IMG/VR virus record: IMGVR_UViG_3300017963_000021
Coordinates: 1-64,000 of that record
Length of the DNA stretch: 64,000 nucleotides
From: a virus
Direction: 5' to 3' (one strand)
Positions 1 through 64,000 of this stretch are shown piece after piece; position 1 is the first letter of the stretch; each line of letters opens with the position of its first letter. The position numbers were made by a program, and so were the translations under genes. Below the pieces are notes generated by a model that did not search any database, was not told the origin of the DNA, and saw only the letters and a list, made by a program, of their open reading frames with translations.

Positions 1-837
1 CTGAATCATGTCGTAGTCGGACAGTTCCTGCGCATCCGTAACGCGACGACAACGGCCAACGATGGCGACTACCGCGTCACTGCCGTGTCGACCACTGGCG
101 ACAGCGCCAAGATCTACATGGCCTACGCGTCCAGCGGATCCGCTGCCACGTTCACGTCCGAAGCGTTCGCCGCAGCTACCGACATCGTCGGTCGTCACAT
201 CCGCAACGGCGTCACGCCGAAGTCCTTCACGATCGAAAAGGAATTCGCTGACGTATCTTCGTTCGCGCAGTACACCGGAATGCGCGCCACGTCCATGTCC
301 CTGAACTTTGAATCGCAGAACATCCTGACCGGCAGCATCGGCTTCACGGGTCTGGGGCAGGCGACTGCATCTGCGACCATCGCGTCGGCTACCACTGCCG
401 GTTCGACGAACAAGGTCATGAACGCATCCGGCAACGTCGGTCGCGTCTGGGAAGGCGGGCAGGCTGTCACGGGTATCGCGTTCCAGTCGATTTCGCTGGA
501 CATCAACAACAACCCGCGCGAGCAGGCGAAGGTCGGTTCCGACACGCTGGCCGGCGTGGGTACTGGACGCTGCGAGATCACCGGCAACGTGACCGCGTAT
601 TTCGAGAACAATAGCTTGATCGACAAGTTCACCGCTGGCACGAAGTCGAACTTCCGTTTCCAGATCGATGACCTTGACGGCAATAGCTACGTCGTCGATG
701 TTCCGCTTGTTACCTATACCGACTTCACGATCGCCGCCGGTGGCGGAAATCAGGACGTCGTGCAGGATGGCACGTGGGGCGCATCGATCGATAACAGCGG
801 CGTGTACTCCATCCAGATCGACGCACTGCCCGCGTAA
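1..837 (+). CDS. Major tail tube protein, C-terminal part (cut by window edge)
   Basis: The reading frame is open at base 1 and ends in TAA; 278 residues are visible. The stretch around SFTIEKEFADVSSF, followed by a T-G-M-R turn and a G-S-I-G-F segment, matches my memory of the C-terminal half of siphovirus tail tube proteins of the Phage_tail_2 type, which polymerise into the tail tube. The N-terminal half normally found in that family is missing, so the true start lies outside the window. The next gene is the tail assembly chaperone, then the tape measure, as expected. The ATG at 85 is an internal methionine, not a credible start. Confidence 0.8.
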   Translation: MNHVVVGQFLRIRNATTTANDGDYRVTAVSTTGDSAKIYMAYASSGSAATFTSEAFAAATDIVGRHIRNGVTPKSFTIEKEFADVSSFAQYTGMRATSMSLNFESQNILTGSIGFTGLGQATASATIASATTAGSTNKVMNASGNVGRVWEGGQAVTGIAFQSISLDINNNPREQAKVGSDTLAGVGTGRCEITGNVTAYFENNSLIDKFTAGTKSNFRFQIDDLDGNSYVVDVPLVTYTDFTIAAGGGNQDVVQDGTWGASIDNSGVYSIQIDALPA

Positions 838-865
838 TCGTAACAACTGAACAGGGGAATCATCC

Positions 866-1315
866 ATGGACCTGAACGTATTCGAGACTGACGCCAACAA
901 GTCGAACGACGGCGTCTGGTGTCCGGTGGACACCGAAACGGAAGTGAAGATCGCGCGGTACGGAAACAAGAATTTCCAGCGGTCTTTGCAGCGTGAAATG
1001 GCACCGTATAAGCGGATCATTAACACGGGCGCAATGAAGGACGACGTCGCCGACAAGATCATGTGCACGGCACTTGCCGAAGGCATCCTTGTTGACTGGC
1101 GCGGGATGAAGTACGGCGGCGAAGATCTTCCGTATTCGATCGAAGCTGCTGTCGAAATCCTGATGAATCCGAAGCTGCGCGACTTCCGTCAACTGGTCGT
1201 CGAACTGTCACAGGAAATGGAACTGTTCAGGGAAGAAGAGGTCGCGGAATCTGAGGGAAAGTCGCAAGCTGGATCGAGTGGTTCGCAGACTGGGGAGACA
1301 GAGAACAGTTCCTGA
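866..1315 (+). CDS. Tail assembly chaperone, short form (lambda gpG-like)
   Basis: 149 residues; RBS AGGGGA lies nine bases before the ATG. It sits between the tail tube and tape measure genes, the standard place for the gpG/gpGT chaperone pair. The protein is acidic near its C-terminus (FREEEVAESEGK). The zero-frame product ends in a low-complexity S/G/T tail. A slippery heptamer at 1255-1261 allows part of the ribosomes to enter the -1 frame. The role, binding the tape measure protein during tail assembly, is inferred from position and the frameshift arrangement. Confidence 0.8.
   Translation: MDLNVFETDANKSNDGVWCPVDTETEVKIARYGNKNFQRSLQREMAPYKRIINTGAMKDDVADKIMCTALAEGILVDWRGMKYGGEDLPYSIEAAVEILMNPKLRDFRQLVVELSQEMELFREEEVAESEGKSQAGSSGSQTGETENSS
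1255..1261 (+). promoter_or_regulatory. Programmed -1 ribosomal frameshift site GGGAAAG
   Basis: The heptamer reads G GGA AAG in the frame of the upstream chaperone gene, the X XXY YYZ pattern and the same heptamer as used in phage lambda G-T. The -1 frame has a stop (TGA 1252-1254) directly upstream of the site and is then open to 1587, so the shift must occur here or just downstream. Confidence 0.85.
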
Positions 1316-1587
1316 TAGATCTGATCCCTGTCCTTGGTCATGAACCGCCAGCACTTGTTGCGAAGCCGGAACTACCTGACGAACTGTGCGAATATGTAAA
1401 TGCTTTCTACATACTAACGCGCAGCCGTCAGGTAGGGTTCGGAATATGCCCGATTCCGCTAACTGAAATCGAAGCATACATTCGACTGTACGGGGTAGAC
1501 GATCGCGACATGTTTGTTCGGCTTATCACTGCAATGGACGTCGCGTATCTCAACGTCATGTCGAAGAAAGGTTCAAAGGCGGAATAG
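1255..1587 (+). CDS. Tail assembly chaperone, frameshift extension (lambda gpT-like domain)
   Basis: Read in the -1 frame after GGGAAAG, this adds about 108 residues, giving a fusion of about 240 residues with the upstream protein. The extension contains WIEWFADWGDREQFL near its start, then PIPLTEIEAYIRLYGVDD and an LITAMDVAYLN segment. It has no plausible independent start and ends directly before the tape measure ATG at 1588. In lambda the equivalent gpGT fusion links the tape measure to tail tube subunits. That role is inferred here. Confidence 0.8.
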   Translation, partial: GKVASWIEWFADWGDREQFLIDLIPVLGHEPPALVAKPELPDELCEYVNAFYILTRSRQVGFGICPIPLTEIEAYIRLYGVDDRDMFVRLITAMDVAYLNVMSKKGSKAE

Positions 1588-4500
1588 ATGGACGCAAAAT
1601 TAAATGTCGGCGTAGACGGGCGCGGCGTTACAGCTGGCGTCGATCAGATCCGTCGCGATCTCGGTAAGCTTCCAAAAGCCGCGCAGAATGTACAGCTTCA
1701 AACAAAGAAGTCGTTCGACGCGATAAAGAATTCAATCTTCAGCATCAAGGGCGCGGTTGTCACCGCGTTCGCTGGTTTATCATTCGCATCGATTATCGGC
1801 GAAGGCCGCGCGTTCGGTGCCGCACTTGGCGACCTGTCTGCAATTACCGGCGCGACAGGTGCCGATCTTGATTTCCTTGCAGAGAAGTCGCGCGAACTTG
1901 GTCGCACGACAACGCTGACCGCTGTCGAAGCTGCCGGCGCTTTCAAACTTATCGCGTCCGCGAAACCCGACTTGCTGGAAAGCGGCGCGGCACTTGCTGC
2001 TGTTACCGAACAAGCGGTGATCCTTGCCGAAGCAACGGGTCAGGATCTACCGACGGCTGCGGCATCACTGGGCGCGGCGATGAACCAGTTCGGCGTCGAG
2101 GCTAACGAAGCGGCGCGCTTTATCAACGTACTGGCAGCGGGTTCAAAGTTCGGCGCGGCAACGGTCGGTGAAGTTTCCGAATCCCTGAAGTTTGCCGGTA
2201 CTGTCGCAGCTGACGCCGGCTTGTCTTTCGAAGAAACCGTGGGCACGATCGAAACGCTGTCGAAGGTTGCGATCAAAGGCGGCGAAGCGGGTTCCGCATT
2301 CCGTAATATTCTGCTGGCGCTACAGAAGACCGGCGACCGGGAACTGAATCCCGCGATCGTAGGCTGGGCGCAGGCACTGGACAACCTGAACAAGAAGCAA
2401 CTGTCTACGACACAACTGACGGAGATCTTCAGCGTCCGTTCTGTTGTCGCAGCGAAGGCAATTTTGAATAACGTCGATTCCCTGAAGCAGCTGGTCGGGC
2501 AAGTCACGGATACGAACGTCGCACTGGAACAGCAGTCAGCGCGTATCGACAATCTTGACGGCGACATAAAACAGCTGGGGTCTGCTGTGTCTGATCTGAA
2601 GATCGGGCTGCAGGCTGCTGCCGACGAAGGGCTGCGTGAACTTACGCAATCGATGACAGAGTTCTTCCGCATGTTGTCCGCGAACGTCGACACGGTGCTG
2701 AAGATCGGCAAGGGCGTCACGATACTGATCGCGGCGTTCGCCGGCGCGCGCATACTGGGTCCGATCTTTCAGGCGACTGCGACAGCGGCTGTCATGCTGG
2801 TGCGTTCACTGGGCGCAATCAATACGTCGATGATCGCGGCACAGGCTGGCATGGCTGCAACAATCGGAACACTGGGCGCGCTGCGCGCTGCATTCATGGC
2901 ACTGGGCGGTCCTGCTGGTGCGATCCTGTTCGCCGTCGGTGCGGTGTACGCGTGGATCACTGCGACAGGTGACGCGAAGCAAAGCGCGGACGAATACAAG
3001 AACAGCGTCGAAGGTTTACGCGGCGCGATGGCAAACTTCACCGCAGAGAAAATCGACGCGACGATTCTGGATCAGGAAGACGCGATAAAGAATTTCCGTC
3101 AGGAACTTGCGGACCTGCAGGACGACGTTCGAAACGCTGAAGTCGGCGTCGAGATCAATACGCGACAGTCTGAAAACTTGCAGCGTCAGGGCGGCGCAGA
3201 GAACAACATTTTCGAAGAACGTCGACAGGCTTCGCTGGACAAGATCACACGGTTACGTGCTAAGGAACAGGAACTGCAAGACGCGATTCAGGACGGCGAA
3301 CTGCTGATCGCGGAATTGCAGGAACGTCGACTGAATGCAGTCGATCCTTCTGAACTGCCGGCGAACAAGGAAGTCGACGCACTGCGGGAACTGGGCAAGG
3401 AAGCCGACGCACTGCTGCAGCGCGGTCGTGCCGCAATCTCCGGTGTTTTCCCGGAAGAAGAAGAGATCGCCAGACTACAGAAAGCACGCAAGGAAATCGC
3501 CGCAACGAAGGCGGCACTGGAAGGTGCGGATCCGCGTGTGCGTCAGTCACTGGAAGACGAAGGCATCACAGTCGAATCCCTGTCGCGTGCGTATAACGAA
3601 CTGGGTCGGCAGATTGTCGCGCAGGGCGAGAAGGCCGACGACCGGATCAAGAAAAGCAACGAGACACAGAAGGCATACACACAGCAGCTGTCTGCACTGG
3701 ATCAACAGCTGGCGCTGACAACTGCCGCGACAGCGAACAACGGCAAGGCAACGAACGAAGCGCGCGCTGCTTACGAAACCACAGAAGGATCCCTGAAGAA
3801 GCTGGCCGGCACGCAGCAGGCACAGGCACTTGTCGCAAAAGCCGCCGCGTTAGATCAAGCGCTGGCGATCAATAGTGCGACGCAGCAGCTGCAGCAGTTC
3901 GAAGCGGCGAACAAGATGGCAGCACTCGCGCAGCAGCAAGGGTACGCCATAACGCAGGCACAGAAGCTGCAGTACGAACTGACAGAAGGATCCCTGAAGG
4001 ATCTGAACGACGAACAGCTGCGCGCGAACCTGTTGCGACAGGCGGCGATCGCTGACGACATCCAGCTGACTGCCGAAGCTGAAGCGATCAAAGACACGCT
4101 GGATCCGCTGCGCAAGCACAACAAGGAAGTGGAAAACCTTACGCGTCTGTATCGCGCCGGCAAGCTGTCGCAGGAAGAGTTCAGCGAAGCGATGCGCAAT
4201 ACGAACATGCAGTACAACGAAGCCGCGCAGATCATCGAAGGCGAGTTCAAGAACGTCTTCAAGGGCGTGATCAACGGCACCGAATCTGTGACCGACGCGT
4301 TCAAGAACATGGCGCAGAACATCCTGACGCAGCTGAACGATCTGGCGGCGGAACGGCTGGGCGAACAGCTGTTCGCGTCGATCTTCGATCCGGGTGCCGC
4401 GCAGGAAGGCACGACGGGCATTCTGGACATGTTCACGGGCGGCACGAAGGGCACAGCGGCGGCGGATACTACGGGCGGCATGATCGACGAAGGTCCGGGC

Positions 4501-5325
4501 ATGGCGGGGACGAACCTGCTCGACAAGCTGCTGGGTCGCGAGACAGGCGGCACTATCAGCGAATCTGGGGCGCTAGGGGGCGCGATGATGGACAAGGGGA
4601 CAAGGGCTAACCCCATGGCTGTTTCTATCGTAGACGACCCGCTGGGGCTGCTGAAGGGCGAAGCTGAAGGCATGGCATCGCCGATCGGCGGGGTGCTGGG
4701 GGCGGTCACGCAGGACAATACCGCGCAGACGGCGGTCGATCAGATCGCACAGGCGCAGCAGGCGTCCTCACAGGCGACACAGGAACAGATCAGCACGGGG
4801 TTCACGGATGTGTTCGCCGATCTCAAAAACGGCGCTATGGGGCTGTGGGACAGCGCGAGCAGTGGATTCATGTCGATGATCGGTTCGATCGGGTCGGCCT
4901 TCAGTGGAATGATCGCCAGCTTGACGGCATCCAGTGCGGCATCCGGCGCTGCCGGCGGTGGCGGCGGGTTTGGGGAAATGTTTGCATCGATCGCCGGCAT
5001 GTTCGCCGGGGCGGCGAACGGTGGATCCTTCACGGTCGCCGACGGTCCGTCCGGGGGTCTGCAGCTGCCGGCCTTCGCGAATGGTGGCGCGATGCGGGTC
5101 GGCGGATCCGGCGGCATCGATTCGCAGATCGTCGCGTTCAAGGCATCGCCGAACGAAAAGGTCACGGTCACGAAGCCAGATCAGGAAATGAAGAACAGGC
5201 CGATGCAGGTGAATAATACCTTCGTCATTCAAGCGCCAGACGGGAACGTGTCCGAACGATCGCAGCAGCAGGCCGCGTCGCGTGTGGCGGCGTCAATTTC
5301 TGTCGCGCAGCGGAGACTTCAGTAA
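1588..5325 (+). CDS. Tail tape measure protein
   Basis: 1245 residues, much the longest tail gene, starting directly after the chaperone stop. Residues about 90-260 (GRTTTLTAVEAAGAFK, then ATVGEVSESLKFAGTVAADA) resemble the TP901/PhageMin_Tail core of tape measure proteins. Hydrophobic segments lie at about 370-460, and long helical coiled-coil-like stretches rich in Q, E and A at about 480-880. Residues about 880-930 (GEFKNVFKGVINGTESVTDA) resemble the lambda tape measure C-terminal domain. The end is glycine-rich. The protein sets tail length and is ejected with DNA in known relatives. Confidence 0.93.
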   Translation: MDAKLNVGVDGRGVTAGVDQIRRDLGKLPKAAQNVQLQTKKSFDAIKNSIFSIKGAVVTAFAGLSFASIIGEGRAFGAALGDLSAITGATGADLDFLAEKSRELGRTTTLTAVEAAGAFKLIASAKPDLLESGAALAAVTEQAVILAEATGQDLPTAAASLGAAMNQFGVEANEAARFINVLAAGSKFGAATVGEVSESLKFAGTVAADAGLSFEETVGTIETLSKVAIKGGEAGSAFRNILLALQKTGDRELNPAIVGWAQALDNLNKKQLSTTQLTEIFSVRSVVAAKAILNNVDSLKQLVGQVTDTNVALEQQSARIDNLDGDIKQLGSAVSDLKIGLQAAADEGLRELTQSMTEFFRMLSANVDTVLKIGKGVTILIAAFAGARILGPIFQATATAAVMLVRSLGAINTSMIAAQAGMAATIGTLGALRAAFMALGGPAGAILFAVGAVYAWITATGDAKQSADEYKNSVEGLRGAMANFTAEKIDATILDQEDAIKNFRQELADLQDDVRNAEVGVEINTRQSENLQRQGGAENNIFEERRQASLDKITRLRAKEQELQDAIQDGELLIAELQERRLNAVDPSELPANKEVDALRELGKEADALLQRGRAAISGVFPEEEEIARLQKARKEIAATKAALEGADPRVRQSLEDEGITVESLSRAYNELGRQIVAQGEKADDRIKKSNETQKAYTQQLSALDQQLALTTAATANNGKATNEARAAYETTEGSLKKLAGTQQAQALVAKAAALDQALAINSATQQLQQFEAANKMAALAQQQGYAITQAQKLQYELTEGSLKDLNDEQLRANLLRQAAIADDIQLTAEAEAIKDTLDPLRKHNKEVENLTRLYRAGKLSQEEFSEAMRNTNMQYNEAAQIIEGEFKNVFKGVINGTESVTDAFKNMAQNILTQLNDLAAERLGEQLFASIFDPGAAQEGTTGILDMFTGGTKGTAAADTTGGMIDEGPGMAGTNLLDKLLGRETGGTISESGALGGAMMDKGTRANPMAVSIVDDPLGLLKGEAEGMASPIGGVLGAVTQDNTAQTAVDQIAQAQQASSQATQEQISTGFTDVFADLKNGAMGLWDSASSGFMSMIGSIGSAFSGMIASLTASSAASGAAGGGGGFGEMFASIAGMFAGAANGGSFTVADGPSGGLQLPAFANGGAMRVGGSGGIDSQIVAFKASPNEKVTVTKPDQEMKNRPMQVNNTFVIQAPDGNVSERSQQQAASRVAASISVAQRRLQ

Positions 5326-6225
5326 ATGACGTTCTACAATACGAACTTTCCCGACGATATAAGCTACGGGTCCAAGGGCGGACCGGAGTTCAATACGACG
5401 ATCATTCGTCTGCGGTCCGGCCACGAACAGCGGAATGTTAACTGGGCATACCCGCTGCATCGTTACGACATAAGCTACGGCGTCAAGACACAGGCGCAGA
5501 TGGCATCGGTACGGACGTTCTTCCTTGCCATGCTGGGGCAGGCGCACACGTTCCGCTTCAAGGACTGGCACGACTACGCGACAGGATCGGACGGTGTGTC
5601 GCAATCGCCTACCGACTGCGAGGCAAGCTTGCTAGTCAGCACGACGATCAGTACGACGTCGAACTGGGTGTTCGAAAAAGACTACACGCTGTCGTCGACC
5701 GTGTTCAGTCGTCCGATCACGCTGCCGGTGTCTGCGACAGTCAGCGCAGCGATCAACGGCTACGAAGTTCGGGGCAGTTCAATTTCTGCTAATACCGCGA
5801 CAGGCGTTATCACGTTAGCATCTGAATCGACCCTGACAATCACGAATATATCGACCGGCACACCGCATACCGGTGTAACCGTCACCGGCGCAGCGTCCGC
5901 GCTGTTTGCCGGCGGCGGTCGATCGGTGTACATCACGAACGTGTCCGGCATGACAGAGATAAACGGCGCGCGCTATGAAATAGCATCCGTCACAGGCGGG
6001 CGTCTGGCGCTGGTGCTTGACAGTACCCTGTTCACGCCATACGTCGCAGATGGAACAGGGCGGTCGCACATTACATCTGCAGAGTACGCATCGACTGCAG
6101 CAAGTGTAACCGTCGGCTGTCAGTTCGACGTCAAGTGTCGTTTTGACAGCGATGTATTTGATCCTGTGCACACCGACTACAACATCACCGACATACAGCT
6201 GCAGGTCGTAGAGGTACGCAGCTAA
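5326..6225 (+). CDS. Distal tail protein, DUF2460 family
   Basis: 299 residues, one base pair after the tape measure stop. The N-terminus (FPDDISYGSKGGPEF, SGHEQRNVNWAYPLHRYD, then TFRFKDWHDYA) is the signature of the DUF2460/TIGR02217 family, equivalent to a Rhodobacter gene transfer agent tail protein that joins tube and tip. The middle is a beta-rich threonine/serine stretch. The stop overlaps the next start (TAATG), indicating translational coupling within the tail tip operon. Confidence 0.88.
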   Translation: MTFYNTNFPDDISYGSKGGPEFNTTIIRLRSGHEQRNVNWAYPLHRYDISYGVKTQAQMASVRTFFLAMLGQAHTFRFKDWHDYATGSDGVSQSPTDCEASLLVSTTISTTSNWVFEKDYTLSSTVFSRPITLPVSATVSAAINGYEVRGSSISANTATGVITLASESTLTITNISTGTPHTGVTVTGAASALFAGGGRSVYITNVSGMTEINGARYEIASVTGGRLALVLDSTLFTPYVADGTGRSHITSAEYASTAASVTVGCQFDVKCRFDSDVFDPVHTDYNITDIQLQVVEVRS

Positions 6226-7286
6226 TGCCGCGCACGTTAACAGCCGCCACGTCCGCAGCAGTACAGCAGGACGCGACATATCTTGCGACATGCTGGAAGG
6301 TCGAACTGACGAACGGCACGACGTATGGCTTCACGTCGCACGTCGCGACTGTCACGGTGTCTTCGGTTGTATACGAAGCCAAGTCAGGCTATACGCCGTC
6401 AAGCGTCGACAGTAGTAACCGCTGGAACGTGGACAACCTCGAAGTCGAAGGCGTTGTCACCGGGACAGGCATCAACGTCGCGGACATTCAGGCCGGCAAC
6501 TTCGACGGCGCTGCTGTGACAATGTTCCAGTGTGATTATCGCGCGCCGGACGATGGGCAGATCATCATGCGGACCGGCACCATCGGAAACATAACGCGAC
6601 GCGATAACGATTTCACGGCTGAACTTCGCGGACTGCTGCAGTCACTGCAACAGATAACCGTGCAGGTTTACACGCCGGCCTGTCGCGCAGCGCTGGGTGA
6701 TGATCAGTGCAAGGTTCCCGTCAGCGCGCCATTCTGGACGTCAGCGCTGACAGTTAGCGCGTACGTGTCAGGCGATACCGGCGGCGGCACGAACGCGTAC
6801 ATCCGTTCGCCGACATTGCAGTCGCGCTTCTTCAAGGCAACGACCAGCGGCGCGACAGGAACAAGCGAACCTGCATTCACGTCAACGATCGGCGGTACGA
6901 CTGCAGACGGAAGCGTGACGTGGGAAACGATCTACGCGTGGAAGCGCAGTGCGGTAGTGTCCAGTGTTACAAATCGGCAGGTGTTTACGTTGTCCGACTG
7001 TGACGAACCGAACGAGCACTGGAAACTCGGTATCGTCGAATGGAAGACTGGCGACAACGTCGGGCGCAGTATGGAAGTAAAGGCGAACGTCAGCGCAGGA
7101 CGCATCGAGCTATATCTGCCGATGGCTGCGATCATAAGCGCCGGCGATGTGGCTGTGATCACTGCGGGCTGTGCGAACCGGCTTATCGAAGACTGTCAGC
7201 AGCGTTTTAATAACATCTGGAACTTCAGGGGCGAACCGTATATTCCGGGTCGCGATGCACTGGTCGGCGGCGAGAAGAAACGATGA
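6225..7286 (+). CDS. Tail hub protein, DUF2163/BR0599 family
   Basis: 353 residues, overlapping the upstream stop by one base. The segments VSSVVYEAKSGYTPSSVD, VDNLEVEGVV and QQITVQVYTPACRAALGD are typical of the DUF2163 (phage BR0599) tail family, the third member of the GTA-like tip module. The C-terminus (LIEDCQQRFNN...FRGEPYIPGRDAL) is also conserved in that family. Conserved cysteines in the CRA and DDQCKV region suggest metal or iron-sulfur binding, as reported for GTA hub proteins. That last point is not testable here. Confidence 0.87.
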   Translation: MPRTLTAATSAAVQQDATYLATCWKVELTNGTTYGFTSHVATVTVSSVVYEAKSGYTPSSVDSSNRWNVDNLEVEGVVTGTGINVADIQAGNFDGAAVTMFQCDYRAPDDGQIIMRTGTIGNITRRDNDFTAELRGLLQSLQQITVQVYTPACRAALGDDQCKVPVSAPFWTSALTVSAYVSGDTGGGTNAYIRSPTLQSRFFKATTSGATGTSEPAFTSTIGGTTADGSVTWETIYAWKRSAVVSSVTNRQVFTLSDCDEPNEHWKLGIVEWKTGDNVGRSMEVKANVSAGRIELYLPMAAIISAGDVAVITAGCANRLIEDCQQRFNNIWNFRGEPYIPGRDALVGGEKKR

Positions 7287-7699
7287 AGCCGGAAGACTAC
7301 ATAGAGGCTGCGCGCAAGTGGGTCGGCACGCCGTTTGTGCATAAGGGTCACACAATGGGCGCGGGTGTTGACTGTATCAACATGTGCTACGAAGCCGCGA
7401 AGTCTGTCGGCCTTGCGCCGGATAACATCATGCCGGCGGACTACAGCCGCGACCCTGACGGCGTCGCACTTATGGCGGCACTGAAGAAGTACATGGTCCC
7501 GATATACAACAAGCAAATGAAACCGGGCGACGTGCTACTGTTCCGTTTTGTAAAACATCCGCAGCACGTCGGTGTGTACACGGGGCGAAACATAATTCAC
7601 GCGTATTCGAAGATGGACAAGTGTGTCGAACATATTCTGGATAACCGCTGGCGCAAGCGTCTGGTCGCCGTGTTCCGCTTCAGGGAGTTCGTCGAATGA
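7283..7699 (+). CDS. NlpC/P60-family tail tip peptidase
   Basis: 138 residues, overlapping its neighbours by four bases on each side. The catalytic Cys is C31 in GAGVDCINM. The His is H95 in HPQHVGVYTG, with H106 in NIIHAY also conserved. These form the Cys/His core of NlpC/P60 peptidases that cut peptidoglycan stem peptides. In GTA-like tails this protein is the tip peptidase that assists cell-wall penetration during DNA entry. Its place between the DUF2163 protein and the large tip protein is the canonical order. Confidence 0.88.
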   Translation: MKPEDYIEAARKWVGTPFVHKGHTMGAGVDCINMCYEAAKSVGLAPDNIMPADYSRDPDGVALMAALKKYMVPIYNKQMKPGDVLLFRFVKHPQHVGVYTGRNIIHAYSKMDKCVEHILDNRWRKRLVAVFRFREFVE

Positions 7700-10600
7700 G
7701 TGCTAATACAGCCGCGTCGCTGGGGTTCGGTGTCGTCGGGGCTATGTTCCTCGGTCCGGCGGGCTTCGCACTCGGTGCGACACTTGGCGGTGCGTTGTTC
7801 CCGCCGCAGCTGCCGGACATCAAGCAGCAGAAGCTGTCGCCGCTGAACGCGCCGAATGCCAGTTACGGCAACCCGATCCCGATCGTCTACGGCACGGTGC
7901 GCACATCGACGACGCTGATGTGGTGGAGTGGTCGCAAGACAACGAAGCACAAGGAAGAATCCGGCGGTAAGGGCGGTCCGTCACAATCAACTACGTATTA
8001 CACCTATTCACTAGATGGTGCTTTTGCTATCTGCGAGGGCGAGATCACCGGCGTCCGTCGTATCTGGATAAACAGTCGCCTGATGTACGACAGCCAAAGC
8101 GCAGAAAACAGTCTGAACATTAACGGCAGTAATAAGCTGGCCGACGCTGTAAACATTTATACAGGATCCGAAACGCAGGAACCGTCGTCGCTGCAGGAAA
8201 GCTACAAGGGAACCGGCAACGTCCCTGCATATCGTGGACTGGCGTATATCGAATTCGAAGATCTACAGCTGGAACAGTTCGGCAATGGTCTTGTGAATGT
8301 CGAAGTCGAAGTCACGCGCGCCGGTGCAAGTGATTCGCCGCCGAACATACTGCACACGACCGAATCCAATTGGTCCGGGAAAATCCTGACTTCTGTCGGC
8401 GGGCTTGGCGGCATGGTTATGGAGGAAGGCAGCATTATCTCAATGGCCGATATAGATGTCGCTGCAAACGATGACGACATAGACGTAACTATTGTCCGTT
8501 GTGACTTGCAATGGAATTTGCTTGAAAGCAGAAAGTATCCAGTACGAATGGCGAATAAAACATCTGGTGTTGTGTTTGGTATTTGCCAGAACGATCCATA
8601 CTTCTTTTTCTGTGGGCGCAATCAGGAAGGCGGTGGCGGTACGGACGGATACCTGTATTGGTTCCGTTATCCCGGAACTGGCACCGGCTTAAATGCGCTT
8701 GGCAGTTATCGGGTTGACTATGCTGATTACCCTATCGATCAAGGTAACGGCCCCTTCGGCGTTGACGACCATGACTTGTATGGTAACAACGCGAATAGAT
8801 ACAAGACGATCAAGTGCGGCAATCATTACATCACTATGACTGAAAAGTCATCCGGGAAGGATGTGATGATTGCGTATAAAACGAATCCGTACTATGACAG
8901 CCCGACTCTAGTCTTTGATGGTGGCATAGATTTTCTTGAGAATGCAGAGTGGAACGTAACTGCTTCGGCAATTTTATGCGATGCTGAAATCTTCCCGGAT
9001 CAGGATAATCCTGACGAGTATTTCTTTGTCGTTGTTCGCTTTGATAAGCCGTCAGACCATGACCGTTCGGTTGTCTTGATGGATAAAGACTTGAACGTCA
9101 TATCGTCATGGAGCAATGCTGATACAGGGAGCCGCAATGGTCACATGGAATCAGGTGCCGTATTGCTTTCCACTGAGGGGAAGTTCCTTTACAAGAACCA
9201 ATCAACAAGCGGGCTAATTACTCTTGTTGAATTTGACCCGTGGACAAGCGGTAGTCAATGGGCATTAGCCGGAACCGTTACCGTAAATAATGATCTTAGC
9301 TATCCAAGCATATTGCCTATAAGCAACAGGTGGGTGATGACGCGGCAGGAACTTGTAACTATCGAAGCAATAACGTCCACCAGTTACGCGACTGTTGCAG
9401 ACATTGTTACCGACCAGTGCGTGCGTGCTGGACTGGCAAGCGCGCAAGTCGACACTACTGATCTGTCAAAAAACGTCGAAGGCTACTTGATCAATCAAGC
9501 GATAACAGCGCGCACGGCGATCGAAACCATAACGCCGGTCGGCTTCTTCGATGTTGCCGAAGTCGGCGGGCAGCTGATCTGCACGGAACGCGGCGGCGCA
9601 GCATCGAAGACAATACCGCAGGATGATCTAGCTGCCGGCGTGAACAAGGAAGAACGCGACGACCTAGTGATCACGCGCACGGGTGAACTGGAACTTCCGC
9701 GTGAAGTATCGGTGACGTACTACAACAAGAATGACTTGTACGAACAGAACACGCAAAAAGCTGAACGACTAACCGTGCAGGGTGTCGGCGCTTCACATGC
9801 GCAAATGCCCGTCGTTATGGACGACGACATCGGCATGAACATCGCAGACGCGATGCTGTATTCGTTTTACTCCGAACGCGAGAACGCCGAATTCAGCGTC
9901 GGCACGAAGCATATCGACATCGCACCGAACGACATCGTCATTGTCGGAGATGACGGCTATCGCATACGCGTCAGCGACGTGACGAACAACCTTGTCGGCC
10001 CGATCAAAGTCACTGGCATTGTCGAATCGATTGCCGCCGTATACAGCACGGTCAGGGATACCGCATACGTCAGCACGACTAGCGAGGTGACAACGTTCCG
10101 TGGTCCGACAATCTTCGCACTTGTCGACGTACCTATGCTGCGTTCTGTCGACGACGTGTTCGGATACTATGTCTGCGCCTACGGTGTGTTCGATTCATGG
10201 AACGGCGCGAACCTGTATCACTCGAACGACAATACCACGTATTCCGAAGTCGACACGTTCACGATCGAATCGGACTTCGGCTACGTATCTTCGCAGGTCA
10301 CGACGACGACATTCAACGGCACGTGGGATTCGTCGCTAGAACTTCGCGTGCGTATGCCGTCGAGCACAATCGTTCTCAACAGCGACACAGAAGCGAATGT
10401 ACTGGAAGGTGCTAATGCCGCACTTGTCGGAACACTGAACGGCGTCTGGGAAGTCATCCAGTGGGTTAATGCAAGCGCTGTCGGGGACGGTGAATACTCG
10501 CTGACGAAACTACTACGCGGTCGTCGCGGCACTGAATACGCGATGAACCAGCATAGCGACTTCCCGTACTTCATCCCGATCGATGATCAGGGGACGGTGA

Positions 10601-11037
10601 AGTTTATTCAAGACGACATTGAACATCTGGATACGCAGATTTTCTACAAGGGCGTAACAGTCGGCAACTACATCCAGAACGCGAACCCGCTTGTGTTTAC
10701 GAACACAGGTCGAAACATGATGCCGCGCGCTCCCGTTGTTATTCGCGGAACACGCGACAGTAATAACCAAGTGAACTTCACATGGGTGCCGGTGTCGCGA
10801 AATGAAAACACGCCGACGTATGTGTACGTGTCGTCCGACCCGGACAACTACGAAATTGATTTCTACGACAGCGCCAGTACCCTGTTGCGAACGGCGAGTG
10901 CAACAGAAGCAAGCGTCGCGTATGCTTCTGCAGATCGTGTCGCAGACGGTGCGAGCGCGAACGAACTTATAACCTGCAACATTTTCCAGATTTCAGACAC
11001 AGTCGGGCGCGGTTTCCCCGGCATCGGACAGGTGTAA
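7696..11037 (+). CDS. Large tail tip / host-specificity protein (GTA gp15-like)
   Basis: 1113 residues. The N-terminus has a glycine/alanine-rich hydrophobic stretch (about 1-35), then PIPIVYGTVRTSTTLMWWSG, common at the start of tip proteins of this class. Residues about 640-790 (EERDDLVITRTGELELPREVSV and on) match the Phage-tail_3-like region. A fibronectin-like segment with PVVIRGTRDSNNQVNFTWVP lies near residue 1010. Residues about 215-560 are an insert with different codon use and lower GC: line 8821-8880 has 22 G/C of 60, against 33 of 60 at 9601-9660. It contains aromatic, propeller-like repeats. The protein probably caps the tail and contacts the receptor. Confidence 0.85.
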   Translation: MSANTAASLGFGVVGAMFLGPAGFALGATLGGALFPPQLPDIKQQKLSPLNAPNASYGNPIPIVYGTVRTSTTLMWWSGRKTTKHKEESGGKGGPSQSTTYYTYSLDGAFAICEGEITGVRRIWINSRLMYDSQSAENSLNINGSNKLADAVNIYTGSETQEPSSLQESYKGTGNVPAYRGLAYIEFEDLQLEQFGNGLVNVEVEVTRAGASDSPPNILHTTESNWSGKILTSVGGLGGMVMEEGSIISMADIDVAANDDDIDVTIVRCDLQWNLLESRKYPVRMANKTSGVVFGICQNDPYFFFCGRNQEGGGGTDGYLYWFRYPGTGTGLNALGSYRVDYADYPIDQGNGPFGVDDHDLYGNNANRYKTIKCGNHYITMTEKSSGKDVMIAYKTNPYYDSPTLVFDGGIDFLENAEWNVTASAILCDAEIFPDQDNPDEYFFVVVRFDKPSDHDRSVVLMDKDLNVISSWSNADTGSRNGHMESGAVLLSTEGKFLYKNQSTSGLITLVEFDPWTSGSQWALAGTVTVNNDLSYPSILPISNRWVMTRQELVTIEAITSTSYATVADIVTDQCVRAGLASAQVDTTDLSKNVEGYLINQAITARTAIETITPVGFFDVAEVGGQLICTERGGAASKTIPQDDLAAGVNKEERDDLVITRTGELELPREVSVTYYNKNDLYEQNTQKAERLTVQGVGASHAQMPVVMDDDIGMNIADAMLYSFYSERENAEFSVGTKHIDIAPNDIVIVGDDGYRIRVSDVTNNLVGPIKVTGIVESIAAVYSTVRDTAYVSTTSEVTTFRGPTIFALVDVPMLRSVDDVFGYYVCAYGVFDSWNGANLYHSNDNTTYSEVDTFTIESDFGYVSSQVTTTTFNGTWDSSLELRVRMPSSTIVLNSDTEANVLEGANAALVGTLNGVWEVIQWVNASAVGDGEYSLTKLLRGRRGTEYAMNQHSDFPYFIPIDDQGTVKFIQDDIEHLDTQIFYKGVTVGNYIQNANPLVFTNTGRNMMPRAPVVIRGTRDSNNQVNFTWVPVSRNENTPTYVYVSSDPDNYEIDFYDSASTLLRTASATEASVAYASADRVADGASANELITCNIFQISDTVGRGFPGIGQV

Positions 11038-11040
11038 ATC

Positions 11041-11802
11041 ATGGCAACTACGACAAACCTCGAAGCGGAAAAGTGGACAGCGAACCAGTCGCAGCCGGAA
11101 GTCACGGTGAACGAAACGTTCGACGTATTCGACGCTGCCATCACCGGGACATTGACGCACAATATGTCGTCCGATGCGAACTACTCGCTGATCATCACAG
11201 GGGACAAGCCGCAGGAATGGATGTACGACAAGATCCGCATCACGGATTCGGCTGCGCATCTGACAACGCAGCGCAGCATCTTCGTCCCGACTAACGAAAA
11301 GCACTACGTCGCGCAGAACAACGCGGCACAGCCACTGCTGTTCGAGACATCCGCCGGCAACGGTGTCATCGTTGAACCGGGGCGAACGGTTCGACTGCGA
11401 TGTGACGGCACCGACGTGGTGAGCGACGAAAGCTACCTGCACGCCGGCAGCGAGTTCCGGGGCTACACGGAAACAGTCGTACAGGCTTCGACTACCGGCG
11501 CTGTCAGTTTGTCGTGTGCAAGCGCGAACGTATTCGACCTGACGCTGGTCGGTAACACAACGCTGTCGTTCACGGACGTCCCGTCGACATCCGGCACGAT
11601 GTTCACCGCGACAATTTTTGTCACGCAGGACGGCGGCGGCGCGAACAGCTTCGCGGTATCTGCACCGACTAGCGTGATCTACGCCAGCGGTGAAGCAAGT
11701 ACGACATCACAGGCCGGCGGCGATCGCGACATCTGGATCTTTGCGACAAAAGACGGCGGCAGTACATGGTACGGCATGGCTGGCGGGTTACAATTCCGAT
11801 GA
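11041..11802 (+). CDS. Tail-associated beta-rich protein
   Basis: 253 residues, directly after the tip protein. The N-terminus (EAEKWTANQSQPEVTVNETFDVFDAAITG) resembles minor tail proteins found behind tip genes in other phages. The remainder is beta-rich, with a C-terminal repeat-like part from about residue 130 (TTGAVSLSCASANVFDLTL, then GNTTLSFTDVPSTSGTMF) like the trimer-forming knob of fibre proteins. The stop overlaps the next start (ATGA). The role as fibre base or decoration is inferred from position only. Confidence 0.7.
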   Translation: MATTTNLEAEKWTANQSQPEVTVNETFDVFDAAITGTLTHNMSSDANYSLIITGDKPQEWMYDKIRITDSAAHLTTQRSIFVPTNEKHYVAQNNAAQPLLFETSAGNGVIVEPGRTVRLRCDGTDVVSDESYLHAGSEFRGYTETVVQASTTGAVSLSCASANVFDLTLVGNTTLSFTDVPSTSGTMFTATIFVTQDGGGANSFAVSAPTSVIYASGEASTTSQAGGDRDIWIFATKDGGSTWYGMAGGLQFR

Positions 11803-13334
11803 AAAGACAGCTTAATAGTTTTTTTCAGTCGCACGTGTTCAGTTTTATCGGCACGGGCGGCGGCATGGGCGCGGCGTACTTCCACGGCTCCCCCGGAAGT
11901 GCTGGCGCATCTTCTCCCGTCAGTAGTTACGCAAGCTATGTCCTGTTTTTAGAGCCAGCACTTTATTGGCCGATGAATGAACCGTCAGCGGCAACATCAG
12001 CGGTTGAGGTAGTGCTTGGATATAACGCCTCAGTTTTAGCGCAGGCGTCGGCTGGTTATTCTGTATTGGTATCAACAACAGGCGACACAAGCTGGAACTT
12101 TGATGGTATAAATGATGCCTTGAAAATTGAAGAGGGCAGGATTGGAAGAAATTTGAACGGCGCTGATGCAGTCACGCTGCTCATGTGGCTTGAGCTTGAC
12201 TTACTCAATACAAATGATTCGCCCTTTGTGACTTATATTGGACATGACTCAGTAAGTCGTTTTGGGTTGTCGTTCGACTGTCAATCAACAAACGTTCTCC
12301 GCTTTGGTGCGCGTAGTAGAACTGCTGACGGCCTGCAAACAATTCAGCACACAACATCGACCGGCGAGCGCAATGCGCCGCTTATGGTTGTGGGCATTGC
12401 CAACTATGCAACAGATAGAATGGCGATGTTTTTCAACGCTGAAAAGGTTGTTGCTTCAACTGCTGTGACGTTCGGAAGCTCCGTGTATTCATACGCTTCA
12501 GCCGGTCTTGTTACTGATGACTATATCGGCGCACAGCCTAACTCGTCGCGCTGGATGAATGGCCGCGCTGGTCATGTGGCGCTATTTACTCGCGCATTGA
12601 CAAGCACGGAAGTCAGGAACTTGTATTACTACGGGGTTGACGGATTCCATTATGCCTACACAAGCGCAGTGATCGCTGACTCGCCTGAATGGTATTGGCG
12701 GCTTGATGAAGGAAGTCCGGCAAGTGCCGCAGCCGACTATACCGGCAAGGCTGATGGCCAATACATAAACACCCCCACTAAGGTGTCTGCGCTTGTTAGC
12801 GCACCATTCAGGATTGTTGGCGATGCTGCATACAGATTCAGCAATGCAAGTTCGACTTATGTATCAACAACTGCTTCCGGGATACTTGGCAGCAATGCCC
12901 GTGCTATGGAGTGCATCTTTAGCTGCACCACAAGCACAGCGAGCGATGGCCCGTTAATGATGTGGGGAACAGCCGCAGCGCGAGCGCGGAATCTTCTTTA
13001 TGTCCGGTCAAACGGGAAAATACAATTTGATATTGGCAGTGGATATTTCAAAAGATGGGCGGGCGTTGTGAATGATGGCGGCAAGTATCACATTGTCTGC
13101 CAAGTTAGTTCAGGCGCAAACATAAGCACAGCGCGTCTATTCATCGATGGCGTATCTGCAACAGTATCTACCAATGGCACAAGCGGAACACTAAATACCG
13201 GCACAACCTACGATGTGCATATAGGGAGTGATGCTGCCGCGTCATGGTATCTCAATGGAACAATTGACGAGGTTGCCATATATGCCACCACGCTAACAGA
13301 GGCGCGCATAAGTAAGCACGCAGGTAAATCTTGA
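11799..13334 (+). CDS. Receptor-binding-type tail protein with two LamG/ConA-like domains
   Basis: 511 residues from the ATG at 11799, which overlaps the upstream stop as ATGA. An in-frame ATG at 11766 lies inside the upstream gene and is less likely. After a short N-terminus and a glycine-rich linker, two related beta-sandwich units follow. Each begins near LEPALYWPMNEPS or DSPEWYWRLDEGS and ends near NGRAGHVALFTRAL or NGTIDEVAIYATTL, the pattern of concanavalin/laminin-G-like domains that bind glycans. Codons shift to NNT/NNA relative to neighbours, consistent with exchange of a host-range module. Confidence 0.78.
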   Translation: MKRQLNSFFQSHVFSFIGTGGGMGAAYFHGSPGSAGASSPVSSYASYVLFLEPALYWPMNEPSAATSAVEVVLGYNASVLAQASAGYSVLVSTTGDTSWNFDGINDALKIEEGRIGRNLNGADAVTLLMWLELDLLNTNDSPFVTYIGHDSVSRFGLSFDCQSTNVLRFGARSRTADGLQTIQHTTSTGERNAPLMVVGIANYATDRMAMFFNAEKVVASTAVTFGSSVYSYASAGLVTDDYIGAQPNSSRWMNGRAGHVALFTRALTSTEVRNLYYYGVDGFHYAYTSAVIADSPEWYWRLDEGSPASAAADYTGKADGQYINTPTKVSALVSAPFRIVGDAAYRFSNASSTYVSTTASGILGSNARAMECIFSCTTSTASDGPLMMWGTAAARARNLLYVRSNGKIQFDIGSGYFKRWAGVVNDGGKYHIVCQVSSGANISTARLFIDGVSATVSTNGTSGTLNTGTTYDVHIGSDAAASWYLNGTIDEVAIYATTLTEARISKHAGKS

Positions 13335-13441
13335 TGGAAGCAAACGATACTTTTCAGGTTTTTGTGAACGGGTCGACAGCGGCGACAGCCAGTGCGAATG
13401 TAACCTACGGCACTGCGGTCTACGCATTACGACAGGGATAA
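13334..13441 (+). CDS. Small protein of 35 residues after the LamG tail gene
   Basis: The ATG overlaps the previous stop (TGATG) and the frame ends four bases before the next gene. The sequence MEANDTFQVFVNGST looks like a short beta-hairpin peptide with an alanine/threonine C-terminus. No family is recognised. It is supported only by its tight fit between two genes. Confidence 0.45.
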   Translation: MEANDTFQVFVNGSTAATASANVTYGTAVYALRQG

Positions 13442-13445
13442 CAAT

Positions 13446-13850
13446 ATGACAGATTCGAATTTAGAGCACCGGCTGTCCAGACTGGAAGCGACAGTCGAAA
13501 GTTTTGTTGACGCGGTATCGAAGCAGTTTGAACACATGAACGAGCAGCATTCGTCGATGTACACACATCTGGATGGACTGCGCGACGCGATAAACAATTC
13601 ACAGCGCACACCATGGGCGAACCTGATTGCAGCCGGCGCGCTGGTTGTGACGATCGTCGCACTGGGTGCACAGCGTTACATTCAGGATCTGGACCGCGTG
13701 CAGTATTACGGCAACAAACGCGACAACCTGATTTATGATCACATCGCTGACGGTCATCCAGAACACAACATCGACGTGTTCAATACGCACTTGCACTATT
13801 TACAAAAGCAGCTCAACGAACTGAAGGGGTACACATGCGATGCGGGATAG
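13446..13850 (+). CDS. Membrane protein of the lysis region (holin or spanin candidate)
   Basis: 134 residues. Residues 1-55 are charged and helical (HRLSRLEATVESFVDAV), a likely coiled coil. One transmembrane segment lies at about 57-75 (WANLIAAGALVVTIVALGA). The remaining 59 residues are hydrophilic. It directly precedes and overlaps the amidase gene, where holins or inner-membrane spanins usually sit. One membrane span does not fit classic class I or II holins, so an inner spanin or another membrane component remains possible. Confidence 0.6.
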   Translation: MTDSNLEHRLSRLEATVESFVDAVSKQFEHMNEQHSSMYTHLDGLRDAINNSQRTPWANLIAAGALVVTIVALGAQRYIQDLDRVQYYGNKRDNLIYDHIADGHPEHNIDVFNTHLHYLQKQLNELKGYTCDAG

Positions 13851-14301
13851 CGACATAAAATACATCGTCGTGCACTGCAGTGCGACACCGCCGCGCATGA
13901 ACATCGGCGTGAAAACTATTAACCAGTGGCACAGGGATCGCGGCTGGTCCGGTGTGGGTTATCACATCGTCATACGTAGGGACGGGACAATAGAGTTCGG
14001 TCGTCCGATGGACAAGACCGGCGCACATGCTTACGGGTATAACCGCGTAAGCTGGGGCATTTGTTTGATCGGCGGCGTCGACGCAGATGGAAAAGCGGAA
14101 GACAACTTCACTTCCGCGCAGTATTTATCTCTGGGATTGATCGTCGACGCGTTAAAAGTGCGCGTTCCAGATGCGGAGGTTTTGGGGCACCGCGATCTAT
14201 CCCCCGACATAGACGGCGACGGGGTGATTGAAAAATGGGAATGGACGAAAGAATGCCCGTGCTTCGATGCACGGCAATGGTATGCGCAGCATGTTGCGTA
14301 G
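13840..14301 (+). CDS. Endolysin: N-acetylmuramoyl-L-alanine amidase (T7 lysozyme-like)
   Basis: 153 residues, the usual size of T7-type lysozyme. The zinc ligands are H12 (VVHCSATP), H117 (VLGHRDLSPD) and C139 (ECPCFD). Y41 in VGYHIVI matches the family's conserved tyrosine. The enzyme cuts the amide bond between N-acetylmuramic acid and the stem peptide, opening the cell wall at lysis. There is no signal peptide, so export needs a holin. The start overlaps the membrane protein gene by 11 bases. Confidence 0.92.
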   Translation: MRDSDIKYIVVHCSATPPRMNIGVKTINQWHRDRGWSGVGYHIVIRRDGTIEFGRPMDKTGAHAYGYNRVSWGICLIGGVDADGKAEDNFTSAQYLSLGLIVDALKVRVPDAEVLGHRDLSPDIDGDGVIEKWEWTKECPCFDARQWYAQHVA

Positions 14302-14471
14302 CGGGTTGCAGCTTATCGCTTGAAACACACGACATTGTCGACGTGTACATTGATCGCAGTCCGATGAATGTGCCGCCGATATTTATGGACGTGCCGCCGC
14401 CGGCACTTCCGCAAATGTTCGTCCCGGATCATCGCGATGATCTGGACAAGTATCGCGAAGCACGGTTATGA
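14253..14471 (+). CDS. Small proline-rich lipoprotein (outer spanin candidate)
   Basis: 72 residues from the ATG at 14253; an alternative ATG lies at 14235. A short hydrophobic signal ends in a lipobox VAGC, followed by S. The mature part is short and proline-rich (NVPPIFMDVPPPALPQMFVP). Small size, lipobox, proline content and overlap with the amidase gene resemble Rz1-like outer-membrane spanins, which help fuse inner and outer membranes at lysis. No obvious Rz partner is present unless it is the upstream membrane protein. Confidence 0.6.
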   Translation: MPVLRCTAMVCAACCVAGCSLSLETHDIVDVYIDRSPMNVPPIFMDVPPPALPQMFVPDHRDDLDKYREARL

Positions 14472-14725
14472 ACGATGACGACGACAAGTGTCCGTGCTGT
14501 GGGCGACGGCTTCTCAACTGGCCCGACGAACGATACATCACACAGGAAGAGCGAATGCGAAATGCTGCGCGAGTTCGACAGCTGGATTCAGGCAGTCGCC
14601 ATGCGCGCGATAAAAATCTTCCCGGCAAACGTAATCGACGCAAAGAAAGACGACGCGATACAGGAATCGCGGATGGCATTTCTGAAATGCTACAGGAAGT
14701 ATCTGCAGCGAAATCTGGATGCTGA
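14468..14725 (+). CDS. Small zinc-ribbon ORF overlapping the sigma factor start
   Basis: 85 residues; its ATG overlaps the lipoprotein stop as ATGA. The N-terminus has CPCCGRRL and a protein-like run DERYITQEERMRNAARVRQL. The second half, from about 14562, is read in a different frame from the sigma-like gene and is arginine-rich, so it may be a non-coding shadow. The N-terminal part looks more credible than the same bases read in the sigma frame. Either a genuine overlapping gene or a spurious frame. Confidence 0.35.
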   Translation: MNDDDDKCPCCGRRLLNWPDERYITQEERMRNAARVRQLDSGSRHARDKNLPGKRNRRKERRRDTGIADGISEMLQEVSAAKSGC

Positions 14726-15053
14726 CGACGTCGACATTCGCTGCTTCAGTTACGCGCGCGTGCGCGGTGCAGCGATCGACTTTGTTCGGGAAAGATCCGA
14801 ACGCGACATATTATTCACAAGCGACGAAATGGTTCCGCCGACGCCGGACTTTACCAAGACGGAAGACTTGCGGATTGACTTCGAGAATATAACAAGGGAA
14901 CTACCCGAATGGCAGCGCGCGCTGTTGCGCCTGTTGTTCTTCGAGGGGTACACGCTGAAAGAGATCGGGAACTTCTGCGGCAAGTCGGAAGGCCGGATCT
15001 GTCAGATCAAGCTGGAAGTGCTGGAAACCATACGACGACGATATGAGGCATAA
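14562..15053 (+). CDS. FliA-like (sigma-28/70 family) RNA polymerase sigma factor
   Basis: 163 residues from the ATG at 14562; an in-frame ATG at 14475 gives an N-terminus that looks unrelated. Residues about 31-80 fit sigma region 2 (DAIQESRMAFL, then CFSYARVRGAAIDFVRERS), closely echoing FliA's YASIRIRGAMID. Residues about 114-153 fit region 4, with the HTH in YTLKEIGNFCGKSEGRICQI. Region 3 is short. It lies at the end of the late operon and could direct host RNA polymerase to late promoters. The target promoters are unknown. Confidence 0.82.
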   Translation: MLREFDSWIQAVAMRAIKIFPANVIDAKKDDAIQESRMAFLKCYRKYLQRNLDADDVDIRCFSYARVRGAAIDFVRERSERDILFTSDEMVPPTPDFTKTEDLRIDFENITRELPEWQRALLRLLFFEGYTLKEIGNFCGKSEGRICQIKLEVLETIRRRYEA

Positions 15054-15057
15054 CGAC

Positions 15058-15666
15058 ATGAAGACGGTACATCTTATTCACGGCTTCAACGAACGGCACA
15101 AGGTCGGCGAACCGAAGATCGCTGTCCTTCGCGACGCGATAGAAAAGGCGGGGCACATCTGTCGCGTGCATGACTACGGTCACTGGGATCTTGTCGCAAC
15201 GCGCAACAATTCAAACCTTGCGCGGCTGATCCTTCCGTCGGTCGGCATGGGCGACACGCTGGTCGGCTTCTCGAACGGCGCGGCGTTGATCGCGCATCTG
15301 TGCCGGCTGGGCGCGCCGGTGCGGCGCATTGTCCTGATACAGCCGGCGCTGGCGAAGAAGTGGAAGCCGCCGGCCAGTGTCGAACGCTGGGCGGTGTTCC
15401 ATAACGCCGGGGATCTGGCGACGGTTGCCGGCAAGCACTGGCGGCGGGTCACGGGTGTCTTGCCGTGGCGCTGGCAGCAGAAGCACCACTGGGGCGAAAT
15501 GGGGAACACCGGATTCGCCGGGACAGACGACCGGGTCGTGCAGTATGCGACCGACGTCGACAGCATCAAGGTAGCAGCAGGGGAGCTACCCAAAGTCAGC
15601 GGGCACAGTGCATGGGCGCACAAGAAAAATGCCGCATGGTGGGATTTCATCATTTCACACGTCTGA
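15058..15666 (+). CDS. Alpha/beta-hydrolase fold protein
   Basis: 202 residues; the ATG at 15058 has a GAGG motif about ten bases upstream, better than the overlapping ATG at 15043. The N-terminus KTVHLIHGFNE carries the oxyanion HG motif. GFSNGA is the G-x-S-x-G nucleophile elbow. An aspartate and the GHSAWAH histidine region near the C-terminus may complete the triad. Such folds include esterases and the LysB cell-envelope esterases of other phages. The substrate is unknown, but the position beside the lysis genes suggests an envelope or lysis role. Confidence 0.75.
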   Translation: MKTVHLIHGFNERHKVGEPKIAVLRDAIEKAGHICRVHDYGHWDLVATRNNSNLARLILPSVGMGDTLVGFSNGAALIAHLCRLGAPVRRIVLIQPALAKKWKPPASVERWAVFHNAGDLATVAGKHWRRVTGVLPWRWQQKHHWGEMGNTGFAGTDDRVVQYATDVDSIKVAAGELPKVSGHSAWAHKKNAAWWDFIISHV

Positions 15667-16102
15667 ACAGGTGCCTGTCGCCGCCTGTGAGGGGCTACGG
15701 GCGGCGATCGGGTGCTGGCTGGTATGGTTGCGTGCCCTGACGGGGTTTTGATCGGTAGCGTCCGCCACAGGGCGCGAGAGTGGAACCATATACGCGCACG
15801 ACCCTGCGCAGGTTTGACATTCATGCGGGCGTCCCGCGCGTCCCGCGTCCCATGGAGAAAATTTTTCCTAAATGTCAAAGGCCGAAAATTTTTTCGGTGC
15901 TACCTGTGATTCCGTGCTACCTTTCGTTACGAATCAAGATACTTACAAGCGATCGCAGGTGCTACCTTTTGGCAGTTTGCTGCTACCCGCTGCTACCTTT
16001 TGGGGTCTGGTATATAAATGGGGGTCGGGCCAAAGTTTTTTCTTGACCTTGAAAAAAATTTCCCCTATATATGCGCGCGCGTGCGCGGGCGCGAATTGCG
16101 AC
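15667..16102. repeat. Gene-free element A with TGCTACC repeats
   Basis: No convincing gene lies here, between the end of the plus-strand late genes and the terminator of the minus-strand operon. Five direct TGCTACC copies occur at 15898-15904, 15915-15921, 15960-15966, 15981-15987 and 15991-15997, three of them preceded by G. They are followed by a TATATAAA run, a G-run, A/T tracts and an alternating GCGCGC block at about 16073-16095. The same arrangement recurs at 53372-53555 (element B). Function is unknown; iteron-type origin, packaging or transcription control are candidates. Confidence 0.7.
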
Positions 16103-16133
16103 AAAAAGAAAGGCCGACATCGCTGCCGGCCTT
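16103..16133 (-). terminator. Rho-independent terminator of the leftward operon
   Basis: Read on the minus strand: stem AAGGCCG (complement of 16127-16133), a 10-base loop, stem CGGCCTT (16110-16116), then TCTTTTTG. It lies 49 bases beyond the last minus-strand gene. Confidence 0.85.
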
Positions 16134-16181
16134 CCGGGTGCGGGGCACCACCCCCGCGACAGGACACGACTCCTGTGCTGT

Positions 16182-16559
16182 TTACGGGCCTTTCGTCCCG
16201 CGTTTAATTTCCTGTTCCTTGCGCGCTGCGCGCATGTCCAGTGCCTTCTGCAGCGCGGCGTATATCACGTCCAGTTCCTGTCGGTTGAACACGTCCCACT
16301 TCAGGGTCCGCAGCTTGTGCACCAGATCGTCGCGATACTTTTTGCGCAGCAGGCGTTCGACGTCTTCCTGCGATGCCTTGTCGATCGTGCGTCCCGACCA
16401 GCTTGACGACGTGCCGTACTCATACCCTGTTCGCTTGACCCAGCGCGAACCGTCGTCCGTTTTCCACAGTGTCTTCGTTTCGCCGGTGATCTCTGTCAGG
16501 TAGTTACCGCCGATTCGGCGGAACACTACGACGACATCCCCTAGTTTTAATTCTTTCAT
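16182..16559 (-). CDS. Hypothetical protein, leftward operon
   Basis: 125 residues, starting at MKELKLGDVVVVFRRIGG. The start is fixed by the leader GATGACACGACA directly upstream, a variant of the leader used across this genome; an earlier in-frame start is not supported. The N-terminal half is a small beta-rich part with K/T/W residues, the C-terminal half is helical and charged (QEDVERLLRKKYRDDL). No family is recognised. It is the last gene before the terminator. Confidence 0.75.
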   Translation of the reverse strand: MKELKLGDVVVVFRRIGGNYLTEITGETKTLWKTDDGSRWVKRTGYEYGTSSSWSGRTIDKASQEDVERLLRKKYRDDLVHKLRTLKWDVFNRQELDVIYAALQKALDMRAARKEQEIKRGTKGP

Positions 16560-16593
16560 TGTCGTGTCATCTATGGGCGACCTGATCCGAAGA

Positions 16594-16923
16594 TCAGGCC
16601 GCGTTCCTTGCCGCGCGGCGGTTGCGGAAGAGTTCAAGCCGGCCTTTCTGATCACCGGCAGCGGGGCCGCAGGTATGCTGCGCAGCTTCCCACTTGTTGA
16701 AGTCGACCGCAGCCTGTACCACTTCCCGACCGATCACTTCGCGGGCGAGTGCAGCGCCGGCGTAGCGGCTGTTCTGTTCTTCCCGGTCATCGTCCAGCAC
16801 GTGTTCCATAACGAAGCCGTGCGCGTGGGTCAGCTTGTTCAGCAGGTGCTGATTGTAGTCCTTCGGGTTGCCGAAGGGATTTTCGACCCTGAACTTGTCC
16901 TGTTTGAATTCGTTTCGTGCCAT
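16594..16923 (-). CDS. Hypothetical protein, leftward operon
   Basis: 109 residues with the standard leader GAGGACACGACA before the ATG. Charged and probably helical (DYNQHLLNKLTHAHGFVMEHVL, AALAREVIGREVVQAAVDF), with an arginine/alanine-rich C-terminus. No family is recognised. Confidence 0.75.
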   Translation of the reverse strand: MARNEFKQDKFRVENPFGNPKDYNQHLLNKLTHAHGFVMEHVLDDDREEQNSRYAGAALAREVIGREVVQAAVDFNKWEAAQHTCGPAAGDQKGRLELFRNRRAARNAA

Positions 16924-16950
16924 TGTCGTGTCCTCTATGGTTGCGGTGGA

Positions 16951-17112
16951 TTACTGAACCTTGTGCCACATTTCGGCACCCCAACGGCGGAAGATGTTGT
17001 CGCGGGTGATCGCGTAGACTTCTTCGTATGCCATGGCAGCTTCTTCGTAACGACCTGCTGCCTTGTGGGCGTTGCCTTCCTGAATCTTGGCGTTGATCTC
17101 TTTGTTCGTCAT
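16951..17112 (-). CDS. Small helical protein with TPR-like repeat
   Basis: 53 residues starting at MTNKEINAKIQEGN, after leader AGGGACACGACA. The sequence AHKAAGRYEEAAMAYEEVYAI resembles one tetratricopeptide-type helix pair. A longer in-frame ORF runs through the promoter and is rejected. A promoter lies directly upstream (17149-17178). Confidence 0.7.
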   Translation of the reverse strand: MTNKEINAKIQEGNAHKAAGRYEEAAMAYEEVYAITRDNIFRRWGAEMWHKVQ

Positions 17113-17148
17113 TGTCGTGTCCCTTGTGTGTTCGTTCAGTGTAGGTTC

Positions 17149-17178
17149 ATTATGCAGGGGGTCGGGCATAAATGTCAA
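17149..17178 (-). promoter_or_regulatory. Early-type sigma70 promoter (leftward)
   Basis: Minus strand: TTGACA (complement of 17173-17178), spacer beginning TTTATGC, then CATAAT with 18 bp spacing. The transcript starts the TPR-like gene. Confidence 0.8.
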
Positions 17179-17196
17179 CCCCCTGCGGTAAAAAAT

Positions 17197-17370
17197 TTAG
17201 TAGATCTCCCCGGCGCGCGGATCTTCAGCGGAATCCCGGCAGAAATCAAGCGAAATCGCGATGCGGATGCGGACGGATTCAGCGATCGACATGCCGCGCT
17301 TGTGGCAGTTAAGTACAAGCTGGCGGTACTTGGCGGCTTCGATCTGCTCTGCGATCTGGGTGTTCGTCAT
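17197..17370 (-). CDS. Small hypothetical protein, leftward operon
   Basis: 57 residues, starting MTNTQIAEQIEAAKYRQLVL and ending GEIY. The GAGGACACGACA leader precedes the ATG. Its first residues resemble those of the neighbouring 53-residue gene (MTNKEI against MTNTQI), hinting at shared origin of the cassette start. No domain is recognised. The promoter at 17407-17435 drives it. Confidence 0.7.
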   Translation of the reverse strand: MTNTQIAEQIEAAKYRQLVLNCHKRGMSIAESVRIRIAISLDFCRDSAEDPRAGEIY

Positions 17371-17406
17371 TGTCGTGTCCTCTAAATTTCGTTGCAGTGT
17401 GTGTTC

Positions 17407-17435
17407 ACTATAAGGGCTATCGGCATATATGTCAA
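17407..17435 (-). promoter_or_regulatory. Early-type sigma70 promoter (leftward)
   Basis: Minus strand: TTGACA (complement of 17430-17435), 17 bp spacer with ATATATGC, then TATAGT. A/T tract upstream of -35 as in the other copies. Confidence 0.82.
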
Positions 17436-17454
17436 CACCTTTAGCAAAAAAATT

Positions 17455-17667
17455 TTAGTCGGATTTATCCAGCCATGCGAACGTCCCGTTCAGGGAGTAC
17501 ACGCAGCGGTCGCCGTCGTAGACGTTAACTGTCGCGCAGGATTCCCAGCCGGCTTCGTCGTCCGCAAAACGGATCGCCGCGTTCAGTGTCGTGAATGATT
17601 TCATCGCGGACGCGTAGGCGGCGTCTTCGATGAATCCGTCGCGATAGGTTGTCACTACCTTGAACAT
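17455..17667 (-). CDS. Hypothetical protein, leftward operon
   Basis: 70 residues. The ATG overlaps the stop of the upstream gene (TAATG). Compact alpha/beta sequence (MFKVVTTYRDGFIED, then NAAIRFADDEAGWESCATVNVYDG) of a type often seen in small phage proteins. No family named. Its 3' end lies just before the next promoter. Confidence 0.72.
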   Translation of the reverse strand: MFKVVTTYRDGFIEDAAYASAMKSFTTLNAAIRFADDEAGWESCATVNVYDGDRCVYSLNGTFAWLDKSD

Positions 17668-17978
17668 TACGCACCCCCGTCGCTGTACGCGTTGAATATA
17701 TCCTTCGCGTTAGCGGCAAGCAGGTCGCCGATTATGTCGCCGCGATACTTGTCAGTCACGTCGAACGGATTGATCACGCGGCAGCTTCTGTAGTTCAGCT
17801 TGTTGTCCGGGTCATCTTCGTCGGCTTCGATGGTGACGATCAACGTCTTCGTTGTGCCGGGTTCATACTTGTCGAGAAGTTCCAGACGCATCGCGTAGAA
17901 ACCTTCGCCGCCGATGCCGTTACGATGGTATTCAACGCTGTCGATTGTCAGTTCAATTTTGTCGTTTAAGTAGTTCAT
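17667..17978 (-). CDS. Hypothetical protein, leftward operon
   Basis: 103 residues with leader GAGGACACGACC. Beta-rich N-terminus (KIELTIDSVEYHRNGIGG, then KTLIVTIEADEDD) and a helical end (GDIIGDLLAANAKDIFNAY). It may be a small nucleotide- or DNA-binding regulator, but nothing specific can be recognised. Confidence 0.74.
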   Translation of the reverse strand: MNYLNDKIELTIDSVEYHRNGIGGEGFYAMRLELLDKYEPGTTKTLIVTIEADEDDPDNKLNYRSCRVINPFDVTDKYRGDIIGDLLAANAKDIFNAYSDGGA

Positions 17979-17999
17979 GGTCGTGTCCTCTATGGTTGA

Positions 18000-18293
18000 T
18001 TAAATCTTTTCAACGCCGTCGCAGACTTCGTCGCCGAAACCCTTCGGTGTTCCGTTGACCGGTACGACGACTTCAGTCCTGTAGCCTTTGTCGGTCTGGT
18101 CTACGTTGCCGAAGACGTCCTTCGTGACCTTGATACGGTACGACTGATAGCCGTGTATGTGTTCGAAGATCTCGACGACTTCGCCTTCGACGTAGGCGGC
18201 GCGTTCGTGTTCGCCGATCAACCAGCGACCCCAATCACCGTCTGCGAAGTCGAAGCTGCGAACCTTGTCGCCTGTCTTGATTGTGTCGGTCAT
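18000..18293 (-). CDS. Hypothetical protein, first gene of the leftward operon
   Basis: 97 residues with the standard leader GAGGACACGACA. Small beta-barrel-like sequence (IKTGDKVRSFDFADGD, then AAYVEGEVVEIFEHIHGYQSY), similar in feel to SH3-like phage proteins. It is driven by the promoter at 18343-18371. Confidence 0.74.
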   Translation of the reverse strand: MTDTIKTGDKVRSFDFADGDWGRWLIGEHERAAYVEGEVVEIFEHIHGYQSYRIKVTKDVFGNVDQTDKGYRTEVVVPVNGTPKGFGDEVCDGVEKI

Positions 18294-18342
18294 TGTCGTG
18301 TCCTCTAAGTTCTAAAGTTTTGTCGTAACGTCCTACGGTTTC

Positions 18343-18371
18343 TATAATACGGGTTACGGCATAAAAGTCAA
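18343..18371 (-). promoter_or_regulatory. Early-type sigma70 promoter (first of leftward operon)
   Basis: Minus strand: TTGACT (complement of 18366-18371), 17 bp spacer starting TTTATGC, then ATTATA (or TATTAT at 16 bp). An A/T-rich tract lies upstream. Confidence 0.8.
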
Positions 18372-18444
18372 CACCTTTAGCAAATAAAATTTCCGACCTT
18401 TGCAATCAAGTATTTAGCGCGGTTCCCTTTTCGTTCGTGTGGTG

Positions 18445-18450
18445 TATAAT
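18445..18450 (+). promoter_or_regulatory. Probable promoter -10 box of the replication operon
   Basis: A perfect TATAAT 40 bases before the SNF2-like helicase start; no good -35 box is seen. It stands about 100 bp from the divergent leftward promoter, making 18.34-18.45 kb a divergent control region. Confidence 0.5.
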
Positions 18451-18489
18451 GCCCCGTCATAGAACTGACAGAAACAAGGATGTTCAGAA

Positions 18490-20070
18490 TTGACACAGTC
18501 AGATTATCAGTACAAGACCGAGCCGTACGCACACCAGCACGAAGCGTTCCTGCTGTCCCGTGACGAAGAAGCATTCGCGCTTCTAATGGAAATGGGCACG
18601 GGCAAGTCGAAGGTAATTGTCGACACGTCCGCGTGGCTGTATGGCTGCGGAAATATCGACGCGCTGGTTGTCGTCGCGCCGAACGGCGTGCACACGAACT
18701 GGACGCTGAAAGAAGTCCCGGTACACATGCCCGACCACATCCCGGTCGTGTCGGGTTACTGGGTCGCCAGTCCGCGCAAGCACGAACGCGCCGCACTCGA
18801 AAACCTGTTCAAGCAGGAATCCGGTCCGCTGCGTGTTGTCGCGATGAACATCGAAGCGTTGTCGACGAAGAAGGGCACCGCGTTTCTGCGCCGGCTGCTG
18901 AACACATTCCGAACACTGCTGACGGTCGACGAATCGTCACGCATCAAGACACCGGGCGTTGCGCGCACGCGCAATCTGGTGAACCTTGGCAAGTTTGCTT
19001 CGTACCGTAGGATCCTGACAGGGACGTCAATAACACAGGGACCGCTTGATCTGTACGCGCAGTACGCGTTCCTGAACAGGCATATCATCGGGCATAGTAC
19101 ATTCACAAGTTTCAAGTCACACTTCGCGCTGTACGAACGGCGCAAGGTAAACAACAAGCGCGGGTTCTACGACGCACTGGTCAGCTACAGGAACCTGTCG
19201 GAACTGACGGACCTGATCCGTCCGGTGACATACCGCAAACTGAAAAAGGACTGTCTGGATCTTCCGCAGAAGATCTACGAAGTTTACCCGGTCGAACTTT
19301 CCAAGGAACAGCGGCGCATCTACGACGACGCGTTGAAAAAGACGGTCGTGGAATTACGTCGCAGCGAAGGCATGTCCGACGACGCGACACTTTTCGACGC
19401 GGAAAACTTCGAAGATGAAATCCTGAAGTATCTGCAAAGCGACGGCACGAAAACACAGATCAAGAATGCGCTGACGCGACTGCTACGACTGCAGCAGATC
19501 GTCGGCGGTTTCTTCACTGACGAAGAAGGCAAGGTACACGCCATCGATGAAAAGAACGCGCGTGTCGACGCGTTAATGAACGTCATCGATGAAACGCAGG
19601 CGAAGTGGATTATCTGGGCGCGCTTCCGTCCTGAAATAGCCGCAATCGCTGAAGCACTTCGCGAGAAGTACGGGCGCGGATCCGTTGTCGAATACCACGG
19701 GGGAGTAGAAGACGATGATAGAACTGAAGCAGTGGCACGGTTTCAGGGTGAACGTCACCACGTCAATGCAAAGACCGGGGAACACAGGATCGAACCCGTC
19801 GATCTTTCTGATCAGGCCCGGTTCTTTGTTGGTCAGCCACGGTCCGGGGGAATCGGAATTACACTTACAGCGGCGGAATACGTCGCGTACTTCAGTAACG
19901 ACTTTAGTCTGGAAACCCGACTACAGAGTGAGGACCGCGCGCACCGCATAGGACAAAAGAAGAACGTCACTTACGTCGACCTGCAAGCAGCGGGCACAAT
20001 TGACGATAGAATTACATCGATTTTACTAGACAAACAGAGACTTTCTGATACCGTACTGGACGCATTGTAA
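18490..20070 (+). CDS. SNF2-like superfamily II helicase
   Basis: 526 residues from a TTG start with AAGGA upstream (18475-18479); no in-frame ATG fits. Walker A is MEMGTGKS (33-40), motif II is VDESS (D147-E148) and TGTSITQGPLDLYAQ is motif III. The C-terminal helicase domain has the SNF2 motif VI QSEDRAHRIGQ at 479-489. SNF2-type enzymes translocate on double-stranded DNA. In phages they are found in replication modules, as here, next to primase and polymerase genes. It may remodel replication or recombination intermediates. Confidence 0.9.
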   Translation: MTQSDYQYKTEPYAHQHEAFLLSRDEEAFALLMEMGTGKSKVIVDTSAWLYGCGNIDALVVVAPNGVHTNWTLKEVPVHMPDHIPVVSGYWVASPRKHERAALENLFKQESGPLRVVAMNIEALSTKKGTAFLRRLLNTFRTLLTVDESSRIKTPGVARTRNLVNLGKFASYRRILTGTSITQGPLDLYAQYAFLNRHIIGHSTFTSFKSHFALYERRKVNNKRGFYDALVSYRNLSELTDLIRPVTYRKLKKDCLDLPQKIYEVYPVELSKEQRRIYDDALKKTVVELRRSEGMSDDATLFDAENFEDEILKYLQSDGTKTQIKNALTRLLRLQQIVGGFFTDEEGKVHAIDEKNARVDALMNVIDETQAKWIIWARFRPEIAAIAEALREKYGRGSVVEYHGGVEDDDRTEAVARFQGERHHVNAKTGEHRIEPVDLSDQARFFVGQPRSGGIGITLTAAEYVAYFSNDFSLETRLQSEDRAHRIGQKKNVTYVDLQAAGTIDDRITSILLDKQRLSDTVLDAL

Positions 20071-20072
20071 CC

Positions 20073-20423
20073 ATGGATAAAAGGCCGATTGTTTACGTAC
20101 CGCAAATACCAACACGTCGCAACAAACAGACAGGGGAATTCGAAGCCACAATAGACTTGACACCAGCGAGCGCTTACGGCGAAATAGTAGTTCTGCTGCC
20201 GCCGGGGAAGGTAATGTTATCGCCGGCACCGTGGGTCCAGAAATTGAAGCAGAAAATGAAAGACTTCAGCGACGACGACTACATCGTTTCGTGCGGCGAT
20301 CCTAACGCGTTCAGCGCAGCGACATGCGTTGCACATGATAACAACAGGGGCCGCTATAAGACGCTGATATGGGACGGCAGGCAGCGCCGTTACATAGCGA
20401 CGCAAATAAACATCAGGAGCTAA
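20073..20423 (+). CDS. Hypothetical replication-module protein
   Basis: 116 residues, two bases after the helicase stop, so probably translated by coupling. A proline/valine-rich N-terminus (MDKRPIVYVPQIPTRRN), then GEIVVLLPPGKVMLSPAPW. No domain is recognised. Position suggests a DNA replication accessory role. Confidence 0.72.
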   Translation: MDKRPIVYVPQIPTRRNKQTGEFEATIDLTPASAYGEIVVLLPPGKVMLSPAPWVQKLKQKMKDFSDDDYIVSCGDPNAFSAATCVAHDNNRGRYKTLIWDGRQRRYIATQINIRS

Positions 20424-20427
20424 GACC

Positions 20428-20982
20428 ATGGACACAGTAAGCTTTGAAGAAGATTCGTTCAGCGATAACGCGAGCTATACAGACAACGATCTGAAGCGCG
20501 TCGCGAACCTTGCCAAGATGCAGCAGCAACAGGAAAAGCGCGTCACGCTGCTGGAAGAAGAATTAAAGAAAGCGAAGAATGAACTGCGTACGACACGCGA
20601 AAAAGATCTGCCCGACTTAATGAAGGAAATCGGTTTGTCGCAGGTCGTTCTGCAGGATGGGTCACGCGTTGAAATACGCGAAGACATGTACGCATCGATC
20701 GCGAATAAGAACAAAGCGGCGGCATGTCAGTGGCTGATCGATAATGAACACGCGTCGCTAGTGAAGACCGACATCGAATACGTATTCGATCGCGGCGATC
20801 GTAACGCGGCGGAAAACTTCGCAAAGTTTTTAGAATCGAACGGGTATAGTGAATACAGCATAACCGAAATAGTGAACACTGGATCCGTGAAGGCTGCTAT
20901 CAAGGAAATGATCGCGAACGGTGTTGACGTTCCGCTGGAATTGTTCGGCGTTCATTTTGTCACGCAGTCTGTAATCAAGTAA
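20428..20982 (+). CDS. Conserved phage protein with coiled-coil N-terminus
   Basis: 184 residues with RBS AGGAG. Residues about 20-60 form a coiled coil (KMQQQQEKRVTLLEEELKKA). The middle (LPDLMKEIGLSQVVLQDGSR, then EDMYASIANKNKAAACQWL) resembles a protein often found in phage replication modules near primase or helicase genes. Its biochemical role is not known to me. Confidence 0.78.
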   Translation: MDTVSFEEDSFSDNASYTDNDLKRVANLAKMQQQQEKRVTLLEEELKKAKNELRTTREKDLPDLMKEIGLSQVVLQDGSRVEIREDMYASIANKNKAAACQWLIDNEHASLVKTDIEYVFDRGDRNAAENFAKFLESNGYSEYSITEIVNTGSVKAAIKEMIANGVDVPLELFGVHFVTQSVIK

Positions 20983-21039
20983 CACGCGTCGAAGTTCGCA
21001 GCGCGATAAAAATGCGGACACCTTCAAGGAGTAATTGAA

Positions 21040-21888
21040 ATGCCAGAAACAGAAATAGCAGAAGCAAAGGAAACAGCACTGGTACAAGGCGCTGTGTCAT
21101 TTGAAGACGATGCCGGTGCCGGCTTCGAAGAAGCGGATCGCGATTCGTTTGCGATTCCTTTCCTTCGTATCCTGCAAAAAATGTCGCCGCAGCTTGACGA
21201 AACAAAAGGCGAGTATATCGAAGACGCACGCGCTGGCGAGTTCTTCGACAACGTACTGGAAGAGACATTCGAAGGCAAGGAAACAGGCGTTAATCTTGTC
21301 CCGTGTCATTACCGGCGCGTGTTCGTTGAATGGAAGAAGCGCGAAGACGGCGGCGGATTCGTTGCGGAGTATCCACCGGAAGAAGGCGTGGAACTGTTGA
21401 AGAAGTGCGAACGCGATGAAAAAAATCGCGACATACTTCAGACGACAGGAAACCAGCTGGTAGACACGCGTATACATTACGTTCTGCGTGTCGATGAAAA
21501 CATGGCGACGCATCCGTGTGTCGTGACAATGTCTTCGACGCAGCAGAAGAAGTCGAAGCGCTGGATGACACAGATGCAGAACTTGTTGAAGAAGCGCAAG
21601 GACGGACAACTGTACAACCCGGCGATGTTTGCCAGTGTGTTCAAGTGCACGACCGTACCTGAATCGAATGATCAGGGGTCGTGGTCGGGCTGGAAGATCG
21701 CGCACCTTCGTTTCCTTGACGAAGAAAGCGCTGACGACCAGCGTATCTACCAGACAGCGCGCGCGTTCCGTGACGCCGTCAAGTCTGGCGCTGCTACCGT
21801 GCAGCATGACATGGACGAACCTTCGGGCGGCACCGTGTCTGGCGCGGGTAGTTACGACGACGAAGAAGGGGATGTTCCCGGCTTCTAA
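21040..21888 (+). CDS. Putative single-stranded-DNA-binding-like replication protein
   Basis: 282 residues, RBS AAGGAG. The sequence begins with an acidic stretch; FAIPFLRILQKMSPQLDE and GVNLVPCHYRRVFVEWKKRE then resemble phage proteins encoded beside primases. The last ten residues are very acidic and end GDVPGF, reminiscent of the SSB tail (acidic residues then P-F) that recruits partner proteins. I could not identify an OB fold by eye, so ssDNA binding is an inference from tail and context. Confidence 0.6.
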   Translation: MPETEIAEAKETALVQGAVSFEDDAGAGFEEADRDSFAIPFLRILQKMSPQLDETKGEYIEDARAGEFFDNVLEETFEGKETGVNLVPCHYRRVFVEWKKREDGGGFVAEYPPEEGVELLKKCERDEKNRDILQTTGNQLVDTRIHYVLRVDENMATHPCVVTMSSTQQKKSKRWMTQMQNLLKKRKDGQLYNPAMFASVFKCTTVPESNDQGSWSGWKIAHLRFLDEESADDQRIYQTARAFRDAVKSGAATVQHDMDEPSGGTVSGAGSYDDEEGDVPGF

Positions 21889-21909
21889 ACAACAACAGCA
21901 GCGAAGGGG

Positions 21910-21938
21910 CGCGCCCGATTCCGGGCGCGTCATTTTTT
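21910..21938 (+). terminator. Rho-independent terminator or attenuator before the primase
   Basis: Perfect stem CGCGCCCG / CGGGCGCG (21910-21917 and 21922-21929), loop ATTC, then CATTTTTT. The T-run ends only four bases before the primase ATG, leaving no room for a normal RBS. Confidence 0.85.
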
Positions 21939-21941
21939 ACT

Positions 21942-23471
21942 ATGGGCATCGAACAAACTGCGGAAAGATTTATTCGTATTTTTAGGGGGCTGGATCGTGC
22001 GTATGGCACATACAAGCTAACAGGCAAGACAAGTTCGAAGGGGAAGGCCGAAGGGCAGGCGATGACGCGTCAGGATAGCTGGGGCGTCAAGGAAGTTACC
22101 GCGCACCTGAAGGGCGAAACAGGCATCGGCATCGTTCCCATAATGGGCGACGATATGTGCACGTGGGGCAGCATCGACATCGATGAATACCGCGACTTCG
22201 ATCCTGCGCATATTAGCCGTGTACTGCACGAACGAAAAAGTCCGCTTGTCGCATGTCGCAGCAAGTCAGGCGGCGCGCACCTTTTCCTGTTCACGACGGA
22301 ACCTGTGCCGGCGAGCGAAATGCGTCGCGCGCTGGGTATCCTGTGCGATAACCTAGATTTCCAAGGATCGGAAATATTCCCGAAGCAATCAACCATTGAC
22401 GACGGCGACGTCGGGAACTGGTTGAACATGCCGTACTTCGACGCGGAACGTACCGTGCGCTACGGTATGCAGAACGGCAAACCGATCTACGACGTCAATG
22501 AATTCCTAGACTACTGCGAAGCGAAAGCGCTGACACCGGACGCGATCAGCGCGATAAAAGTCGAAGCGGATCCCGACGCGCCATTCCCTGACGGACCGCC
22601 GTGCCTTCAAGCACTCGCAAAGAAAGGCGTCCCGGAAGGCGGGCGCAATGAAACGCTGTTCAACATGGGCGTATATGCACATCTGGTTCGACCGGATGGC
22701 GACTGGCAGGAACTGCTGAACGAGTACAACAACAAGTACATGTCCGAACCGTTGCCGTATAACGAAGTCGCAACGATCGAAAAAACACTAAGCAAGAAAG
22801 ACTATTTTTACCGGTGCGAAGTTTCCCCTATATGTAATTACTGCAACAAGTCGATATGCAAACAGCGACAGTTCGGTATCGGCGGCGGCGAACCTACCGA
22901 TCCCGGTATCATGATCGACGCACTCGACAAGATTATCACCGACCCGCCGTTGTGGATCGTGACGATCAACGGGGTTCGCATTCAACTACAGACCGAAGAA
23001 CTAATGTCGCAAGCGTTACTAGGCAAGCGCTGCATGGAAAAGCTGAACGAATTGCCGCACAAGATCGGGAACAAGGCGTGGACAAATCTAATTCAGGGGC
23101 TTCTGAAAAAAGTAAACATAATCGAAGCGCCTGACGACGCCAGTCCAGCCGGCCAGTTAATGTACCACCTCGAACAGTTTTGCACGACACGCGCACAGGC
23201 ACGCGTTCGCGAAGAAATCCTGATGGGCAAGCCATGGACAGAAGAAGGTCGCACCCTGTTCCGTGGCGTCGACTTCAAGAAGTACCTGCACCAGCAACAG
23301 TTCCGAACGTTGAAGGATAACCAGATCTTCGGCGTACTTCAGGAACGGACATCGATCACGAACAGACAGTTCAAGGCGAAGGGCAAGAACGTTCGCTGCT
23401 GGTCCGTACCTGAATTCGTAACGCAGGACGGCGATCACGACCCTGCAAGGCTACCGGAAACCGCGTTCTGA
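21942..23471 (+). CDS. Archaeo-eukaryotic-type DNA primase (TOTE/AEP family)
   Basis: 509 residues. The N-terminus (AERFIRIFRGLDRAYGTY) resembles the TOTE-type domain that precedes AEP primases. The catalytic aspartates are D79 and D81 in SIDIDEY. The nucleotide-binding histidine is H113 in SKSGGAHLFLF. A further conserved segment is GNWLNMPYF. Cysteines at about 293-308 (CEVSPICNYCNKSIC) suggest a zinc or Fe-S site. It would lay down primers for the family A polymerase. No RBS precedes the ATG because the terminator occupies that space. Confidence 0.85.
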   Translation: MGIEQTAERFIRIFRGLDRAYGTYKLTGKTSSKGKAEGQAMTRQDSWGVKEVTAHLKGETGIGIVPIMGDDMCTWGSIDIDEYRDFDPAHISRVLHERKSPLVACRSKSGGAHLFLFTTEPVPASEMRRALGILCDNLDFQGSEIFPKQSTIDDGDVGNWLNMPYFDAERTVRYGMQNGKPIYDVNEFLDYCEAKALTPDAISAIKVEADPDAPFPDGPPCLQALAKKGVPEGGRNETLFNMGVYAHLVRPDGDWQELLNEYNNKYMSEPLPYNEVATIEKTLSKKDYFYRCEVSPICNYCNKSICKQRQFGIGGGEPTDPGIMIDALDKIITDPPLWIVTINGVRIQLQTEELMSQALLGKRCMEKLNELPHKIGNKAWTNLIQGLLKKVNIIEAPDDASPAGQLMYHLEQFCTTRAQARVREEILMGKPWTEEGRTLFRGVDFKKYLHQQQFRTLKDNQIFGVLQERTSITNRQFKAKGKNVRCWSVPEFVTQDGDHDPARLPETAF

Positions 23472-24937
23472 TGCGGCTTATACTGGGCGGACCGGGGACC
23501 GGCAAGACGACGCGGCTGCTGTCGATCGTTGAAGAAGAGATCGCCAGCGGTATCGATCCGTCGCGTATCGCGTTCGTGTCATTCACACGCAAGGCTGCAA
23601 ACGAAGCAGCGGAACGCGCGGCGAAGCGTTTCGATTTCGACCGCAGCCAGCTGCCATACTTCAGGACGCTGCATTCTATCGCGTACGCGCACGCGAACGT
23701 AACGAAAAGCGAAGTCATGGGGAACCGCGACTACCGCGACTTCGGCAACCTTGTCGGGATGGGGTTCAATTCATTCACGGATGCCGAAGGACCGATCCCT
23801 GCAGGCGCTGACGGGTCCAAGATGCTGCAGATCGTCAGCTATGCACGGGCGACATGCACGTCGCTGGAAGAAGCGTGGCACGCGACAGGGGAAGGCGTGG
23901 AGTGGCACGCGCTGAAATACTTCGCGGATTCCCTGAAGCACTACAAGCGCGACATGTTCAAGCTGGACTTCGACGACATGCTGGACCGTTTCGTCGACAA
24001 CTGCGAACCGCTTGATCTCGACGTCGTGATCATTGACGAAGCGCAGGATCTGTCGGTGAAGCAGTGGCAGGTCGCGCAGCACATGTTCCGCAACGTCCCT
24101 GAAATCTATGTCGCAGGCGACGACGATCAGGCGATCTACCGCTGGTCAGGCGCTGACGTGAATCACTTCCTGCAGATCAGCGACGCGCCGGAAGTGTTGC
24201 CGGTCAGTTACCGCTTGCCCGGTCCGATCTTCGACATGGCGAACGAAGTGTCGCAACGCATTGGACGTCGCTACGCGAAGAACTGGCAGTCGGCAGGGCA
24301 CGAAGGCAACGTGATACGCGCGACGGTCGACGAAGAGTTCGATCTTGCGAACGGGACGTGGATGTTTCTCGCGCGCTCGCATCACTTCCTGCAGGACTTC
24401 AGGCACCAGATCGAACTGCTTGGCTACGCGTACAAGACGACGCGAAAGTCGTCGGTCGACGAAGACGAAGTGCGCGCGATAATTTTATACGAAGCACTGC
24501 GCAAGGGCGAAGGCATCACAGGGCACGCACTGGAACACGTTAACGGCTACCTTGGACACAACCGCATCGACCTGCATGTGGAAGACGACGAACACGTTAC
24601 ACGCGACGACGTGAAGCGCTTCGGTGTGAACTTCGAACTGCCGTGGTACGACCAGCTGCTGACGATCGGCGACGCGACGCGACAGTATTACCAGTCGATA
24701 CTGCGCAACGGTGAAAAGCTAACGGACGAACCGCGCATCTACACCGGGACGATTCACAGCGTGAAGGGCGGCGAAGCAGACAACGTCGTACTGTGTACTG
24801 ACATCACATATCGAACGCGTCAAAGTTATGACCTGTCACCGGACGACGAGCATCGCGTCTTCTACACGGGGCTGACGCGCGCACGTCACAACCTGTTCGT
24901 GCTGGATCCGATCGGGAATGAATACTACGACATTTGA
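23471..24937 (+). CDS. UvrD/Rep-like superfamily I DNA helicase
   Basis: 488 residues, starting at the primase stop (TGATG). Walker A is GGPGTGKT (6-13), motif Ia region VSFTRKAANEAAER, motif II IIDEAQD (D189-E190), motif III GDDDQAIYRWSGAD and the C-terminal GLTRARHNLFVL. It is shorter than UvrD (about 720 residues) and closer to the Dda size class. Likely unwinds DNA at the phage fork together with the primase encoded upstream. Confidence 0.92.
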   Translation: MRLILGGPGTGKTTRLLSIVEEEIASGIDPSRIAFVSFTRKAANEAAERAAKRFDFDRSQLPYFRTLHSIAYAHANVTKSEVMGNRDYRDFGNLVGMGFNSFTDAEGPIPAGADGSKMLQIVSYARATCTSLEEAWHATGEGVEWHALKYFADSLKHYKRDMFKLDFDDMLDRFVDNCEPLDLDVVIIDEAQDLSVKQWQVAQHMFRNVPEIYVAGDDDQAIYRWSGADVNHFLQISDAPEVLPVSYRLPGPIFDMANEVSQRIGRRYAKNWQSAGHEGNVIRATVDEEFDLANGTWMFLARSHHFLQDFRHQIELLGYAYKTTRKSSVDEDEVRAIILYEALRKGEGITGHALEHVNGYLGHNRIDLHVEDDEHVTRDDVKRFGVNFELPWYDQLLTIGDATRQYYQSILRNGEKLTDEPRIYTGTIHSVKGGEADNVVLCTDITYRTRQSYDLSPDDEHRVFYTGLTRARHNLFVLDPIGNEYYDI

Positions 24938-25002
24938 CTTTTAAGCAGGGCGACGATACAGTCGCAAATTCAGAACCACAGAACTAGATAGAGGACAGAA
25001 CT

Positions 25003-25230
25003 ATGAGTGACAAGCAATCGTGCAGGATGCCCGGATGTTATAGCGAAGACGTTATCGCGCGCGGGTTGTGTCGACGTTGTTATGATTTTACGCGTTACTG
25101 GCAGGGGCGAAGCGCGGCGGACATTCTTGACCGCACCGAAACGCTGCGCTTTTGGGAAGGCCGGATGGACGCGATCCTTCCGAAACCTGTTTCGCGTATT
25201 ACAAAGACACGTCGCAGGCGTCGCGCCTAG
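25003..25230 (+). CDS. Small zinc-finger protein
   Basis: 75 residues with leader GAGGACAGAACT. Four cysteines are placed as a metal site: C6 and C11, then C23 and C26 (MPGCYSED, then GLCRRCYDF). The C-terminus is strongly basic (TKTRRRRRA), fitting nucleic acid binding. A role in regulation or DNA metabolism is possible but not shown. Confidence 0.75.
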   Translation: MSDKQSCRMPGCYSEDVIARGLCRRCYDFTRYWQGRSAADILDRTETLRFWEGRMDAILPKPVSRITKTRRRRRA

Positions 25231-25322
25231 TTACGGGGGCGGCGGTGCATTTTCGATGCCCGCGCCGTCGTCCCATTTTCTTTATATGTCGCAAACGCCG
25301 TGAAAAAAATTTCATAAAAGTG

Positions 25323-25351
25323 TTGACATCTATTCCTTCGTGTCGTAATGT
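25323..25351 (+). promoter_or_regulatory. Sigma70 promoter, divergent variant of the early set
   Basis: TTGACA, 17 bp spacer, TAATGT. It shares the upstream A/T tract of the cassette promoters but the spacer begins TCTATTC, not TTTATGC. It drives the DUF932 gene. Confidence 0.8.
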
Positions 25352-25402
25352 AGTCCCTGCAGTACACGACAAACTACAGAACTAACACAAGGAGTAAGAC
25401 CA

Positions 25403-26383
25403 ATGTCAGCAGAAATCGATATGAGTAACGGCAGGGCGAACATCGCATACTTCGGCGACACCCCGTGGCACGGGCTAGGCGTTCCCATGGATGCCGACGC
25501 GGATCTTGACAAGTGGCGCATCGCTGCCGGTCTGGATCACAACGTTATCGGCGCGCCGGCGATGTATCTGGATCCCGATACCGGCGACGCGCTGGAAGTT
25601 CCCAGCCGGCAGGTTCTGGTTCGCGACGATACGAAGGCGGTGCTGTCCGTAGTCGACGAAGGCTACAACATTGTGCAGCCGCGTGACGTGATCGACTTCT
25701 ACAAGTCACTGATCGAAGCGCACGGCTTCAACATGGAAACAGCCGGCAGTCTTCGCGGCGGTCAGCGGATCTGGGCGCTTGCCAAGACCGGCGACGAATT
25801 CCGTCTGAAGGGTCAAGACCAGCTGCTGCGCTACATCATGCTGGCGACTTCATACGATGGTCGCATGTCGACGATCGCGACGGAAACTTCTGTTCGTGTT
25901 GTTTGCATGAACACGTTCCGCTTCGCAGTCGGCGAGAACGGCGAGAAGGCGGACATCCGCATTCCGCACCACACTGTGTTCGATGCTGAAACTGTGAAGA
26001 AGCAGCTGAACATCGGTAGCGAAGAGTGGACCCGCTACATCGAAGAAAGCGAAGCGCTGTCTGATCGCAAGGTCGGCAAGAAGGAAATCGTCGAATTCTT
26101 TGTCGATCTGTTCTACGACACCGAAGACGAAGGCTTCAACGTCGAGGACAACAAGGTGCAGCGTCGCATCGCTACGATGGTTGACATCTTCCACAATGGT
26201 GTCGGTCAGGATACGGTCAGCGCACGCGGTACAGCATGGGGTCTGGTCAATGCAGTGTCCCGGTTCACGGATCACGAACGCAAGACACGCACGATCGACA
26301 ACCGCATGAACAGTGCTTGGTTCGGCGATGGCAATCGCATGAAGCAGAAAGCGCATAACATGGCACTGAAGCTGGTCGCCTAA
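25403..26383 (+). CDS. DUF932 phage/plasmid-like protein
   Basis: 326 residues with RBS AAGGAG. FGDTPWHGLGVPMDAD near the N-terminus, VDEGYNIVQPRDVIDFY and VRVVCMNTFRFAV are hallmarks of the DUF932/TIGR03299 family, common in large phages and plasmids and often highly expressed. The biochemical function of the family is not established. It has its own promoter, inside the replication region. Confidence 0.88.
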   Translation: MSAEIDMSNGRANIAYFGDTPWHGLGVPMDADADLDKWRIAAGLDHNVIGAPAMYLDPDTGDALEVPSRQVLVRDDTKAVLSVVDEGYNIVQPRDVIDFYKSLIEAHGFNMETAGSLRGGQRIWALAKTGDEFRLKGQDQLLRYIMLATSYDGRMSTIATETSVRVVCMNTFRFAVGENGEKADIRIPHHTVFDAETVKKQLNIGSEEWTRYIEESEALSDRKVGKKEIVEFFVDLFYDTEDEGFNVEDNKVQRRIATMVDIFHNGVGQDTVSARGTAWGLVNAVSRFTDHERKTRTIDNRMNSAWFGDGNRMKQKAHNMALKLVA

Positions 26384-26437
26384 TCACAACGGACTACAAC
26401 GGGGCAGGGACGCCCCACAACCTTAGAGGACACGAAC

Positions 26438-26989
26438 ATGCCGACATATTTAATTAACTTGGACACCCTGCAGGTCAAGGCGCGTTTTGCGACACGTGCA
26501 GCCGCCGGCAACATGGCGCGGCGCATGAAGTTCAACTGGTACATCGCAGACGCTAACCGCGACGACCTGAACCCGCTGACCATCGGACAGATTGTCGCAC
26601 TGTATAACAACCTGTGCGAATCTGACGAAAGCCATATCAGCGTCGACACAAACAAGGTGCAGGCGATCGCTATGCTGGCCGACAAGATGACGCGCACACA
26701 GTTCGTCGATCGTACGATTTCGATGAAGGCAACGAAGGACGTCGGCGCATTGGAAAAGGTTGCCGAAGTCAAGCCGCTGCGTCGCAATAGCCGGATCGGC
26801 AAAGTCGTCGCGGCGCTGGCTAACGGTGCTACAATAGAAGAACTTTGCAAAGTCGCTGACTACCCTGATCCGAAGCGTTTCTGGCGTGATCACAATCTGG
26901 TTCGCAAGGGGTACGGGCGTCAGTTCCGCGCAGGCAAATACTACCTTGTACTGCCGGCAGGAATGGACGCGCCGATATTCAGGGACTAA
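26438..26989 (+). CDS. Hypothetical protein, possibly DNA-binding
   Basis: 183 residues, leader GAGGACACGAAC. The C-terminal part (RIGKVVAALANGATIEELCKVAD, then PKRFWRDHNLVRKGYG) looks like a helix-turn-helix. The N-terminal half (ATRAAAGNMARRMKFNWYIAD) is basic. A weak inverted repeat GGGGC/GCCCC lies in the leader. No family is recognised. Confidence 0.7.
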   Translation: MPTYLINLDTLQVKARFATRAAAGNMARRMKFNWYIADANRDDLNPLTIGQIVALYNNLCESDESHISVDTNKVQAIAMLADKMTRTQFVDRTISMKATKDVGALEKVAEVKPLRRNSRIGKVVAALANGATIEELCKVADYPDPKRFWRDHNLVRKGYGRQFRAGKYYLVLPAGMDAPIFRD

Positions 26990-27007
26990 CGAATTCGGGC
27001 GATGAAC

Positions 27008-27070
27008 GCGTGCTAGTTAGGGGTGGGATCAGTTAAGTCTGATCCCTGCACGCAGCTACAGACGTGTAGC
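27008..27070 (+). ncRNA. Structured 5' leader with two hairpins before the clamp/polymerase genes
   Basis: First hairpin: outer stem GCGTGC/GCACGC (27008-27013, 27048-27053) and inner stem GGGATCAG/CTGATCCC (27025-27032, 27039-27046) with a 6-base loop. Second hairpin: GCTACA/TGTAGC (27055-27060, 27065-27070) with loop GACG. No T-run follows, so these are not terminators. They resemble an RNA operator or regulatory leader for the operon at 27113. Confidence 0.5.
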
Positions 27071-27112
27071 GCTATAACCCTATCCGCCCGATCTATTACA
27101 GGGGACAACATC

Positions 27113-27646
27113 GTGGCTAACCTTCCGACTGTGGGCAGTGCGCTATACGAAGCAATGCACAGGCGTTGCTTGCTGAACCTTAACGAACTGACAGGCAGCG
27201 ATAATGGCGGGCACTGGCAGCTGTCAGCTGTACACGTCGGGTCGTGGGTGGTGTTTCCATACTTCTTCGGCGATGATCCGTACATCGTCGCCGGTCGGGT
27301 AAGCTGGGGGAGAAAGAATAACAAGCGAACAATAACAGACGTCGCGGCGTTTCCGTACGACGTCGAAGACGATAACATCGTGCACGCGAAGCAGCTGTGG
27401 GTCGAAGAAGATACTGGTGTCTACTTGTACGGTGACAATGTACAGTACGCATACGAAGCAGCTACTGCAGCGTCGGAGGATTTCACGATAAACGAATTCC
27501 GCATGGCGATCGCGACAGAAACCGGGATGCCGTTCGGACTGGTCGACGATGACAAGCTGGACTTCGATCACATCTGTGTCGCGGCGTCTACCGTGGACGA
27601 CGGTCCGGGTATATTCAACTGCACGCTGGACAAGTTCGAGGACTGA
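27113..27646 (+). CDS. Hypothetical protein upstream of the clamp-like gene
   Basis: 177 residues from GTG at 27113, with AGGGGAC about nine bases upstream. The longer in-frame version from 27023 would run through the hairpins and is less likely. Sequence features: WQLSAVHVGSWVVFPYFFGDD and a long acidic C-terminal half. No family is recognised. It is the first gene of a group that continues to the clamp-like protein and DNA polymerase. Confidence 0.65.
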   Translation: MANLPTVGSALYEAMHRRCLLNLNELTGSDNGGHWQLSAVHVGSWVVFPYFFGDDPYIVAGRVSWGRKNNKRTITDVAAFPYDVEDDNIVHAKQLWVEEDTGVYLYGDNVQYAYEAATAASEDFTINEFRMAIATETGMPFGLVDDDKLDFDHICVAASTVDDGPGIFNCTLDKFED

Positions 27647-27649
27647 CAC

Positions 27650-28645
27650 ATGGAAGCGCTACATAAGAAAATAATCAAGGCTGTCGTGAACAACAAAGCA
27701 GAACATGACGCGTTGCGTTGCGTCCTGTTTTATCGCGTCGCAGACGACGGTCCGTCGCGGATGCAGGTCGTCAATAACGCCGTCGCTGTCGACATGCCAT
27801 CGCCGTTCGATTTGCAGGGCATCTGTGTCCCGGCTGACAAGCTGCTGGCGGCGCTTAACAAGCGGGACGACGCACAGGTCAAGGCTACGGCGAAACGGCT
27901 TCAGGTGACGTCTAAGGGCTTCAAGGCATCGATCCCGCTGGTCCCGTCGATTAACTTCCCGCGACAGTTTCCTGAAGGCGAGAAGTACACACTCGAACAC
28001 GGGTTGATCGATTCGCTGAAGATCGCCAGCGCGTTTTCTGCCGACAAGAAAAGCGGGCGGATCTGGATGCGCGGCGTCGTCATACGCAAGGGCTACATCT
28101 ACGGCACCGACGGCATGACGATGGTGCGGATCTTCGAAGATGATCTGGATCCGGGGCTGGCGCTGGCGCTGCCCGATGCCGCCGTTCATGAACTGCTGCG
28201 AATCAATAAGCCGATCGAAGCGATCCGGGCGTCGGACAGTTCGGCGACGTTCAAAATAGGCGACGTATGGCTGCGCACGGCGCTGTATAACGCCGGCGAC
28301 GTGCCTGACCTTGACAGGGTTGTCCCTGACTGCAGGGACGCTGCAGCGGTCCCTGACGGGCTTCTGAAGGCACTGGAAGATCTGACGCCGTTCTGTGAGA
28401 AGTCGTTCCCGTGTATCGAAATCGGCGGCGGTGTCGTCAGCGCGTACCACAACGAAAGCGGGGACGCTGACGCGTTCGTTCAGGTCAACGGCTTGCCGGA
28501 AGAAGATAGCCGATGGCGCGCGGATCTACTGGCGCGCGTGTTGCGCGTTGCGACACATCTTGACGTGAAGGCGTATCCGTCGGCGTCGGGTTTCACGAAC
28601 AAGTCGAACATCGACGGGGCGATCATGGGCGTACGCGATCAATGA
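27650..28645 (+). CDS. Sliding-clamp (DnaN-like) candidate
   Basis: 331 residues, close to the size of bacterial beta clamps (about 366). The segment RIWMRGVVIRKGYIYGTDGMTMVRI mirrors the beta-clamp signature in which a strand is followed by A/G-T-D-G. Other parts show a repeating beta-alpha pattern (SFPCIEIGGGVVSAY, then DAFVQVNG). It overlaps the DNA polymerase start by four bases, which strongly supports a replication role. The clamp assignment is by pattern only and needs structural comparison. Confidence 0.6.
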   Translation: MEALHKKIIKAVVNNKAEHDALRCVLFYRVADDGPSRMQVVNNAVAVDMPSPFDLQGICVPADKLLAALNKRDDAQVKATAKRLQVTSKGFKASIPLVPSINFPRQFPEGEKYTLEHGLIDSLKIASAFSADKKSGRIWMRGVVIRKGYIYGTDGMTMVRIFEDDLDPGLALALPDAAVHELLRINKPIEAIRASDSSATFKIGDVWLRTALYNAGDVPDLDRVVPDCRDAAAVPDGLLKALEDLTPFCEKSFPCIEIGGGVVSAYHNESGDADAFVQVNGLPEEDSRWRADLLARVLRVATHLDVKAYPSASGFTNKSNIDGAIMGVRDQ

Positions 28646-30621
28646 AGGGCGAACAGGGTATGCTGCTGTCGCGTGAAGATCTGGCAGCGAAGGTTCCCGA
28701 CACAGGCTGGACGCCGCCGCAACAATTTCCCCGGCTGGATGCCGCGAAGGAAATCGCGATCGACGTCGAAACCAAGGACAAGCGACTGAAGCAGGACGGA
28801 CCCGGCGACATACGCGGCGACGGCAAGATCGTCGGCATCGCGGTCGGCACCGACGACGGCGGGCGCTGGTACTTCCCCATGCGGCACGAATTCGGGCATC
28901 AAAACATGGACCCGGAAATGGTGCTTCGCTGGGCGCGCGAAGAACTGTCGCGTCCGCATCAACCGAAGATCGGCGCGAACCTGATGTACGACGTATCGAT
29001 GCTGCGCGCTGACGGCGTGAACGTTGCCGGCGATCTGATCGACGTGCAAAGCGCGCAGGCATTGCTAGACGAAAACGCGTTTTCCTACGCGCTGGAAAAG
29101 CTGGCGCGTCAGTGGCTGAACGAAGGAAAGAAAGACAACGATCTGTATCACTGGCTGGCGGATACGTACGGCGGAAAGTTCACGCGTAAAGATCAGGCCG
29201 GGAATATTTATCGCGCACCGGTGCAGCTGGTCGGTCCGTACGCTGAAGGCGACGTCGATCTTCCGCTGCGCATCTGGCATCTGCAGCGACGCGAACTTGA
29301 AAAGCAGGAACTGCTGGAACTGTTTCAGCTGGAAACGGATCTGCTGCCGTTGCTGCTGGAAATGCGCTGGCACGGTGTCGCAGTCGACGTCGATCGCGCG
29401 GATGAAGTACGCGCAACGATGCGCGGGCAACAGGCGGAACTGCAGAAGAAGCTGAACAAGATGGCGGGCGCGCCGGTCGACGTATGGGCAGCAGAAACTA
29501 TCGCGCGTGCATTCGATGCCGAAGGCATACACTACCCGCACACAGCGAAAACGAAGAAGCCGTCGTTCACGAAGGCGTGGCTGGAAAATCACGAAAGCGA
29601 ACTTGCGCAGATGATCGTACAGGTCCGCAGTCTGGACAAGACGATCGGCACGTTCATCGACGGGCACATACTGGGCAGCGTGATCAATGGCCGCATACAC
29701 GCGCAGTTCCATCCGTTACGCGGTGACGAAAACGGCACAGTGTCCGGGCGCTTCAGTTCATCGAACCCGAACCTGCAGAACATACCATCACGCGACAAGA
29801 TTATCGGGCCGCTTATCCGTTCGCTGTTTATTCCAGATCCCGGCGATCCGTACTGGCGTCGCTATGACTACTCGCAGATCGAATATCGCTTGCTTTCACA
29901 CTTCGCTGTCGGTCCCGGTGCAGACGAAGCGCGCGAACGTTATCGCAAGGATCCGAAGACAGATTATCACCAGATGACGCGCGAACTTATCCACGTGATA
30001 ACTGCGATCATGCTGGACCGCAAGCCGACGAAGAACATTAACTTCGGGCTGTGCTACGGGATGGGCGTGCCAGCACTGGCTGCAAATCTTGGCATGACCG
30101 TGAAGGAAGCGACGCCGCTGTTCGAGGCGTACCACGAAGGCGTCCCGTTCGTGAAGAAGACGTACGACCTTGCAATCAGCACGGCAAAGAATCGCGGGTA
30201 CGTGAAGACGGTACTCGGTCGGCGTCGGCGTTTCGATCTGTTCGAATCGGCGAACTTCATGGACAAGGCCGAACGCGACAAAATGAAACCGCTGCCGAAG
30301 GAAGACGCGATCAGGGAATACGGGTCGAACATCCAGCGCGCCGGCACACACGCGGCACTGAACGCGGTCCTGCAGGGATCGTCCGCTGACATGATGAAGA
30401 AAGCCATGCGTGACGCGCACAGGGCCGGCGTATTCGACGCGACAGGGATCCCCCTGATCACGGTCCACGACGAACTGAACTTCAGCGACAGCGGCACACA
30501 GGAAGCTGCAGAAGGTTTTCGGGAACTGGTCGACATCATGGAAAACTGCATACAGCTGAAGATCCCGGTCGTCGTGGACGGCGAGCGCGGGCCGAACTGG
30601 GGGACGATGGAAGATCTCTAA
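28642..30621 (+). CDS. Family A DNA polymerase with 3'-5' exonuclease
   Basis: 659 residues, overlapping the clamp-like gene by four bases. Exonuclease motif I is D41-V-E-T and motif III YAEGDVDL near residue 200. Polymerase motif A is DYSQIEYR (D409). The O-helix is R460-K-P-T-K464-N-I-N-F468-G-L-C-Y472, keeping the Arg, Lys, Phe and Tyr of E. coli Pol I. Motif C is HDE (H609-D610). There is no 5'-3' exonuclease domain. It is the replicative polymerase of the phage; F468 predicts normal discrimination against dideoxynucleotides. Confidence 0.95.
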   Translation: MKGEQGMLLSREDLAAKVPDTGWTPPQQFPRLDAAKEIAIDVETKDKRLKQDGPGDIRGDGKIVGIAVGTDDGGRWYFPMRHEFGHQNMDPEMVLRWAREELSRPHQPKIGANLMYDVSMLRADGVNVAGDLIDVQSAQALLDENAFSYALEKLARQWLNEGKKDNDLYHWLADTYGGKFTRKDQAGNIYRAPVQLVGPYAEGDVDLPLRIWHLQRRELEKQELLELFQLETDLLPLLLEMRWHGVAVDVDRADEVRATMRGQQAELQKKLNKMAGAPVDVWAAETIARAFDAEGIHYPHTAKTKKPSFTKAWLENHESELAQMIVQVRSLDKTIGTFIDGHILGSVINGRIHAQFHPLRGDENGTVSGRFSSSNPNLQNIPSRDKIIGPLIRSLFIPDPGDPYWRRYDYSQIEYRLLSHFAVGPGADEARERYRKDPKTDYHQMTRELIHVITAIMLDRKPTKNINFGLCYGMGVPALAANLGMTVKEATPLFEAYHEGVPFVKKTYDLAISTAKNRGYVKTVLGRRRRFDLFESANFMDKAERDKMKPLPKEDAIREYGSNIQRAGTHAALNAVLQGSSADMMKKAMRDAHRAGVFDATGIPLITVHDELNFSDSGTQEAAEGFRELVDIMENCIQLKIPVVVDGERGPNWGTMEDL

Positions 30622-30640
30622 AATTTTTTTTCTAAAGGGG

Positions 30641-30669
30641 TTGACATTTATGCCGACAAACTGGATACT
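30641..30669 (+). promoter_or_regulatory. Early cassette promoter
   Basis: TTGACA, 17 bp spacer beginning TTTATGC, GATACT. Preceded by an A/T tract and TCTAAAGGGG. Confidence 0.85.
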
Positions 30670-30708
30670 GTAGTCACTGAAGCACAACACACCACTGAGG
30701 ACACGACA

Positions 30709-31077
30709 ATGAACTTCGACAAAGACAAATTCAACTGGGACGGCATGTATCTGACCTACGAAGGCGAGCAGGGCGTGTATACGACCTACTACGGCGAGAA
30801 CGGCGAGCGCTGCCATCCGACCCGCTTCGGTCTTCCGAAGGCTGCATTCATCGCACGCTTCAAGTACAACAGGGCGTGGAAGTCATGGGTCAATTTCATG
30901 GTGAAGAACTTCACCGTCGAAGAGTATCTGGGCGCGCTCGAACGGGATGAATCCCCGCTTAACATCATGATGGGGAAGGGCTATCTTGAACCCCACATGC
31001 GCAAGCAGTGCCGCGACGCTGGCTACCCGGCGACCGTCGAAGGCTGGCACGAAATGGTCGCGAACATCACCTACTAA
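30709..31077 (+). CDS. Hypothetical protein, cassette gene
   Basis: 122 residues with its own promoter and the exact leader GAGGACACGACA. Aromatic-rich N-terminus (FNWDGMYLTYEGEQGVYTTY), then a helical second half (KSWVNFMVKNFTVEEYLGAL). No family is recognised. It is followed by a GC-rich UUCG hairpin and then another promoter, so it forms a self-contained unit. Confidence 0.8.
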   Translation: MNFDKDKFNWDGMYLTYEGEQGVYTTYYGENGERCHPTRFGLPKAAFIARFKYNRAWKSWVNFMVKNFTVEEYLGALERDESPLNIMMGKGYLEPHMRKQCRDAGYPATVEGWHEMVANITY

Positions 31078-31086
31078 CCCACAGAA

Positions 31087-31106
31087 AGCCGGCCTTCGGG
31101 CCGGCT
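31087..31106 (+). terminator. UUCG-loop hairpin after a cassette gene
   Basis: Perfect inverted repeat AGCCGGCC-TTCG-GGCCGGCT, without a following T-run. The same core hairpin lies at 35895-35912. It may stabilise or weakly terminate the cassette transcript. Confidence 0.55.
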
Positions 31107-31162
31107 AACCCGTTGACTTTCGTGAAGATTAAAAAATAATTGAATTTTTTTGTTGCAAGGTG

Positions 31163-31191
31163 TTGACATTTATGCAGACGTTCGATAATCT
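31163..31191 (+). promoter_or_regulatory. Early cassette promoter
   Basis: TTGACA, 17 bp spacer beginning TTTATGC, TAATCT; A/T-rich tract upstream. Confidence 0.87.
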
Positions 31192-31227
31192 ATACCTACA
31201 CTGAACGAACGCACTGAGGACACGACG

Positions 31228-31434
31228 ATGAAAGAACTTACCATACACGGAACACGCGGTAGCCAAGACATCACGAAGGTCGTCCGCATCCGCAAGGAAC
31301 GCGCACTGGGTGGATACATCGTCGAGTGGGGCACCGGTAGCAATAAGAAGATCGGAACCTACGCCGGCGGCAAGCTGACCACGATGCCGGGGACGCGCCT
31401 GATCACTGTACTGAACGACTGCTGGAACGACTAA
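31228..31434 (+). CDS. Small hypothetical protein, cassette gene
   Basis: 68 residues with leader GAGGACACGACG. Basic beta-rich sequence (KVVRIRKERALGGYIVEWGTG, then KIGTYAGGKLTTMPG), perhaps an SH3-like or nucleic-acid-binding fold. No family named. Co-transcribed with the next gene 14 bases downstream. Confidence 0.76.
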   Translation: MKELTIHGTRGSQDITKVVRIRKERALGGYIVEWGTGSNKKIGTYAGGKLTTMPGTRLITVLNDCWND

Positions 31435-31448
31435 TAGAGGACACGATA

Positions 31449-31775
31449 ATGAACGTAGGATACGACAAGGTCGAATACTGGGACGAACCATTGACGCCGG
31501 ACACGGGCTGCAAGATCGAAGTCGTGTATGACGTGAACCATTACTTCCATACGGATTACGGACGCGACAGCGATCGACAGGTCTACAACGAAAAGGAATT
31601 CACGCGCGTGAAGTTCCGCATGACCGGGCCGACCGGTACGCACGAACTTGACGGCAGTTCCAGCCGCAAACGGGTACAAGCGCACTGGAATGGTTTTGTC
31701 GCAAACAACGGCGGCGTTGCTGGTAAGCTTTCGTCGATGCCGCGTAAACACTGGAAACGGACCTACTGGTGCTGA
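31449..31775 (+). CDS. Hypothetical protein
   Basis: 108 residues, leader GAGGACACGATA. Alternating beta-like sequence with several histidines and tyrosines (EVVYDVNHYFHTDYG, then RKRVQAHWNGFVANN). No domain is recognised. Confidence 0.75.
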   Translation: MNVGYDKVEYWDEPLTPDTGCKIEVVYDVNHYFHTDYGRDSDRQVYNEKEFTRVKFRMTGPTGTHELDGSSSRKRVQAHWNGFVANNGGVAGKLSSMPRKHWKRTYWC

Positions 31776-31776
31776 C

Positions 31777-32016
31777 ATGGGAAAAGAACGCTTAGTGTAT
31801 AATGTGCCGCCGTCGTTCTTTGAAGAAGAACTGGAACGACGGCGGAAGATACGGAAGCAGGCGCTGCGGACGATCAGTGCGTACCACGAAAAGCGTCGCG
31901 CACTGGATGCCGGCAGTCCCGAAGCGGTGTATTATCTCGAACGCATCGTGCTGCTAATGGACTTCGTCAAGCGTATGCGCAGAAGTATCGCGCGCATCGA
32001 ATCGAAGATGGTGTGA
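31777..32016 (+). CDS. Small basic helical protein
   Basis: 79 residues from ATG 31777; the longer in-frame version overlaps the previous gene and is rejected. Strongly charged and helical (EEELERRRKIRKQALRTISAY, then DFVKRMRRSIARIESK). It overlaps the following gene, which has a similar composition. No family named. Confidence 0.68.
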   Translation: MGKERLVYNVPPSFFEEELERRRKIRKQALRTISAYHEKRRALDAGSPEAVYYLERIVLLMDFVKRMRRSIARIESKMV

Positions 32017-32018
32017 CA

Positions 32019-32288
32019 ATGTTACAGGAAAACAGCTACGCCGCCGACGTTCCGTTCTTCATCATCGAACGCCGGCGTCGATGTGAACTGATCGAAAAGG
32101 ACTTCAAGGAAATTGCCGCGCTGGAAGTGCGGCTGCAGAAATTGCGCAAGCACGAAGTCTACCGCGACAGTCCGGCGTACGCGACACAAGTGCGCTGGAT
32201 TCGAAAACGGCTTTCGATACTGTACGCGCGGACCGACGTGCTTGCTAAAGGGATCGTGCATCTAAGTGAACGTATCGCGGAGCAGTAA
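32019..32288 (+). CDS. Small basic helical protein
   Basis: 89 residues from ATG 32019 (a GTG two codons earlier is possible). Coiled-coil-like and basic (ERRRRCELIEKDFKEIAALE, then RWIRKRLSILYAR). It and the preceding gene resemble each other in layout and could be diverged duplicates. Confidence 0.68.
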   Translation: MLQENSYAADVPFFIIERRRRCELIEKDFKEIAALEVRLQKLRKHEVYRDSPAYATQVRWIRKRLSILYARTDVLAKGIVHLSERIAEQ

Positions 32289-32448
32289 CTGCTGGTCGTG
32301 TGTCGCGTTTCGATACGAAGACGGCGAATACTTTTGCGCGGACGGGCGCACCGGGTTTCCGAACCGGTGCGCGGTGTTTGAATATGAACCGGGGAGTGAT
32401 TGGAAGGAGCGACTACACGCGAAAGAAGCGGGGGAGAACGAAACGTGA
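32266..32448 (+). CDS. Small cysteine-rich (zinc-binding) protein
   Basis: 60 residues, GTG start overlapping the previous gene. Cysteines in CWSC, then FCADG and NRCAVFEY form a probable four-cysteine metal site. The acidic C-terminus ends KEAGENET. Such small zinc proteins are frequent in phage accessory regions. Confidence 0.65.
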   Translation: MNVSRSSNCWSCVAFRYEDGEYFCADGRTGFPNRCAVFEYEPGSDWKERLHAKEAGENET

Positions 32449-32621
32449 ACAACAGAACTACGCAGGAGTACAAAAAGAAGGTACTGCAGCGTCTAACAGA
32501 ACTGCCGACGAATGAAGATAAGAAGTCATACTTGCGCGGTGCGATACGCGTTGAAGCGTGCTTCGGGAATGCAGAGTGTACCGCGTTTCTGATTGCACAG
32601 ATGAAAAAGATAGAAGGGTGA
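32445..32621 (+). CDS. Small hypothetical protein
   Basis: 58 residues from GTG 32445, overlapping the previous stop (GTGA). Helical, charged sequence (QEYKKKVLQRLTELPTNEDK, then YLRGAIRVEACFGN). A longer in-frame start exists but has no support. No family named. Confidence 0.62.
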   Translation: MNNRTTQEYKKKVLQRLTELPTNEDKKSYLRGAIRVEACFGNAECTAFLIAQMKKIEG

Positions 32622-32625
32622 TAAC

Positions 32626-32883
32626 ATGCGGCCAGTATGCGGAATATGCAATGTCGAAATGCAGTGCGAGAAAACGGGCGCGCACTGGGTAACGTACTCG
32701 AAGCGCGACGAACCGTACCAGATTTACAGGTGCGACAAGTTCATCTGCCCAAAGTGCAAGGCGCAGGTATTAGTCGGATTCGGTAACAGTCCTGTCAAGG
32801 AACACTATCAGGACGGGTTCGAAAGTTATCTTGAAGAGATCGGCAACGATAAAAACGAAGTGGTGCATCATGAAGGCGCTTAG
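32626..32883 (+). CDS. Zinc-ribbon protein
   Basis: 85 residues. Four cysteines as two pairs, CGIC and CPKC, with an extra YRCDK, fit a zinc ribbon. The remainder is polar, ending in an acidic/His stretch (NDKNEVVHHEGA). It overlaps the signal-peptide gene that follows. Confidence 0.72.
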   Translation: MRPVCGICNVEMQCEKTGAHWVTYSKRDEPYQIYRCDKFICPKCKAQVLVGFGNSPVKEHYQDGFESYLEEIGNDKNEVVHHEGA

Positions 32884-33256
32884 TAATATTTTTATCGCGT
32901 GTTTATTGTTTGCAGGCTGGTGCGACACTGAAGCGGCACGACTTAACAGTGAACGGTATTATCAGACGAACTGGTGCGCAGGACACGGCACGGACAGCGT
33001 GACGGAATACAGGTTACGCGATGCGACACGCGTTGATTGCATGGCACAGATCGACGGCGTGTTCTACGCGATAGAATTCGACTTCGCCGACAAGTGGGCG
33101 GAAGCGATAGGTCAGGCGTTGTACTATGCACGCATGACAAAGAGAAAACCTGCAGTCGTATTGATTGTCGAAGACTTCGAACGCGACATGAAATACATTA
33201 ACAGGTTCACGTATGCGACATTCGGTACAGAGATACGCCTGTTTTTGACGCGTTAG
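32870..33256 (+). CDS. Exported protein with PD-(D/E)XK-nuclease-like core
   Basis: 128 residues from ATG 32870. Residues 1-22 look like a signal peptide (ALSNIFIACLLFAGWCDTEA). The body has a conserved pattern: RDATRVDC (D56), then YAIEFDFADKWAEAIGQALYYA (E69, D71, K75) and AVVLIVED. It resembles a bacterial family with this layout that looks like a modified restriction-endonuclease fold. Export to the periplasm suggests action outside the cytoplasm, for example against incoming DNA. Both the fold and the role are inferences. Confidence 0.6.
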   Translation: MKALSNIFIACLLFAGWCDTEAARLNSERYYQTNWCAGHGTDSVTEYRLRDATRVDCMAQIDGVFYAIEFDFADKWAEAIGQALYYARMTKRKPAVVLIVEDFERDMKYINRFTYATFGTEIRLFLTR

Positions 33257-33284
33257 CGTCGGAGAGAGAAAGCAGGGGAACAAA

Positions 33285-33434
33285 GTGACAAGGATAAGGT
33301 GGACGGGAATGGATACAAAACGCATATTGAAATTTCTTCTCTTAATGGCAGTCCTGATTTTTATCGGGGCGTCTGTTTTCGAGTGGATAAACAATCTGCA
33401 GACGACGTTCGTCGATCACGTGAACCGTGGCTGA
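33285..33434 (+). CDS. Small membrane protein
   Basis: 49 residues from GTG 33285 with AGGGGA upstream. Basic N-terminus (TRIRWTGMDTKRILK), then one transmembrane segment (FLLLMAVLIFIGASVF), then a short polar tail. It overlaps the next gene by eight bases. Confidence 0.62.
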   Translation: MTRIRWTGMDTKRILKFLLLMAVLIFIGASVFEWINNLQTTFVDHVNRG

Positions 33435-33846
33435 ATCGTCGCTGTGGGCGTACATGCGCGACAACCTGTCGCGTAAGGGCGAACACTGGATACGGTTAGA
33501 AAACGCCGTAGACGAAGGCACGCCCGACGTGAACGGCTGTTTCGATTCGAACGAAGTGTGGATCGAACTAAAGGCGCTGCATGAATGGCCGAAGCGCGCG
33601 TCTACGCCTGTGCGGTTAAATCACTTCAAGGACTGCCAGCGTCAGTGGTTAGTTAACCGCTGGCTGTCTGGCGGTAATGCGTGGCTGTTTGTTCGTGTCG
33701 CGCGTGAATACTTTTTGTTCAGTGCACCAGTAGCACTAAAGGTCGATACACTTACGCGACAGCACTGGTATGATGTAAGCAGGGCGCATTATAAAACGCG
33801 CATAGACTGGCAACACTTTAGGGGTGCTTTATGCAGATCAAGCTAA
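33427..33846 (+). CDS. PD-(D/E)XK / VRR-NUC-like endonuclease
   Basis: 139 residues, GTG start. The catalytic pattern is G-T-P-D33/34-V, about a dozen residues, then W-I-E47-L-K49, the PD...ExK core of restriction-endonuclease-like nucleases, as in VRR-NUC and RecB-like phage proteins. E25 may be an additional ligand. Likely a small DNA nuclease, perhaps acting on branched DNA. It overlaps the downstream HTH regulator. Confidence 0.75.
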   Translation: MAESSLWAYMRDNLSRKGEHWIRLENAVDEGTPDVNGCFDSNEVWIELKALHEWPKRASTPVRLNHFKDCQRQWLVNRWLSGGNAWLFVRVAREYFLFSAPVALKVDTLTRQHWYDVSRAHYKTRIDWQHFRGALCRSS

Positions 33847-34187
33847 CAACAGGCGAGAAGATCATGATCGGGCGGCGTCGTGAAGACATGACGCAGGACG
33901 ACTTCGCCAAGTCGCACAACGTGACACAGACACTTGTGTCGCGCTGGGAAAGTGACGTGATCGAACCGCCGAAACAAGTAGCGCGACAGTTTCGCTACGT
34001 GCGCAACCTGAAAGCCGGCGAGCGCGCGACGATTCTTCGCCGACGCATCAACCTGTCTATGGAAAAGGCGGCGAAAGAGTTTCGCTGTTCACGCTACCAC
34101 GTCATCAAGATGGAACACGGGCGCGCAAACGCTGACGACTACCTGAAGTTTATCGAAGCCAAGGCTGCACAACGTGCAGCCGGCTGA
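33831..34187 (+). CDS. Transcription regulator with two HTH motifs (XRE-like)
   Basis: 118 residues. The first HTH lies at about 18-43 (MTQDDFAKSHNVTQTLVSRWES) and the second at about 73-95 (LSMEKAAKEFRCSRYHVIKMEHG), so the protein looks like two Cro/C1-type units in tandem. It could be an early/late switch protein or a repressor of the cassette promoters. No partner operator is certain. Confidence 0.8.
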   Translation: MQIKLTTGEKIMIGRRREDMTQDDFAKSHNVTQTLVSRWESDVIEPPKQVARQFRYVRNLKAGERATILRRRINLSMEKAAKEFRCSRYHVIKMEHGRANADDYLKFIEAKAAQRAAG

Positions 34188-34869
34188 AGAACGCGCGCTG
34201 GCGCAGCTGGAAGAACGATACAGCGGTTTTCCTAACGCGTACGGGGCGACATACTGGATCGGGCGCGAAGTGCACTTCGGCGATCTTACGCTGGCACCGG
34301 AGACAGTACAGGCGGCGGCGCTGCCTGTGTATCTTGCAACGGGGCACGTCGTGATCGCTGGCATCGGTAACGGCTACCTGACGGCGTCGATCGCGGAGAA
34401 GCCGGACGTCAAGTCGGTGAACGTGGTCGAAAAGGATCGCGCAAAAATAGACGCGTTCAATACCACGTATTCCAAGTTCGACGGATTCGGCAAGGTGCAG
34501 ATCTTCGAGGAACAGCCGCGCGACACAATCCGGGGCGCGTTCTGCGATCTGATGTATGTCGCAAACGACGGCTTGTTGCTGAATGATCGGCTGATACATG
34601 ACATCGAGGTTTACACCAGCGAAAACACGATCAAGGAAATCATGTTCTTCGGGCTGGAACACGCGATCCTGTCAGCGCTGCAGCTGGACATGATTGGAAT
34701 GCACGACGTACCGGACCTGCTGAAGCTGCACTTCATTCGCTGGCTTCTGACGCCCGCTAAAGCGCTGTATCCGCCGCGCGACGCGCACCCGGACGCCGAA
34801 TACCTGTCTGCCCTGCTGAACGCTGTAGCGGAGTCTGGCGCGTCCTCACTGGTCGATGTTATACTGTAG
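34174..34869 (+). CDS. Rossmann-fold methyltransferase-like protein
   Basis: 231 residues, GTG start overlapping the HTH gene. HVVIAGIGNGYLTASIAEK followed by VNVVEKDRAKI looks like motif I (G-x-G-x-G) and the acidic end of strand 2 of SAM-dependent methyltransferases. No DPPY- or PC-type DNA methylase motif is seen, so the substrate is unknown. A terminator follows directly. Confidence 0.6.
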   Translation: MQPAEERALAQLEERYSGFPNAYGATYWIGREVHFGDLTLAPETVQAAALPVYLATGHVVIAGIGNGYLTASIAEKPDVKSVNVVEKDRAKIDAFNTTYSKFDGFGKVQIFEEQPRDTIRGAFCDLMYVANDGLLLNDRLIHDIEVYTSENTIKEIMFFGLEHAILSALQLDMIGMHDVPDLLKLHFIRWLLTPAKALYPPRDAHPDAEYLSALLNAVAESGASSLVDVIL

Positions 34870-34874
34870 ACACT

Positions 34875-34944
34875 ATCCGGCAGCTGGATCCCCGGAAGGT
34901 TTCGGAGTCGTGTCCTCGCCTTCTGCCAGTCGCCGGATTTTTTT
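34875..34944 (+). terminator. Probable Rho-independent terminator
   Basis: Outer stem ATCCGGC / GCCGGAT (34875-34881 and 34932-34938) with a second arm CTGG / CCAG inside, then TTTTTT. It ends the operon just 12 bases before a new cassette promoter. Confidence 0.7.
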
Positions 34945-34955
34945 CGCTAAAGGGG

Positions 34956-34984
34956 TTGACATTTATGCCGATACCCCATATAGT
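34956..34984 (+). promoter_or_regulatory. Early cassette promoter
   Basis: TTGACA, 17 bp spacer beginning TTTATGC, TATAGT; preceded by GCTAAAGGGG. Confidence 0.87.
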
Positions 34985-35026
34985 GAAGACACACTGAAGC
35001 AAAACTACAGAACTGAGGACACGAAC

Positions 35027-35251
35027 ATGGACCTGATCAACAAATTCGCAGCTGACCACAACCTTGACGCCGACGCCGTCGCCGATCTGGTTGACTTCAT
35101 CACCAGCCGCGTAGACGCCGACACCATCGCGCAGCATCCTGAAGTCGTCGTCGCATCCGCTACCCGCGCATGGATCGCCAGCAAAGAAGCGCTGGCCGCT
35201 GAAGCGCTGGCCGACATCGACGGCTTCGCCGAATCACTGGACCGCATCTAA
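35027..35251 (+). CDS. Small helical protein, cassette gene
   Basis: 74 residues, leader GAGGACACGAAC. Alanine- and aspartate-rich and fully helical (NKFAADHNLDADAVADLVDF, then KEALAAEALADIDGFAESLD), strongly acidic. No family is recognised. The longer in-frame start would cross the promoter and is rejected. Confidence 0.78.
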   Translation: MDLINKFAADHNLDADAVADLVDFITSRVDADTIAQHPEVVVASATRAWIASKEALAAEALADIDGFAESLDRI

Positions 35252-35263
35252 GGGGACACGACT

Positions 35264-35518
35264 ATGAACGCATACGACGTTATATCACGGGATCTGGGCG
35301 TACACGTTATCCGCCATCCGTCAGGCCGCTGGGGCTTCGTGGGCACGCTGCCGGCAGCGCTGGGATACCCGGCACAGCCGACGACTTCCGACATCATGGG
35401 CGGGCGCGTCTGGCACGATGCGCAGGGCAACGCCTACACGATGAAGTTTCCGACCTTCGACAGCGAAATGGACGCCCGGAATCACGCCGAAGGCAAGGGT
35501 GTCGGCATCGCTAACTGA
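35264..35518 (+). CDS. Hypothetical protein
   Basis: 84 residues, leader GGGGACACGACT. The sequence VHVIRHPSGRWGFVGTLP and AYTMKFPTFDSEMDARNHAEG resembles a small alpha/beta domain of a type repeated in phage accessory regions. No function known. Confidence 0.76.
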   Translation: MNAYDVISRDLGVHVIRHPSGRWGFVGTLPAALGYPAQPTTSDIMGGRVWHDAQGNAYTMKFPTFDSEMDARNHAEGKGVGIAN

Positions 35519-35567
35519 TTGACTTTTATGCAGAAATAAAAATAATAAAAAAATCTGCAAAAAGTGG

Positions 35568-35596
35568 TTGACATTTATGCGGGCAAGTCGTAATCT
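35568..35596 (+). promoter_or_regulatory. Early cassette promoter
   Basis: TTGACA, 17 bp spacer beginning TTTATGC, TAATCT; long A-rich tract upstream. Confidence 0.88.
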
Positions 35597-35639
35597 GTAG
35601 TTACTGAAGCAGCAAACACCACGACAAAAGGACACGACA

Positions 35640-35882
35640 ATGAACTTCAACACCTACATCGACACCTTCATCGACGAAAAAGGCTTGAACCGCGACTATA
35701 CCTTCGAGGTCGAAGGCACAAGCGGCACGAACTGGATCCCCCTCGAAGTCGTCGTCGAGCACATGAAGATCGCGCCGAAGCACGAACAGGCACAGATCAA
35801 GACCATGATCGTCAAAATCGATTTCATGAACGGCAACGTGATGCACTTCTTCAACCATCTTGCCAAGGCGATCGCCAAGTAA
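35640..35882 (+). CDS. Small hypothetical protein, cassette gene
   Basis: 80 residues, leader AAGGACACGACA. N-terminus MNFNTYIDTFIDEKGLNRDY, then IPLEVVVEHMKIAPKHEQAQI. Similar in length and opening to other cassette genes that start MNF. No family named. Followed by a UUCG hairpin. Confidence 0.77.
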   Translation: MNFNTYIDTFIDEKGLNRDYTFEVEGTSGTNWIPLEVVVEHMKIAPKHEQAQIKTMIVKIDFMNGNVMHFFNHLAKAIAK

Positions 35883-35894
35883 GCAGCCACAGCG

Positions 35895-35912
35895 CCGGCC
35901 TTCGGGCCGGCA
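35895..35912 (+). terminator. UUCG-loop hairpin after a cassette gene
   Basis: Perfect GCCGGCC-TTCG-GGCCGGC, the same core as the hairpin at 31087-31106, without a T-run. It lies between two genes that probably share a transcript. Confidence 0.5.
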
Positions 35913-35930
35913 AGGATAGAGGACACGACA

Positions 35931-36227
35931 ATGAACGTACTGGAAAACAAAGCGCTGGCATGGATCCTTGACAGGGCGAAGGTCGAAGAACGCAAGGGCG
36001 AAACGATCTGGTCTTTCAAGGGCAACATCACGCCGCGCCATGCTGCCGATCTGCGCAAGCTTCTGAAGGAAGCCGACGCCCGCCGGTCCGACGGCAAGAC
36101 TTCCACGAAGTACGGGGTCACGCTGGAAAACACCGAAGAAGTCAGCGACAGCGTCGTGATCGTTTTCGGCAATTACACAAGCAGCCGCCGCACGGTACGC
36201 GTGCAGCGCATCCGCTACACTGACTAA
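35931..36227 (+). CDS. Hypothetical protein
   Basis: 98 residues, leader GAGGACACGACA. Helical N-terminal half (ENKALAWILDRAKVEERKGE, then AADLRKLLKEADARR) and a beta C-terminus (SVVIVFGNYTSSRRTVRVQR). No family recognised. Confidence 0.76.
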   Translation: MNVLENKALAWILDRAKVEERKGETIWSFKGNITPRHAADLRKLLKEADARRSDGKTSTKYGVTLENTEEVSDSVVIVFGNYTSSRRTVRVQRIRYTD

Positions 36228-36241
36228 TAGAGGACACGAAC

Positions 36242-36475
36242 ATGCACGAAACAAACGGCGAAATTCTGCAGTTTATCGATGATCTTGGCTTCAATAGCGA
36301 CCACGTCACCGGCTGGGATGCTGTACAAAGTGGCGCGCACGAAGGCGGCGTAGATGCCGACGCGTACTACATCATCTTGTGGCGCGGCGCAGCGACGCGC
36401 GGCGACAGGGTTATCGTTCACCGCGTCGACTTCCGCACGTATTCAGACGCGCGTGATTTAATCGGGAACATATAA
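36242..36475 (+). CDS. Hypothetical protein
   Basis: 77 residues, leader GAGGACACGAAC. Mixed alpha/beta (GEILQFIDDLGFNSDHVTGW, then YYIILWRGAATRGDRVIVHR). The stop overlaps the next start (TAATG). Confidence 0.74.
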   Translation: MHETNGEILQFIDDLGFNSDHVTGWDAVQSGAHEGGVDADAYYIILWRGAATRGDRVIVHRVDFRTYSDARDLIGNI

Positions 36476-36684
36476 TGGCGCGCGTCAATAAGACATACGT
36501 CAGGCTTGTCGCGCAGGCATTGTTCGAAGCCGACCCGTACATGGGACGTGACCGCGTCAGCCTGTGCGCAGCGAAGGCGATCCGCTGGGCATACTCGTCG
36601 ACGCAATACGTGCGGACGATGGAATTCAGGGTCGCCGTCTGCGACTTCTACGAAGCGCTGTCATTCATGGGGAAAAAGCCGTGA
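36475..36684 (+). CDS. Small hypothetical protein
   Basis: 69 residues, translationally coupled to its neighbour. Helical sequence (RLVAQALFEADPYMGRDRVS, then VRTMEFRVAVCDFYEALSFM). No family named. Confidence 0.68.
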   Translation: MARVNKTYVRLVAQALFEADPYMGRDRVSLCAAKAIRWAYSSTQYVRTMEFRVAVCDFYEALSFMGKKP

Positions 36685-36962
36685 CCATACGCGCGGAAAA
36701 TCTGGCGACCGGCGAACGCATACACTTCGACGAAGTGCATCTGGCGACCGGCATTGATTCGGCAGCGTGGGCGGTTCTTGCCGCCTACCTGCTGAAGAAC
36801 GACGAAGCGTTGTCCCATGCGTTGCGACATGGAATGCGAACGGAACCGCGCACGATCGTGATGGAACACATCGACCTGTTCACACTGGACGAAAAATCTA
36901 TCGCGTGCGGCGACTGGCGCGCGATGCTCAACAGCGAGACATCGAAATGCAAACAGAAATAA
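36681..36962 (+). CDS. Small hypothetical protein
   Basis: 93 residues from GTG 36681, overlapping the previous stop (GTGA). Sequence TIRAENLATGERIHFDEVHL, then helical WAVLAAYLLKNDEALSHAL. The upstream in-frame ATG at 36564 lies in another gene and is rejected. Confidence 0.66.
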   Translation: MTIRAENLATGERIHFDEVHLATGIDSAAWAVLAAYLLKNDEALSHALRHGMRTEPRTIVMEHIDLFTLDEKSIACGDWRAMLNSETSKCKQK

Positions 36963-37195
36963 CAGAACTGGAATTTCAGGGCGTGCCGATGACTGTCGAA
37001 TACACGTACCATCCGGGGACGCATGGCGCACGCGACAGATTCGGCGTACCGCTTGAACCGGATGAACCGGCAACGATAGAGATCAGCGACGTACGCGTCG
37101 CAGACGTCGACGTGTGGACGTTGATCGAAGACGACGTCGAGAAGATCGAAGACTTGATCATGCAGCAGAAGGAAAGCGAATACGATGAACACTGA
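36947..37195 (+). CDS. Small acidic hypothetical protein
   Basis: 82 residues from ATG 36947. Beta-rich and acidic (TEITELEFQGVPMTVEYTY, then PATIEISDVRVADVDVWTL), ending in a charged helix. It overlaps genes on both sides. No family named. Confidence 0.66.
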   Translation: MQTEITELEFQGVPMTVEYTYHPGTHGARDRFGVPLEPDEPATIEISDVRVADVDVWTLIEDDVEKIEDLIMQQKESEYDEH

Positions 37196-37535
37196 ACGCG
37201 CGCGCGAACTGTTGAAGATGCCGAACTGGGCCGGCGAACTAACGGACGCCGAACGGGGCTTCGTGCAAATGCTGTGGAACCGGATGCCGGGGTACACGTG
37301 TATGCACGACGCGTTAACCGCGATCGCATACGGACGCGATAAATACTGGGACGCGATCGCGCTGTTCCCTGTCATGTCGCGCGTTATTTACAACGGCGTA
37401 GTGCGTGGCGTTATTTGCGACATTAGCGGACCGGACGAAGACGACGGCAAGGGACCGGTGTATTTCCTGCGACTGGAAAACGGCAACCCGTGCTACGCGC
37501 GCAACGAACAACTTGAAAAGGACCGAGGCCAATGA
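37185..37535 (+). CDS. Hypothetical protein
   Basis: 116 residues. N-terminal helical part (ERARELLKMPNWAGELTDAE), then IAYGRDKYWDAIALFPVMSR and a C-terminal GPVYFLRLENGNPCY. No domain recognised. Four-base overlap with the next gene. Confidence 0.7.
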   Translation: MNTERARELLKMPNWAGELTDAERGFVQMLWNRMPGYTCMHDALTAIAYGRDKYWDAIALFPVMSRVIYNGVVRGVICDISGPDEDDGKGPVYFLRLENGNPCYARNEQLEKDRGQ

Positions 37536-37834
37536 GTATCGAAGATCAAAAAGACGAGCGCAACCGCATCGCTATGATTGAGTGCATCAAGCGACTACAG
37601 ACGGATATGAAAAACCTGCAGGCGCATCTTGAAGCACAGCGCCATCGTGAAGAAGGCAACCTGCGCATGTACCTGACAGCGGCACAGCTGCGACAGGCGC
37701 TGGACTATGTCGCAAACGAAGACGAACCGCAGCAGGAACGCGACACCGACGTGGCAATCGAACGCAGGGAAGACGGCACCGTGTACTGCTGGCTGGAAGA
37801 GTACCCGGAAGAAGGGAGTGTGAATTTAATATGA
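37532..37834 (+). CDS. Coiled-coil hypothetical protein
   Basis: 100 residues. N-terminal coiled coil (DERNRIAMIECIKRLQTDMK, then QAHLEAQRHREEGNLRMY) and an acidic end (WLEEYPEEGS). Overlaps both neighbours by four bases (ATGA). Confidence 0.7.
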   Translation: MSIEDQKDERNRIAMIECIKRLQTDMKNLQAHLEAQRHREEGNLRMYLTAAQLRQALDYVANEDEPQQERDTDVAIERREDGTVYCWLEEYPEEGSVNLI

Positions 37835-38172
37835 CAATAGAAACACGCAACGCGATAATAAAATCAGCGCGCCTGACGAAAGAAGATCACGGGTGCCTTA
37901 CTGTGTGGCTGGATCTTGACTACGGCGGCAGCGGTCAGGGTTTCGGCGGGCATAACCTGTACAACCCGAAGCGAACGCCGGAAGAACTGGCGCGCGGCGG
38001 CGCGTACTGCGGGCACTTTATCTGGCGCGTGTTAGAGATCGCAGGCGTCGAAAGATGGGACGACTTACCCGGCAAGACGGTACGCGTTACCGGCGGGCAC
38101 GGGCACATCGAAGCGATCGGGCACATCATCAAGGATGACTGGTTTTGTCCGCGTGAGGACTTCGCGACATGA
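37831..38172 (+). CDS. Conserved phage hypothetical protein
   Basis: 113 residues. The stretch LTVWLDLDYGGSGQGFGGHN and the following YCGHFIWRVLEIAG are recognisable from hypothetical proteins found in many proteobacterial phages. The C-terminal GGHGHIEAIGHI is also typical. The function of the group is not known. Confidence 0.77.
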   Translation: MTIETRNAIIKSARLTKEDHGCLTVWLDLDYGGSGQGFGGHNLYNPKRTPEELARGGAYCGHFIWRVLEIAGVERWDDLPGKTVRVTGGHGHIEAIGHIIKDDWFCPREDFAT

Positions 38173-38450
38173 GTGACGAACTACTGGAACAGCTGAAGAA
38201 AACTATCGCGTCAATAACGCCGGAACAGTTAGCGGAGATCTTCGCCGCGTATGATTCGAGCGAGCAGGCGCGCTTCTACAATCATCTGGCAGACGTTTCG
38301 ACGCCATGGCTAACAACGCAGCTGCAGTACATCACGGACGAAGACGGGCTGACGCTGGCCGGCAGGCGCTGCATGATGTACATCGGCGACTACTCACACT
38401 GGGGGCTTGTGCCGTCGCACTACGAACTATTCGGCAACGATGAAGAGTAA
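38169..38450 (+). CDS. Hypothetical protein
   Basis: 93 residues, ATGA overlap. Helical N-terminus (EQLKKTIASITPEQLAEIFA), then YNHLADVSTPWLTTQLQYI. No family recognised. Confidence 0.7.
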   Translation: MSDELLEQLKKTIASITPEQLAEIFAAYDSSEQARFYNHLADVSTPWLTTQLQYITDEDGLTLAGRRCMMYIGDYSHWGLVPSHYELFGNDEE

Positions 38451-38928
38451 AGAACACGGCTATGAAATCATCACGTCGAACAGGCGCTACTGGATCGTCC
38501 GCGTGTACTCCGGGAAGTTAGCGTTCGAACACAAGTTCAGCCGGCGGTCGTCAACGTTTCGCGACGTATGCGAATGGATCTTCGATCATGGCGCTGTGAT
38601 CTTTACCGGGGCGCTGCCTGACACCGACGCGATGGCGCTTGAAATGTCCGCCGATTGCGACATGCAGGACCGCGCGATGCTTTCTGCCGTGGGCGTCTAT
38701 GTTCTGCAACGTGCCGCGCGTCTGGGTTATGAACGCGTGAAGTACGAACAGCTGCGCGAAGCTGTAACGTCATACGTTACAGGGGACGCGATCCGTCGCG
38801 CGATGGACGTCGGCGTCAAGCTGGGCATCTACGTCAAGGTCGGGCCGGACGCGTGGCGACTGAAACGCGACAACCAGCTGGGGCGCAGGGTCGATCACGA
38901 TCCGCTGTTTCCGGGGGCAGGGGCATGA
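38440..38928 (+). CDS. Hypothetical protein with winged-helix-like C-terminal half
   Basis: 162 residues from ATG 38440. The C-terminal half (YERVKYEQLREAVTSYVTGD, then AMDVGVKLGIYVKVGPDAWR) fits a winged helix, suggesting DNA binding. The N-terminal part is basic (SKEHGYEIITSNRRYWIVRVY). No family named. Confidence 0.66.
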   Translation: MKSKEHGYEIITSNRRYWIVRVYSGKLAFEHKFSRRSSTFRDVCEWIFDHGAVIFTGALPDTDAMALEMSADCDMQDRAMLSAVGVYVLQRAARLGYERVKYEQLREAVTSYVTGDAIRRAMDVGVKLGIYVKVGPDAWRLKRDNQLGRRVDHDPLFPGAGA

Positions 38929-39263
38929 CAGGGACACAGTTCGAATTCGTATCCACGATCGACGACGAAGAAGATCTGGAAGAAGAACGCGTCCTGCATT
39001 ACGTGCACGCAGTTACGACAAACGCGTTCGACGATGTGCAGCTGTTTCGTTATCGCGTCGATGCGATTCACTACGCGATGGATTTTGTATCGGCTGCAAC
39101 CGGGGCGGCGTGCATGTTGCCGTACCGTGAATATTCTATCGCGTACAACAGCGCGAAGGCTGTGATGATCCGCAGTTCGGATACGCAGAACAATCTATGC
39201 GCGCGTGTGCGACTGACGCGAATTCGTCGCGATAAGTGCGTGCCGCGAATAAGGGGCGAGTGA
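38925..39263 (+). CDS. Hypothetical protein
   Basis: 112 residues from ATG 38925 (ATGA overlap). Acidic N-terminus (STIDDEEDLEEERVLHYVHA), basic C-terminus (RVRLTRIRRDKCVPRIRGE). No domain recognised. Confidence 0.66.
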   Translation: MTGTQFEFVSTIDDEEDLEEERVLHYVHAVTTNAFDDVQLFRYRVDAIHYAMDFVSAATGAACMLPYREYSIAYNSAKAVMIRSSDTQNNLCARVRLTRIRRDKCVPRIRGE

Positions 39264-39649
39264 TGGGGATTTCATGCTACTGCGACGACGACTATGACTG
39301 GTTTTTTCAGGTCGAAGAACCGGAACGTGTCGCAATGACCGACTTTCGGTGCTACGGCTGCAGCGAGCACAAGCCGGCAGGCGAACGCGTGCGGCGGCTG
39401 TGGAAGTACCACATGGAAACGGAAGAAGAACTGGTCAAGGATGGCGACGACCCGGACGACTGGTACACGGACGAAGAAGAAGTCGAAGTGATCGACGGCT
39501 GCGAAAGACTTTGCGAAACCTGCAGCGGGTTGTATGATTCTCTAATCGCGCTGGGTTTTTGCCTGACAGCCGACAACGGCTTCATAAAAGACGCGCACGC
39601 GGTCTACGTCGAGGAATATCTACCGTATAACCACAGGGTGAAGAAATGA
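39263..39649 (+). CDS. Zinc-finger hypothetical protein
   Basis: 128 residues from ATG 39263, overlapping the previous stop (TGATG). Cysteine pairs CYGC near residue 30 and CETC near residue 86, with aromatic neighbours, suggest a zinc site. Very acidic middle (DGDDPDDWYTDEEEVEVIDG). Unknown function. Confidence 0.7.
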   Translation: MGISCYCDDDYDWFFQVEEPERVAMTDFRCYGCSEHKPAGERVRRLWKYHMETEEELVKDGDDPDDWYTDEEEVEVIDGCERLCETCSGLYDSLIALGFCLTADNGFIKDAHAVYVEEYLPYNHRVKK

Positions 39650-39930
39650 CGATACTCGAACAGATGTGGCAGGACTTCCGCGCGAAGGCGTTCCCGGATG
39701 TGCCGGCGGACGACCTGATGGAAGCGGAACGCGGGTCGTTCATGGCGGGCGTTACGGCGTCGGTGTCGTACCAGACGAAAGCAAGGGACGCAGATCTGGC
39801 GCTGGGGCGTCTGGGGGAGCTTGTGAAGGCGATACAGGATCAGTCCGACATAGACGTCGAACTGGTGCGGAAACTGCGGGAGAACGCCGCAGGGAAGGTC
39901 GAGTGCTACGACGGCAGCTTCGAGCTATGA
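39646..39930 (+). CDS. Hypothetical protein
   Basis: 94 residues, ATGA overlap. Helical and acidic (MWQDFRAKAFPDVPADDLMEA, then LALGRLGELVKAIQDQSDI). No family recognised. Confidence 0.7.
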   Translation: MTILEQMWQDFRAKAFPDVPADDLMEAERGSFMAGVTASVSYQTKARDADLALGRLGELVKAIQDQSDIDVELVRKLRENAAGKVECYDGSFEL

Positions 39931-40043
39931 AGGTTCGCCGGGTGGTCTTCTGCGGGGATCCGTTCGGCTATGGGAACCTGTACTGGTGCGGGTGCGTGAA
40001 GACGGTCTTCGGCTACCTGCACCGGTGCAAAAAACACCGGTAA
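39927..40043 (+). CDS. Small cysteine-rich basic peptide
   Basis: 38 residues, ATG overlapping the previous stop (ATGA). Cysteines in VFCGD, WCGC and HRCKK with a basic ending suggest a minimal zinc-binding peptide. Its last codons form the 5' arm of a terminator hairpin. Confidence 0.5.
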   Translation: MKVRRVVFCGDPFGYGNLYWCGCVKTVFGYLHRCKKHR

Positions 40044-40051
40044 ATTTTTTT
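40021..40051 (+). terminator. Rho-independent terminator
   Basis: Perfect stem ACCGGTG / CACCGGT (40021-40027, 40035-40041), loop CAAAAAA, then AAATTTTTTT. It closes the long operon of overlapping small genes. Confidence 0.88.
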
Positions 40052-40060
40052 CTAAAGGTG

Positions 40061-40089
40061 TTGACATTTATGCCGATAAGCGTATTATA
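40061..40089 (+). promoter_or_regulatory. Early cassette promoter
   Basis: TTGACA, spacer beginning TTTATGC, ATTATA at 17 bp (or TATTAT at 16 bp). It lies nine bases after the terminator T-run. Confidence 0.85.
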
Positions 40090-40127
40090 GAAATTAAGCA
40101 AGACACCACGACATAGAGGACACGACC

Positions 40128-40298
40128 ATGATCAACGCCATAATCGCAATCGCCAGCTGCCTTCCGCTTATCATCACTTTTGTGGTCCGCACGGAACTTA
40201 CCCGCGACGCGCTCGTCATCGTCGAGGCCGACGGCAAGGAAGTCTACAGCTGCCATGCCTACGGTCACAGCTTCACCATCGCGAAAAAAATTTTCTAA
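40128..40298 (+). CDS. Small membrane protein, cassette gene
   Basis: 56 residues, leader GAGGACACGACC. N-terminal hydrophobic segment (INAIIAIASCLPLIITFVV), then a short polar domain. Probably a single-span inner-membrane peptide. It is a complete unit of promoter, leader and gene. Confidence 0.7.
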   Translation: MINAIIAIASCLPLIITFVVRTELTRDALVIVEADGKEVYSCHAYGHSFTIAKKIF

Positions 40299-40303
40299 AG
40301 GGG

Positions 40304-40332
40304 TTGACATTTATGCGGGGCGGGGTTAATCT
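40304..40332 (+). promoter_or_regulatory. Early cassette promoter
   Basis: TTGACA, 17 bp spacer beginning TTTATGC, TAATCT. It starts only six bases after the preceding stop codon. Confidence 0.88.
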
Positions 40333-40371
40333 GTAATCACACTGAACGAACACACCACTGAGGACACGACA

Positions 40372-40698
40372 ATGAAACCAATGAACTACGAATTCGTCAT
40401 CGCTTACAACGCCTTCATCGCTGGCGTCAAGGAAATGATCGAAGCCGACTATGAGAAGAACAACTTCCCCGTCGAGCTTCGCGAGGAAATCGACGCCGAA
40501 ATCGGTCGCAAGTACATGAAAGTCATCAAGAAGGGACCGGGCAGCTGCTACGTCTACGCCTTCATCGACAAAGTGACCGGCGACATCTACAAGCCGGCCA
40601 GCTGGAAGGCACCGGCGAAGCACGCACGCGGCAACGTCTTCGCAGCGGATCACGGACTTTCCTGCGCTGGCGTCTACACCATCGCCTACATGCGGTAA
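40372..40698 (+). CDS. Hypothetical protein, cassette gene
   Basis: 108 residues, leader GAGGACACGACA. Helical first half (YEFVIAYNAFIAGVKEMIEA), then SCYVYAFIDKVTGDIYKPA. The second half resembles small phage proteins with an S-C-Y-x-Y-A-F motif. Unknown function. Confidence 0.77.
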   Translation: MKPMNYEFVIAYNAFIAGVKEMIEADYEKNNFPVELREEIDAEIGRKYMKVIKKGPGSCYVYAFIDKVTGDIYKPASWKAPAKHARGNVFAADHGLSCAGVYTIAYMR

Positions 40699-40715
40699 AA
40701 ATGTGTCGCAGGGGG

Positions 40716-40744
40716 TTGACATTTATGCCAGCCCCCTGCATACT
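40716..40744 (+). promoter_or_regulatory. Early cassette promoter
   Basis: TTGACA, 17 bp spacer beginning TTTATGC, CATACT. Confidence 0.85.
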
Positions 40745-40780
40745 GTAACCACACTGAACGAACACACCGAGGACACGACA

Positions 40781-41047
40781 ATGATCAAATGGCACATTGA
40801 AAGCCACGACAGCTGCGGTCCTAGCTGGAAGAAGTGCTACCGGCATCGCAACTACGAAAGCGCCGACAAGCGCTTCTACATCACAAAGCGCTACGAGCGC
40901 GGCAATGGCTACGACAGGGCCGGCTTCCACTGGGTGCTGATCGATCGGTCGACCAAGGACCAGAACGGTCGCTACCGCGTTCTGGAAGGCGCAGGATCCT
41001 GCAAGCAGGCGAAGCAATGGGCCGAAGAAATTCTTCAAGGGGCATAA
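40781..41047 (+). CDS. Hypothetical protein, cassette gene
   Basis: 88 residues from ATG 40781, leader GAGGACACGACA; the longer in-frame ORF crosses the promoter. Basic and aromatic (HIESHDSCGPSWKKCYRHRN, then FHWVLIDRSTKDQNGRYRVL). No family recognised. Confidence 0.76.
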   Translation: MIKWHIESHDSCGPSWKKCYRHRNYESADKRFYITKRYERGNGYDRAGFHWVLIDRSTKDQNGRYRVLEGAGSCKQAKQWAEEILQGA

Positions 41048-41052
41048 CAATC

Positions 41053-41268
41053 ATGAACAGACAACGGAACGACTTTATCCGCGATCTGATCGCCGACATC
41101 CGCTTCTGCGACAGGTGCATCGCGAAGGGCGTGCACGTGGACGACAACACGCGCTACAGGGCGCGCTGCGTGCGCGATCTGCAGACGCTGCTGCCGAAGC
41201 GGCACACGTTCAGCTTCAACCAGTACGGCTACCCGAACGCCGTCGCAATGTCTAGGGGGATCGTATGA
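41053..41268 (+). CDS. Small basic hypothetical protein
   Basis: 71 residues. Helical, with cysteines in RFCDRCIAKG and RCVRD, possibly metal binding, and a basic middle. The stop overlaps the next start. Confidence 0.65.
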   Translation: MNRQRNDFIRDLIADIRFCDRCIAKGVHVDDNTRYRARCVRDLQTLLPKRHTFSFNQYGYPNAVAMSRGIV

Positions 41269-41690
41269 ACATTGAAACCGCACTGGGGATCGCTCACAGG
41301 GTCTATGCGACGCAGACGACTGCGGACGGGCTTCCCTATATGTTCCACGTCATGCGCGTCGCTGACGCCTTCAGGGACGACGACAGGGCGTGTATAGTGG
41401 CATTGCTACGCTATGCGGTGCGCGATGGGGATCTGACCCTGCAGGACATGATCGACAACGGCGCGACCGTGGAGCAGGCCGAAGCGCTGCGCGCGGCGGT
41501 GCCGGAAGCCGGGGAAGATTTCGACGCGTGGCTGGAACGCGCCAAGTTTAACGCGACAGCGCGCGAAGTGCTGGCGCAGACGTTCATCGACAAGCTGCGC
41601 GTGTACAAGGGGCAGACATCTGTCGAACTGGAACGCGTCGCGCAGGCACTGCGCAAGCTGGACAAAAAGCAGACAATCTACGGGGGATAG
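41265..41690 (+). CDS. Degenerate HD-domain (RelA/SpoT-hydrolase-like) protein
   Basis: 141 residues, ATGA overlap. The N-terminal layout ALGIAHRVYATQTTADGLPYMFHVMRVADAF, then ACIVALLRYAVRDGDLTLQDM, follows the Mn-dependent ppGpp hydrolase pattern. The key H-D pair is replaced by R49-Y50, so the metal site is probably lost. The C-terminal helical part carries WLERAKFNATAREVLAQTF. Perhaps a catalytically dead binding protein or partner of a stringent-response enzyme. Confidence 0.55.
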   Translation: MNIETALGIAHRVYATQTTADGLPYMFHVMRVADAFRDDDRACIVALLRYAVRDGDLTLQDMIDNGATVEQAEALRAAVPEAGEDFDAWLERAKFNATAREVLAQTFIDKLRVYKGQTSVELERVAQALRKLDKKQTIYGG

Positions 41691-41693
41691 TAC

Positions 41694-42611
41694 GTGCACA
41701 CAACCGCGAAAGAGATCGACATGTTCCGTCGTACGATGACGGCATTCCGTGAAATGCCGGGGGAGTACATGAACCTATTGCACGCGACGCGGCAGTCGAC
41801 AAATGAAGTCGGCGACTATTTCGAAATTACAGACGAACCTGTGGCGCATCACTGGGCGCAAACCATGGGCGAACGATCACTGCGGGCGAAGATGTTTATC
41901 GTCGATCTGTATAACGTGCCGGACAGTCACGGCTATGACCCGCAGAAAAATCTTCCGCTGCAGCGTTTGCCGTTTCCAGATTGTGTGTTCTTCTACGATA
42001 TTGACATAAGCGACGGGGATACTGTGCACGCACAGGTCGCAACCTGCGCGCTGCATTGCATCGAAGACGAAGACAACGAATATACGATGATGATCCCGTA
42101 CCTGCGCTGGAATGATCAGCCGCTGTTCGTGCCGTTCATGACTGCGGGGATATTGAAATGGGGAATCGATACAATTGTCGATGACAGCGGCCTTGAAGAA
42201 CGTCGCTTGATTTCGTTTGCCGGCGGTTTTGACATCAAGCCGGACTTCAAAGACGAAGCATTAAACATGTGCGATAGCGGCGCGACAATATTAATGGACA
42301 TACTGACGCTGATTAACGCGATAAACGTCGACATTGAACTGGTGACGCCGTCGCGACTGAAGCAGATGCGCGCGAAGAAGAAAGGCATCGCGCTGGAACA
42401 GTACCATACGATCAAGCTGCCACAGCATAACGACAAGCGCTACATCGAACACATAGGGACACACGCATCGCCGGCGATGCACGTGCGGCGCGGGCACTAC
42501 CGCCGGCTGCATCGCGGCACGGACAAGCAGCGCGACGTGTACGTGCATCCGTGTATCGTCGGTGCGCGGGAAAACGGGATTATCAAATCAGACTACAAGG
42601 TGGACGAATGA
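41694..42611 (+). CDS. Hypothetical protein, conserved in phages
   Basis: 305 residues, GTG start. Large alpha/beta protein; the C-terminal part (PSRLKQMRAKKKGIALEQYHT, then HVRRGHYRRLHRGTDKQRDV) resembles a hypothetical protein seen in several phage accessory regions. An acidic N-terminal domain precedes it. No catalytic motif recognised. Confidence 0.75.
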   Translation: MHTTAKEIDMFRRTMTAFREMPGEYMNLLHATRQSTNEVGDYFEITDEPVAHHWAQTMGERSLRAKMFIVDLYNVPDSHGYDPQKNLPLQRLPFPDCVFFYDIDISDGDTVHAQVATCALHCIEDEDNEYTMMIPYLRWNDQPLFVPFMTAGILKWGIDTIVDDSGLEERRLISFAGGFDIKPDFKDEALNMCDSGATILMDILTLINAINVDIELVTPSRLKQMRAKKKGIALEQYHTIKLPQHNDKRYIEHIGTHASPAMHVRRGHYRRLHRGTDKQRDVYVHPCIVGARENGIIKSDYKVDE

Positions 42612-43129
42612 AGGAAGTTTTCATGCTGTACGTGTCGAAGGATGCGACAGACGACGTCGGTGAAGAACACTACCCGCACGAATGCTATCCGACCATGGGC
42701 GCGGCGACTGCCGCGCGCGAACTGCTGCTGAACGCAAAGGCGGCGACGTTAAATTCCATGCGCGACAAAATTCACGATCCGGTGAAGGACGGCATCCGGC
42801 GACCCGGTGAAAACTATTATCGCGTGTCGCAATCTACGACATGTATCACCGACCCGGACGACGTCGCTGTGTTCGTCTGTCAGGTCCGCAGGGTGCCGTT
42901 TTACGGAACCGGATCCCGACGCACTGCCGGCAGGCGACAAACGACAGGGCGCTTCCAGACGCGGCCAGAACTCGAAGACCGCGTGCTGTTCTACTACTAC
43001 CGCACAGATATGTCGATCGGTCAGATCTCGCGCAATTGCCAAGTGTCACACGCGGTTGTGTCGCGTATCATCGACGCAAAGGGCGGAGAGTACATGCAGG
43101 GGATGCGCGATGAAAAAGCTAACGCGTAA
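42608..43129 (+). CDS. Protein with C-terminal HTH
   Basis: 173 residues from ATG 42608 (ATGA overlap). The C-terminal half (RTDMSIGQISRNCQVSHAVV, then SRIIDAKGGEY) is a clear helix-turn-helix of the homeodomain-like/resolvase type. The N-terminal half contains AAATAARELLLNAKAATLNS. A basic linker (RRTAGRRQTTG) joins them. Likely a DNA-binding regulator. Confidence 0.73.
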   Translation: MKEVFMLYVSKDATDDVGEEHYPHECYPTMGAATAARELLLNAKAATLNSMRDKIHDPVKDGIRRPGENYYRVSQSTTCITDPDDVAVFVCQVRRVPFYGTGSRRTAGRRQTTGRFQTRPELEDRVLFYYYRTDMSIGQISRNCQVSHAVVSRIIDAKGGEYMQGMRDEKANA

Positions 43130-43166
43130 AAACTTGTCGCGTTACAACTGAACAGGGGATGCAAAC

Positions 43167-43490
43167 ATGACACTGGAACTAGCGAATAAATATCGAAACA
43201 TGATCGCCGTGCTACCGGATGACAATGACGAACATCCGATCGAACATGCAATGGGCGAAATCATGCACCAGATACACGACGACGAAAACGCGTTGATCAA
43301 GTCGCAGGAAGTCGGCGAGTGGGGCGCGAACGTTGTCGTCGTTATGCGCGACCTGTCGGTGCTTGTAATTAACGTTAACGCGACGGGCGACGCGAACATG
43401 AAGGTCGGCACGATAAGCAGTGACGTACTCGCCGAAGCGTTCGCGAAGTGGCTGGTAAAGGACTTCGTGAAGGAACATCATGAAGAGTAG
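43167..43490 (+). CDS. Hypothetical protein
   Basis: 107 residues, AGGGGAT upstream. The sequence ANVVVVMRDLSVLVINVNAT is hydrophobic beta, the C-terminus a helix (DVLAEAFAKWLVKDFVKEHH). Unknown role; it overlaps the tiny membrane peptide that follows. Confidence 0.7.
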   Translation: MTLELANKYRNMIAVLPDDNDEHPIEHAMGEIMHQIHDDENALIKSQEVGEWGANVVVVMRDLSVLVINVNATGDANMKVGTISSDVLAEAFAKWLVKDFVKEHHEE

Positions 43491-43569
43491 AAAAATAATT
43501 TTTTTAATTTTTTTGGTCGTTGTTTTATATGCAATTTCTGTTTACGCTATGATCAAATTGACGGCGTAG
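43480..43569 (+). CDS. Tiny membrane peptide
   Basis: 29 residues, ATG overlapping the previous stop region. Basic start MKSRK, then one hydrophobic helix (IIFLIFLVVVLYAISVYAM). Resembles the small membrane peptides frequent in phage early regions. The codons are very AT-rich. Confidence 0.5.
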   Translation: MKSRKIIFLIFLVVVLYAISVYAMIKLTA

Positions 43570-43574
43570 ACGTG

Positions 43575-43660
43575 CATTTCGTCCTATAAAAATAGGTGTC
43601 AAGTGTTTTTTCGCGTCTTATAAGTCAACGGCTTAGATCACGAAATGCTATAAAAATAGG
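43575..43660. repeat. Palindrome-like repeats before the metallopeptidase gene
   Basis: CCTATAAAAATAGG at 43583-43596 recurs as CTATAAAAATAGG at 43648-43660. CATTTCGT (43575-43582) and ACGAAATG (43640-43647) form an inverted pair flanking them. This looks like operator sites for a DNA-binding protein acting on the promoter at 43693. Confidence 0.6.
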
Positions 43661-43689
43661 GGTTTCGTGCGATTTCGCAAAAGTGCGTT

Positions 43690-43698
43690 TGTTATAAT
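43690..43698 (+). promoter_or_regulatory. Extended -10 promoter (metallopeptidase gene)
   Basis: TGTTATAAT, an extended -10 element; the -35 region is weak. Leader GAGGACACGAAG starts 46 bases downstream. Confidence 0.65.
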
Positions 43699-43753
43699 GT
43701 AATTGTAGCGTATCAATGACGCTGCAGTTCATTAACAGCTAGAGGACACGAAG

Positions 43754-44191
43754 ATGCGAGACACGCAACGCAAGAAAGTGTACACATGGGAAAACCACAC
43801 GCTGTGCATTTACGACTACCCGACCATCGAAATGCGATCTGTCAAGACGCTGGTGAAAAAGATTTCGAAACGTTACGGAATCATTACACCGGACGTCGGT
43901 CACGGACAGGGAGCGCGACGCGCGTTCTATGACCATAGCCACAAGGTCGTCTTTCCAAGATGGGCGCGGTCGGTCCCTGTAGTCTGTCACGAAATGGCAC
44001 ACGCTATCGTGAACGGTGTCTACTTCAAGGGCAGCGCAGGACATGGCCGGGAGTTTGTCCGGGTCTACATTGACCTGCTGCACTGGGCCAAAGTCGCGGA
44101 AGATGCGGCACTTGTCAGGACGGCACGGGACTACGGACTGGACTTCTGTGCACCGGGTAACGTGACACCGCGCGCACTAAAGAAGCGTTAA
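43754..44191 (+). CDS. Putative zinc metallopeptidase (HExxH)
   Basis: 145 residues. The motif H79-E80-M-A-H83 in VPVVCHEMAHAIV is HExxH, with H97 in GHGREF as likely third ligand (SprT- or IrrE-like layout). The rest is small and basic. Such phage proteins may cut a host or phage regulator. The gene has its own promoter and probable operator pair upstream, unlike the cassette promoters, so regulation is probably distinct. Confidence 0.77.
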   Translation: MRDTQRKKVYTWENHTLCIYDYPTIEMRSVKTLVKKISKRYGIITPDVGHGQGARRAFYDHSHKVVFPRWARSVPVVCHEMAHAIVNGVYFKGSAGHGREFVRVYIDLLHWAKVAEDAALVRTARDYGLDFCAPGNVTPRALKKR

Positions 44192-44221
44192 AGGAAATCG
44201 TCGCGGCGGCGCTATGTGATC

Positions 44222-44341
44222 ATGGGAGACTGTGACGCACAGTGCCGCCGCATCGTTGCATGGATCGCCTGTCTACTGGCGTTCTATTACGGCTTTATGG
44301 CCGGCTGCATGGCGACACAAATTATTGAACTTTTTTCTTGA
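44222..44341 (+). CDS. Tiny membrane protein
   Basis: 39 residues. A cysteine-rich start (GDCDAQCRR) is followed by one hydrophobic helix (IVAWIACLLAFYYGFMAGCMA). A GTG two codons upstream is an alternative start. Its stop lies inside the -35 of the next promoter. Confidence 0.45.
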   Translation: MGDCDAQCRRIVAWIACLLAFYYGFMAGCMATQIIELFS

Positions 44342-44366
44342 CGCAGTTTTTTGACGTGGCATAATT
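44338..44366 (+). promoter_or_regulatory. Sigma70 promoter
   Basis: TTGACG, 17 bp spacer, ATAATT (or CATAAT at 16 bp). It does not share the TTTATGC spacer of the cassette set. Confidence 0.65.
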
Positions 44367-44396
44367 GTCACGTGTTAGAAATTTAGAAATCAGGGG

Positions 44397-44513
44397 ATGA
44401 ACGCAAAGGAATTCGTGTGGCGCTGTTTGCGCGCTGCGTTGATAGCCGTCGCTGCATTTATGCTGGCCGCTGCGATGGTGTTGCGTTTACTCAAACATGC
44501 GGGGATTACGTAA
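44397..44513 (+). CDS. Tiny membrane protein
   Basis: 38 residues with AGGGG close upstream. Basic N-terminus (MNAKEFVWRCLR), then hydrophobic helix (AALIAVAAFMLAAAMVL). The stop overlaps the next start (TAATG). Confidence 0.58.
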   Translation: MNAKEFVWRCLRAALIAVAAFMLAAAMVLRLLKHAGIT

Positions 44514-44788
44514 TGGAATGCGGGTCAGCTTTTTTTGTTGGCGGAACCTTCGGCGTGATCATCGGCGCGTCTATCGCGTTCGTCATGGCCGGGAAGAAAG
44601 AGAAGCAGCTGCGACAAAGCATCGCGCGCAGTGAAGACGAAATCAAGGCGGCGTGCAGGCAGCTGAATAAGAACGCCGACGAACTGGAACGACTACACAG
44701 TCGCATGGACAAGGCACGCAGCGCACTGACCAGTACAAGCGCAGCAGAACCCGCACCGCATGGCGCGGCACCGGGGGATCTGCACTAA
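44513..44788 (+). CDS. Membrane-anchored coiled-coil protein
   Basis: 91 residues from ATG 44513. Transmembrane segment at about 6-25 (AFFVGGTFGVIIGASIAFVM), then a coiled coil (KKEKQLRQSIARSEDEIKAA) and an alanine/proline tail. Co-transcribed with the preceding membrane peptide. Rz-like topology, but it lies far from the lysis genes. Confidence 0.68.
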   Translation: MECGSAFFVGGTFGVIIGASIAFVMAGKKEKQLRQSIARSEDEIKAACRQLNKNADELERLHSRMDKARSALTSTSAAEPAPHGAAPGDLH

Positions 44789-45012
44789 TGTCTGACGACA
44801 TCAAGGTTAGCGTGCCGTGGGGCGCGTGGGATTTATCCGGGCACTGGTATCCGAACCTGTGGCTGAAGATGCCGCCGGAAGAACAACTGGAACAGAACAT
44901 ACAGAACGGACACATCGATGCGAAAAGCAAGCAAGGGCGACGCGCGATTGCGACGTGGGGAAGATCATCCGAACGCTATACTGGACAACGAAACCGTCGA
45001 AGCGATTCGTGA
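44788..45012 (+). CDS. Small hypothetical protein
   Basis: 74 residues, coupled to the gene before it (TAATG). Tryptophan-rich N-terminus (SVPWGAWDLSGHWYPNLWLK), then KMPPEEQLEQNIQNGHI. The last 30 codons overlap the next gene in another frame, so the true end is uncertain. Confidence 0.55.
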   Translation: MSDDIKVSVPWGAWDLSGHWYPNLWLKMPPEEQLEQNIQNGHIDAKSKQGRRAIATWGRSSERYTGQRNRRSDS

Positions 45013-45184
45013 AGATCTTGTCGAGTACGCACGACTGCGGGAATTGATCGCGCAGTACACGTACCCGGCAATCGGCAAACGCTACGGAATCAGCGCGAAG
45101 CGCGTCGGCGACATTGCACGGCTTGACGCGTGGGCGCACTTACCATGGCCCGACTATGAACGGGCACAACTGAAAGGGGACTAG
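44918..45184 (+). CDS. HTH protein of the HNH-associated type
   Basis: 88 residues. ARLRRGEDHPNAILDNETVEAIRED, then YPAIGKRYGISAKRVGDIARL resembles the helix-turn-helix tail found beside HNH endonuclease domains in phages, but no HNH motif is present. May be a stand-alone DNA-binding remnant. Confidence 0.62.
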   Translation: MRKASKGDARLRRGEDHPNAILDNETVEAIREDLVEYARLRELIAQYTYPAIGKRYGISAKRVGDIARLDAWAHLPWPDYERAQLKGD

Positions 45185-45185
45185 C

Positions 45186-45434
45186 ATGTCAATCAGGCGA
45201 GTGAACAAACCGATGTACGTTACGGACGACGGCGAAGAGTTTACGAAGCAGGCTGAAGCGATGGCACATCAGGCGAAGCTTGACGTGAAAAAGGAACTCG
45301 ACGTGTTCCTGTCTGCGAACTACGCGAACGCGAAGGATCGCCAGATTACCAGCGTCACGAACCTGATCAATCGCTGGGAAGTGTTCAAGGCCGAAAACCG
45401 TGCAGCACGAACCGAAGCTGCAGCTGAAGACTGA
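45186..45434 (+). CDS. Small hypothetical protein
   Basis: 82 residues. Sequence KPMYVTDDGEEFTKQAEAMAH, then a helical C-terminus. The first part resembles small phage proteins that begin with a DG-x-x-F motif. Unknown function. Confidence 0.68.
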   Translation: MSIRRVNKPMYVTDDGEEFTKQAEAMAHQAKLDVKKELDVFLSANYANAKDRQITSVTNLINRWEVFKAENRAARTEAAAED

Positions 45435-45786
45435 AGCGCCGTCGATGATCAGCCGGCTGCTGTCGCGGTTTGTTGTCTGGCTAATGCGCAAGGACTTGCG
45501 CCGGCTGGCGGATGCGTATCCGCAAACCGTGCAGCAGCTGATCGACTATCATGATCGGGTTTCGATCATGGCAATCAACTACAACGAGACAGGGGAAACG
45601 AATCACAGGATCCTGAGCATCGCAACACGCAGCGCGTACCTGCTGGAACAGCTGGAACGCCAGCGCAGCGACTGCGAACATTTGATCAGGAAACAGCGAC
45701 AGGGTCTGGAAATCTGTCGCAAACAACGCAACGAAGCGAAGCACACGCTGCAGCAGATACAGCACAAACTGAGGACACGAACATGA
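45400..45786 (+). CDS. Coiled-coil hypothetical protein
   Basis: 128 residues from GTG 45400; ATG 45445 is an alternative start. Helical throughout (SRLLSRFVVWLMRKDLRRLA, then QRQGLEICRKQRNEAKHTLQQ). A hydrophobic patch near the N-terminus may bind membrane. Confidence 0.6.
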   Translation: MQHEPKLQLKTEAPSMISRLLSRFVVWLMRKDLRRLADAYPQTVQQLIDYHDRVSIMAINYNETGETNHRILSIATRSAYLLEQLERQRSDCEHLIRKQRQGLEICRKQRNEAKHTLQQIQHKLRTRT

Positions 45787-46241
45787 TGACACTGCGAGAA
45801 ACACTGCAACAGATCGACGAATACGATGCGCTGCATACGGTCGAAGAGTACCAGCGCAGCATCATAGGGGAACTGTTAAGCGTCGGACTTTCGTTCGATC
45901 TGGAAGACGCCACACTTGAAGACAAGTTCACCACAATGATACAGCGCGACGTCGGTATCCTGTCGCAGCTGTCGATCGGCAAGTGGGGCGGCTACTACGA
46001 CCCGAACAACGTCGAGCACGTCAGGCAGCTGGCGGAATGGGCGATCGATCACAAGGACGCTGAAATGGGCTACAACGGACAGACGATCGTCAGTGTTGTC
46101 CGCTATGAAAGTCATGTCGCGCAGATCAGGGTGAAGGTCGAAGCGCGTGTCGAAGTCGATCTGCCACTGGAATACATCGGCGTGCTTGTCGGGCTGGGCC
46201 GGCTGCAGATAACGACGTCCAGCGTATCCTGCGCGGCGTAA
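45783..46241 (+). CDS. Hypothetical protein
   Basis: 152 residues with leader GAGGACACGAAC. N-terminal helical half (TLRETLQQIDEYDALHTVEE), then a beta-rich half (SHVAQIRVKVEARVEVDLPL). No family recognised. Overlaps the preceding gene by four bases. Confidence 0.7.
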   Translation: MMTLRETLQQIDEYDALHTVEEYQRSIIGELLSVGLSFDLEDATLEDKFTTMIQRDVGILSQLSIGKWGGYYDPNNVEHVRQLAEWAIDHKDAEMGYNGQTIVSVVRYESHVAQIRVKVEARVEVDLPLEYIGVLVGLGRLQITTSSVSCAA

Positions 46242-46322
46242 AGTCATCGCGTCGGCGGGAATTCGTTAACGTATCTGCGTTCGAATTGCCCGACCCGCCG
46301 GCGCATCTATAACGGGTGAATT

Positions 46323-46595
46323 ATGGCGGTACGTGATACAAGCATTCAGGCATACAACGACCTTGTTGAGTCAGGCAAGGGCAGCACGCAGCGCGCGGAA
46401 GTGCTGAAGCTGATCGTGTCGGGCCGGCAGTACGACTACACGCGACAGGAATTGTCGCACTTGCTGGCAATGCCGATCAACGCGGTCTGCGGTCGTGTCA
46501 ATGAACTGGTAAAAGCGAACATGATCATCGAAGACCACAAAAAGATCTGTCCTCACACAAGGAACGAAGTATGGGCACTACGGTCGAGAACATAG
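46323..46595 (+). CDS. Winged-helix DNA-binding protein
   Basis: 90 residues. GSTQRAEVLKLIVSGRQYDYTRQELSHLL, then INAVCGRVNELVKANMIIED fits a winged helix-turn-helix of a kind common in phage genomes. Probably a transcription regulator or DNA-binding accessory. Confidence 0.75.
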   Translation: MAVRDTSIQAYNDLVESGKGSTQRAEVLKLIVSGRQYDYTRQELSHLLAMPINAVCGRVNELVKANMIIEDHKKICPHTRNEVWALRSRT

Positions 46596-46822
46596 AATTT
46601 TTGCCGTGTCCATTCTGCGGCACGGATCCGCGCGTGCACGTGAAGGGTAGCATGATCGACATCGATTGCGACGGGTGCGGCGCTGGCATGTCCATGCAGA
46701 AGTCTGACGAACTGACACTGACCGGTCGCGAAACGTGGAACCCTGATACGTTCCGCTACGGCACGATCGAAGAAGCGCGTGTGCTCACTGTGATCGCTAC
46801 GCGATGGAATTGTCGTGTCTAG
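46571..46822 (+). CDS. Lar-like zinc-ribbon protein (restriction alleviation family)
   Basis: 83 residues. The N-terminus LPCPFCGTDP (C13, C16) and CDGCGAGM (C33, C36), followed by W-N near the end of the domain, match the Lar-type zinc ribbon. Prophage Lar proteins reduce type I restriction in E. coli. Activity here is unproven, and many phage members of the family are uncharacterised. Confidence 0.68.
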   Translation: MGTTVENIEFLPCPFCGTDPRVHVKGSMIDIDCDGCGAGMSMQKSDELTLTGRETWNPDTFRYGTIEEARVLTVIATRWNCRV

Positions 46823-47168
46823 GTTATTGCGCATACTGCGACCGGAGTATACCGGGAACTATCGACCAGCCGAAGAATGGTGGACGCTGCCGACGTACAA
46901 GGTCGAAGACATAACGGAACCGTCTACACCGTACAAGGTCACGCGCGACTACGAAGTAAGCGTCAGATGGAAGCGTACATTCACATGCGCGGAAGGCGAT
47001 CTGGATCTTGCCATGCGCGACGTATACCGGGATCTGAATCATGCCGTCTATTCCGATGCACAGCTGATCCTTCGGCGTCTGGAAATGGCGTACGCGGAAC
47101 GCAACCGCGACAAGTTTGAATCTGCACTACGTGATATGAGAACGGAGTTACACGAATATGACAAATAA
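46815..47168 (+). CDS. Hypothetical protein
   Basis: 117 residues, GTG start. Sequence RILRPEYTGNYRPAEEWWTL, then charged helices (DVYRDLNHAVYSDAQLILRR). No domain recognised. Confidence 0.66.
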   Translation: MSRLLRILRPEYTGNYRPAEEWWTLPTYKVEDITEPSTPYKVTRDYEVSVRWKRTFTCAEGDLDLAMRDVYRDLNHAVYSDAQLILRRLEMAYAERNRDKFESALRDMRTELHEYDK

Positions 47169-47388
47169 GTCGACGATAATGTTACCGCCAGAATCGCAGG
47201 GCGAAACAGAAGATCTTCATCCGCAGAGTATGCAGGAATCTTTGTGGTACGAAGAAATGTATGAATGTCCGATCGACGCTGATCACGGCATCGTCAGCGA
47301 CGGGAAGCGTTTGTACTGTACACAATGCGGCGTGTACTGGTTGTACTCACAAGTCGCGAAAACAAACCAGATGCAGGGGAACAACTAA
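47158..47388 (+). CDS. Small zinc-ribbon-like protein
   Basis: 76 residues. Cysteines in YECPIDAD and YCTQCGVYW suggest a three- or four-ligand metal site with the nearby aspartates or histidine. It precedes and is coupled to the SPFH gene (TAATG). Confidence 0.65.
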   Translation: MTNKSTIMLPPESQGETEDLHPQSMQESLWYEEMYECPIDADHGIVSDGKRLYCTQCGVYWLYSQVAKTNQMQGNN

Positions 47389-48359
47389 TGCGGAACATAA
47401 TATCTTTAAGCGCTGGCGTCGGTCTTGTTTCAATACTGGCGTTGTTCTTTGTGTTCGGACTGACCGACATCGATCCGGGTGAAACCGGTTTGAAAGTGAA
47501 GAAGATCGGCATCGGGCAGGGAATGCAGGACGACACACTGGACACCGGTCTGCACTGGATCAATCCGGTCACGTACGATGTGCCGATCTACGATGTACGC
47601 TTTCGCCAGTACGTGCTGAAAGACGTCGAGACACAAACGAAAGACGGTCAGCCGGTACTGATCGACGTGTCGCTGGAAATGGGACTGCAGCCTGATCGCG
47701 TGCCGTGGATCCACGAAAACATCGGGCCGGACTACTGGGAAGAAGTCGTGTTCCCTGCACTGCGCAGCGCGATACGCGACAAGGTGCCGTCGAAGCTGTC
47801 GGATGAAATCTACACCAGCGAAGGGCGTGAAGGCGTACAGCAGGCGATTCAAACCATACTCGACAACAAGCTGAAGGAACGCGGCTTCCTGATTACCGTC
47901 AACCTGCGCGACATCGATTTCACGAATGCGCAGTTCGTTGCGACACTGGAAGAAAAAGCCATGGCCGCGCAGAAGGTGATCATCGAAGAACGCAAGGCGG
48001 AAGCGGCGGAGAATACCGCCGTCAAGATCGCGAACATCGCCGAAGGCGAGAAACAGAAGCGCATCAAGGAAGCCGAAGCAGAACGCGAGAAACGCCGGCT
48101 GGAAGGTGAAGGCGAACGACTGAAGCAGGAAGAAATCGCGAAGGGCATTCTGGCGGTGAAGTCTGCAGAAGCCGAAGGCGCGCGTCTGTTGACGAACGCG
48201 TACACAGGACCGGGCGCGCAGTACGTCGCCGCGATCGAATGGGCGCAGAACCTTGGACCGAACGTCAAGGTCTACGGCGTGCCGACAGGTGCACCGGGAA
48301 CGAATTCACTTATGGATCTGAACGGCGTACTCGAAAACGCGTTCAAGATCTCGCGCTAG
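47388..48359 (+). CDS. SPFH/prohibitin-family membrane protein
   Basis: 323 residues from ATG 47388. One N-terminal transmembrane helix (IISLSAGVGLVSILALFFVF), then an SPFH domain (DIDPGETGLKVKKIG, DTGLHWINPVTYDVPIYDVR, then VNLRDIDFTNAQFVATLEEKAM) and a long E/K/R/A coiled coil (about 195-270, IKEAEAEREKRRLEGEGERL). Prohibitin-like proteins assemble as membrane rings and in bacteria modulate FtsH (HflK/HflC). A phage copy could reshape membrane proteolysis or block superinfection. Confidence 0.88.
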   Translation: MRNIISLSAGVGLVSILALFFVFGLTDIDPGETGLKVKKIGIGQGMQDDTLDTGLHWINPVTYDVPIYDVRFRQYVLKDVETQTKDGQPVLIDVSLEMGLQPDRVPWIHENIGPDYWEEVVFPALRSAIRDKVPSKLSDEIYTSEGREGVQQAIQTILDNKLKERGFLITVNLRDIDFTNAQFVATLEEKAMAAQKVIIEERKAEAAENTAVKIANIAEGEKQKRIKEAEAEREKRRLEGEGERLKQEEIAKGILAVKSAEAEGARLLTNAYTGPGAQYVAAIEWAQNLGPNVKVYGVPTGAPGTNSLMDLNGVLENAFKISR

Positions 48360-48370
48360 GGGATGCCGTC

Positions 48371-48553
48371 ATGATGCGATACGTCGGTGCAGCAGTGATC
48401 ATTGTTCTGGCAGTGATCATGCTATTCCCGTTGATCAAGATCGCGGGGCGTCACTTGTTCGGCTGGTTCAAGGAAGCCGAAGCGGAAGCGGATGCCGGTG
48501 TCGCAAAAGACGACGCCAGCGTACGCGACAAGTTCAGAAGGGGGAAGCCATGA
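48371..48553 (+). CDS. Small membrane protein behind the SPFH gene
   Basis: 60 residues, AGGGGAT upstream. Hydrophobic helix at about 4-22 (YVGAAVIIVLAVIMLFPLI), then FGWFKEAEAEADAGVAKDD. The position suggests it is a partner of the SPFH protein in the membrane. Confidence 0.68.
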   Translation: MMRYVGAAVIIVLAVIMLFPLIKIAGRHLFGWFKEAEAEADAGVAKDDASVRDKFRRGKP

Positions 48554-48574
48554 AATACAAATTCCCGAAGGTCG

Positions 48575-48862
48575 ATGACGTTTGATTGGAAAGCGGATAA
48601 CCCGGATCGACTGGAAGCGCACCAGTACCCGGTCGACGACGTGAACGTTCGCGCAGCATTCAAGAACGGACACGGCGTCGCATTCTATTCGCTATCGGTC
48701 GATAAAAGCGTCGCGTTTTGTCGCAATCAATTCCCCGACGCGGATGTGTACCATACCAGCCGCAACGGGGACGACATTATTCTGCTGGTGCCGAAGGGCA
48801 CGCCGGCGGAGAACTTGCCGAATAAGGCGTGCAGTTATATCGCATTCAGGTGGAACACATGA
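48575..48862 (+). CDS. Hypothetical protein
   Basis: 95 residues. Sequence DWKADNPDRLEAHQYPVDDV, then HGVAFYSLSVDKSVAFCRNQ and VPKGTPAENLPNKAC. No family recognised. Overlaps the next gene by four bases. Confidence 0.66.
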   Translation: MTFDWKADNPDRLEAHQYPVDDVNVRAAFKNGHGVAFYSLSVDKSVAFCRNQFPDADVYHTSRNGDDIILLVPKGTPAENLPNKACSYIAFRWNT

Positions 48863-49467
48863 CCGAAGAAAGACAGGATAAGCCGTCGCTGGAAGTGACG
48901 ATCTACCAGTACCTGCAGGACAGCGGGATACAACGCAATGCAGCGGGGCGCATGGCGCGACATCTGACGCGTAACATTCAGCGCGACATCGAACGACTGG
49001 AAGCGGACAACTTTATGCTGTCTGCCGGGCAGTGTGTCGTGGAAGGCGGGCTGCTGGACGCGCGCTGCCAGCTGGAAAAGGAACTTCGCGAACTGAAGGA
49101 CAAGTTCAAAGCGGTTAACGATTCGCTGAAAGCGCAGAATGACGCTTACGACCGGCTCGCCATGCAAACGGCGAAGGAACGCGACCAGCATCGCGAACAG
49201 CTGGCGAAGTTCAAGGAAGAACTGCACAAGGCGCAGGAGTATGCCGCGCAACTGGAATCGCAGCTGCCGGGGGATCCGGGTCCGATCCCGATCGGTTACA
49301 TGTCCGCGCTGCGCGATGTTTTGTCGCAACTGCATGGCAAGTGGAACGACGTCAACGAAACCGAACGCCCGCTGCGGCGTGTCCTGAAGCTGGAAGGGAT
49401 AAAGGACGCGATCGATATTGTCGACGCGTTAAAGGTGCACATGAATGCAAGGAATAGTCGAACTTAG
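48859..49467 (+). CDS. Coiled-coil protein
   Basis: 202 residues from ATG 48859 (ATGA overlap). Long coiled coil at about 40-140 (KELRELKDKFKAVNDSLKAQ, then EELHKAQEYAAQLESQLPG), globular ends. No enzymatic motif. Confidence 0.7.
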   Translation: MTEERQDKPSLEVTIYQYLQDSGIQRNAAGRMARHLTRNIQRDIERLEADNFMLSAGQCVVEGGLLDARCQLEKELRELKDKFKAVNDSLKAQNDAYDRLAMQTAKERDQHREQLAKFKEELHKAQEYAAQLESQLPGDPGPIPIGYMSALRDVLSQLHGKWNDVNETERPLRRVLKLEGIKDAIDIVDALKVHMNARNSRT

Positions 49468-49768
49468 CGCGCGACAGGTTGAACTGCTGATCGTGCTGGC
49501 GGAAGAGTGCGCCGAAGTGCAGCAGGCAATATCGAAGCTGTTGCGACACGGACCGGATGAACGTTTTCCGTCGCGTGAACCATCGCCGACGAATGCTGAA
49601 GCACTCGAAGACGAACTGACGGACCTGTATGCCGTGCTGGCAATGATCGCAACGTCGCGCGTTATCAGCTACCCGCGCGTACTGGAAGGCGTGTCGCAAC
49701 GCATCGAGGAAAAGAAGATGTACATGTACCACTACGAAGAAGCACCGCCGAAGGAGCAGCAACAATAA
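49445..49768 (+). CDS. MazG-like nucleotide pyrophosphohydrolase (first copy)
   Basis: 107 residues. The metal-binding E-E-x-x-E of MazG-type proteins is AEECAEV (about 19-25), and the second set is EDELTDLYAV (about 57-66). Such enzymes hydrolyse NTPs or dNTPs, or in phages perhaps ppGpp-related nucleotides. A second MazG-like gene lies 1.7 kb downstream. Confidence 0.78.
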   Translation: MQGIVELSARQVELLIVLAEECAEVQQAISKLLRHGPDERFPSREPSPTNAEALEDELTDLYAVLAMIATSRVISYPRVLEGVSQRIEEKKMYMYHYEEAPPKEQQQ

Positions 49769-50061
49769 TGGGCGACGAAATCTACCTGCTACCGATCCTG
49801 CTGTTACTTGCGGCTGCGATCAAGGGCTTTTTCAAGGTGATGGAATACTACGAGAAGCACAAGCAATGGCACATATACGAATGCCTTGACGACGACGGGA
49901 ATCGCTTCTTCAAGATCAAGACGATTACGTGCCCGATATTTCGCGGCAGCTTCAGCGACAGGCGCTACGAAAGCTTCGAGAAAGCGAAGAATGTTGTCGC
50001 GTGGTGTGAGCGCGAGCAGCGCGAACTGCGCATCAAGTGCACACGCAGGACGGATGCGTGA
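49768..50061 (+). CDS. Membrane-anchored hypothetical protein
   Basis: 97 residues. Transmembrane segment at about 5-20 (IYLLPILLLLAAAIKG), then a soluble part with cysteines. Starts at the stop of the MazG-like gene. Unknown role. Confidence 0.66.
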   Translation: MGDEIYLLPILLLLAAAIKGFFKVMEYYEKHKQWHIYECLDDDGNRFFKIKTITCPIFRGSFSDRRYESFEKAKNVVAWCEREQRELRIKCTRRTDA

Positions 50062-50303
50062 CGACATCGCGTAACATGCTGCACATCGACAAGCTGGCCG
50101 ACTTCAAGGCATGGCTGATCGAACACGGCTGGCGTGAAGTCAAGACGAACGGCGACTGGGAAGTGCTACGTATGCGACACGACAATCATTTGCATCCGTT
50201 AATCGTGTACACCAGTTCGCACGCGACAGAACATTACACAACACACGGCATCGCCTTCACGATGTGCACGCTGTGGCTAAGGGACAGAAAAAATGCCGTG
50301 TAA
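50058..50303 (+). CDS. Hypothetical protein
   Basis: 81 residues from GTG 50058 (overlap with the previous stop); ATG 50076 is a good alternative. Sequence DKLADFKAWLIEHGWREVKT, then VLRMRHDNHLHPLIVYTSSHA. The helical start followed by a strand resembles small phage proteins of unknown role. Confidence 0.62.
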   Translation: MTTSRNMLHIDKLADFKAWLIEHGWREVKTNGDWEVLRMRHDNHLHPLIVYTSSHATEHYTTHGIAFTMCTLWLRDRKNAV

Positions 50304-50484
50304 GCATGGAACACCTTACCCGAACGAAGTCATGTGGTCCGGTGAACCGCCGTCGTGCGTATACTGCCGGCACGAAGAAGAACTGAAGCGGTGCCGACGC
50401 GACACAATCAGGGAAGTCGCTGACATGCTGAACAACCGGCAAGAAACCTACTGCGAAAAGCTTGTGCGTGGGATGCTGGAATGA
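50293..50484 (+). CDS. Small cysteine/histidine protein
   Basis: 63 residues. C-x-H and CVYC with histidines (MPCKHGTPYP, then SCVYCRHEEE) suggest a zinc site; the rest is helical. Overlaps the next gene by four bases. Confidence 0.62.
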   Translation: MPCKHGTPYPNEVMWSGEPPSCVYCRHEEELKRCRRDTIREVADMLNNRQETYCEKLVRGMLE

Positions 50485-50759
50485 CGCCTGACGAAAAAAT
50501 AAAAAAGCTGGGGAATGATTTGTTCGCCATGTCGCAACGCGTACGCATCGCGAACAACCGCTACGATGACATGAAGCAAAAACATCAAGCCGTGCAGCGC
50601 GCGAATTCGCAGCTGTACAGCACGATCCAGAACCTGAAGAAAATTATCTACCCGTGCAAGAAGTGCGGCGGGCTGGGTTACATCGACGACGCAGAACGGT
50701 GCAAGGCGTGCAACGGTTTCAACGTTGCAAAATTCAAGGAAATGTACAGGAACGTATAA
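50481..50759 (+). CDS. Coiled-coil plus zinc-ribbon protein
   Basis: 92 residues. Coiled coil at about 5-55 (KQKHQAVQRANSQLYSTIQN), then CKKCGGLGYIDDAERCKACN, a DnaJ-type CxxCxGxG zinc ribbon. Perhaps an adaptor or chaperone-like protein. Confidence 0.7.
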   Translation: MTPDEKIKKLGNDLFAMSQRVRIANNRYDDMKQKHQAVQRANSQLYSTIQNLKKIIYPCKKCGGLGYIDDAERCKACNGFNVAKFKEMYRNV

Positions 50760-50944
50760 TGTCGCAGAACTACGGTTTTTTAGCCTACGAAGATCGACTG
50801 ACGCACACGCAGGCGGAAGAAGCGATGGAACAACAGGTCGCATTCGTGGAAGAAGTCGCGGGCAGTTTTGTCCGCATTGTTGTCAACGGCAAAAGCTACG
50901 CGCTGGATGTTAGCTGGCGGGACGAAGACGATGGGGATACTTAA
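50759..50944 (+). CDS. Small acidic hypothetical protein
   Basis: 61 residues from ATG 50759, overlapping the previous stop (TAATG). Acidic, helix then beta (QAEEAMEQQVAFVEEVAGSF, then IVVNGKSYALDVSWRDED). Confidence 0.62.
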   Translation: MSQNYGFLAYEDRLTHTQAEEAMEQQVAFVEEVAGSFVRIVVNGKSYALDVSWRDEDDGDT

Positions 50945-51212
50945 CAGCGAAGAAGACCGGCTGCGCAAGCAGGTCGAAGATCTGAAAGACGAAATCGCCG
51001 TCTTGCAAGAAGTTATTGTCACGGCGAATCTGCATCTATGCTGCGGCGAAGGCGTTGACCTGCTGCACTACTGGGGCAGCTGTTCACGCGATGGTTTTGG
51101 TCGATCCGAATCGAAAGAATACAAGCAATACGAAGCCGGACTGCGCGCGGCACTGAAGAAAATACTCGACGAAAACGAAAGGACCGAATACGATGACACC
51201 AGAACAACTTGA
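50931..51212 (+). CDS. Hypothetical coiled-coil protein
   Basis: 93 residues from ATG 50931. N-terminal coiled coil (EEDRLRKQVEDLKDEIAVLQ), then a cysteine-bearing middle (LHLCCGEGVDLL) and a charged tail. The longer in-frame ORF is rejected. Confidence 0.65.
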   Translation: MGILNSEEDRLRKQVEDLKDEIAVLQEVIVTANLHLCCGEGVDLLHYWGSCSRDGFGRSESKEYKQYEAGLRAALKKILDENERTEYDDTRTT

Positions 51213-51714
51213 CGACTATAGCGGGCGGGCATTCAAGTTCGCCATCTACCCGAAGGCCGGCAGCGACATTGCGTATCCAGCGCTGGGGCTGTGCGGCGAG
51301 ACATCCGAAACGTACATGAAGCTGGCGTCGAAGTCGGTCATGACCGACGACATCCTGAAGGAATGCGGCGACGTGCTGTGGTACTGCAACGCCGTCGCGA
51401 TCACGTGCGGGCGCACACTGGGCGCGATACAAATTGTCGGCGGACACTACGGGTCGGCACTGGATGCCGCCGGCTGGATGTTCGTTCATGCCGGCGCGAT
51501 CGCCGAACAGGGGAAGAAGGTCATCCGGGGCGGGGAAGCGCTCGAAGGCCGGCGCGACAAGATCCTTCACCATCTGGGGCTTCTGCTGGGCGCGCTGCTG
51601 TATATCATCGACACCATGGCCGGCACGATGGAAAGTGTCGCAAACGACAACCTGTCAAAACTGGGCGACCGGGAAGACCGGGGGCTGATCCATGGCGACG
51701 GGGACAACCGGTAA
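51193..51714 (+). CDS. MazG-like nucleotide pyrophosphohydrolase (second copy)
   Basis: 173 residues. GLCGETSETYMKLASKS is the E-x-x-E set and LKECGDVLWYCNAVA the E-x-x-D set. The end ANDNLSKLGDREDRGLIHGDGDNR is typical of phage MazG-like proteins. The domain is split by an insert of about 80 residues. May hydrolyse non-canonical nucleotides or lower alarmone signalling during infection. Confidence 0.82.
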   Translation: MTPEQLDDYSGRAFKFAIYPKAGSDIAYPALGLCGETSETYMKLASKSVMTDDILKECGDVLWYCNAVAITCGRTLGAIQIVGGHYGSALDAAGWMFVHAGAIAEQGKKVIRGGEALEGRRDKILHHLGLLLGALLYIIDTMAGTMESVANDNLSKLGDREDRGLIHGDGDNR

Positions 51715-52028
51715 TGCCGTGTCGCGGACCGTGCGGGCGTACGCGTGACGGTGGGCAGCGCTTCACTGACTACAGCACTGAACCGGCAGCGTGTTATCTG
51801 GATGCAGGGCATCCGGGGCCGCATTCGTGGGAACCGCAGTACGGGGCAGACCATGCGCGCGGGATCGCGATCGCAGAAGCCGCTGAAACCGGGCGCGTCA
51901 CGATGAAGCAGCTGCTGTGCAGCGCGTGTCGGGCGCTGGCACGCATGAACTACGATTTCGATGAAAACCCGGCGTTGTCGCAATGGTGGGATGAACACAA
52001 GAAAGGGGATTTGAAGAAATGCAAGTGA
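51714..52028 (+). CDS. Hypothetical cysteine-rich protein
   Basis: 104 residues from ATG 51714 (TAATG overlap). Cysteines in PCRGPCGR, ACYLDAGH and LLCSACR with histidines suggest zinc binding. Helical C-terminus. The longer ORF lies inside the MazG-like gene and is rejected. Confidence 0.62.
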   Translation: MPCRGPCGRTRDGGQRFTDYSTEPAACYLDAGHPGPHSWEPQYGADHARGIAIAEAAETGRVTMKQLLCSACRALARMNYDFDENPALSQWWDEHKKGDLKKCK

Positions 52029-52324
52029 AGGGCTTCACGATCATCGAACTGGTCATCGTGGTGTCCATTCTGGGCATTCTGGCGGCGGTCGTGGGCAAGT
52101 CGTGCACTGTCGTGGAAAAACGCCTGATAGGCGACGACAGGCCGGCAGAACGCGAGTACAGCGAGAAGGCACGACCGGGGCCGGATCCCGTGGTACAGGG
52201 ACAGCCATTCCCCGGCGACGTGCACCGCTACGACACCGAAGACGGGCCGATCTGGATCATCAAGCATACCGAATTCCCGAACATCACGTGCGTCGCGACA
52301 CGCGCGGGGCTGTGGTGTAAATGA
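52019..52324 (+). CDS. Type IV prepilin-like protein
   Basis: 101 residues. The N-terminus MQVKG/FTIIELVIVVSILGILAAV is a type III signal: a short basic leader, cleavage after G5, F at mature position 1 and E at mature position 5, then a hydrophobic helix. The small C-terminal domain carries cysteines (SCTVVEK, ITCVATRAG, WCK) as in pilins. It should be processed by the host prepilin peptidase and may enter or poison the host pilus. Confidence 0.8.
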   Translation: MQVKGFTIIELVIVVSILGILAAVVGKSCTVVEKRLIGDDRPAEREYSEKARPGPDPVVQGQPFPGDVHRYDTEDGPIWIIKHTEFPNITCVATRAGLWCK

Positions 52325-52356
52325 GAACCATTCTCGAAAAAAGGTCGAAAAAGGTG

Positions 52357-52385
52357 TTGACATTTATGCGGTCAGTGGGTAGTCT
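52357..52385 (+). promoter_or_regulatory. Early cassette promoter
   Basis: TTGACA, 17 bp spacer beginning TTTATGC, TAGTCT; preceded by an AAAAAGG tract. Confidence 0.86.
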
Positions 52386-52410
52386 GTACTTACACACTGA
52401 GGACACGACA

Positions 52411-52785
52411 ATGACCACATACGCCGCTTTCAAAGAAAACACCGCTTATCTTTCCGGGGACTTCGGCGAGAAGTACGCCCGCCGGCTGTTCGGCGACGAC
52501 ATCGTCGACGCGCTTCCCCGCTTCGTGAAGGGCAAGAACAAGGGCAAGATCAAAGGCCGGCTGGACTGGAAGAAATGCGTCCGGGGCGGCTGGGTCGGTC
52601 AGGGCAGCAGCAGCTACGGCGCGGAAGGGTACGTGGAGAACCGCGTAAACAAGACGATCAGTGCGAAGCTGGTGATCCCGGTCTGGGGCGACGAAGACGA
52701 ACTGGTCGCCGAATGGCACATCGACTACGACAGCAAGAAGCCGGCAGGCACCCCGATCGACTGGGGGATGCTGGATCAGTTCTAG
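52411..52785 (+). CDS. Hypothetical protein, last cassette gene
   Basis: 124 residues from ATG 52411, leader GAGGACACGACA. Globular (NTAYLSGDFGEKYARRLFGDD, then KGRLDWKKCVRGGWVGQGSS). No family recognised. It lies right before the gene-free region with element B. Confidence 0.76.
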   Translation: MTTYAAFKENTAYLSGDFGEKYARRLFGDDIVDALPRFVKGKNKGKIKGRLDWKKCVRGGWVGQGSSSYGAEGYVENRVNKTISAKLVIPVWGDEDELVAEWHIDYDSKKPAGTPIDWGMLDQF

Positions 52786-52805
52786 CCTAGCGAGAGGATT
52801 AGACA

Positions 52806-53066
52806 GTGAAGAAGAGACACATTCTTGACCGTACGGGCGTCTGTGGGGCGCTAACAGCCATTTTCCTGACTATGGGGACCGCTGACATCTATGCGACAGC
52901 GGAACGCGGTACAGGGGCGCTGGTGCGGTCTGCAGGGAAGGCGACCGTGGTTGAATTCCGGGTCGGCGACATGAAGTGCTACAGCATCAAGGCGGACGGC
53001 ACGTACAGCGGCCTGTGGTGCGGCTGTAGCCACGATCACGACAAGGGCTTGCCATCGGGTCGGTGA
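52806..53066 (+). CDS. Small exported or membrane-anchored protein
   Basis: 86 residues, GTG start. Hydrophobic segment at about 12-30 (VCGALTAIFLTMGTADIYA), then a small domain with cysteines (DMKCYSIK, GLWCGCSHDH). It is the last early gene before element B. Confidence 0.6.
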   Translation: MKKRHILDRTGVCGALTAIFLTMGTADIYATAERGTGALVRSAGKATVVEFRVGDMKCYSIKADGTYSGLWCGCSHDHDKGLPSGR

Positions 53067-53692
53067 TCGTATAGGCTGCTGTGCAGCGCTGTGGGGATTC
53101 CCCTCGACAGGTTTCCGTTGCGCTGTTTTCATTGGTTCTTATCTCCGTAAACTGGCTACAAGGGAAAAAGATGAAGTAATTCAATCGGGTAACACGACGC
53201 ACAGTCGCAAGTTATTGATTTCCCTCACAAGGTAGCAAAGGTAGCACCGTGGTAGCACCATGGTCGCTACCTTTTTTTTGCTTAAAATTCAACAAGTTAA
53301 CCTTTATTTTTTTGTGTGAATCACTTGCTATATGGGGAAAATTTTTTAATTTCGAAAATCACGTTTTTTCTGTGCTACCTGTGATTCCGTGCTACCTTCC
53401 GTTGTAAAACAGGGACTTACAGCGCTGCACAGGTGCTACCTCACTGCTACCTTTGCTGCAGGTTATTGATTCGTATATAAAAGGGGGTGGTGCGCCTATT
53501 TTTTTGAAGGGTCGAAAAAAAACTTTGCCCATATATGCGCGCGCGCGTACGCGCGACGACACTTCTGGATGATGATGTAAATACGAACGATTCGCGTCCG
53601 CATCCCCGCTGGCCGCGTGCCGCCGTCAGAAATTCCCGCACTGTGATCCCGGTACTTGCCGACACTGCGACACCCCGCTATATTGCCCGCAC
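53067..53692. repeat. Gene-free element B: TGCTACC/GGTAGCA cluster before the terminase
   Basis: No convincing gene. GGTAGCA at 53231-53237, 53240-53246 and 53251-53257, inverted GCTACC at 53266-53271, then TGCTACC at 53373-53379, 53390-53396, 53434-53440 and 53445-53451. The part 53372-53555 closely follows element A, with TATATAAAA and G-run, A/T tracts and a GCGCGC block. Directly upstream of the small terminase gene, it may hold the late promoter, an origin or the packaging site. A TATATT-like box lies near 53678-53684. Confidence 0.7.
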
Positions 53693-54031
53693 ATGGACGA
53701 CGGACCGCTGACATCCTCGAAAGCACCGGCGCTGCGGGTCGGTGAACCGATCAAGACGCCGCGTCCGGGCACGCAACGCCGGCAAATGGACCGGGAACGG
53801 GCGGACCTGCTGGAACTGATGCGGGCCGACGACGGCGTCCCGGATGACTATCATCCGCTGGTCGAGCTGGCGAAGCTGGCGAACACACAGAACATTCCCC
53901 TGAACCTGCGCATGAAGGCACACAGCGAGATCGCGCAGTACACGACACCGAAGCTGCGCGCCGAAGATCCGCCGACGAACGACGACGACGATACGGGGCC
54001 GACACTGAACCTGCGCTTGCGCACGGAATAG
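53693..54031 (+). CDS. Small terminase subunit candidate
   Basis: 112 residues, ending at the large terminase start. Helical, charged sequence (RRQMDRERADLLELMRADDG, then YHPLVELAKLANTQNIPLNL) with an acidic tail. The pattern DYHPLVELAKLA and RMKAHSEIAQYTTPKLR occurs in small terminase proteins I remember. It would recognise the packaging site in or near element B. Confidence 0.75.
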   Translation: MDDGPLTSSKAPALRVGEPIKTPRPGTQRRQMDRERADLLELMRADDGVPDDYHPLVELAKLANTQNIPLNLRMKAHSEIAQYTTPKLRAEDPPTNDDDDTGPTLNLRLRTE

Positions 54032-55474
54032 ATGCCAGCCGCCGACGTCGACATCGATCTGCAACCGAAGCAGACGCGGGCGCTGACGACCAATGCGACA
54101 GAACTGCTGTACGGGGGCGCAGCCGGCGGCGGCAAGTCGCACCTAATGCGCTGCGCGGCGATCTACTGGTGTTCGAAGGTTCCCTTCCTGCAGTTCTACC
54201 TGTTCCGCCGTACCTACCCCGACCTGTGGAAGAATCACATGGAAGGTCCGACATCCTTCCCGGCCATGCTCGCACCATGGGTCGCGAAGAAGTACGTGTC
54301 GATCAACACGCAGAAGAACTACATCCAGTTCTGGAACAAGGCGAAGATTCATCTGTGCCATTGCCAGCATGAGAAGAACAAGTTCGACTATCAGGGCGCG
54401 GAAATACACGTGCTGGCGGTCGACGAATTAACGCACTTCACGGACAGCATTTACCGCTACCTGCGCGGTCGTGTGCGACTGGCGGGTCTGGATCTGGATC
54501 CGCTGTGGCAGGGCTTTTTCCCGCGTATCATCAACGGCGCGAACCCCGGCGGCGTCGGGCACAACTGGGTGAAGAAGACATTCATCGACCTGCAGCCGGC
54601 CTTCGAGATCATGACGATGCCGCGCGGCGAAGGCGGTCTGAAGCGCCAGTACATCCCGGCGAAGCTGGAAGACAATCAGGCGCTAATGGAATCGGATCCC
54701 GAATACGAACAGCGGCTGGAAGGACTGGGCAACAAGGAACTTGTGCGGGCGATGCGCGAAGGCGACTGGGACATCGTCGCCGGCGGCATGTTCGACGACG
54801 TCTGGGATCGAAGCCGCCACGTGATCCGGCCATTCGCCGTGCCGACATCGTGGCACATCGACCGGTCGTTCGACTGGGGATCCTCGAAGCCGTTTTCTGT
54901 CGCATGGTGGGCGGAATCGGACGGCACGCCGGCAACCATGACGGACGGCACAGTGCGACACTTCCCGCGCGGGACCGTGTTCCGAATCGCCGAATGGTAC
55001 GGCTGGGATCCCGAAAGGCAGGAACCGAACGTCGGGTCGAAGATGCTCGCGAAGGACGTTGCGACAGGGATCCTCGAACGGGAATCCGCCATGGGGCTGC
55101 AGGGGCGCGTGGAACCGGGGCCGGCTGATTCTGCGATCTACACCACGGAAGACGGGCACTGCATCGCTAAAGAAATGGAAGCCAAGGGCGTTACATGGAA
55201 ACCGGCGAATAAAGCACCGGGCAGTCGGAAGGCAGGCTGGGAGATCATTCGCAACCGCCTGAAAGCGGTAATCGCTCCCACTTTCGAGGAACCGGGCTTG
55301 CTTATTTTTCAGAATTGTGTACAGTTCGTCCGAACCGTGCCCACGTTAAGCCGGCTGGAACGTGACACGGACGACATAGACACGGATGCAGAAGATCATA
55401 TCGCGGACGAATGCCGCTATCGACTTCTGCAGGCCAAACACGAAGAAGCGGTGGTCAACATCGTCGGACTGTAA
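54032..55474 (+). CDS. Large terminase subunit (ATPase and nuclease)
   Basis: 480 residues. Walker A is GGAAGGGKS (28-36), Walker B LAVDE (128-132) and an ATPase coupling motif follows. The C-terminal nuclease has acidic residues near 275-280 (HIDRSFDWGSSKPF) and further aspartates near 365 and 455. It cuts the concatemer and pumps DNA into the prohead. It is the start of the head module. Confidence 0.95.
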   Translation: MPAADVDIDLQPKQTRALTTNATELLYGGAAGGGKSHLMRCAAIYWCSKVPFLQFYLFRRTYPDLWKNHMEGPTSFPAMLAPWVAKKYVSINTQKNYIQFWNKAKIHLCHCQHEKNKFDYQGAEIHVLAVDELTHFTDSIYRYLRGRVRLAGLDLDPLWQGFFPRIINGANPGGVGHNWVKKTFIDLQPAFEIMTMPRGEGGLKRQYIPAKLEDNQALMESDPEYEQRLEGLGNKELVRAMREGDWDIVAGGMFDDVWDRSRHVIRPFAVPTSWHIDRSFDWGSSKPFSVAWWAESDGTPATMTDGTVRHFPRGTVFRIAEWYGWDPERQEPNVGSKMLAKDVATGILERESAMGLQGRVEPGPADSAIYTTEDGHCIAKEMEAKGVTWKPANKAPGSRKAGWEIIRNRLKAVIAPTFEEPGLLIFQNCVQFVRTVPTLSRLERDTDDIDTDAEDHIADECRYRLLQAKHEEAVVNIVGL

Positions 55475-55513
55475 GCAGGGGCGGCGTCCCGATAATCCTT
55501 TGAGGGAAACGGA

Positions 55514-57010
55514 ATGCCGATCGATAGTAAACATCCGCAGCATGACAAGTATGCGCCATTCTGGGAACGCTGCCGCGACACCGCCGCAGGTTCAGATGCC
55601 GTCAAGGCGCGCGGCACGAAATACCTACCACAACTGACAGGCCAAACCGGCGGCAAGTACAGCGCGTACAAGATGCGTGCATTGTACTTCGGCGCTACCG
55701 GGCGCACTGTCGACGCGCTGTCCGGCGCGATCTTCCGCAAGGAATACATCCTTGACTTCCCGAAGTCGAAAAAAGAAGACCTGAACGACGTCACCGAAGA
55801 AGGCAGCAACGTCGACGTGTTGCTTCGACGCGTAATACGCGAGCAGGTCGAAGTCGGTCGCTTCGGTTTACTGGTCGACGCAGCAACGGAAGAAGGCGAA
55901 GACAACCGTCCCTACATATCGCAGTACAAGGCAGAGAACATCCTGAACTGGCGCACTGAACGCGTGAAGGGCGTCATGCAGCTGGTGATGGTCACACTCG
56001 CAGAAGAGTACAACGACTATGGCAAAGACGCTTTTGAACCTGAAACAAAAACACAGATCCGGCTGCTTCGGCTTGCGAAAGCTGACGGCGATTCGCCAGC
56101 AGACGAAAAGCGTTTCGTCTATCAGCATCTTGTCTATCGCAAAAACGACAAGGATCAGTGGGTGCGACACGGCGAAGCCATTGTCCCGGAAATCAACGGC
56201 AAGCAGCTTGACTACATTCCCTTCAAGTTCATCAACGCGACCGACGACGAACCCGCACCGAAGAAGCCGCCACTACTTGACCTTGCAGACGTCAATCTTT
56301 CGCACTACCGCACAAGCGCCGACCTTGAACACGGCGCACACTTTACAGCGCTTCCGACTCCGGTCCTTATGGGATTCAATGCGAAGAACACGTACACGAT
56401 CGGCAGCGGCGTCGCGTGGGTCACAGACAACCCGCAAGCCGACGCTAAGTATCTCGAATACTCTGGACAGGGGCTGGGCGCGCTCCGGGATCTGAAGAAG
56501 GACAAGGAAAACGCGATGGCTGTGCTGGGCGCGCGGATGCTCGAAGAGCAGAAGAAGGGCGTCGAAGCAGCGGACACGCACCGAATGCGACAAAGCGGCG
56601 AAGGGTCGATCCTTGCCGCACTGGCTGGTGTCGCAGATGAAGCCGTAACGCAGATTCTGAAGTGGTACGCGGAATGGTTGAACGTCAGCGAAGGCGAAAT
56701 CAAGAAGATCAAGTTAACACTGAACAAGGACTTCGTCGGGTCGCAAATGGCAGCGGACAAACTGATCGCGCTAATGAAGGCGAAGCAGGCCGGCGAGATC
56801 TCGCAAGACACGTTCCTGCACAACCTGAAGGAAGGCGAGATTATCCCGGACGGCACCAGCGTCGACGACGAAAAGCTGAAGATCAAGAACGACAGCGACA
56901 CCAGCGGCGACGGGCTTATGCAAAGCGCCGGCGTCACTCCACTGCAACGCAGCTTCGAGATCGTACGCGATGCGGACGGCAAGGCTGCAGGCATCAAGGA
57001 ACAGGGCTAA
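55514..57010 (+). CDS. Portal protein (DUF4055-like)
   Basis: 498 residues, ATG with GAGGGAAACGG upstream. YFGATGRTVDALSGAIFRKE, then EQVEVGRFGLLVDAATEEGE and AADTHRMRQSGEGSILAALAG are recognisable for DUF4055-type portal proteins. Twelve copies form the ring at one capsid vertex through which DNA passes. Encoded immediately after the large terminase, as usual. Confidence 0.88.
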   Translation: MPIDSKHPQHDKYAPFWERCRDTAAGSDAVKARGTKYLPQLTGQTGGKYSAYKMRALYFGATGRTVDALSGAIFRKEYILDFPKSKKEDLNDVTEEGSNVDVLLRRVIREQVEVGRFGLLVDAATEEGEDNRPYISQYKAENILNWRTERVKGVMQLVMVTLAEEYNDYGKDAFEPETKTQIRLLRLAKADGDSPADEKRFVYQHLVYRKNDKDQWVRHGEAIVPEINGKQLDYIPFKFINATDDEPAPKKPPLLDLADVNLSHYRTSADLEHGAHFTALPTPVLMGFNAKNTYTIGSGVAWVTDNPQADAKYLEYSGQGLGALRDLKKDKENAMAVLGARMLEEQKKGVEAADTHRMRQSGEGSILAALAGVADEAVTQILKWYAEWLNVSEGEIKKIKLTLNKDFVGSQMAADKLIALMKAKQAGEISQDTFLHNLKEGEIIPDGTSVDDEKLKIKNDSDTSGDGLMQSAGVTPLQRSFEIVRDADGKAAGIKEQG

Positions 57011-57394
57011 ATGATTCAGGTCACACCATACGGGCATGATCTCTTTATGGGCGCGCTGGTCGTGCATCTGGACAGCGTGCATCTGTTCGTCGACAACGGC
57101 GAACTGTCCGGCTACGGCTACGCACCGGTCAAGCTGCAGCCGGAACTGTGGGAAGGCGGCGTCTACCCCGACATTCTGTTCGAACTGGAAAAGGGGGAAA
57201 AGGAACGGGTCATGGGCTACTACGTCGCCGATGATCAGGGGCGCGTCGTCTACAGCGAGAACTTCGGGCCTTCCGATGACAACGACGACAGCGAAGCGGG
57301 CTTCGTGATTGGCCGGCAGGGTGATCGCATCCTTGTCGGGCTTCGTCTGAATCTGTTCATGTCGCAAGCGCCTGAAGATAATGTCGTTCAGTGA
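57011..57394 (+). CDS. Head-region hypothetical protein
   Basis: 127 residues, starting directly after the portal stop. Beta-rich (FMGALVVHLDSVHLFVDNG, then KERVMGYYVADDQGRVVYSE). May be a head decoration or completion protein; no family recognised. Confidence 0.68.
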   Translation: MIQVTPYGHDLFMGALVVHLDSVHLFVDNGELSGYGYAPVKLQPELWEGGVYPDILFELEKGEKERVMGYYVADDQGRVVYSENFGPSDDNDDSEAGFVIGRQGDRILVGLRLNLFMSQAPEDNVVQ

Positions 57395-57569
57395 TCAGCA
57401 AATTCTCTTCGAAGGCGACGACATCCAAGTACGTGCAGCCATCTGCCCGTCCGGGCGATGGGGACTTGAAGTCGACGCAGCGCCGGCAACGCATCCGCAG
57501 GAACCGGAAACGGTCGCTGCTATCCGCGATATGTTGTCTGCTTTTCTGTCCGCCACTGGCTTCGAGTAA
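57381..57569 (+). CDS. Small head-region protein
   Basis: 62 residues, overlapping the previous gene. Sequence DQQILFEGDDIQVRAAICPS, then helical PETVAAIRDMLSAFLSAT. No family recognised. Confidence 0.6.
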   Translation: MSFSDQQILFEGDDIQVRAAICPSGRWGLEVDAAPATHPQEPETVAAIRDMLSAFLSATGFE

Positions 57570-57577
57570 GCGAATCC

Positions 57578-59560
57578 ATGGCCGCAAGAACACAGACAAG
57601 TAACAACCTAGATGCAGCGGTCGTATCAGCGACCGCTTCGACTATTCAGGCTACCGGTCTGGGTGCCTATGTCGGCTACCATCTGGCGATCGTATCCAGC
57701 ACCGGCGGCGCGACAGGGCAGATGCGCTACGCCTACGCCAGCGCAGGACGCACCGACGTGCTGCGCGTGACGCCGCCGTTTGAAACCGTCCCGTCGGTTA
57801 ACGACGACCTGTCCGTCGCAAAGAACCAGATCAACTACGACGCCGATTACGGCAACGACTGGAAGCTGGTACTGAAAGCGACGTCGGAATGGGACGTGGG
57901 CGCATCCCCGCACACCATCGGCAACGGTACAAATCACATGGTCGGTGGTTTGTATAATCAGGCGATCTCGCAGGACGAAGAGATTATCGTCCAGAACGGG
58001 TCGTACTTCGCGGTCGGTGCATTGTTCGAAGGCGAATCGCTGGGCGGCTGGTACTGGAATAGCAATAACGCCATCACGACGCTAGGCTTCGCTTACATAC
58101 AGGCGAACACAAGCGCGACGGTTATGCTGCATAACGTCAACTGCGGCACGGTGTACGCACACAGCACGCTGTTCCAGACTGGCAGCTTCCTGTACGCGTA
58201 CGACGTTTCCTTCACGAACCTGATGTACGACGGTGCGCGCCTGAAGGGGAACACGTACGGCAATAACCTGAAGTTTCAAGGGGCTGGTGTCGCAAACGAC
58301 TACGTCGTCGTCGCCAGTACATTCGCCACATTCGACGGGCCGATCATCCTGTCGGACAGCTACGGCTTCCAGTCAAGCGCGGCGAACGAAACGATCCGCG
58401 TCAACAAGTACGTGTCGGTCAATAACACGCGCGACGTCACGGCGAACAACAGCACGACGTGGGAATTCGTTAATCCGACATGGACGAACCCGGACATCCT
58501 GTGGACGCAAACCGGCGGGCAGTCAACCGTCAGCGAGATCTTCACGGTCGACGCCACACATGCACAGACGGACGGCACAGTGATCCCTTCGGCCCTGTTC
58601 GTGTTAACGCAGGGCAGTGCAACGGCGCGCACGAACCACGTGCAGGGCGTTGCGACAGCAAGCGGCCTTGTCAGCGAAGACGTGCTGACAACGTACTGGG
58701 CATCGTCAACAGCGTCGACAACCTACGGACCGTTTGTCGCGCGTGCTTGGAAATACGCATTCGAACCGTTCGAAGGCGCGCAGACGTTCACCGGCGAAAC
58801 AATATTCACGATCGCCATGGGCACGGACAGCGAGGTTACGACATCAACGGCAGCAAGCGCCCTGCTGCATACGGCGTCGTTCATTGACGAATCCGTCCTG
58901 AACAGCGGCATCTGGTACGTGCAGGTCAGCGTCACGGCGACGGTCACGGTCAGCGCTGTCGTAAGCACCGGCGGCGGCAGTAAGGGCACAATCCGCGAAC
59001 TGTATCAGGCCGGCGACGGGCTGACGCAGGAATGGATTCTGGTCAACACATCATCGGCATCCGGCGAACCGCCGCAGGTTGCGAACAACTGGTTCGAAGC
59101 CGGCACGGCGCGCGGTCGTCAGGTGCTGAACAGCGGGCACAAGGCGACGTACCACATCGACGCAAAGAACAACGCGCTAACACAGGCATACGACAAGCAG
59201 CAGGCGAAGTTCGCCGATACCAGCACGACGGAAGCGTGGGTGTCGACAGCGCGACTGCGCAGTACCCGACTGGTCGACAAGACCGGCGACGCCTACACGA
59301 CGGAAGCGTACTTCTCGACGGGCTGTTTCATCACGAACAGGGGCACGGGCACGGTCGACTATATGACGTTCGACGACGGTTTCACGTTCACGCCGCCGGC
59401 GCAGTACACGTTCACGCTAACCGGCTTGCAACCCGGCACGGAAGTGCGGCTGTACGATGCCAGCACACTGGCCGAACTTTCAGGAAACGAAAACGTGTAC
59501 GAAGCGACGTATGTCGCAGACAGCGGCTTCGATAACGCTGGCAGCTGGGTGTCGATATGA
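57578..59560 (+). CDS. Large beta-rich structural protein (head fibre candidate)
   Basis: 660 residues. The N-terminus (NLDAAVVSATASTIQATGLG) is followed by a right-handed beta-helix-like middle with repeated Asn/Thr/Gly turns (TSATVMLHNVNCGTVYAHST, then NNLKFQGAGVANDYVVVAST). C-terminal beta domains contain SGHKATYHIDAKNNALTQAY and QYTFTLTGLQPGTEVRLYDA. It is not a recognisable capsid protein. Its place behind the portal suggests a head decoration or fibre. Confidence 0.68.
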   Translation: MAARTQTSNNLDAAVVSATASTIQATGLGAYVGYHLAIVSSTGGATGQMRYAYASAGRTDVLRVTPPFETVPSVNDDLSVAKNQINYDADYGNDWKLVLKATSEWDVGASPHTIGNGTNHMVGGLYNQAISQDEEIIVQNGSYFAVGALFEGESLGGWYWNSNNAITTLGFAYIQANTSATVMLHNVNCGTVYAHSTLFQTGSFLYAYDVSFTNLMYDGARLKGNTYGNNLKFQGAGVANDYVVVASTFATFDGPIILSDSYGFQSSAANETIRVNKYVSVNNTRDVTANNSTTWEFVNPTWTNPDILWTQTGGQSTVSEIFTVDATHAQTDGTVIPSALFVLTQGSATARTNHVQGVATASGLVSEDVLTTYWASSTASTTYGPFVARAWKYAFEPFEGAQTFTGETIFTIAMGTDSEVTTSTAASALLHTASFIDESVLNSGIWYVQVSVTATVTVSAVVSTGGGSKGTIRELYQAGDGLTQEWILVNTSSASGEPPQVANNWFEAGTARGRQVLNSGHKATYHIDAKNNALTQAYDKQQAKFADTSTTEAWVSTARLRSTRLVDKTGDAYTTEAYFSTGCFITNRGTGTVDYMTFDDGFTFTPPAQYTFTLTGLQPGTEVRLYDASTLAELSGNENVYEATYVADSGFDNAGSWVSI

Positions 59561-60069
59561 TTACGTCGCACGAAATCGTCTACGCAGTTCCGAACGGCAC
59601 GCGGATCGAAGTGCGCTATCGCTTCATCGACGACGGCGGATCCGATTACGTTATGGACAGGCGCGTGTTGCAGGGTACGGATCTGGATGCCTATGCGGTG
59701 TCGATATACACGGCGATCGATGACACGCTTGCCCGCAGGGAAGTGTCGCAATCGATGGCACTTGTACGCAACGAACAGCCGCCGACGGACACGGCGGAGT
59801 TTCAACCGCAGGCTGACTACGACCGGCGCGTGCTTGGACGCTGCATGACGCTGGACGATGCGTCGCAGTTCTTCGCTGCTTACCCGTTCTTTCAAGCCGT
59901 CGAATTGCGCGGCGGCGCAAACGATGCAGCGCGAGCCGCTTACCTTGGCGTGCCGACAAGTGAATGGCAGGCGATTGCGACACGCTTCAACAACGTCAAC
60001 GGCGTGTCGTGGTTCCTGACCGATGAAAAGGAACAGACGTGGGATAAGCTGCCGGGAGAATATCTGTAA
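59557..60069 (+). CDS. Structural-region hypothetical protein
   Basis: 170 residues, ATGA overlap. Mixed alpha/beta (IDDGGSDYVMDRRVLQGTDL, then QADYDRRVLGRCMTLDDASQ). It sits between two beta-rich proteins and may be their assembly partner. No family recognised. Confidence 0.68.
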   Translation: MITSHEIVYAVPNGTRIEVRYRFIDDGGSDYVMDRRVLQGTDLDAYAVSIYTAIDDTLARREVSQSMALVRNEQPPTDTAEFQPQADYDRRVLGRCMTLDDASQFFAAYPFFQAVELRGGANDAARAAYLGVPTSEWQAIATRFNNVNGVSWFLTDEKEQTWDKLPGEYL

Positions 60070-61487
60070 TGGCTTTCTTTTACATCAAGCATGACGGCAC
60101 AGCCACGGGCGACGGTGGCAGGTATGCAACGCAGCAGACGGTATCGTTCGGCGCATTGGGCACGGCTGGCTATTACAGTTCATTGGAAGCGGCTGTATCG
60201 GTGCCGACGACAGGCTACGTTCCCGGCGATGATTTTTGCTTTAGTCACTTACACAACAATACTTATACACCAGCCGGGAATATCACCGTATCTGGCGGGG
60301 TTCAGACAGGTGCTTTCGTCGGATTGTATAGCGTTGACGATAATGCGGCAGATCAATACAAGCCGGGTGCGCGTGAGGATATAACCACGACAATCTTTGA
60401 CTTTGAGTTTCAGAATAATGTCGATGTCCGTGGTATGCAGCTTGTCGGTGATGACTCGACCGTTGATACTGTTGGTCAGGCAACGATTGTCTATTTGCAG
60501 GATTGCTCCGTTGTAACGGGTACAACTAATGCCGATGTCTGTATCACACAGAGTGGTGACGGCAGTAAAGTGCGAATGGTTAACGTGAACCTTGCAGCCG
60601 CGAGCAGCATAAACAATAACAATCTGATTCAGGTTGCCAATGGTGGGACTGTGGAGTGGCTTGGCGGGGAGGTTGTCGGTAATCCATCTAATATCATCAC
60701 CAACACATCTTTTGGTGCTGGCGGTGGAACTGTGATTCTTGATGGAATATCAATGGCAAGCTGCACGGGTACAGGGCTTGTCGCCACTACGGCTGGCGGC
60801 GAAGATACCGTGAATGTGAACTTCAAGGGGTGCCGGTGGCATCCAGACTTTACACCATTCGAGGCGATGGATGCAGAACAGCATCAGGTTGCCATATACA
60901 ACTGTGATGACACTACCAGCGGAAAGTTACACCGCTTTGAATACCGCAATGGCATGGGTGTCGCAATCAACAATGATTCTGTTTACGTTACAGACTCACC
61001 GGCCATGTTCGGCGGGAGCGACAAGTTTTCGATTCAGATCAGCACGGATGCAGACACAAATTCTGCGCGGCCTTTTGCATTCAAGCTGCCAGCGCAATAC
61101 GTTGACCTTGCATCTACGACAACGGACAAGCTGACGTTCAACCTGATTGCAGACAATCAGACATTGACCGATGCGGACATCGCCGTGTTTCTTGATTACC
61201 CGGATGGAACGACGGCGATACAGCGCAACTGGGTCACTAATGTCGCACGCTTCAGCACGATCTTCTCCGGGATTGATCCGTATGCAACGGGTTCGACGCT
61301 GGCATCGTCAACGCTTGACGGTACGGCATGGACCGGGACGGGCGGGCTGACTGCGCCGAAGTATTACAAAATGGAACTTGATACGTCTGGCGACGCTGGG
61401 CAAAAGACAGTAGTACATCCGCGCATTGAAGTGTATACGTCAAGTCTTACCGGCATATACCTGAACTGGCAGATCGGTCTGAGTTAA
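60069..61487 (+). CDS. Beta-helix structural protein (fibre-like)
   Basis: 472 residues, one-base overlap with both neighbours. Repetitive beta-helix-like core (NVDVRGMQLVGDDSTVDTVG, then KVRMVNVNLAAASSINNNNL and GTVILDGISMASCTGTGLVA) and a beta domain at the C-terminus. Codons in about 60.24-61.2 kb shift to NNT/NNA compared with the flanks (29 G/C of 60 at 60601-60660), suggesting a swapped module. Confidence 0.7.
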   Translation: MAFFYIKHDGTATGDGGRYATQQTVSFGALGTAGYYSSLEAAVSVPTTGYVPGDDFCFSHLHNNTYTPAGNITVSGGVQTGAFVGLYSVDDNAADQYKPGAREDITTTIFDFEFQNNVDVRGMQLVGDDSTVDTVGQATIVYLQDCSVVTGTTNADVCITQSGDGSKVRMVNVNLAAASSINNNNLIQVANGGTVEWLGGEVVGNPSNIITNTSFGAGGGTVILDGISMASCTGTGLVATTAGGEDTVNVNFKGCRWHPDFTPFEAMDAEQHQVAIYNCDDTTSGKLHRFEYRNGMGVAINNDSVYVTDSPAMFGGSDKFSIQISTDADTNSARPFAFKLPAQYVDLASTTTDKLTFNLIADNQTLTDADIAVFLDYPDGTTAIQRNWVTNVARFSTIFSGIDPYATGSTLASSTLDGTAWTGTGGLTAPKYYKMELDTSGDAGQKTVVHPRIEVYTSSLTGIYLNWQIGLS

Positions 61488-62089
61488 TGGCGAATGCTTT
61501 TCTACTCGACGGTGCGATTTTTTATGACGACAGCGACGATGCGTATGTCTGGAATGGCATGGCGTTTCAAGGCACCGGCGGCGGTGCCGCGCCGCCACAG
61601 TCGGGTGTATGGACGATAACGGGAAGCCAAGCATGGGCGGACGGTACAAGCGATCTGCTGTACATGGTGTCGACGACATCCTTCGCGGCTGTTGCGAGTA
61701 CCGAATACCGCATGACGTTCGAGATCGTGAGCTATTCAAGCGGCGGCGTCTATCCGGTACTGGGCAGTGCGGTCATCGGTGCGGAAGCGAAAGCACCGGG
61801 GATCTACACGTACGACTTTGTCGCATCGGCGGGGCAGGCAGGGAACAAGGTGCACGGGCTGCAGGCCAGTGCCCTGAACGCCTACGTCGACAATTTTCAG
61901 ATCTACGACCTGACAGCGCCGCAGACGTTCCAGTACACGTACAGCTATCAGGGGTCGGACATCGATGCGTTCGCCGTTGTGTTCCATCTGGATTATCGCG
62001 AACGCCGGCTGAAGAATCTGGTCTTATCGAACACCGACCAGTCGATCCCGATCCAGCAACGCGTCGACAGGGTGTACCAGAATGCCTGA
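61487..62089 (+). CDS. Beta-rich structural protein, first of a tandem pair
   Basis: 200 residues. From about residue 40 it is clearly paralogous to the next gene: VWTITGSQA, NKVHGLQAS and YQGSDIDAFAVVFH, then LVLSNTDQSIPIQQRVDRVY. It has an extra N-terminal domain (NAFLLDGAIFYDDSDDAYVW). Probably a fibre or decoration component. Confidence 0.72.
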   Translation: MANAFLLDGAIFYDDSDDAYVWNGMAFQGTGGGAAPPQSGVWTITGSQAWADGTSDLLYMVSTTSFAAVASTEYRMTFEIVSYSSGGVYPVLGSAVIGAEAKAPGIYTYDFVASAGQAGNKVHGLQASALNAYVDNFQIYDLTAPQTFQYTYSYQGSDIDAFAVVFHLDYRERRLKNLVLSNTDQSIPIQQRVDRVYQNA

Positions 62090-62570
62090 TCCGTGGACGA
62101 TAACCGGCAGCAAGGCGGTCGCCAGTGCGACGGTATCGACCCTGTCGATGGCGTCGACAGTGTCGTTCTTGCCGATCGATACTGTGCAGTACCAGATCGT
62201 ATTCCAGATCGCTTCGTACACAGCCGGCGCAGTGCAGCCAGTGTTCGGCAGTACGGTATTCGGTGCAAGCGCGGAATCCGAAGGCTATTACGACTACGAA
62301 GTGACGGCATCGGCTGGGCACACGACCAGCAAGGTGCACGGACTGCAGGCGCATACGTTCAAGGGGAAGATTGATAACTTACAAATTTATCGTCTAGGTG
62401 CGACGTCGTTCACATACAACTACGTGTATCAAGGTTCCGATGTGGACATGTTCGCGGTAATATTCCATACAGACTTCAAAGAAGAAAGACTGCTAAATCT
62501 TGTTCTATCGAATACAAACCAAAGCATACCTATACAGCAGGAAACAGACAGGGTGTACCTGAACCCGTAA
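62082..62570 (+). CDS. Beta-rich structural protein, second of a tandem pair
   Basis: 162 residues, overlapping the first copy by eight bases. Shares PWTITGSKA, SKVHGLQAH, YQGSDVDMFAVIFH and LVLSNTNQSIPIQQETDRVY with it, and lacks the extra N-terminal domain. The last third is AT-richer than the first copy. Follows a tandem duplication with divergence. Confidence 0.72.
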   Translation: MPDPWTITGSKAVASATVSTLSMASTVSFLPIDTVQYQIVFQIASYTAGAVQPVFGSTVFGASAESEGYYDYEVTASAGHTTSKVHGLQAHTFKGKIDNLQIYRLGATSFTYNYVYQGSDVDMFAVIFHTDFKEERLLNLVLSNTNQSIPIQQETDRVYLNP

Positions 62571-62626
62571 ATCGTAGCGTCCCGGCGGGGCGCGATCCTT
62601 GAAAAGTAACTGGGAGACATTAAGCC

Positions 62627-64000
62627 ATGGCTATTGTTATCGACCCGGATAACTTGGATCGCGACCAAGTTATCTTCGGCACCGAAACGCAGCGCGTATC
62701 GCTGTACCCGGTCGGTGCCATTACGTCGGTCACGGCGAGCAGCAACAATGCGACAGTTTCGACGGGCGCTACCGCGTTCATCGATCCCGACGCGCTGTTC
62801 ACCACGACCTTTGACGTAAACGCAGGCGACATTCTTGTCCTGCGTAACGGTGCGGACGCGGCGCACTACACGGTGTCGGCTGTTGTTAACGCGTCGACGC
62901 TTGAACTGGCAACCGACGACGGCTTCACCGGCTGGTCTGCTGACGGCAGCGCGCTTGTGTATGCCGTGCACAACCCGACCGGCGGATCAATCGAGGACGG
63001 CGTGACGAAGCAGGCGCTGTATTCGTTTGCGAAGGAAGAGTGGCGCACGGACACTTACGCCACGGCGCTGTCCGACGACCTGATCCGGCACGAATTCCCG
63101 TTCGAGGCGATTACGTCTGAGCAGTTCGAAATCGGCGGCGGTGATTCGCACAAGGACTGGGACTACCAGAACGAGTACACGCGGAAGAAGATCAGGACCG
63201 GCGGATGGGCGAAGAAGGACGCCGCTGCATCGACGAACCGCGAATATACCGGCATCATCACACTGGGCAGTCTGGATACTGACGCGCAGGTTTACTACCA
63301 GCAGGTCAGCGCACAGAACGATCCGGTGAACTTCACTTTCCAAGGTGTTGTCAACGAAGCCATCCCGACACTGTCGTCTACCGCGTTCGACTATACGACG
63401 TTCCTGAAGCTGTTCGTCCGCAAGAAGGGCAAGACGTACGCCGGATCCGAAATCGCGGACATCGGTGTTACGAACATTCAGACCATTGTGAACCGCTTCC
63501 CGCTGGCGCACAGCGACGACGCGGCCATTGTCGCAAGCGACGCCGCGATCCTTGGTACTTCGCCTTTCCGTTCGGCTGCGTCCGTGGTCACGGCTTCCGC
63601 CGGTGTCACCAGTGCGATCAGTTCCACGGTCGGTTCGTTCCGCGATTCAGCTGCGGCACCGTTCACCGCTTCCGCTGTGGTCGTCGGTGACGCGCTGTTC
63701 ATTACCGGCACGCAAACGGACGCCGGATACTACACGATCACCAGTGTTGTGAACGCGTCGACGGTGTATGTCGACACAACAGAGAACGGCATCTGGACTG
63801 GTGCGACATCGCTGGACTACGACATCTTCAGTCCGGTCGTGTACGCCAACAAGGACGCGAACGTCGCCAGCACGCTGTCGGCTTCGATCTCCGCCGGCGC
63901 ATCTTCGGCTGTTGCCATCGTGTCGGTGCTGAACGGTGAACTGCAGACGCGCGGTGTGCAGGTCGGCGACATCATTGCCATCGTGTCTTCGACCGGTAAC
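62627..64000 (+). CDS. Beta-rich structural protein, N-terminal part (cut by window edge)
   Basis: 458 codons visible, open to the last base. Two or more copies of a V-x-x-G-D-x-L-x-I unit followed by a Y-T-V/I-T/S-x-V strand occur (near residues 62-85 and 352-378, and again near 445), suggesting repeated Ig-like domains. The middle (KEEWRTDTYATALSDDLIRH, then NREYTGIITLGSLDTDAQVY) is not the tail tube N-terminus I expect. It is probably a distinct head or tail structural protein. Confidence 0.65.
   Translation, partial: MAIVIDPDNLDRDQVIFGTETQRVSLYPVGAITSVTASSNNATVSTGATAFIDPDALFTTTFDVNAGDILVLRNGADAAHYTVSAVVNASTLELATDDGFTGWSADGSALVYAVHNPTGGSIEDGVTKQALYSFAKEEWRTDTYATALSDDLIRHEFPFEAITSEQFEIGGGDSHKDWDYQNEYTRKKIRTGGWAKKDAAASTNREYTGIITLGSLDTDAQVYYQQVSAQNDPVNFTFQGVVNEAIPTLSSTAFDYTTFLKLFVRKKGKTYAGSEIADIGVTNIQTIVNRFPLAHSDDAAIVASDAAILGTSPFRSAASVVTASAGVTSAISSTVGSFRDSAAAPFTASAVVVGDALFITGTQTDAGYYTITSVVNASTVYVDTTENGIWTGATSLDYDIFSPVVYANKDANVASTLSASISAGASSAVAIVSVLNGELQTRGVQVGDIIAIVSSTGN

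Follow-up and report, generated by a model that had tools for sequence, protein, structure and literature searches.

In lambdoid phages, the iterons of the replication origin differ between related phages and stay matched to each phage's own O initiator, a relationship that is reportedly also the subject of work on Stx phages; lambda itself has one origin, inside the O gene. The satellite phage P4 has two separated iteron regions, ori and crr, that are used by one primase-helicase, and the stoperators of Cluster A mycobacteriophages are copies of a short asymmetric word that serves one phage repressor and co-diverges between phages. Paired sites are also found in Bacillus phage SPP1, where one phage protein, gp38 (G38P), binds direct repeats at oriL and at oriR; when bound to oriR, it is proposed to halt the replication fork and thereby set off the change to concatemers (PMC6316719, PMC3485210). 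Here we describe two non-coding repeat elements, A and B, in a virus genome that resemble the SPP1 pair in being two distant sites of similar organisation in a circular-replicating siphovirus, as SPP1 is, with direct repeats beside an AT-rich stretch that may correspond to the unwinding element of SPP1 (PMC6316719, PMC3485210).

The window that we analysed comprises bases 1–64,000 of an 88,061-bp IMG/VR record. The record has the same 123 bp at both ends, which makes the genome a circle of 87,938 bp. From the terminase at 54.0 kb, the late genes extend rightward across the numbering origin to an ORF ending at 15666. The first late ORF (53693–54031), probably the small terminase, lies ahead of the large terminase subunit (54032–55474, + strand), which is the first identified late gene and is 47–51% identical to those of the isolates used below. 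Self-comparison also revealed a tandem duplication of ~470 bp at 61610–62563, with 60% identity, which yields two adjacent paralogous late genes. The replication module starts on the A side with an SF2/SNF2-type helicase at 18.5 kb (18490–20070, + strand), followed by Pam3-like genes, an AEP/PrimPol-type primase (21942–23471, + strand), a UvrD-type helicase and Pol A; the primase is conserved in every isolate that has the paired element. The two elements bracket the late module, with B just before the terminase genes and A just past the last late gene. Element A (15852–16100, + strand) lies past the stop of the 15043–15666 ORF and faces a small leftward operon at its 3' end, in agreement with the first-pass annotation, which had placed it at the convergent junction of late and leftward transcripts. 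Two long mechanical ORFs around A (15180–15878 and 16564–17385) are antisense to better-supported genes and were judged spurious from their position and the lack of a family match. Element B (53332–53560, + strand) lies ~130 bp upstream of the small ORF and the large terminase.

A self-comparison of the dot-plot type proposed in that annotation aligned 15852–16091 with 53332–53555 at 71.1% identity over 246 columns (E = 2.8e-24), bearing out the claim that an element of about 200 bp recurs in the same order ~37 kb away and moving the start of A from 15897 to near 15852, where similarity with B begins. All five of the direct TGCTACC iterons reported for A are present, within 15898–15997 on the + strand (starts at 15898, 15915, 15960, 15981, and 15991). 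The four copies in B have the same orientation as those in A (53373–53451, + strand; starts at 53373, 53390, 53434, and 53445), and three inverted copies that had gone uncounted lie upstream of them (53231–53257, − strand, reading GGTAGCA on the + strand; starts at 53231, 53240, and 53251) and are absent from A. The order common to A and B begins with an A/T tract, an iteron pair 17 bp apart, ACTTACA with a short palindrome, and more iterons, and ends with TATATAAA, a G-run, a T-tract/A-tract, CCC, ATATAT, and GCGCGCGCG. In the right half of A (16011–16091, + strand), a candidate AT-rich unwinding region with alternating CG, the last blocks read CCCC-TATATAT-GCGCGCGCG; in that of B (53474–53553, + strand) they read CCC-ATATAT-GCGCGCGCG.

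Matches to TGCTACC/GGTAGCA number 19 in the window, compared with a mean of 3.8 and a maximum of 11 in 100 shuffles. This is the genome's best cluster word, with five clustered copies in A and seven in B, and no third cluster was found in the whole 88-kb genome. Both elements are non-coding, carry A/T tracts, and are lower in GC (0.466 for A and 0.459 for B) than the genome (0.558), though the AT-rich stretch beside the iterons is less clear in the Acinetobacter phages discussed below. DNA folding was only weakly better than in shuffles (z = −2.0 for A and −1.6 for B), so we do not propose a cruciform at either element, and Rfam detected no structured RNA within the window.

Relatives of the elements could not be recovered by nucleotide similarity: a BLASTN search of phages with A and one of plasmids with B returned no match, nor did exact-pattern scans for the element in IMG/VR and bacterial genomes. 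A query from 11766–13331 gave a single weak match, and a helicase query gave distant relatives only. A scan for GATACCGTGATGCTT gave two IMG/VR fragments (L006 and L008; terminases 71–72% identical) and otherwise only chance matches in coding regions. Both fragments have a similar element upstream of the terminase, laid out as a motif-bearing hairpin with T8, an A/T tract, iterons, an AT box, and alternating CG, with the repeat word GGTATC compared with GGTAGC in the studied phage; the element was not seen in contigs with more distant terminases. Scans with the CCC-ATATAT-CGCGCG block gave mostly chance matches, including low-complexity sequence in one contig (L176), and PF22548 was not found in the matched records. 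Two unrelated phages had a single iteron array beside CCC-ATATAT-RCGCGCGCG, with nine copies of AACTACA in one (L172, ~1970–2330; record G001, 26.07–26.42 kb) and six of AGGGTAA in the other (L171, ~1130–1430; record G002, 6.98–7.3 kb).

The paired architecture, in turn, was found in sequenced isolates chosen through terminase and PrimPol searches as phages with both genes, all of which share the SF2 helicase, PrimPol, UvrD helicase, and Pol A. Isolate self-comparisons revealed a pair of non-coding repeats, one where the late module ends and the other upstream of TerS; the Kokobel2 matches and some of those in PMBT28 and PSA28 were other dispersed repeats, and the iteron clusters of these phages were placed by word searches. 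We then scanned genomes without bias for k-mers clustered at two loci, taking the maximum of 20 first-order Markov shuffles as the threshold. The top word marked both late-module boundaries in all nine tested genomes with the terminase and the PrimPol/helicase/Pol A module, which represent few independent lineages (Acinetobacter phages, an enteric/Kokobel group, and the studied phage), with a marginal score for JeffCo (22.2 against a shuffle maximum of 20.8). That word was GGTAGCA in the studied phage, AACCGAG/CGGTTAC in Bhz20, CGGTTGC in SH-Ab 15497, GGTAACA in Barton and JeffCo, GGTTCCA in Kokobel2, and CGTTCCA in PMBT28, PSA28, and VLCpiS6a. No boundary pair was detected by the same scan in SE4 and SOI901, which have a similar terminase and other replication genes, or in DSL-LC04 and MW202510, which have a similar PrimPol and another late module; the top score of SOI901 (34.9) exceeded its shuffles, but the word lies at 5.5 and 13.5 kb within an early gene block. 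A further phage with a related PrimPol and a different late module, 023Pt_psg01, has one element at 13.5–13.9 kb, with seven copies of TGGCACA, A/T tracts, and CGCGCGCG. The expectation that both copies would be kept in relatives thus held for the architecture and failed for the nucleotide sequence, and an element undetectable by BLASTN can be recognised from its position and internal matching.

The layout of the isolate elements is retained despite the change of word, with three direct iterons spaced ~8 bp from one another, then a hairpin-containing gap, then inverted iterons; in the Acinetobacter phages, a CCCCGTCSGACGGGG hairpin fills the gap in both copies. We compared eight A. baumannii phages with 80–86% identity to Bhz20 in which both copies could be aligned. 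Variation in the flanks tracks the locus (A resembles A, and B resembles B), whereas in the iterons it tracks the genome (A resembles B): 17 iteron cells were genome-like and 9 locus-like, compared with 19 and 169 elsewhere. Fisher's test gives p = 1.8e-9 over cells that are not independent, so the column-level value of 3.8e-4 is the fairer figure. One iteron base fixed per genome holds by counting for the G-type phages only; the others mix two iteron bases, and the pattern of the mixture is shared by A and B. Wholesale gene conversion of A and B does not account for the matching, because the flanks stay locus-specific. Within-genome matching of the iterons would imply a single trans-acting binder for both sites, and its simplest account is selection that keeps both arrays readable by one factor. 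The protein that diverges fastest in these phages is a 65-aa product encoded between PrimPol and the SF2 helicase (22800–22997 in Bhz20, L219, and homologues), which is 46–69% identical among phages whose neighbouring proteins are 89–98% identical; its candidacy as the sole iteron binder is weakened by its absence from JeffCo.

We suggest that A and B are probably iteron-type replication origins or replication-control sites that work like oriL and oriR of SPP1, their most likely role being to start or control phage DNA copying through one phage protein. We favour this reading because the pair occurs only where both modules are present (9/9) and is absent from the four one-module phages, and because its orientation varies, the promoter predicted for the terminase genes lies apart from B, and the early promoters form another cassette. 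The constancy of the iteron layout, the within-genome matching of the iterons, and the replication genes common to all these phages speak for it as well. Among the functions first offered for the repeats, iteron-type origins therefore come out ahead of packaging, partition, and control of late transcription.

Transcriptional control is the strongest of the alternatives, though we regard it as unlikely. The elements could be operator arrays for one phage repressor or activator of the replication operon (A) and late operon (B), or boundary or insulator sites that separate early from late transcription. The isolates suit such a role, as their PrimPol operon comes after A and their terminase operon after B, and a regulator with matched operators at two loci would likewise co-diverge with them. 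Terminators lie close to the repeats as well: B includes a highly stable hairpin that has arms of iteron sequence and a T8 run behind it (53230–53279, + strand; RNA fold −28.1 kcal/mol, z = −6.0, equalled by 0 of 200 shuffles), which is likely the rho-independent terminator of the operon upstream and has a motif-bearing counterpart with T8 upstream of the terminase in L006 and L008. Directly outside A is a terminator-like hairpin of the leftward operon (16108–16135, − strand), which is weak alone, as one was found against a shuffle mean of 1.0. The iterons nevertheless miss the likely terminase promoter, a sigma-70-like TTGCCG-17-TATATT (53656–53684, + strand; also weak alone, with one found against a shuffle mean of 0.8) that stands directly before the first late ORF, outside B, and begins ~200 bp beyond its last iteron. 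At A, no sigma-70 promoter-like site was found, and no rightward gene directly follows it in the studied phage. The early promoters, of the type TTGACA-17-TATAAT with a GAGGACACGACAATG leader, belong to a cassette of the form TTGACATTTATG...TATARTG...GAGGACACGACAATG at ~12 dispersed loci, none of them within A or B and none with iterons. These separate promoters make a regulatory role for A and B less probable.

The cassette consists of an A/T tract, CTAAAGGKGTTGACATTTATG, a TATA-type −10, and GAGGACACGACAATG at the gene start. Its leftward copies lie at 17109–17210, 17367–17458, and 18290–18407 of the window, with further copies at 30601–30760, 31143–31232, 34939–35047, 35561–35652, 40042–40140, 40291–40376, 40712–40784, and 52350–52414. 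A degenerate piece, GGTTTGACATTCATGCGG, is found at ~15.81 kb, just left of A.

Orientation bears on both transcription and packaging. The two copies are direct in the studied phage, Kokobel2, PMBT28, and PSA28 and inverted in the Acinetobacter phages. A promoter or pac site, being directional, would be expected to keep its direction, so this argues against both; no such constraint applies to an origin, a barrier, or a control site. That the repeats are a pac-like site, bound by TerS to start headful packaging, is therefore improbable, even though the terminase genes follow closely on B in the studied phage, L006, and L008 and PMBT28 is thought to be pac-type (PMC6025938). Packaging would call for a single site near terS rather than a second copy tens of kilobases away, and the copy nearest the terminase is inverted in the Acinetobacter phages. 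The B-side cluster of PMBT28 is ~2.1–2.4 kb upstream of TerS, SE4 and SOI901 have a related TerL without the pair, and no TerS column tracks iteron type. We give marginally less credence to homology arms through which modules are exchanged, or to a partition/centromere site for a ParB-like protein: the repeats do bracket a whole functional module in the studied phage, but the inverted pairs of the Acinetobacter phages cannot excise one, the locus-specific flanks indicate that the copies are not homogenised as a block, and no partition gene was found among the subset of genes tested. Chance similarity or a low-complexity artefact can be dismissed, since the A/T runs and alternating CG are simple sequence but the iterons are not, TGCTACC exceeds its count in every shuffle, and the same two boundaries recur in nine genomes.

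Read as origins or replication-control sites, A and B come nearest, among documented arrangements, to SPP1 in having two distant sites of the same organisation, as found by self-comparison and in the nine genomes. They differ in that oriL lies inside gene 38 and the SPP1 origins are ~12–13 kb apart, whereas A and B are non-coding and bracket the late module. SPP1 also uses a DnaB-type helicase (gp40), with gp39 as loader, and host primase, whereas the replication genes identified in the part of the studied genome that was scanned are PrimPol, SF2 and UvrD helicases, and Pol A, none of which is a DnaB-type helicase. Family scans of the same part of the genes found no initiator like gp38 or lambda O. 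We do not file the pair with that of SPP1 because no gp38-type initiator was found and we infer its role in replication, as we do protein binding at A and B. Two non-coding copies and the lack of a known O-like protein separate the studied phage from the lambdoid phages. The two separated iteron regions recall P4, but P4 alpha has an origin-binding domain, whereas the PrimPol here belongs to another AEP family, for which no origin-binding domain is known. Stoperators occur throughout the genome as scattered sites, whereas the A/B word is clustered at exactly two loci. Counting against origins are a GC skew, uninformative here, that does not switch at A or B, both PrimPol-only controls (DSL-LC04 and MW202510), which have no obvious iteron pair, the operon-proximal positions in isolates noted above, and the small number of independent lineages among the nine phages.

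Under the origin reading, arrays of a 7–8 bp word beside openable AT-rich DNA would be bound by one phage-encoded protein at both junctions between the replication/early and late modules. Binding at one copy may license theta replication by the phage PrimPol, helicases, and Pol A. The copies might divide the labour: with the protein bound, the other copy might serve as a second origin, block forks, or control copy number, and in this way help the change to the concatemers used in packaging.

No replication origin for these phages was found in the literature searched, a search that many subscription journals lay outside. Paired phage origins are known; this family of paired elements, its position bracketing the late module, and its fast-evolving matched iterons did not appear in that literature. 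We tentatively propose, as a possibility that falls short of an even chance, that the pair represents a widespread, undescribed two-origin (or origin and fork-barrier) system of PrimPol/Pol A siphoviruses, including phages with diaminopurine (Z) genomes, in which the iterons at the ends of the late module evolve fast with their initiator and the origins of close relatives are mutually incompatible. Z-genome phages such as SH-Ab 15497 have strengthened A-T pairs, which bears on how an origin would open. If the origin reading of A and B is right, it would give two exact coordinates per genome for study in cultured phages, and a natural series of iterons (CGGTT followed by A, C, G, or T) with which to search for the binder and examine the specificity of replication.
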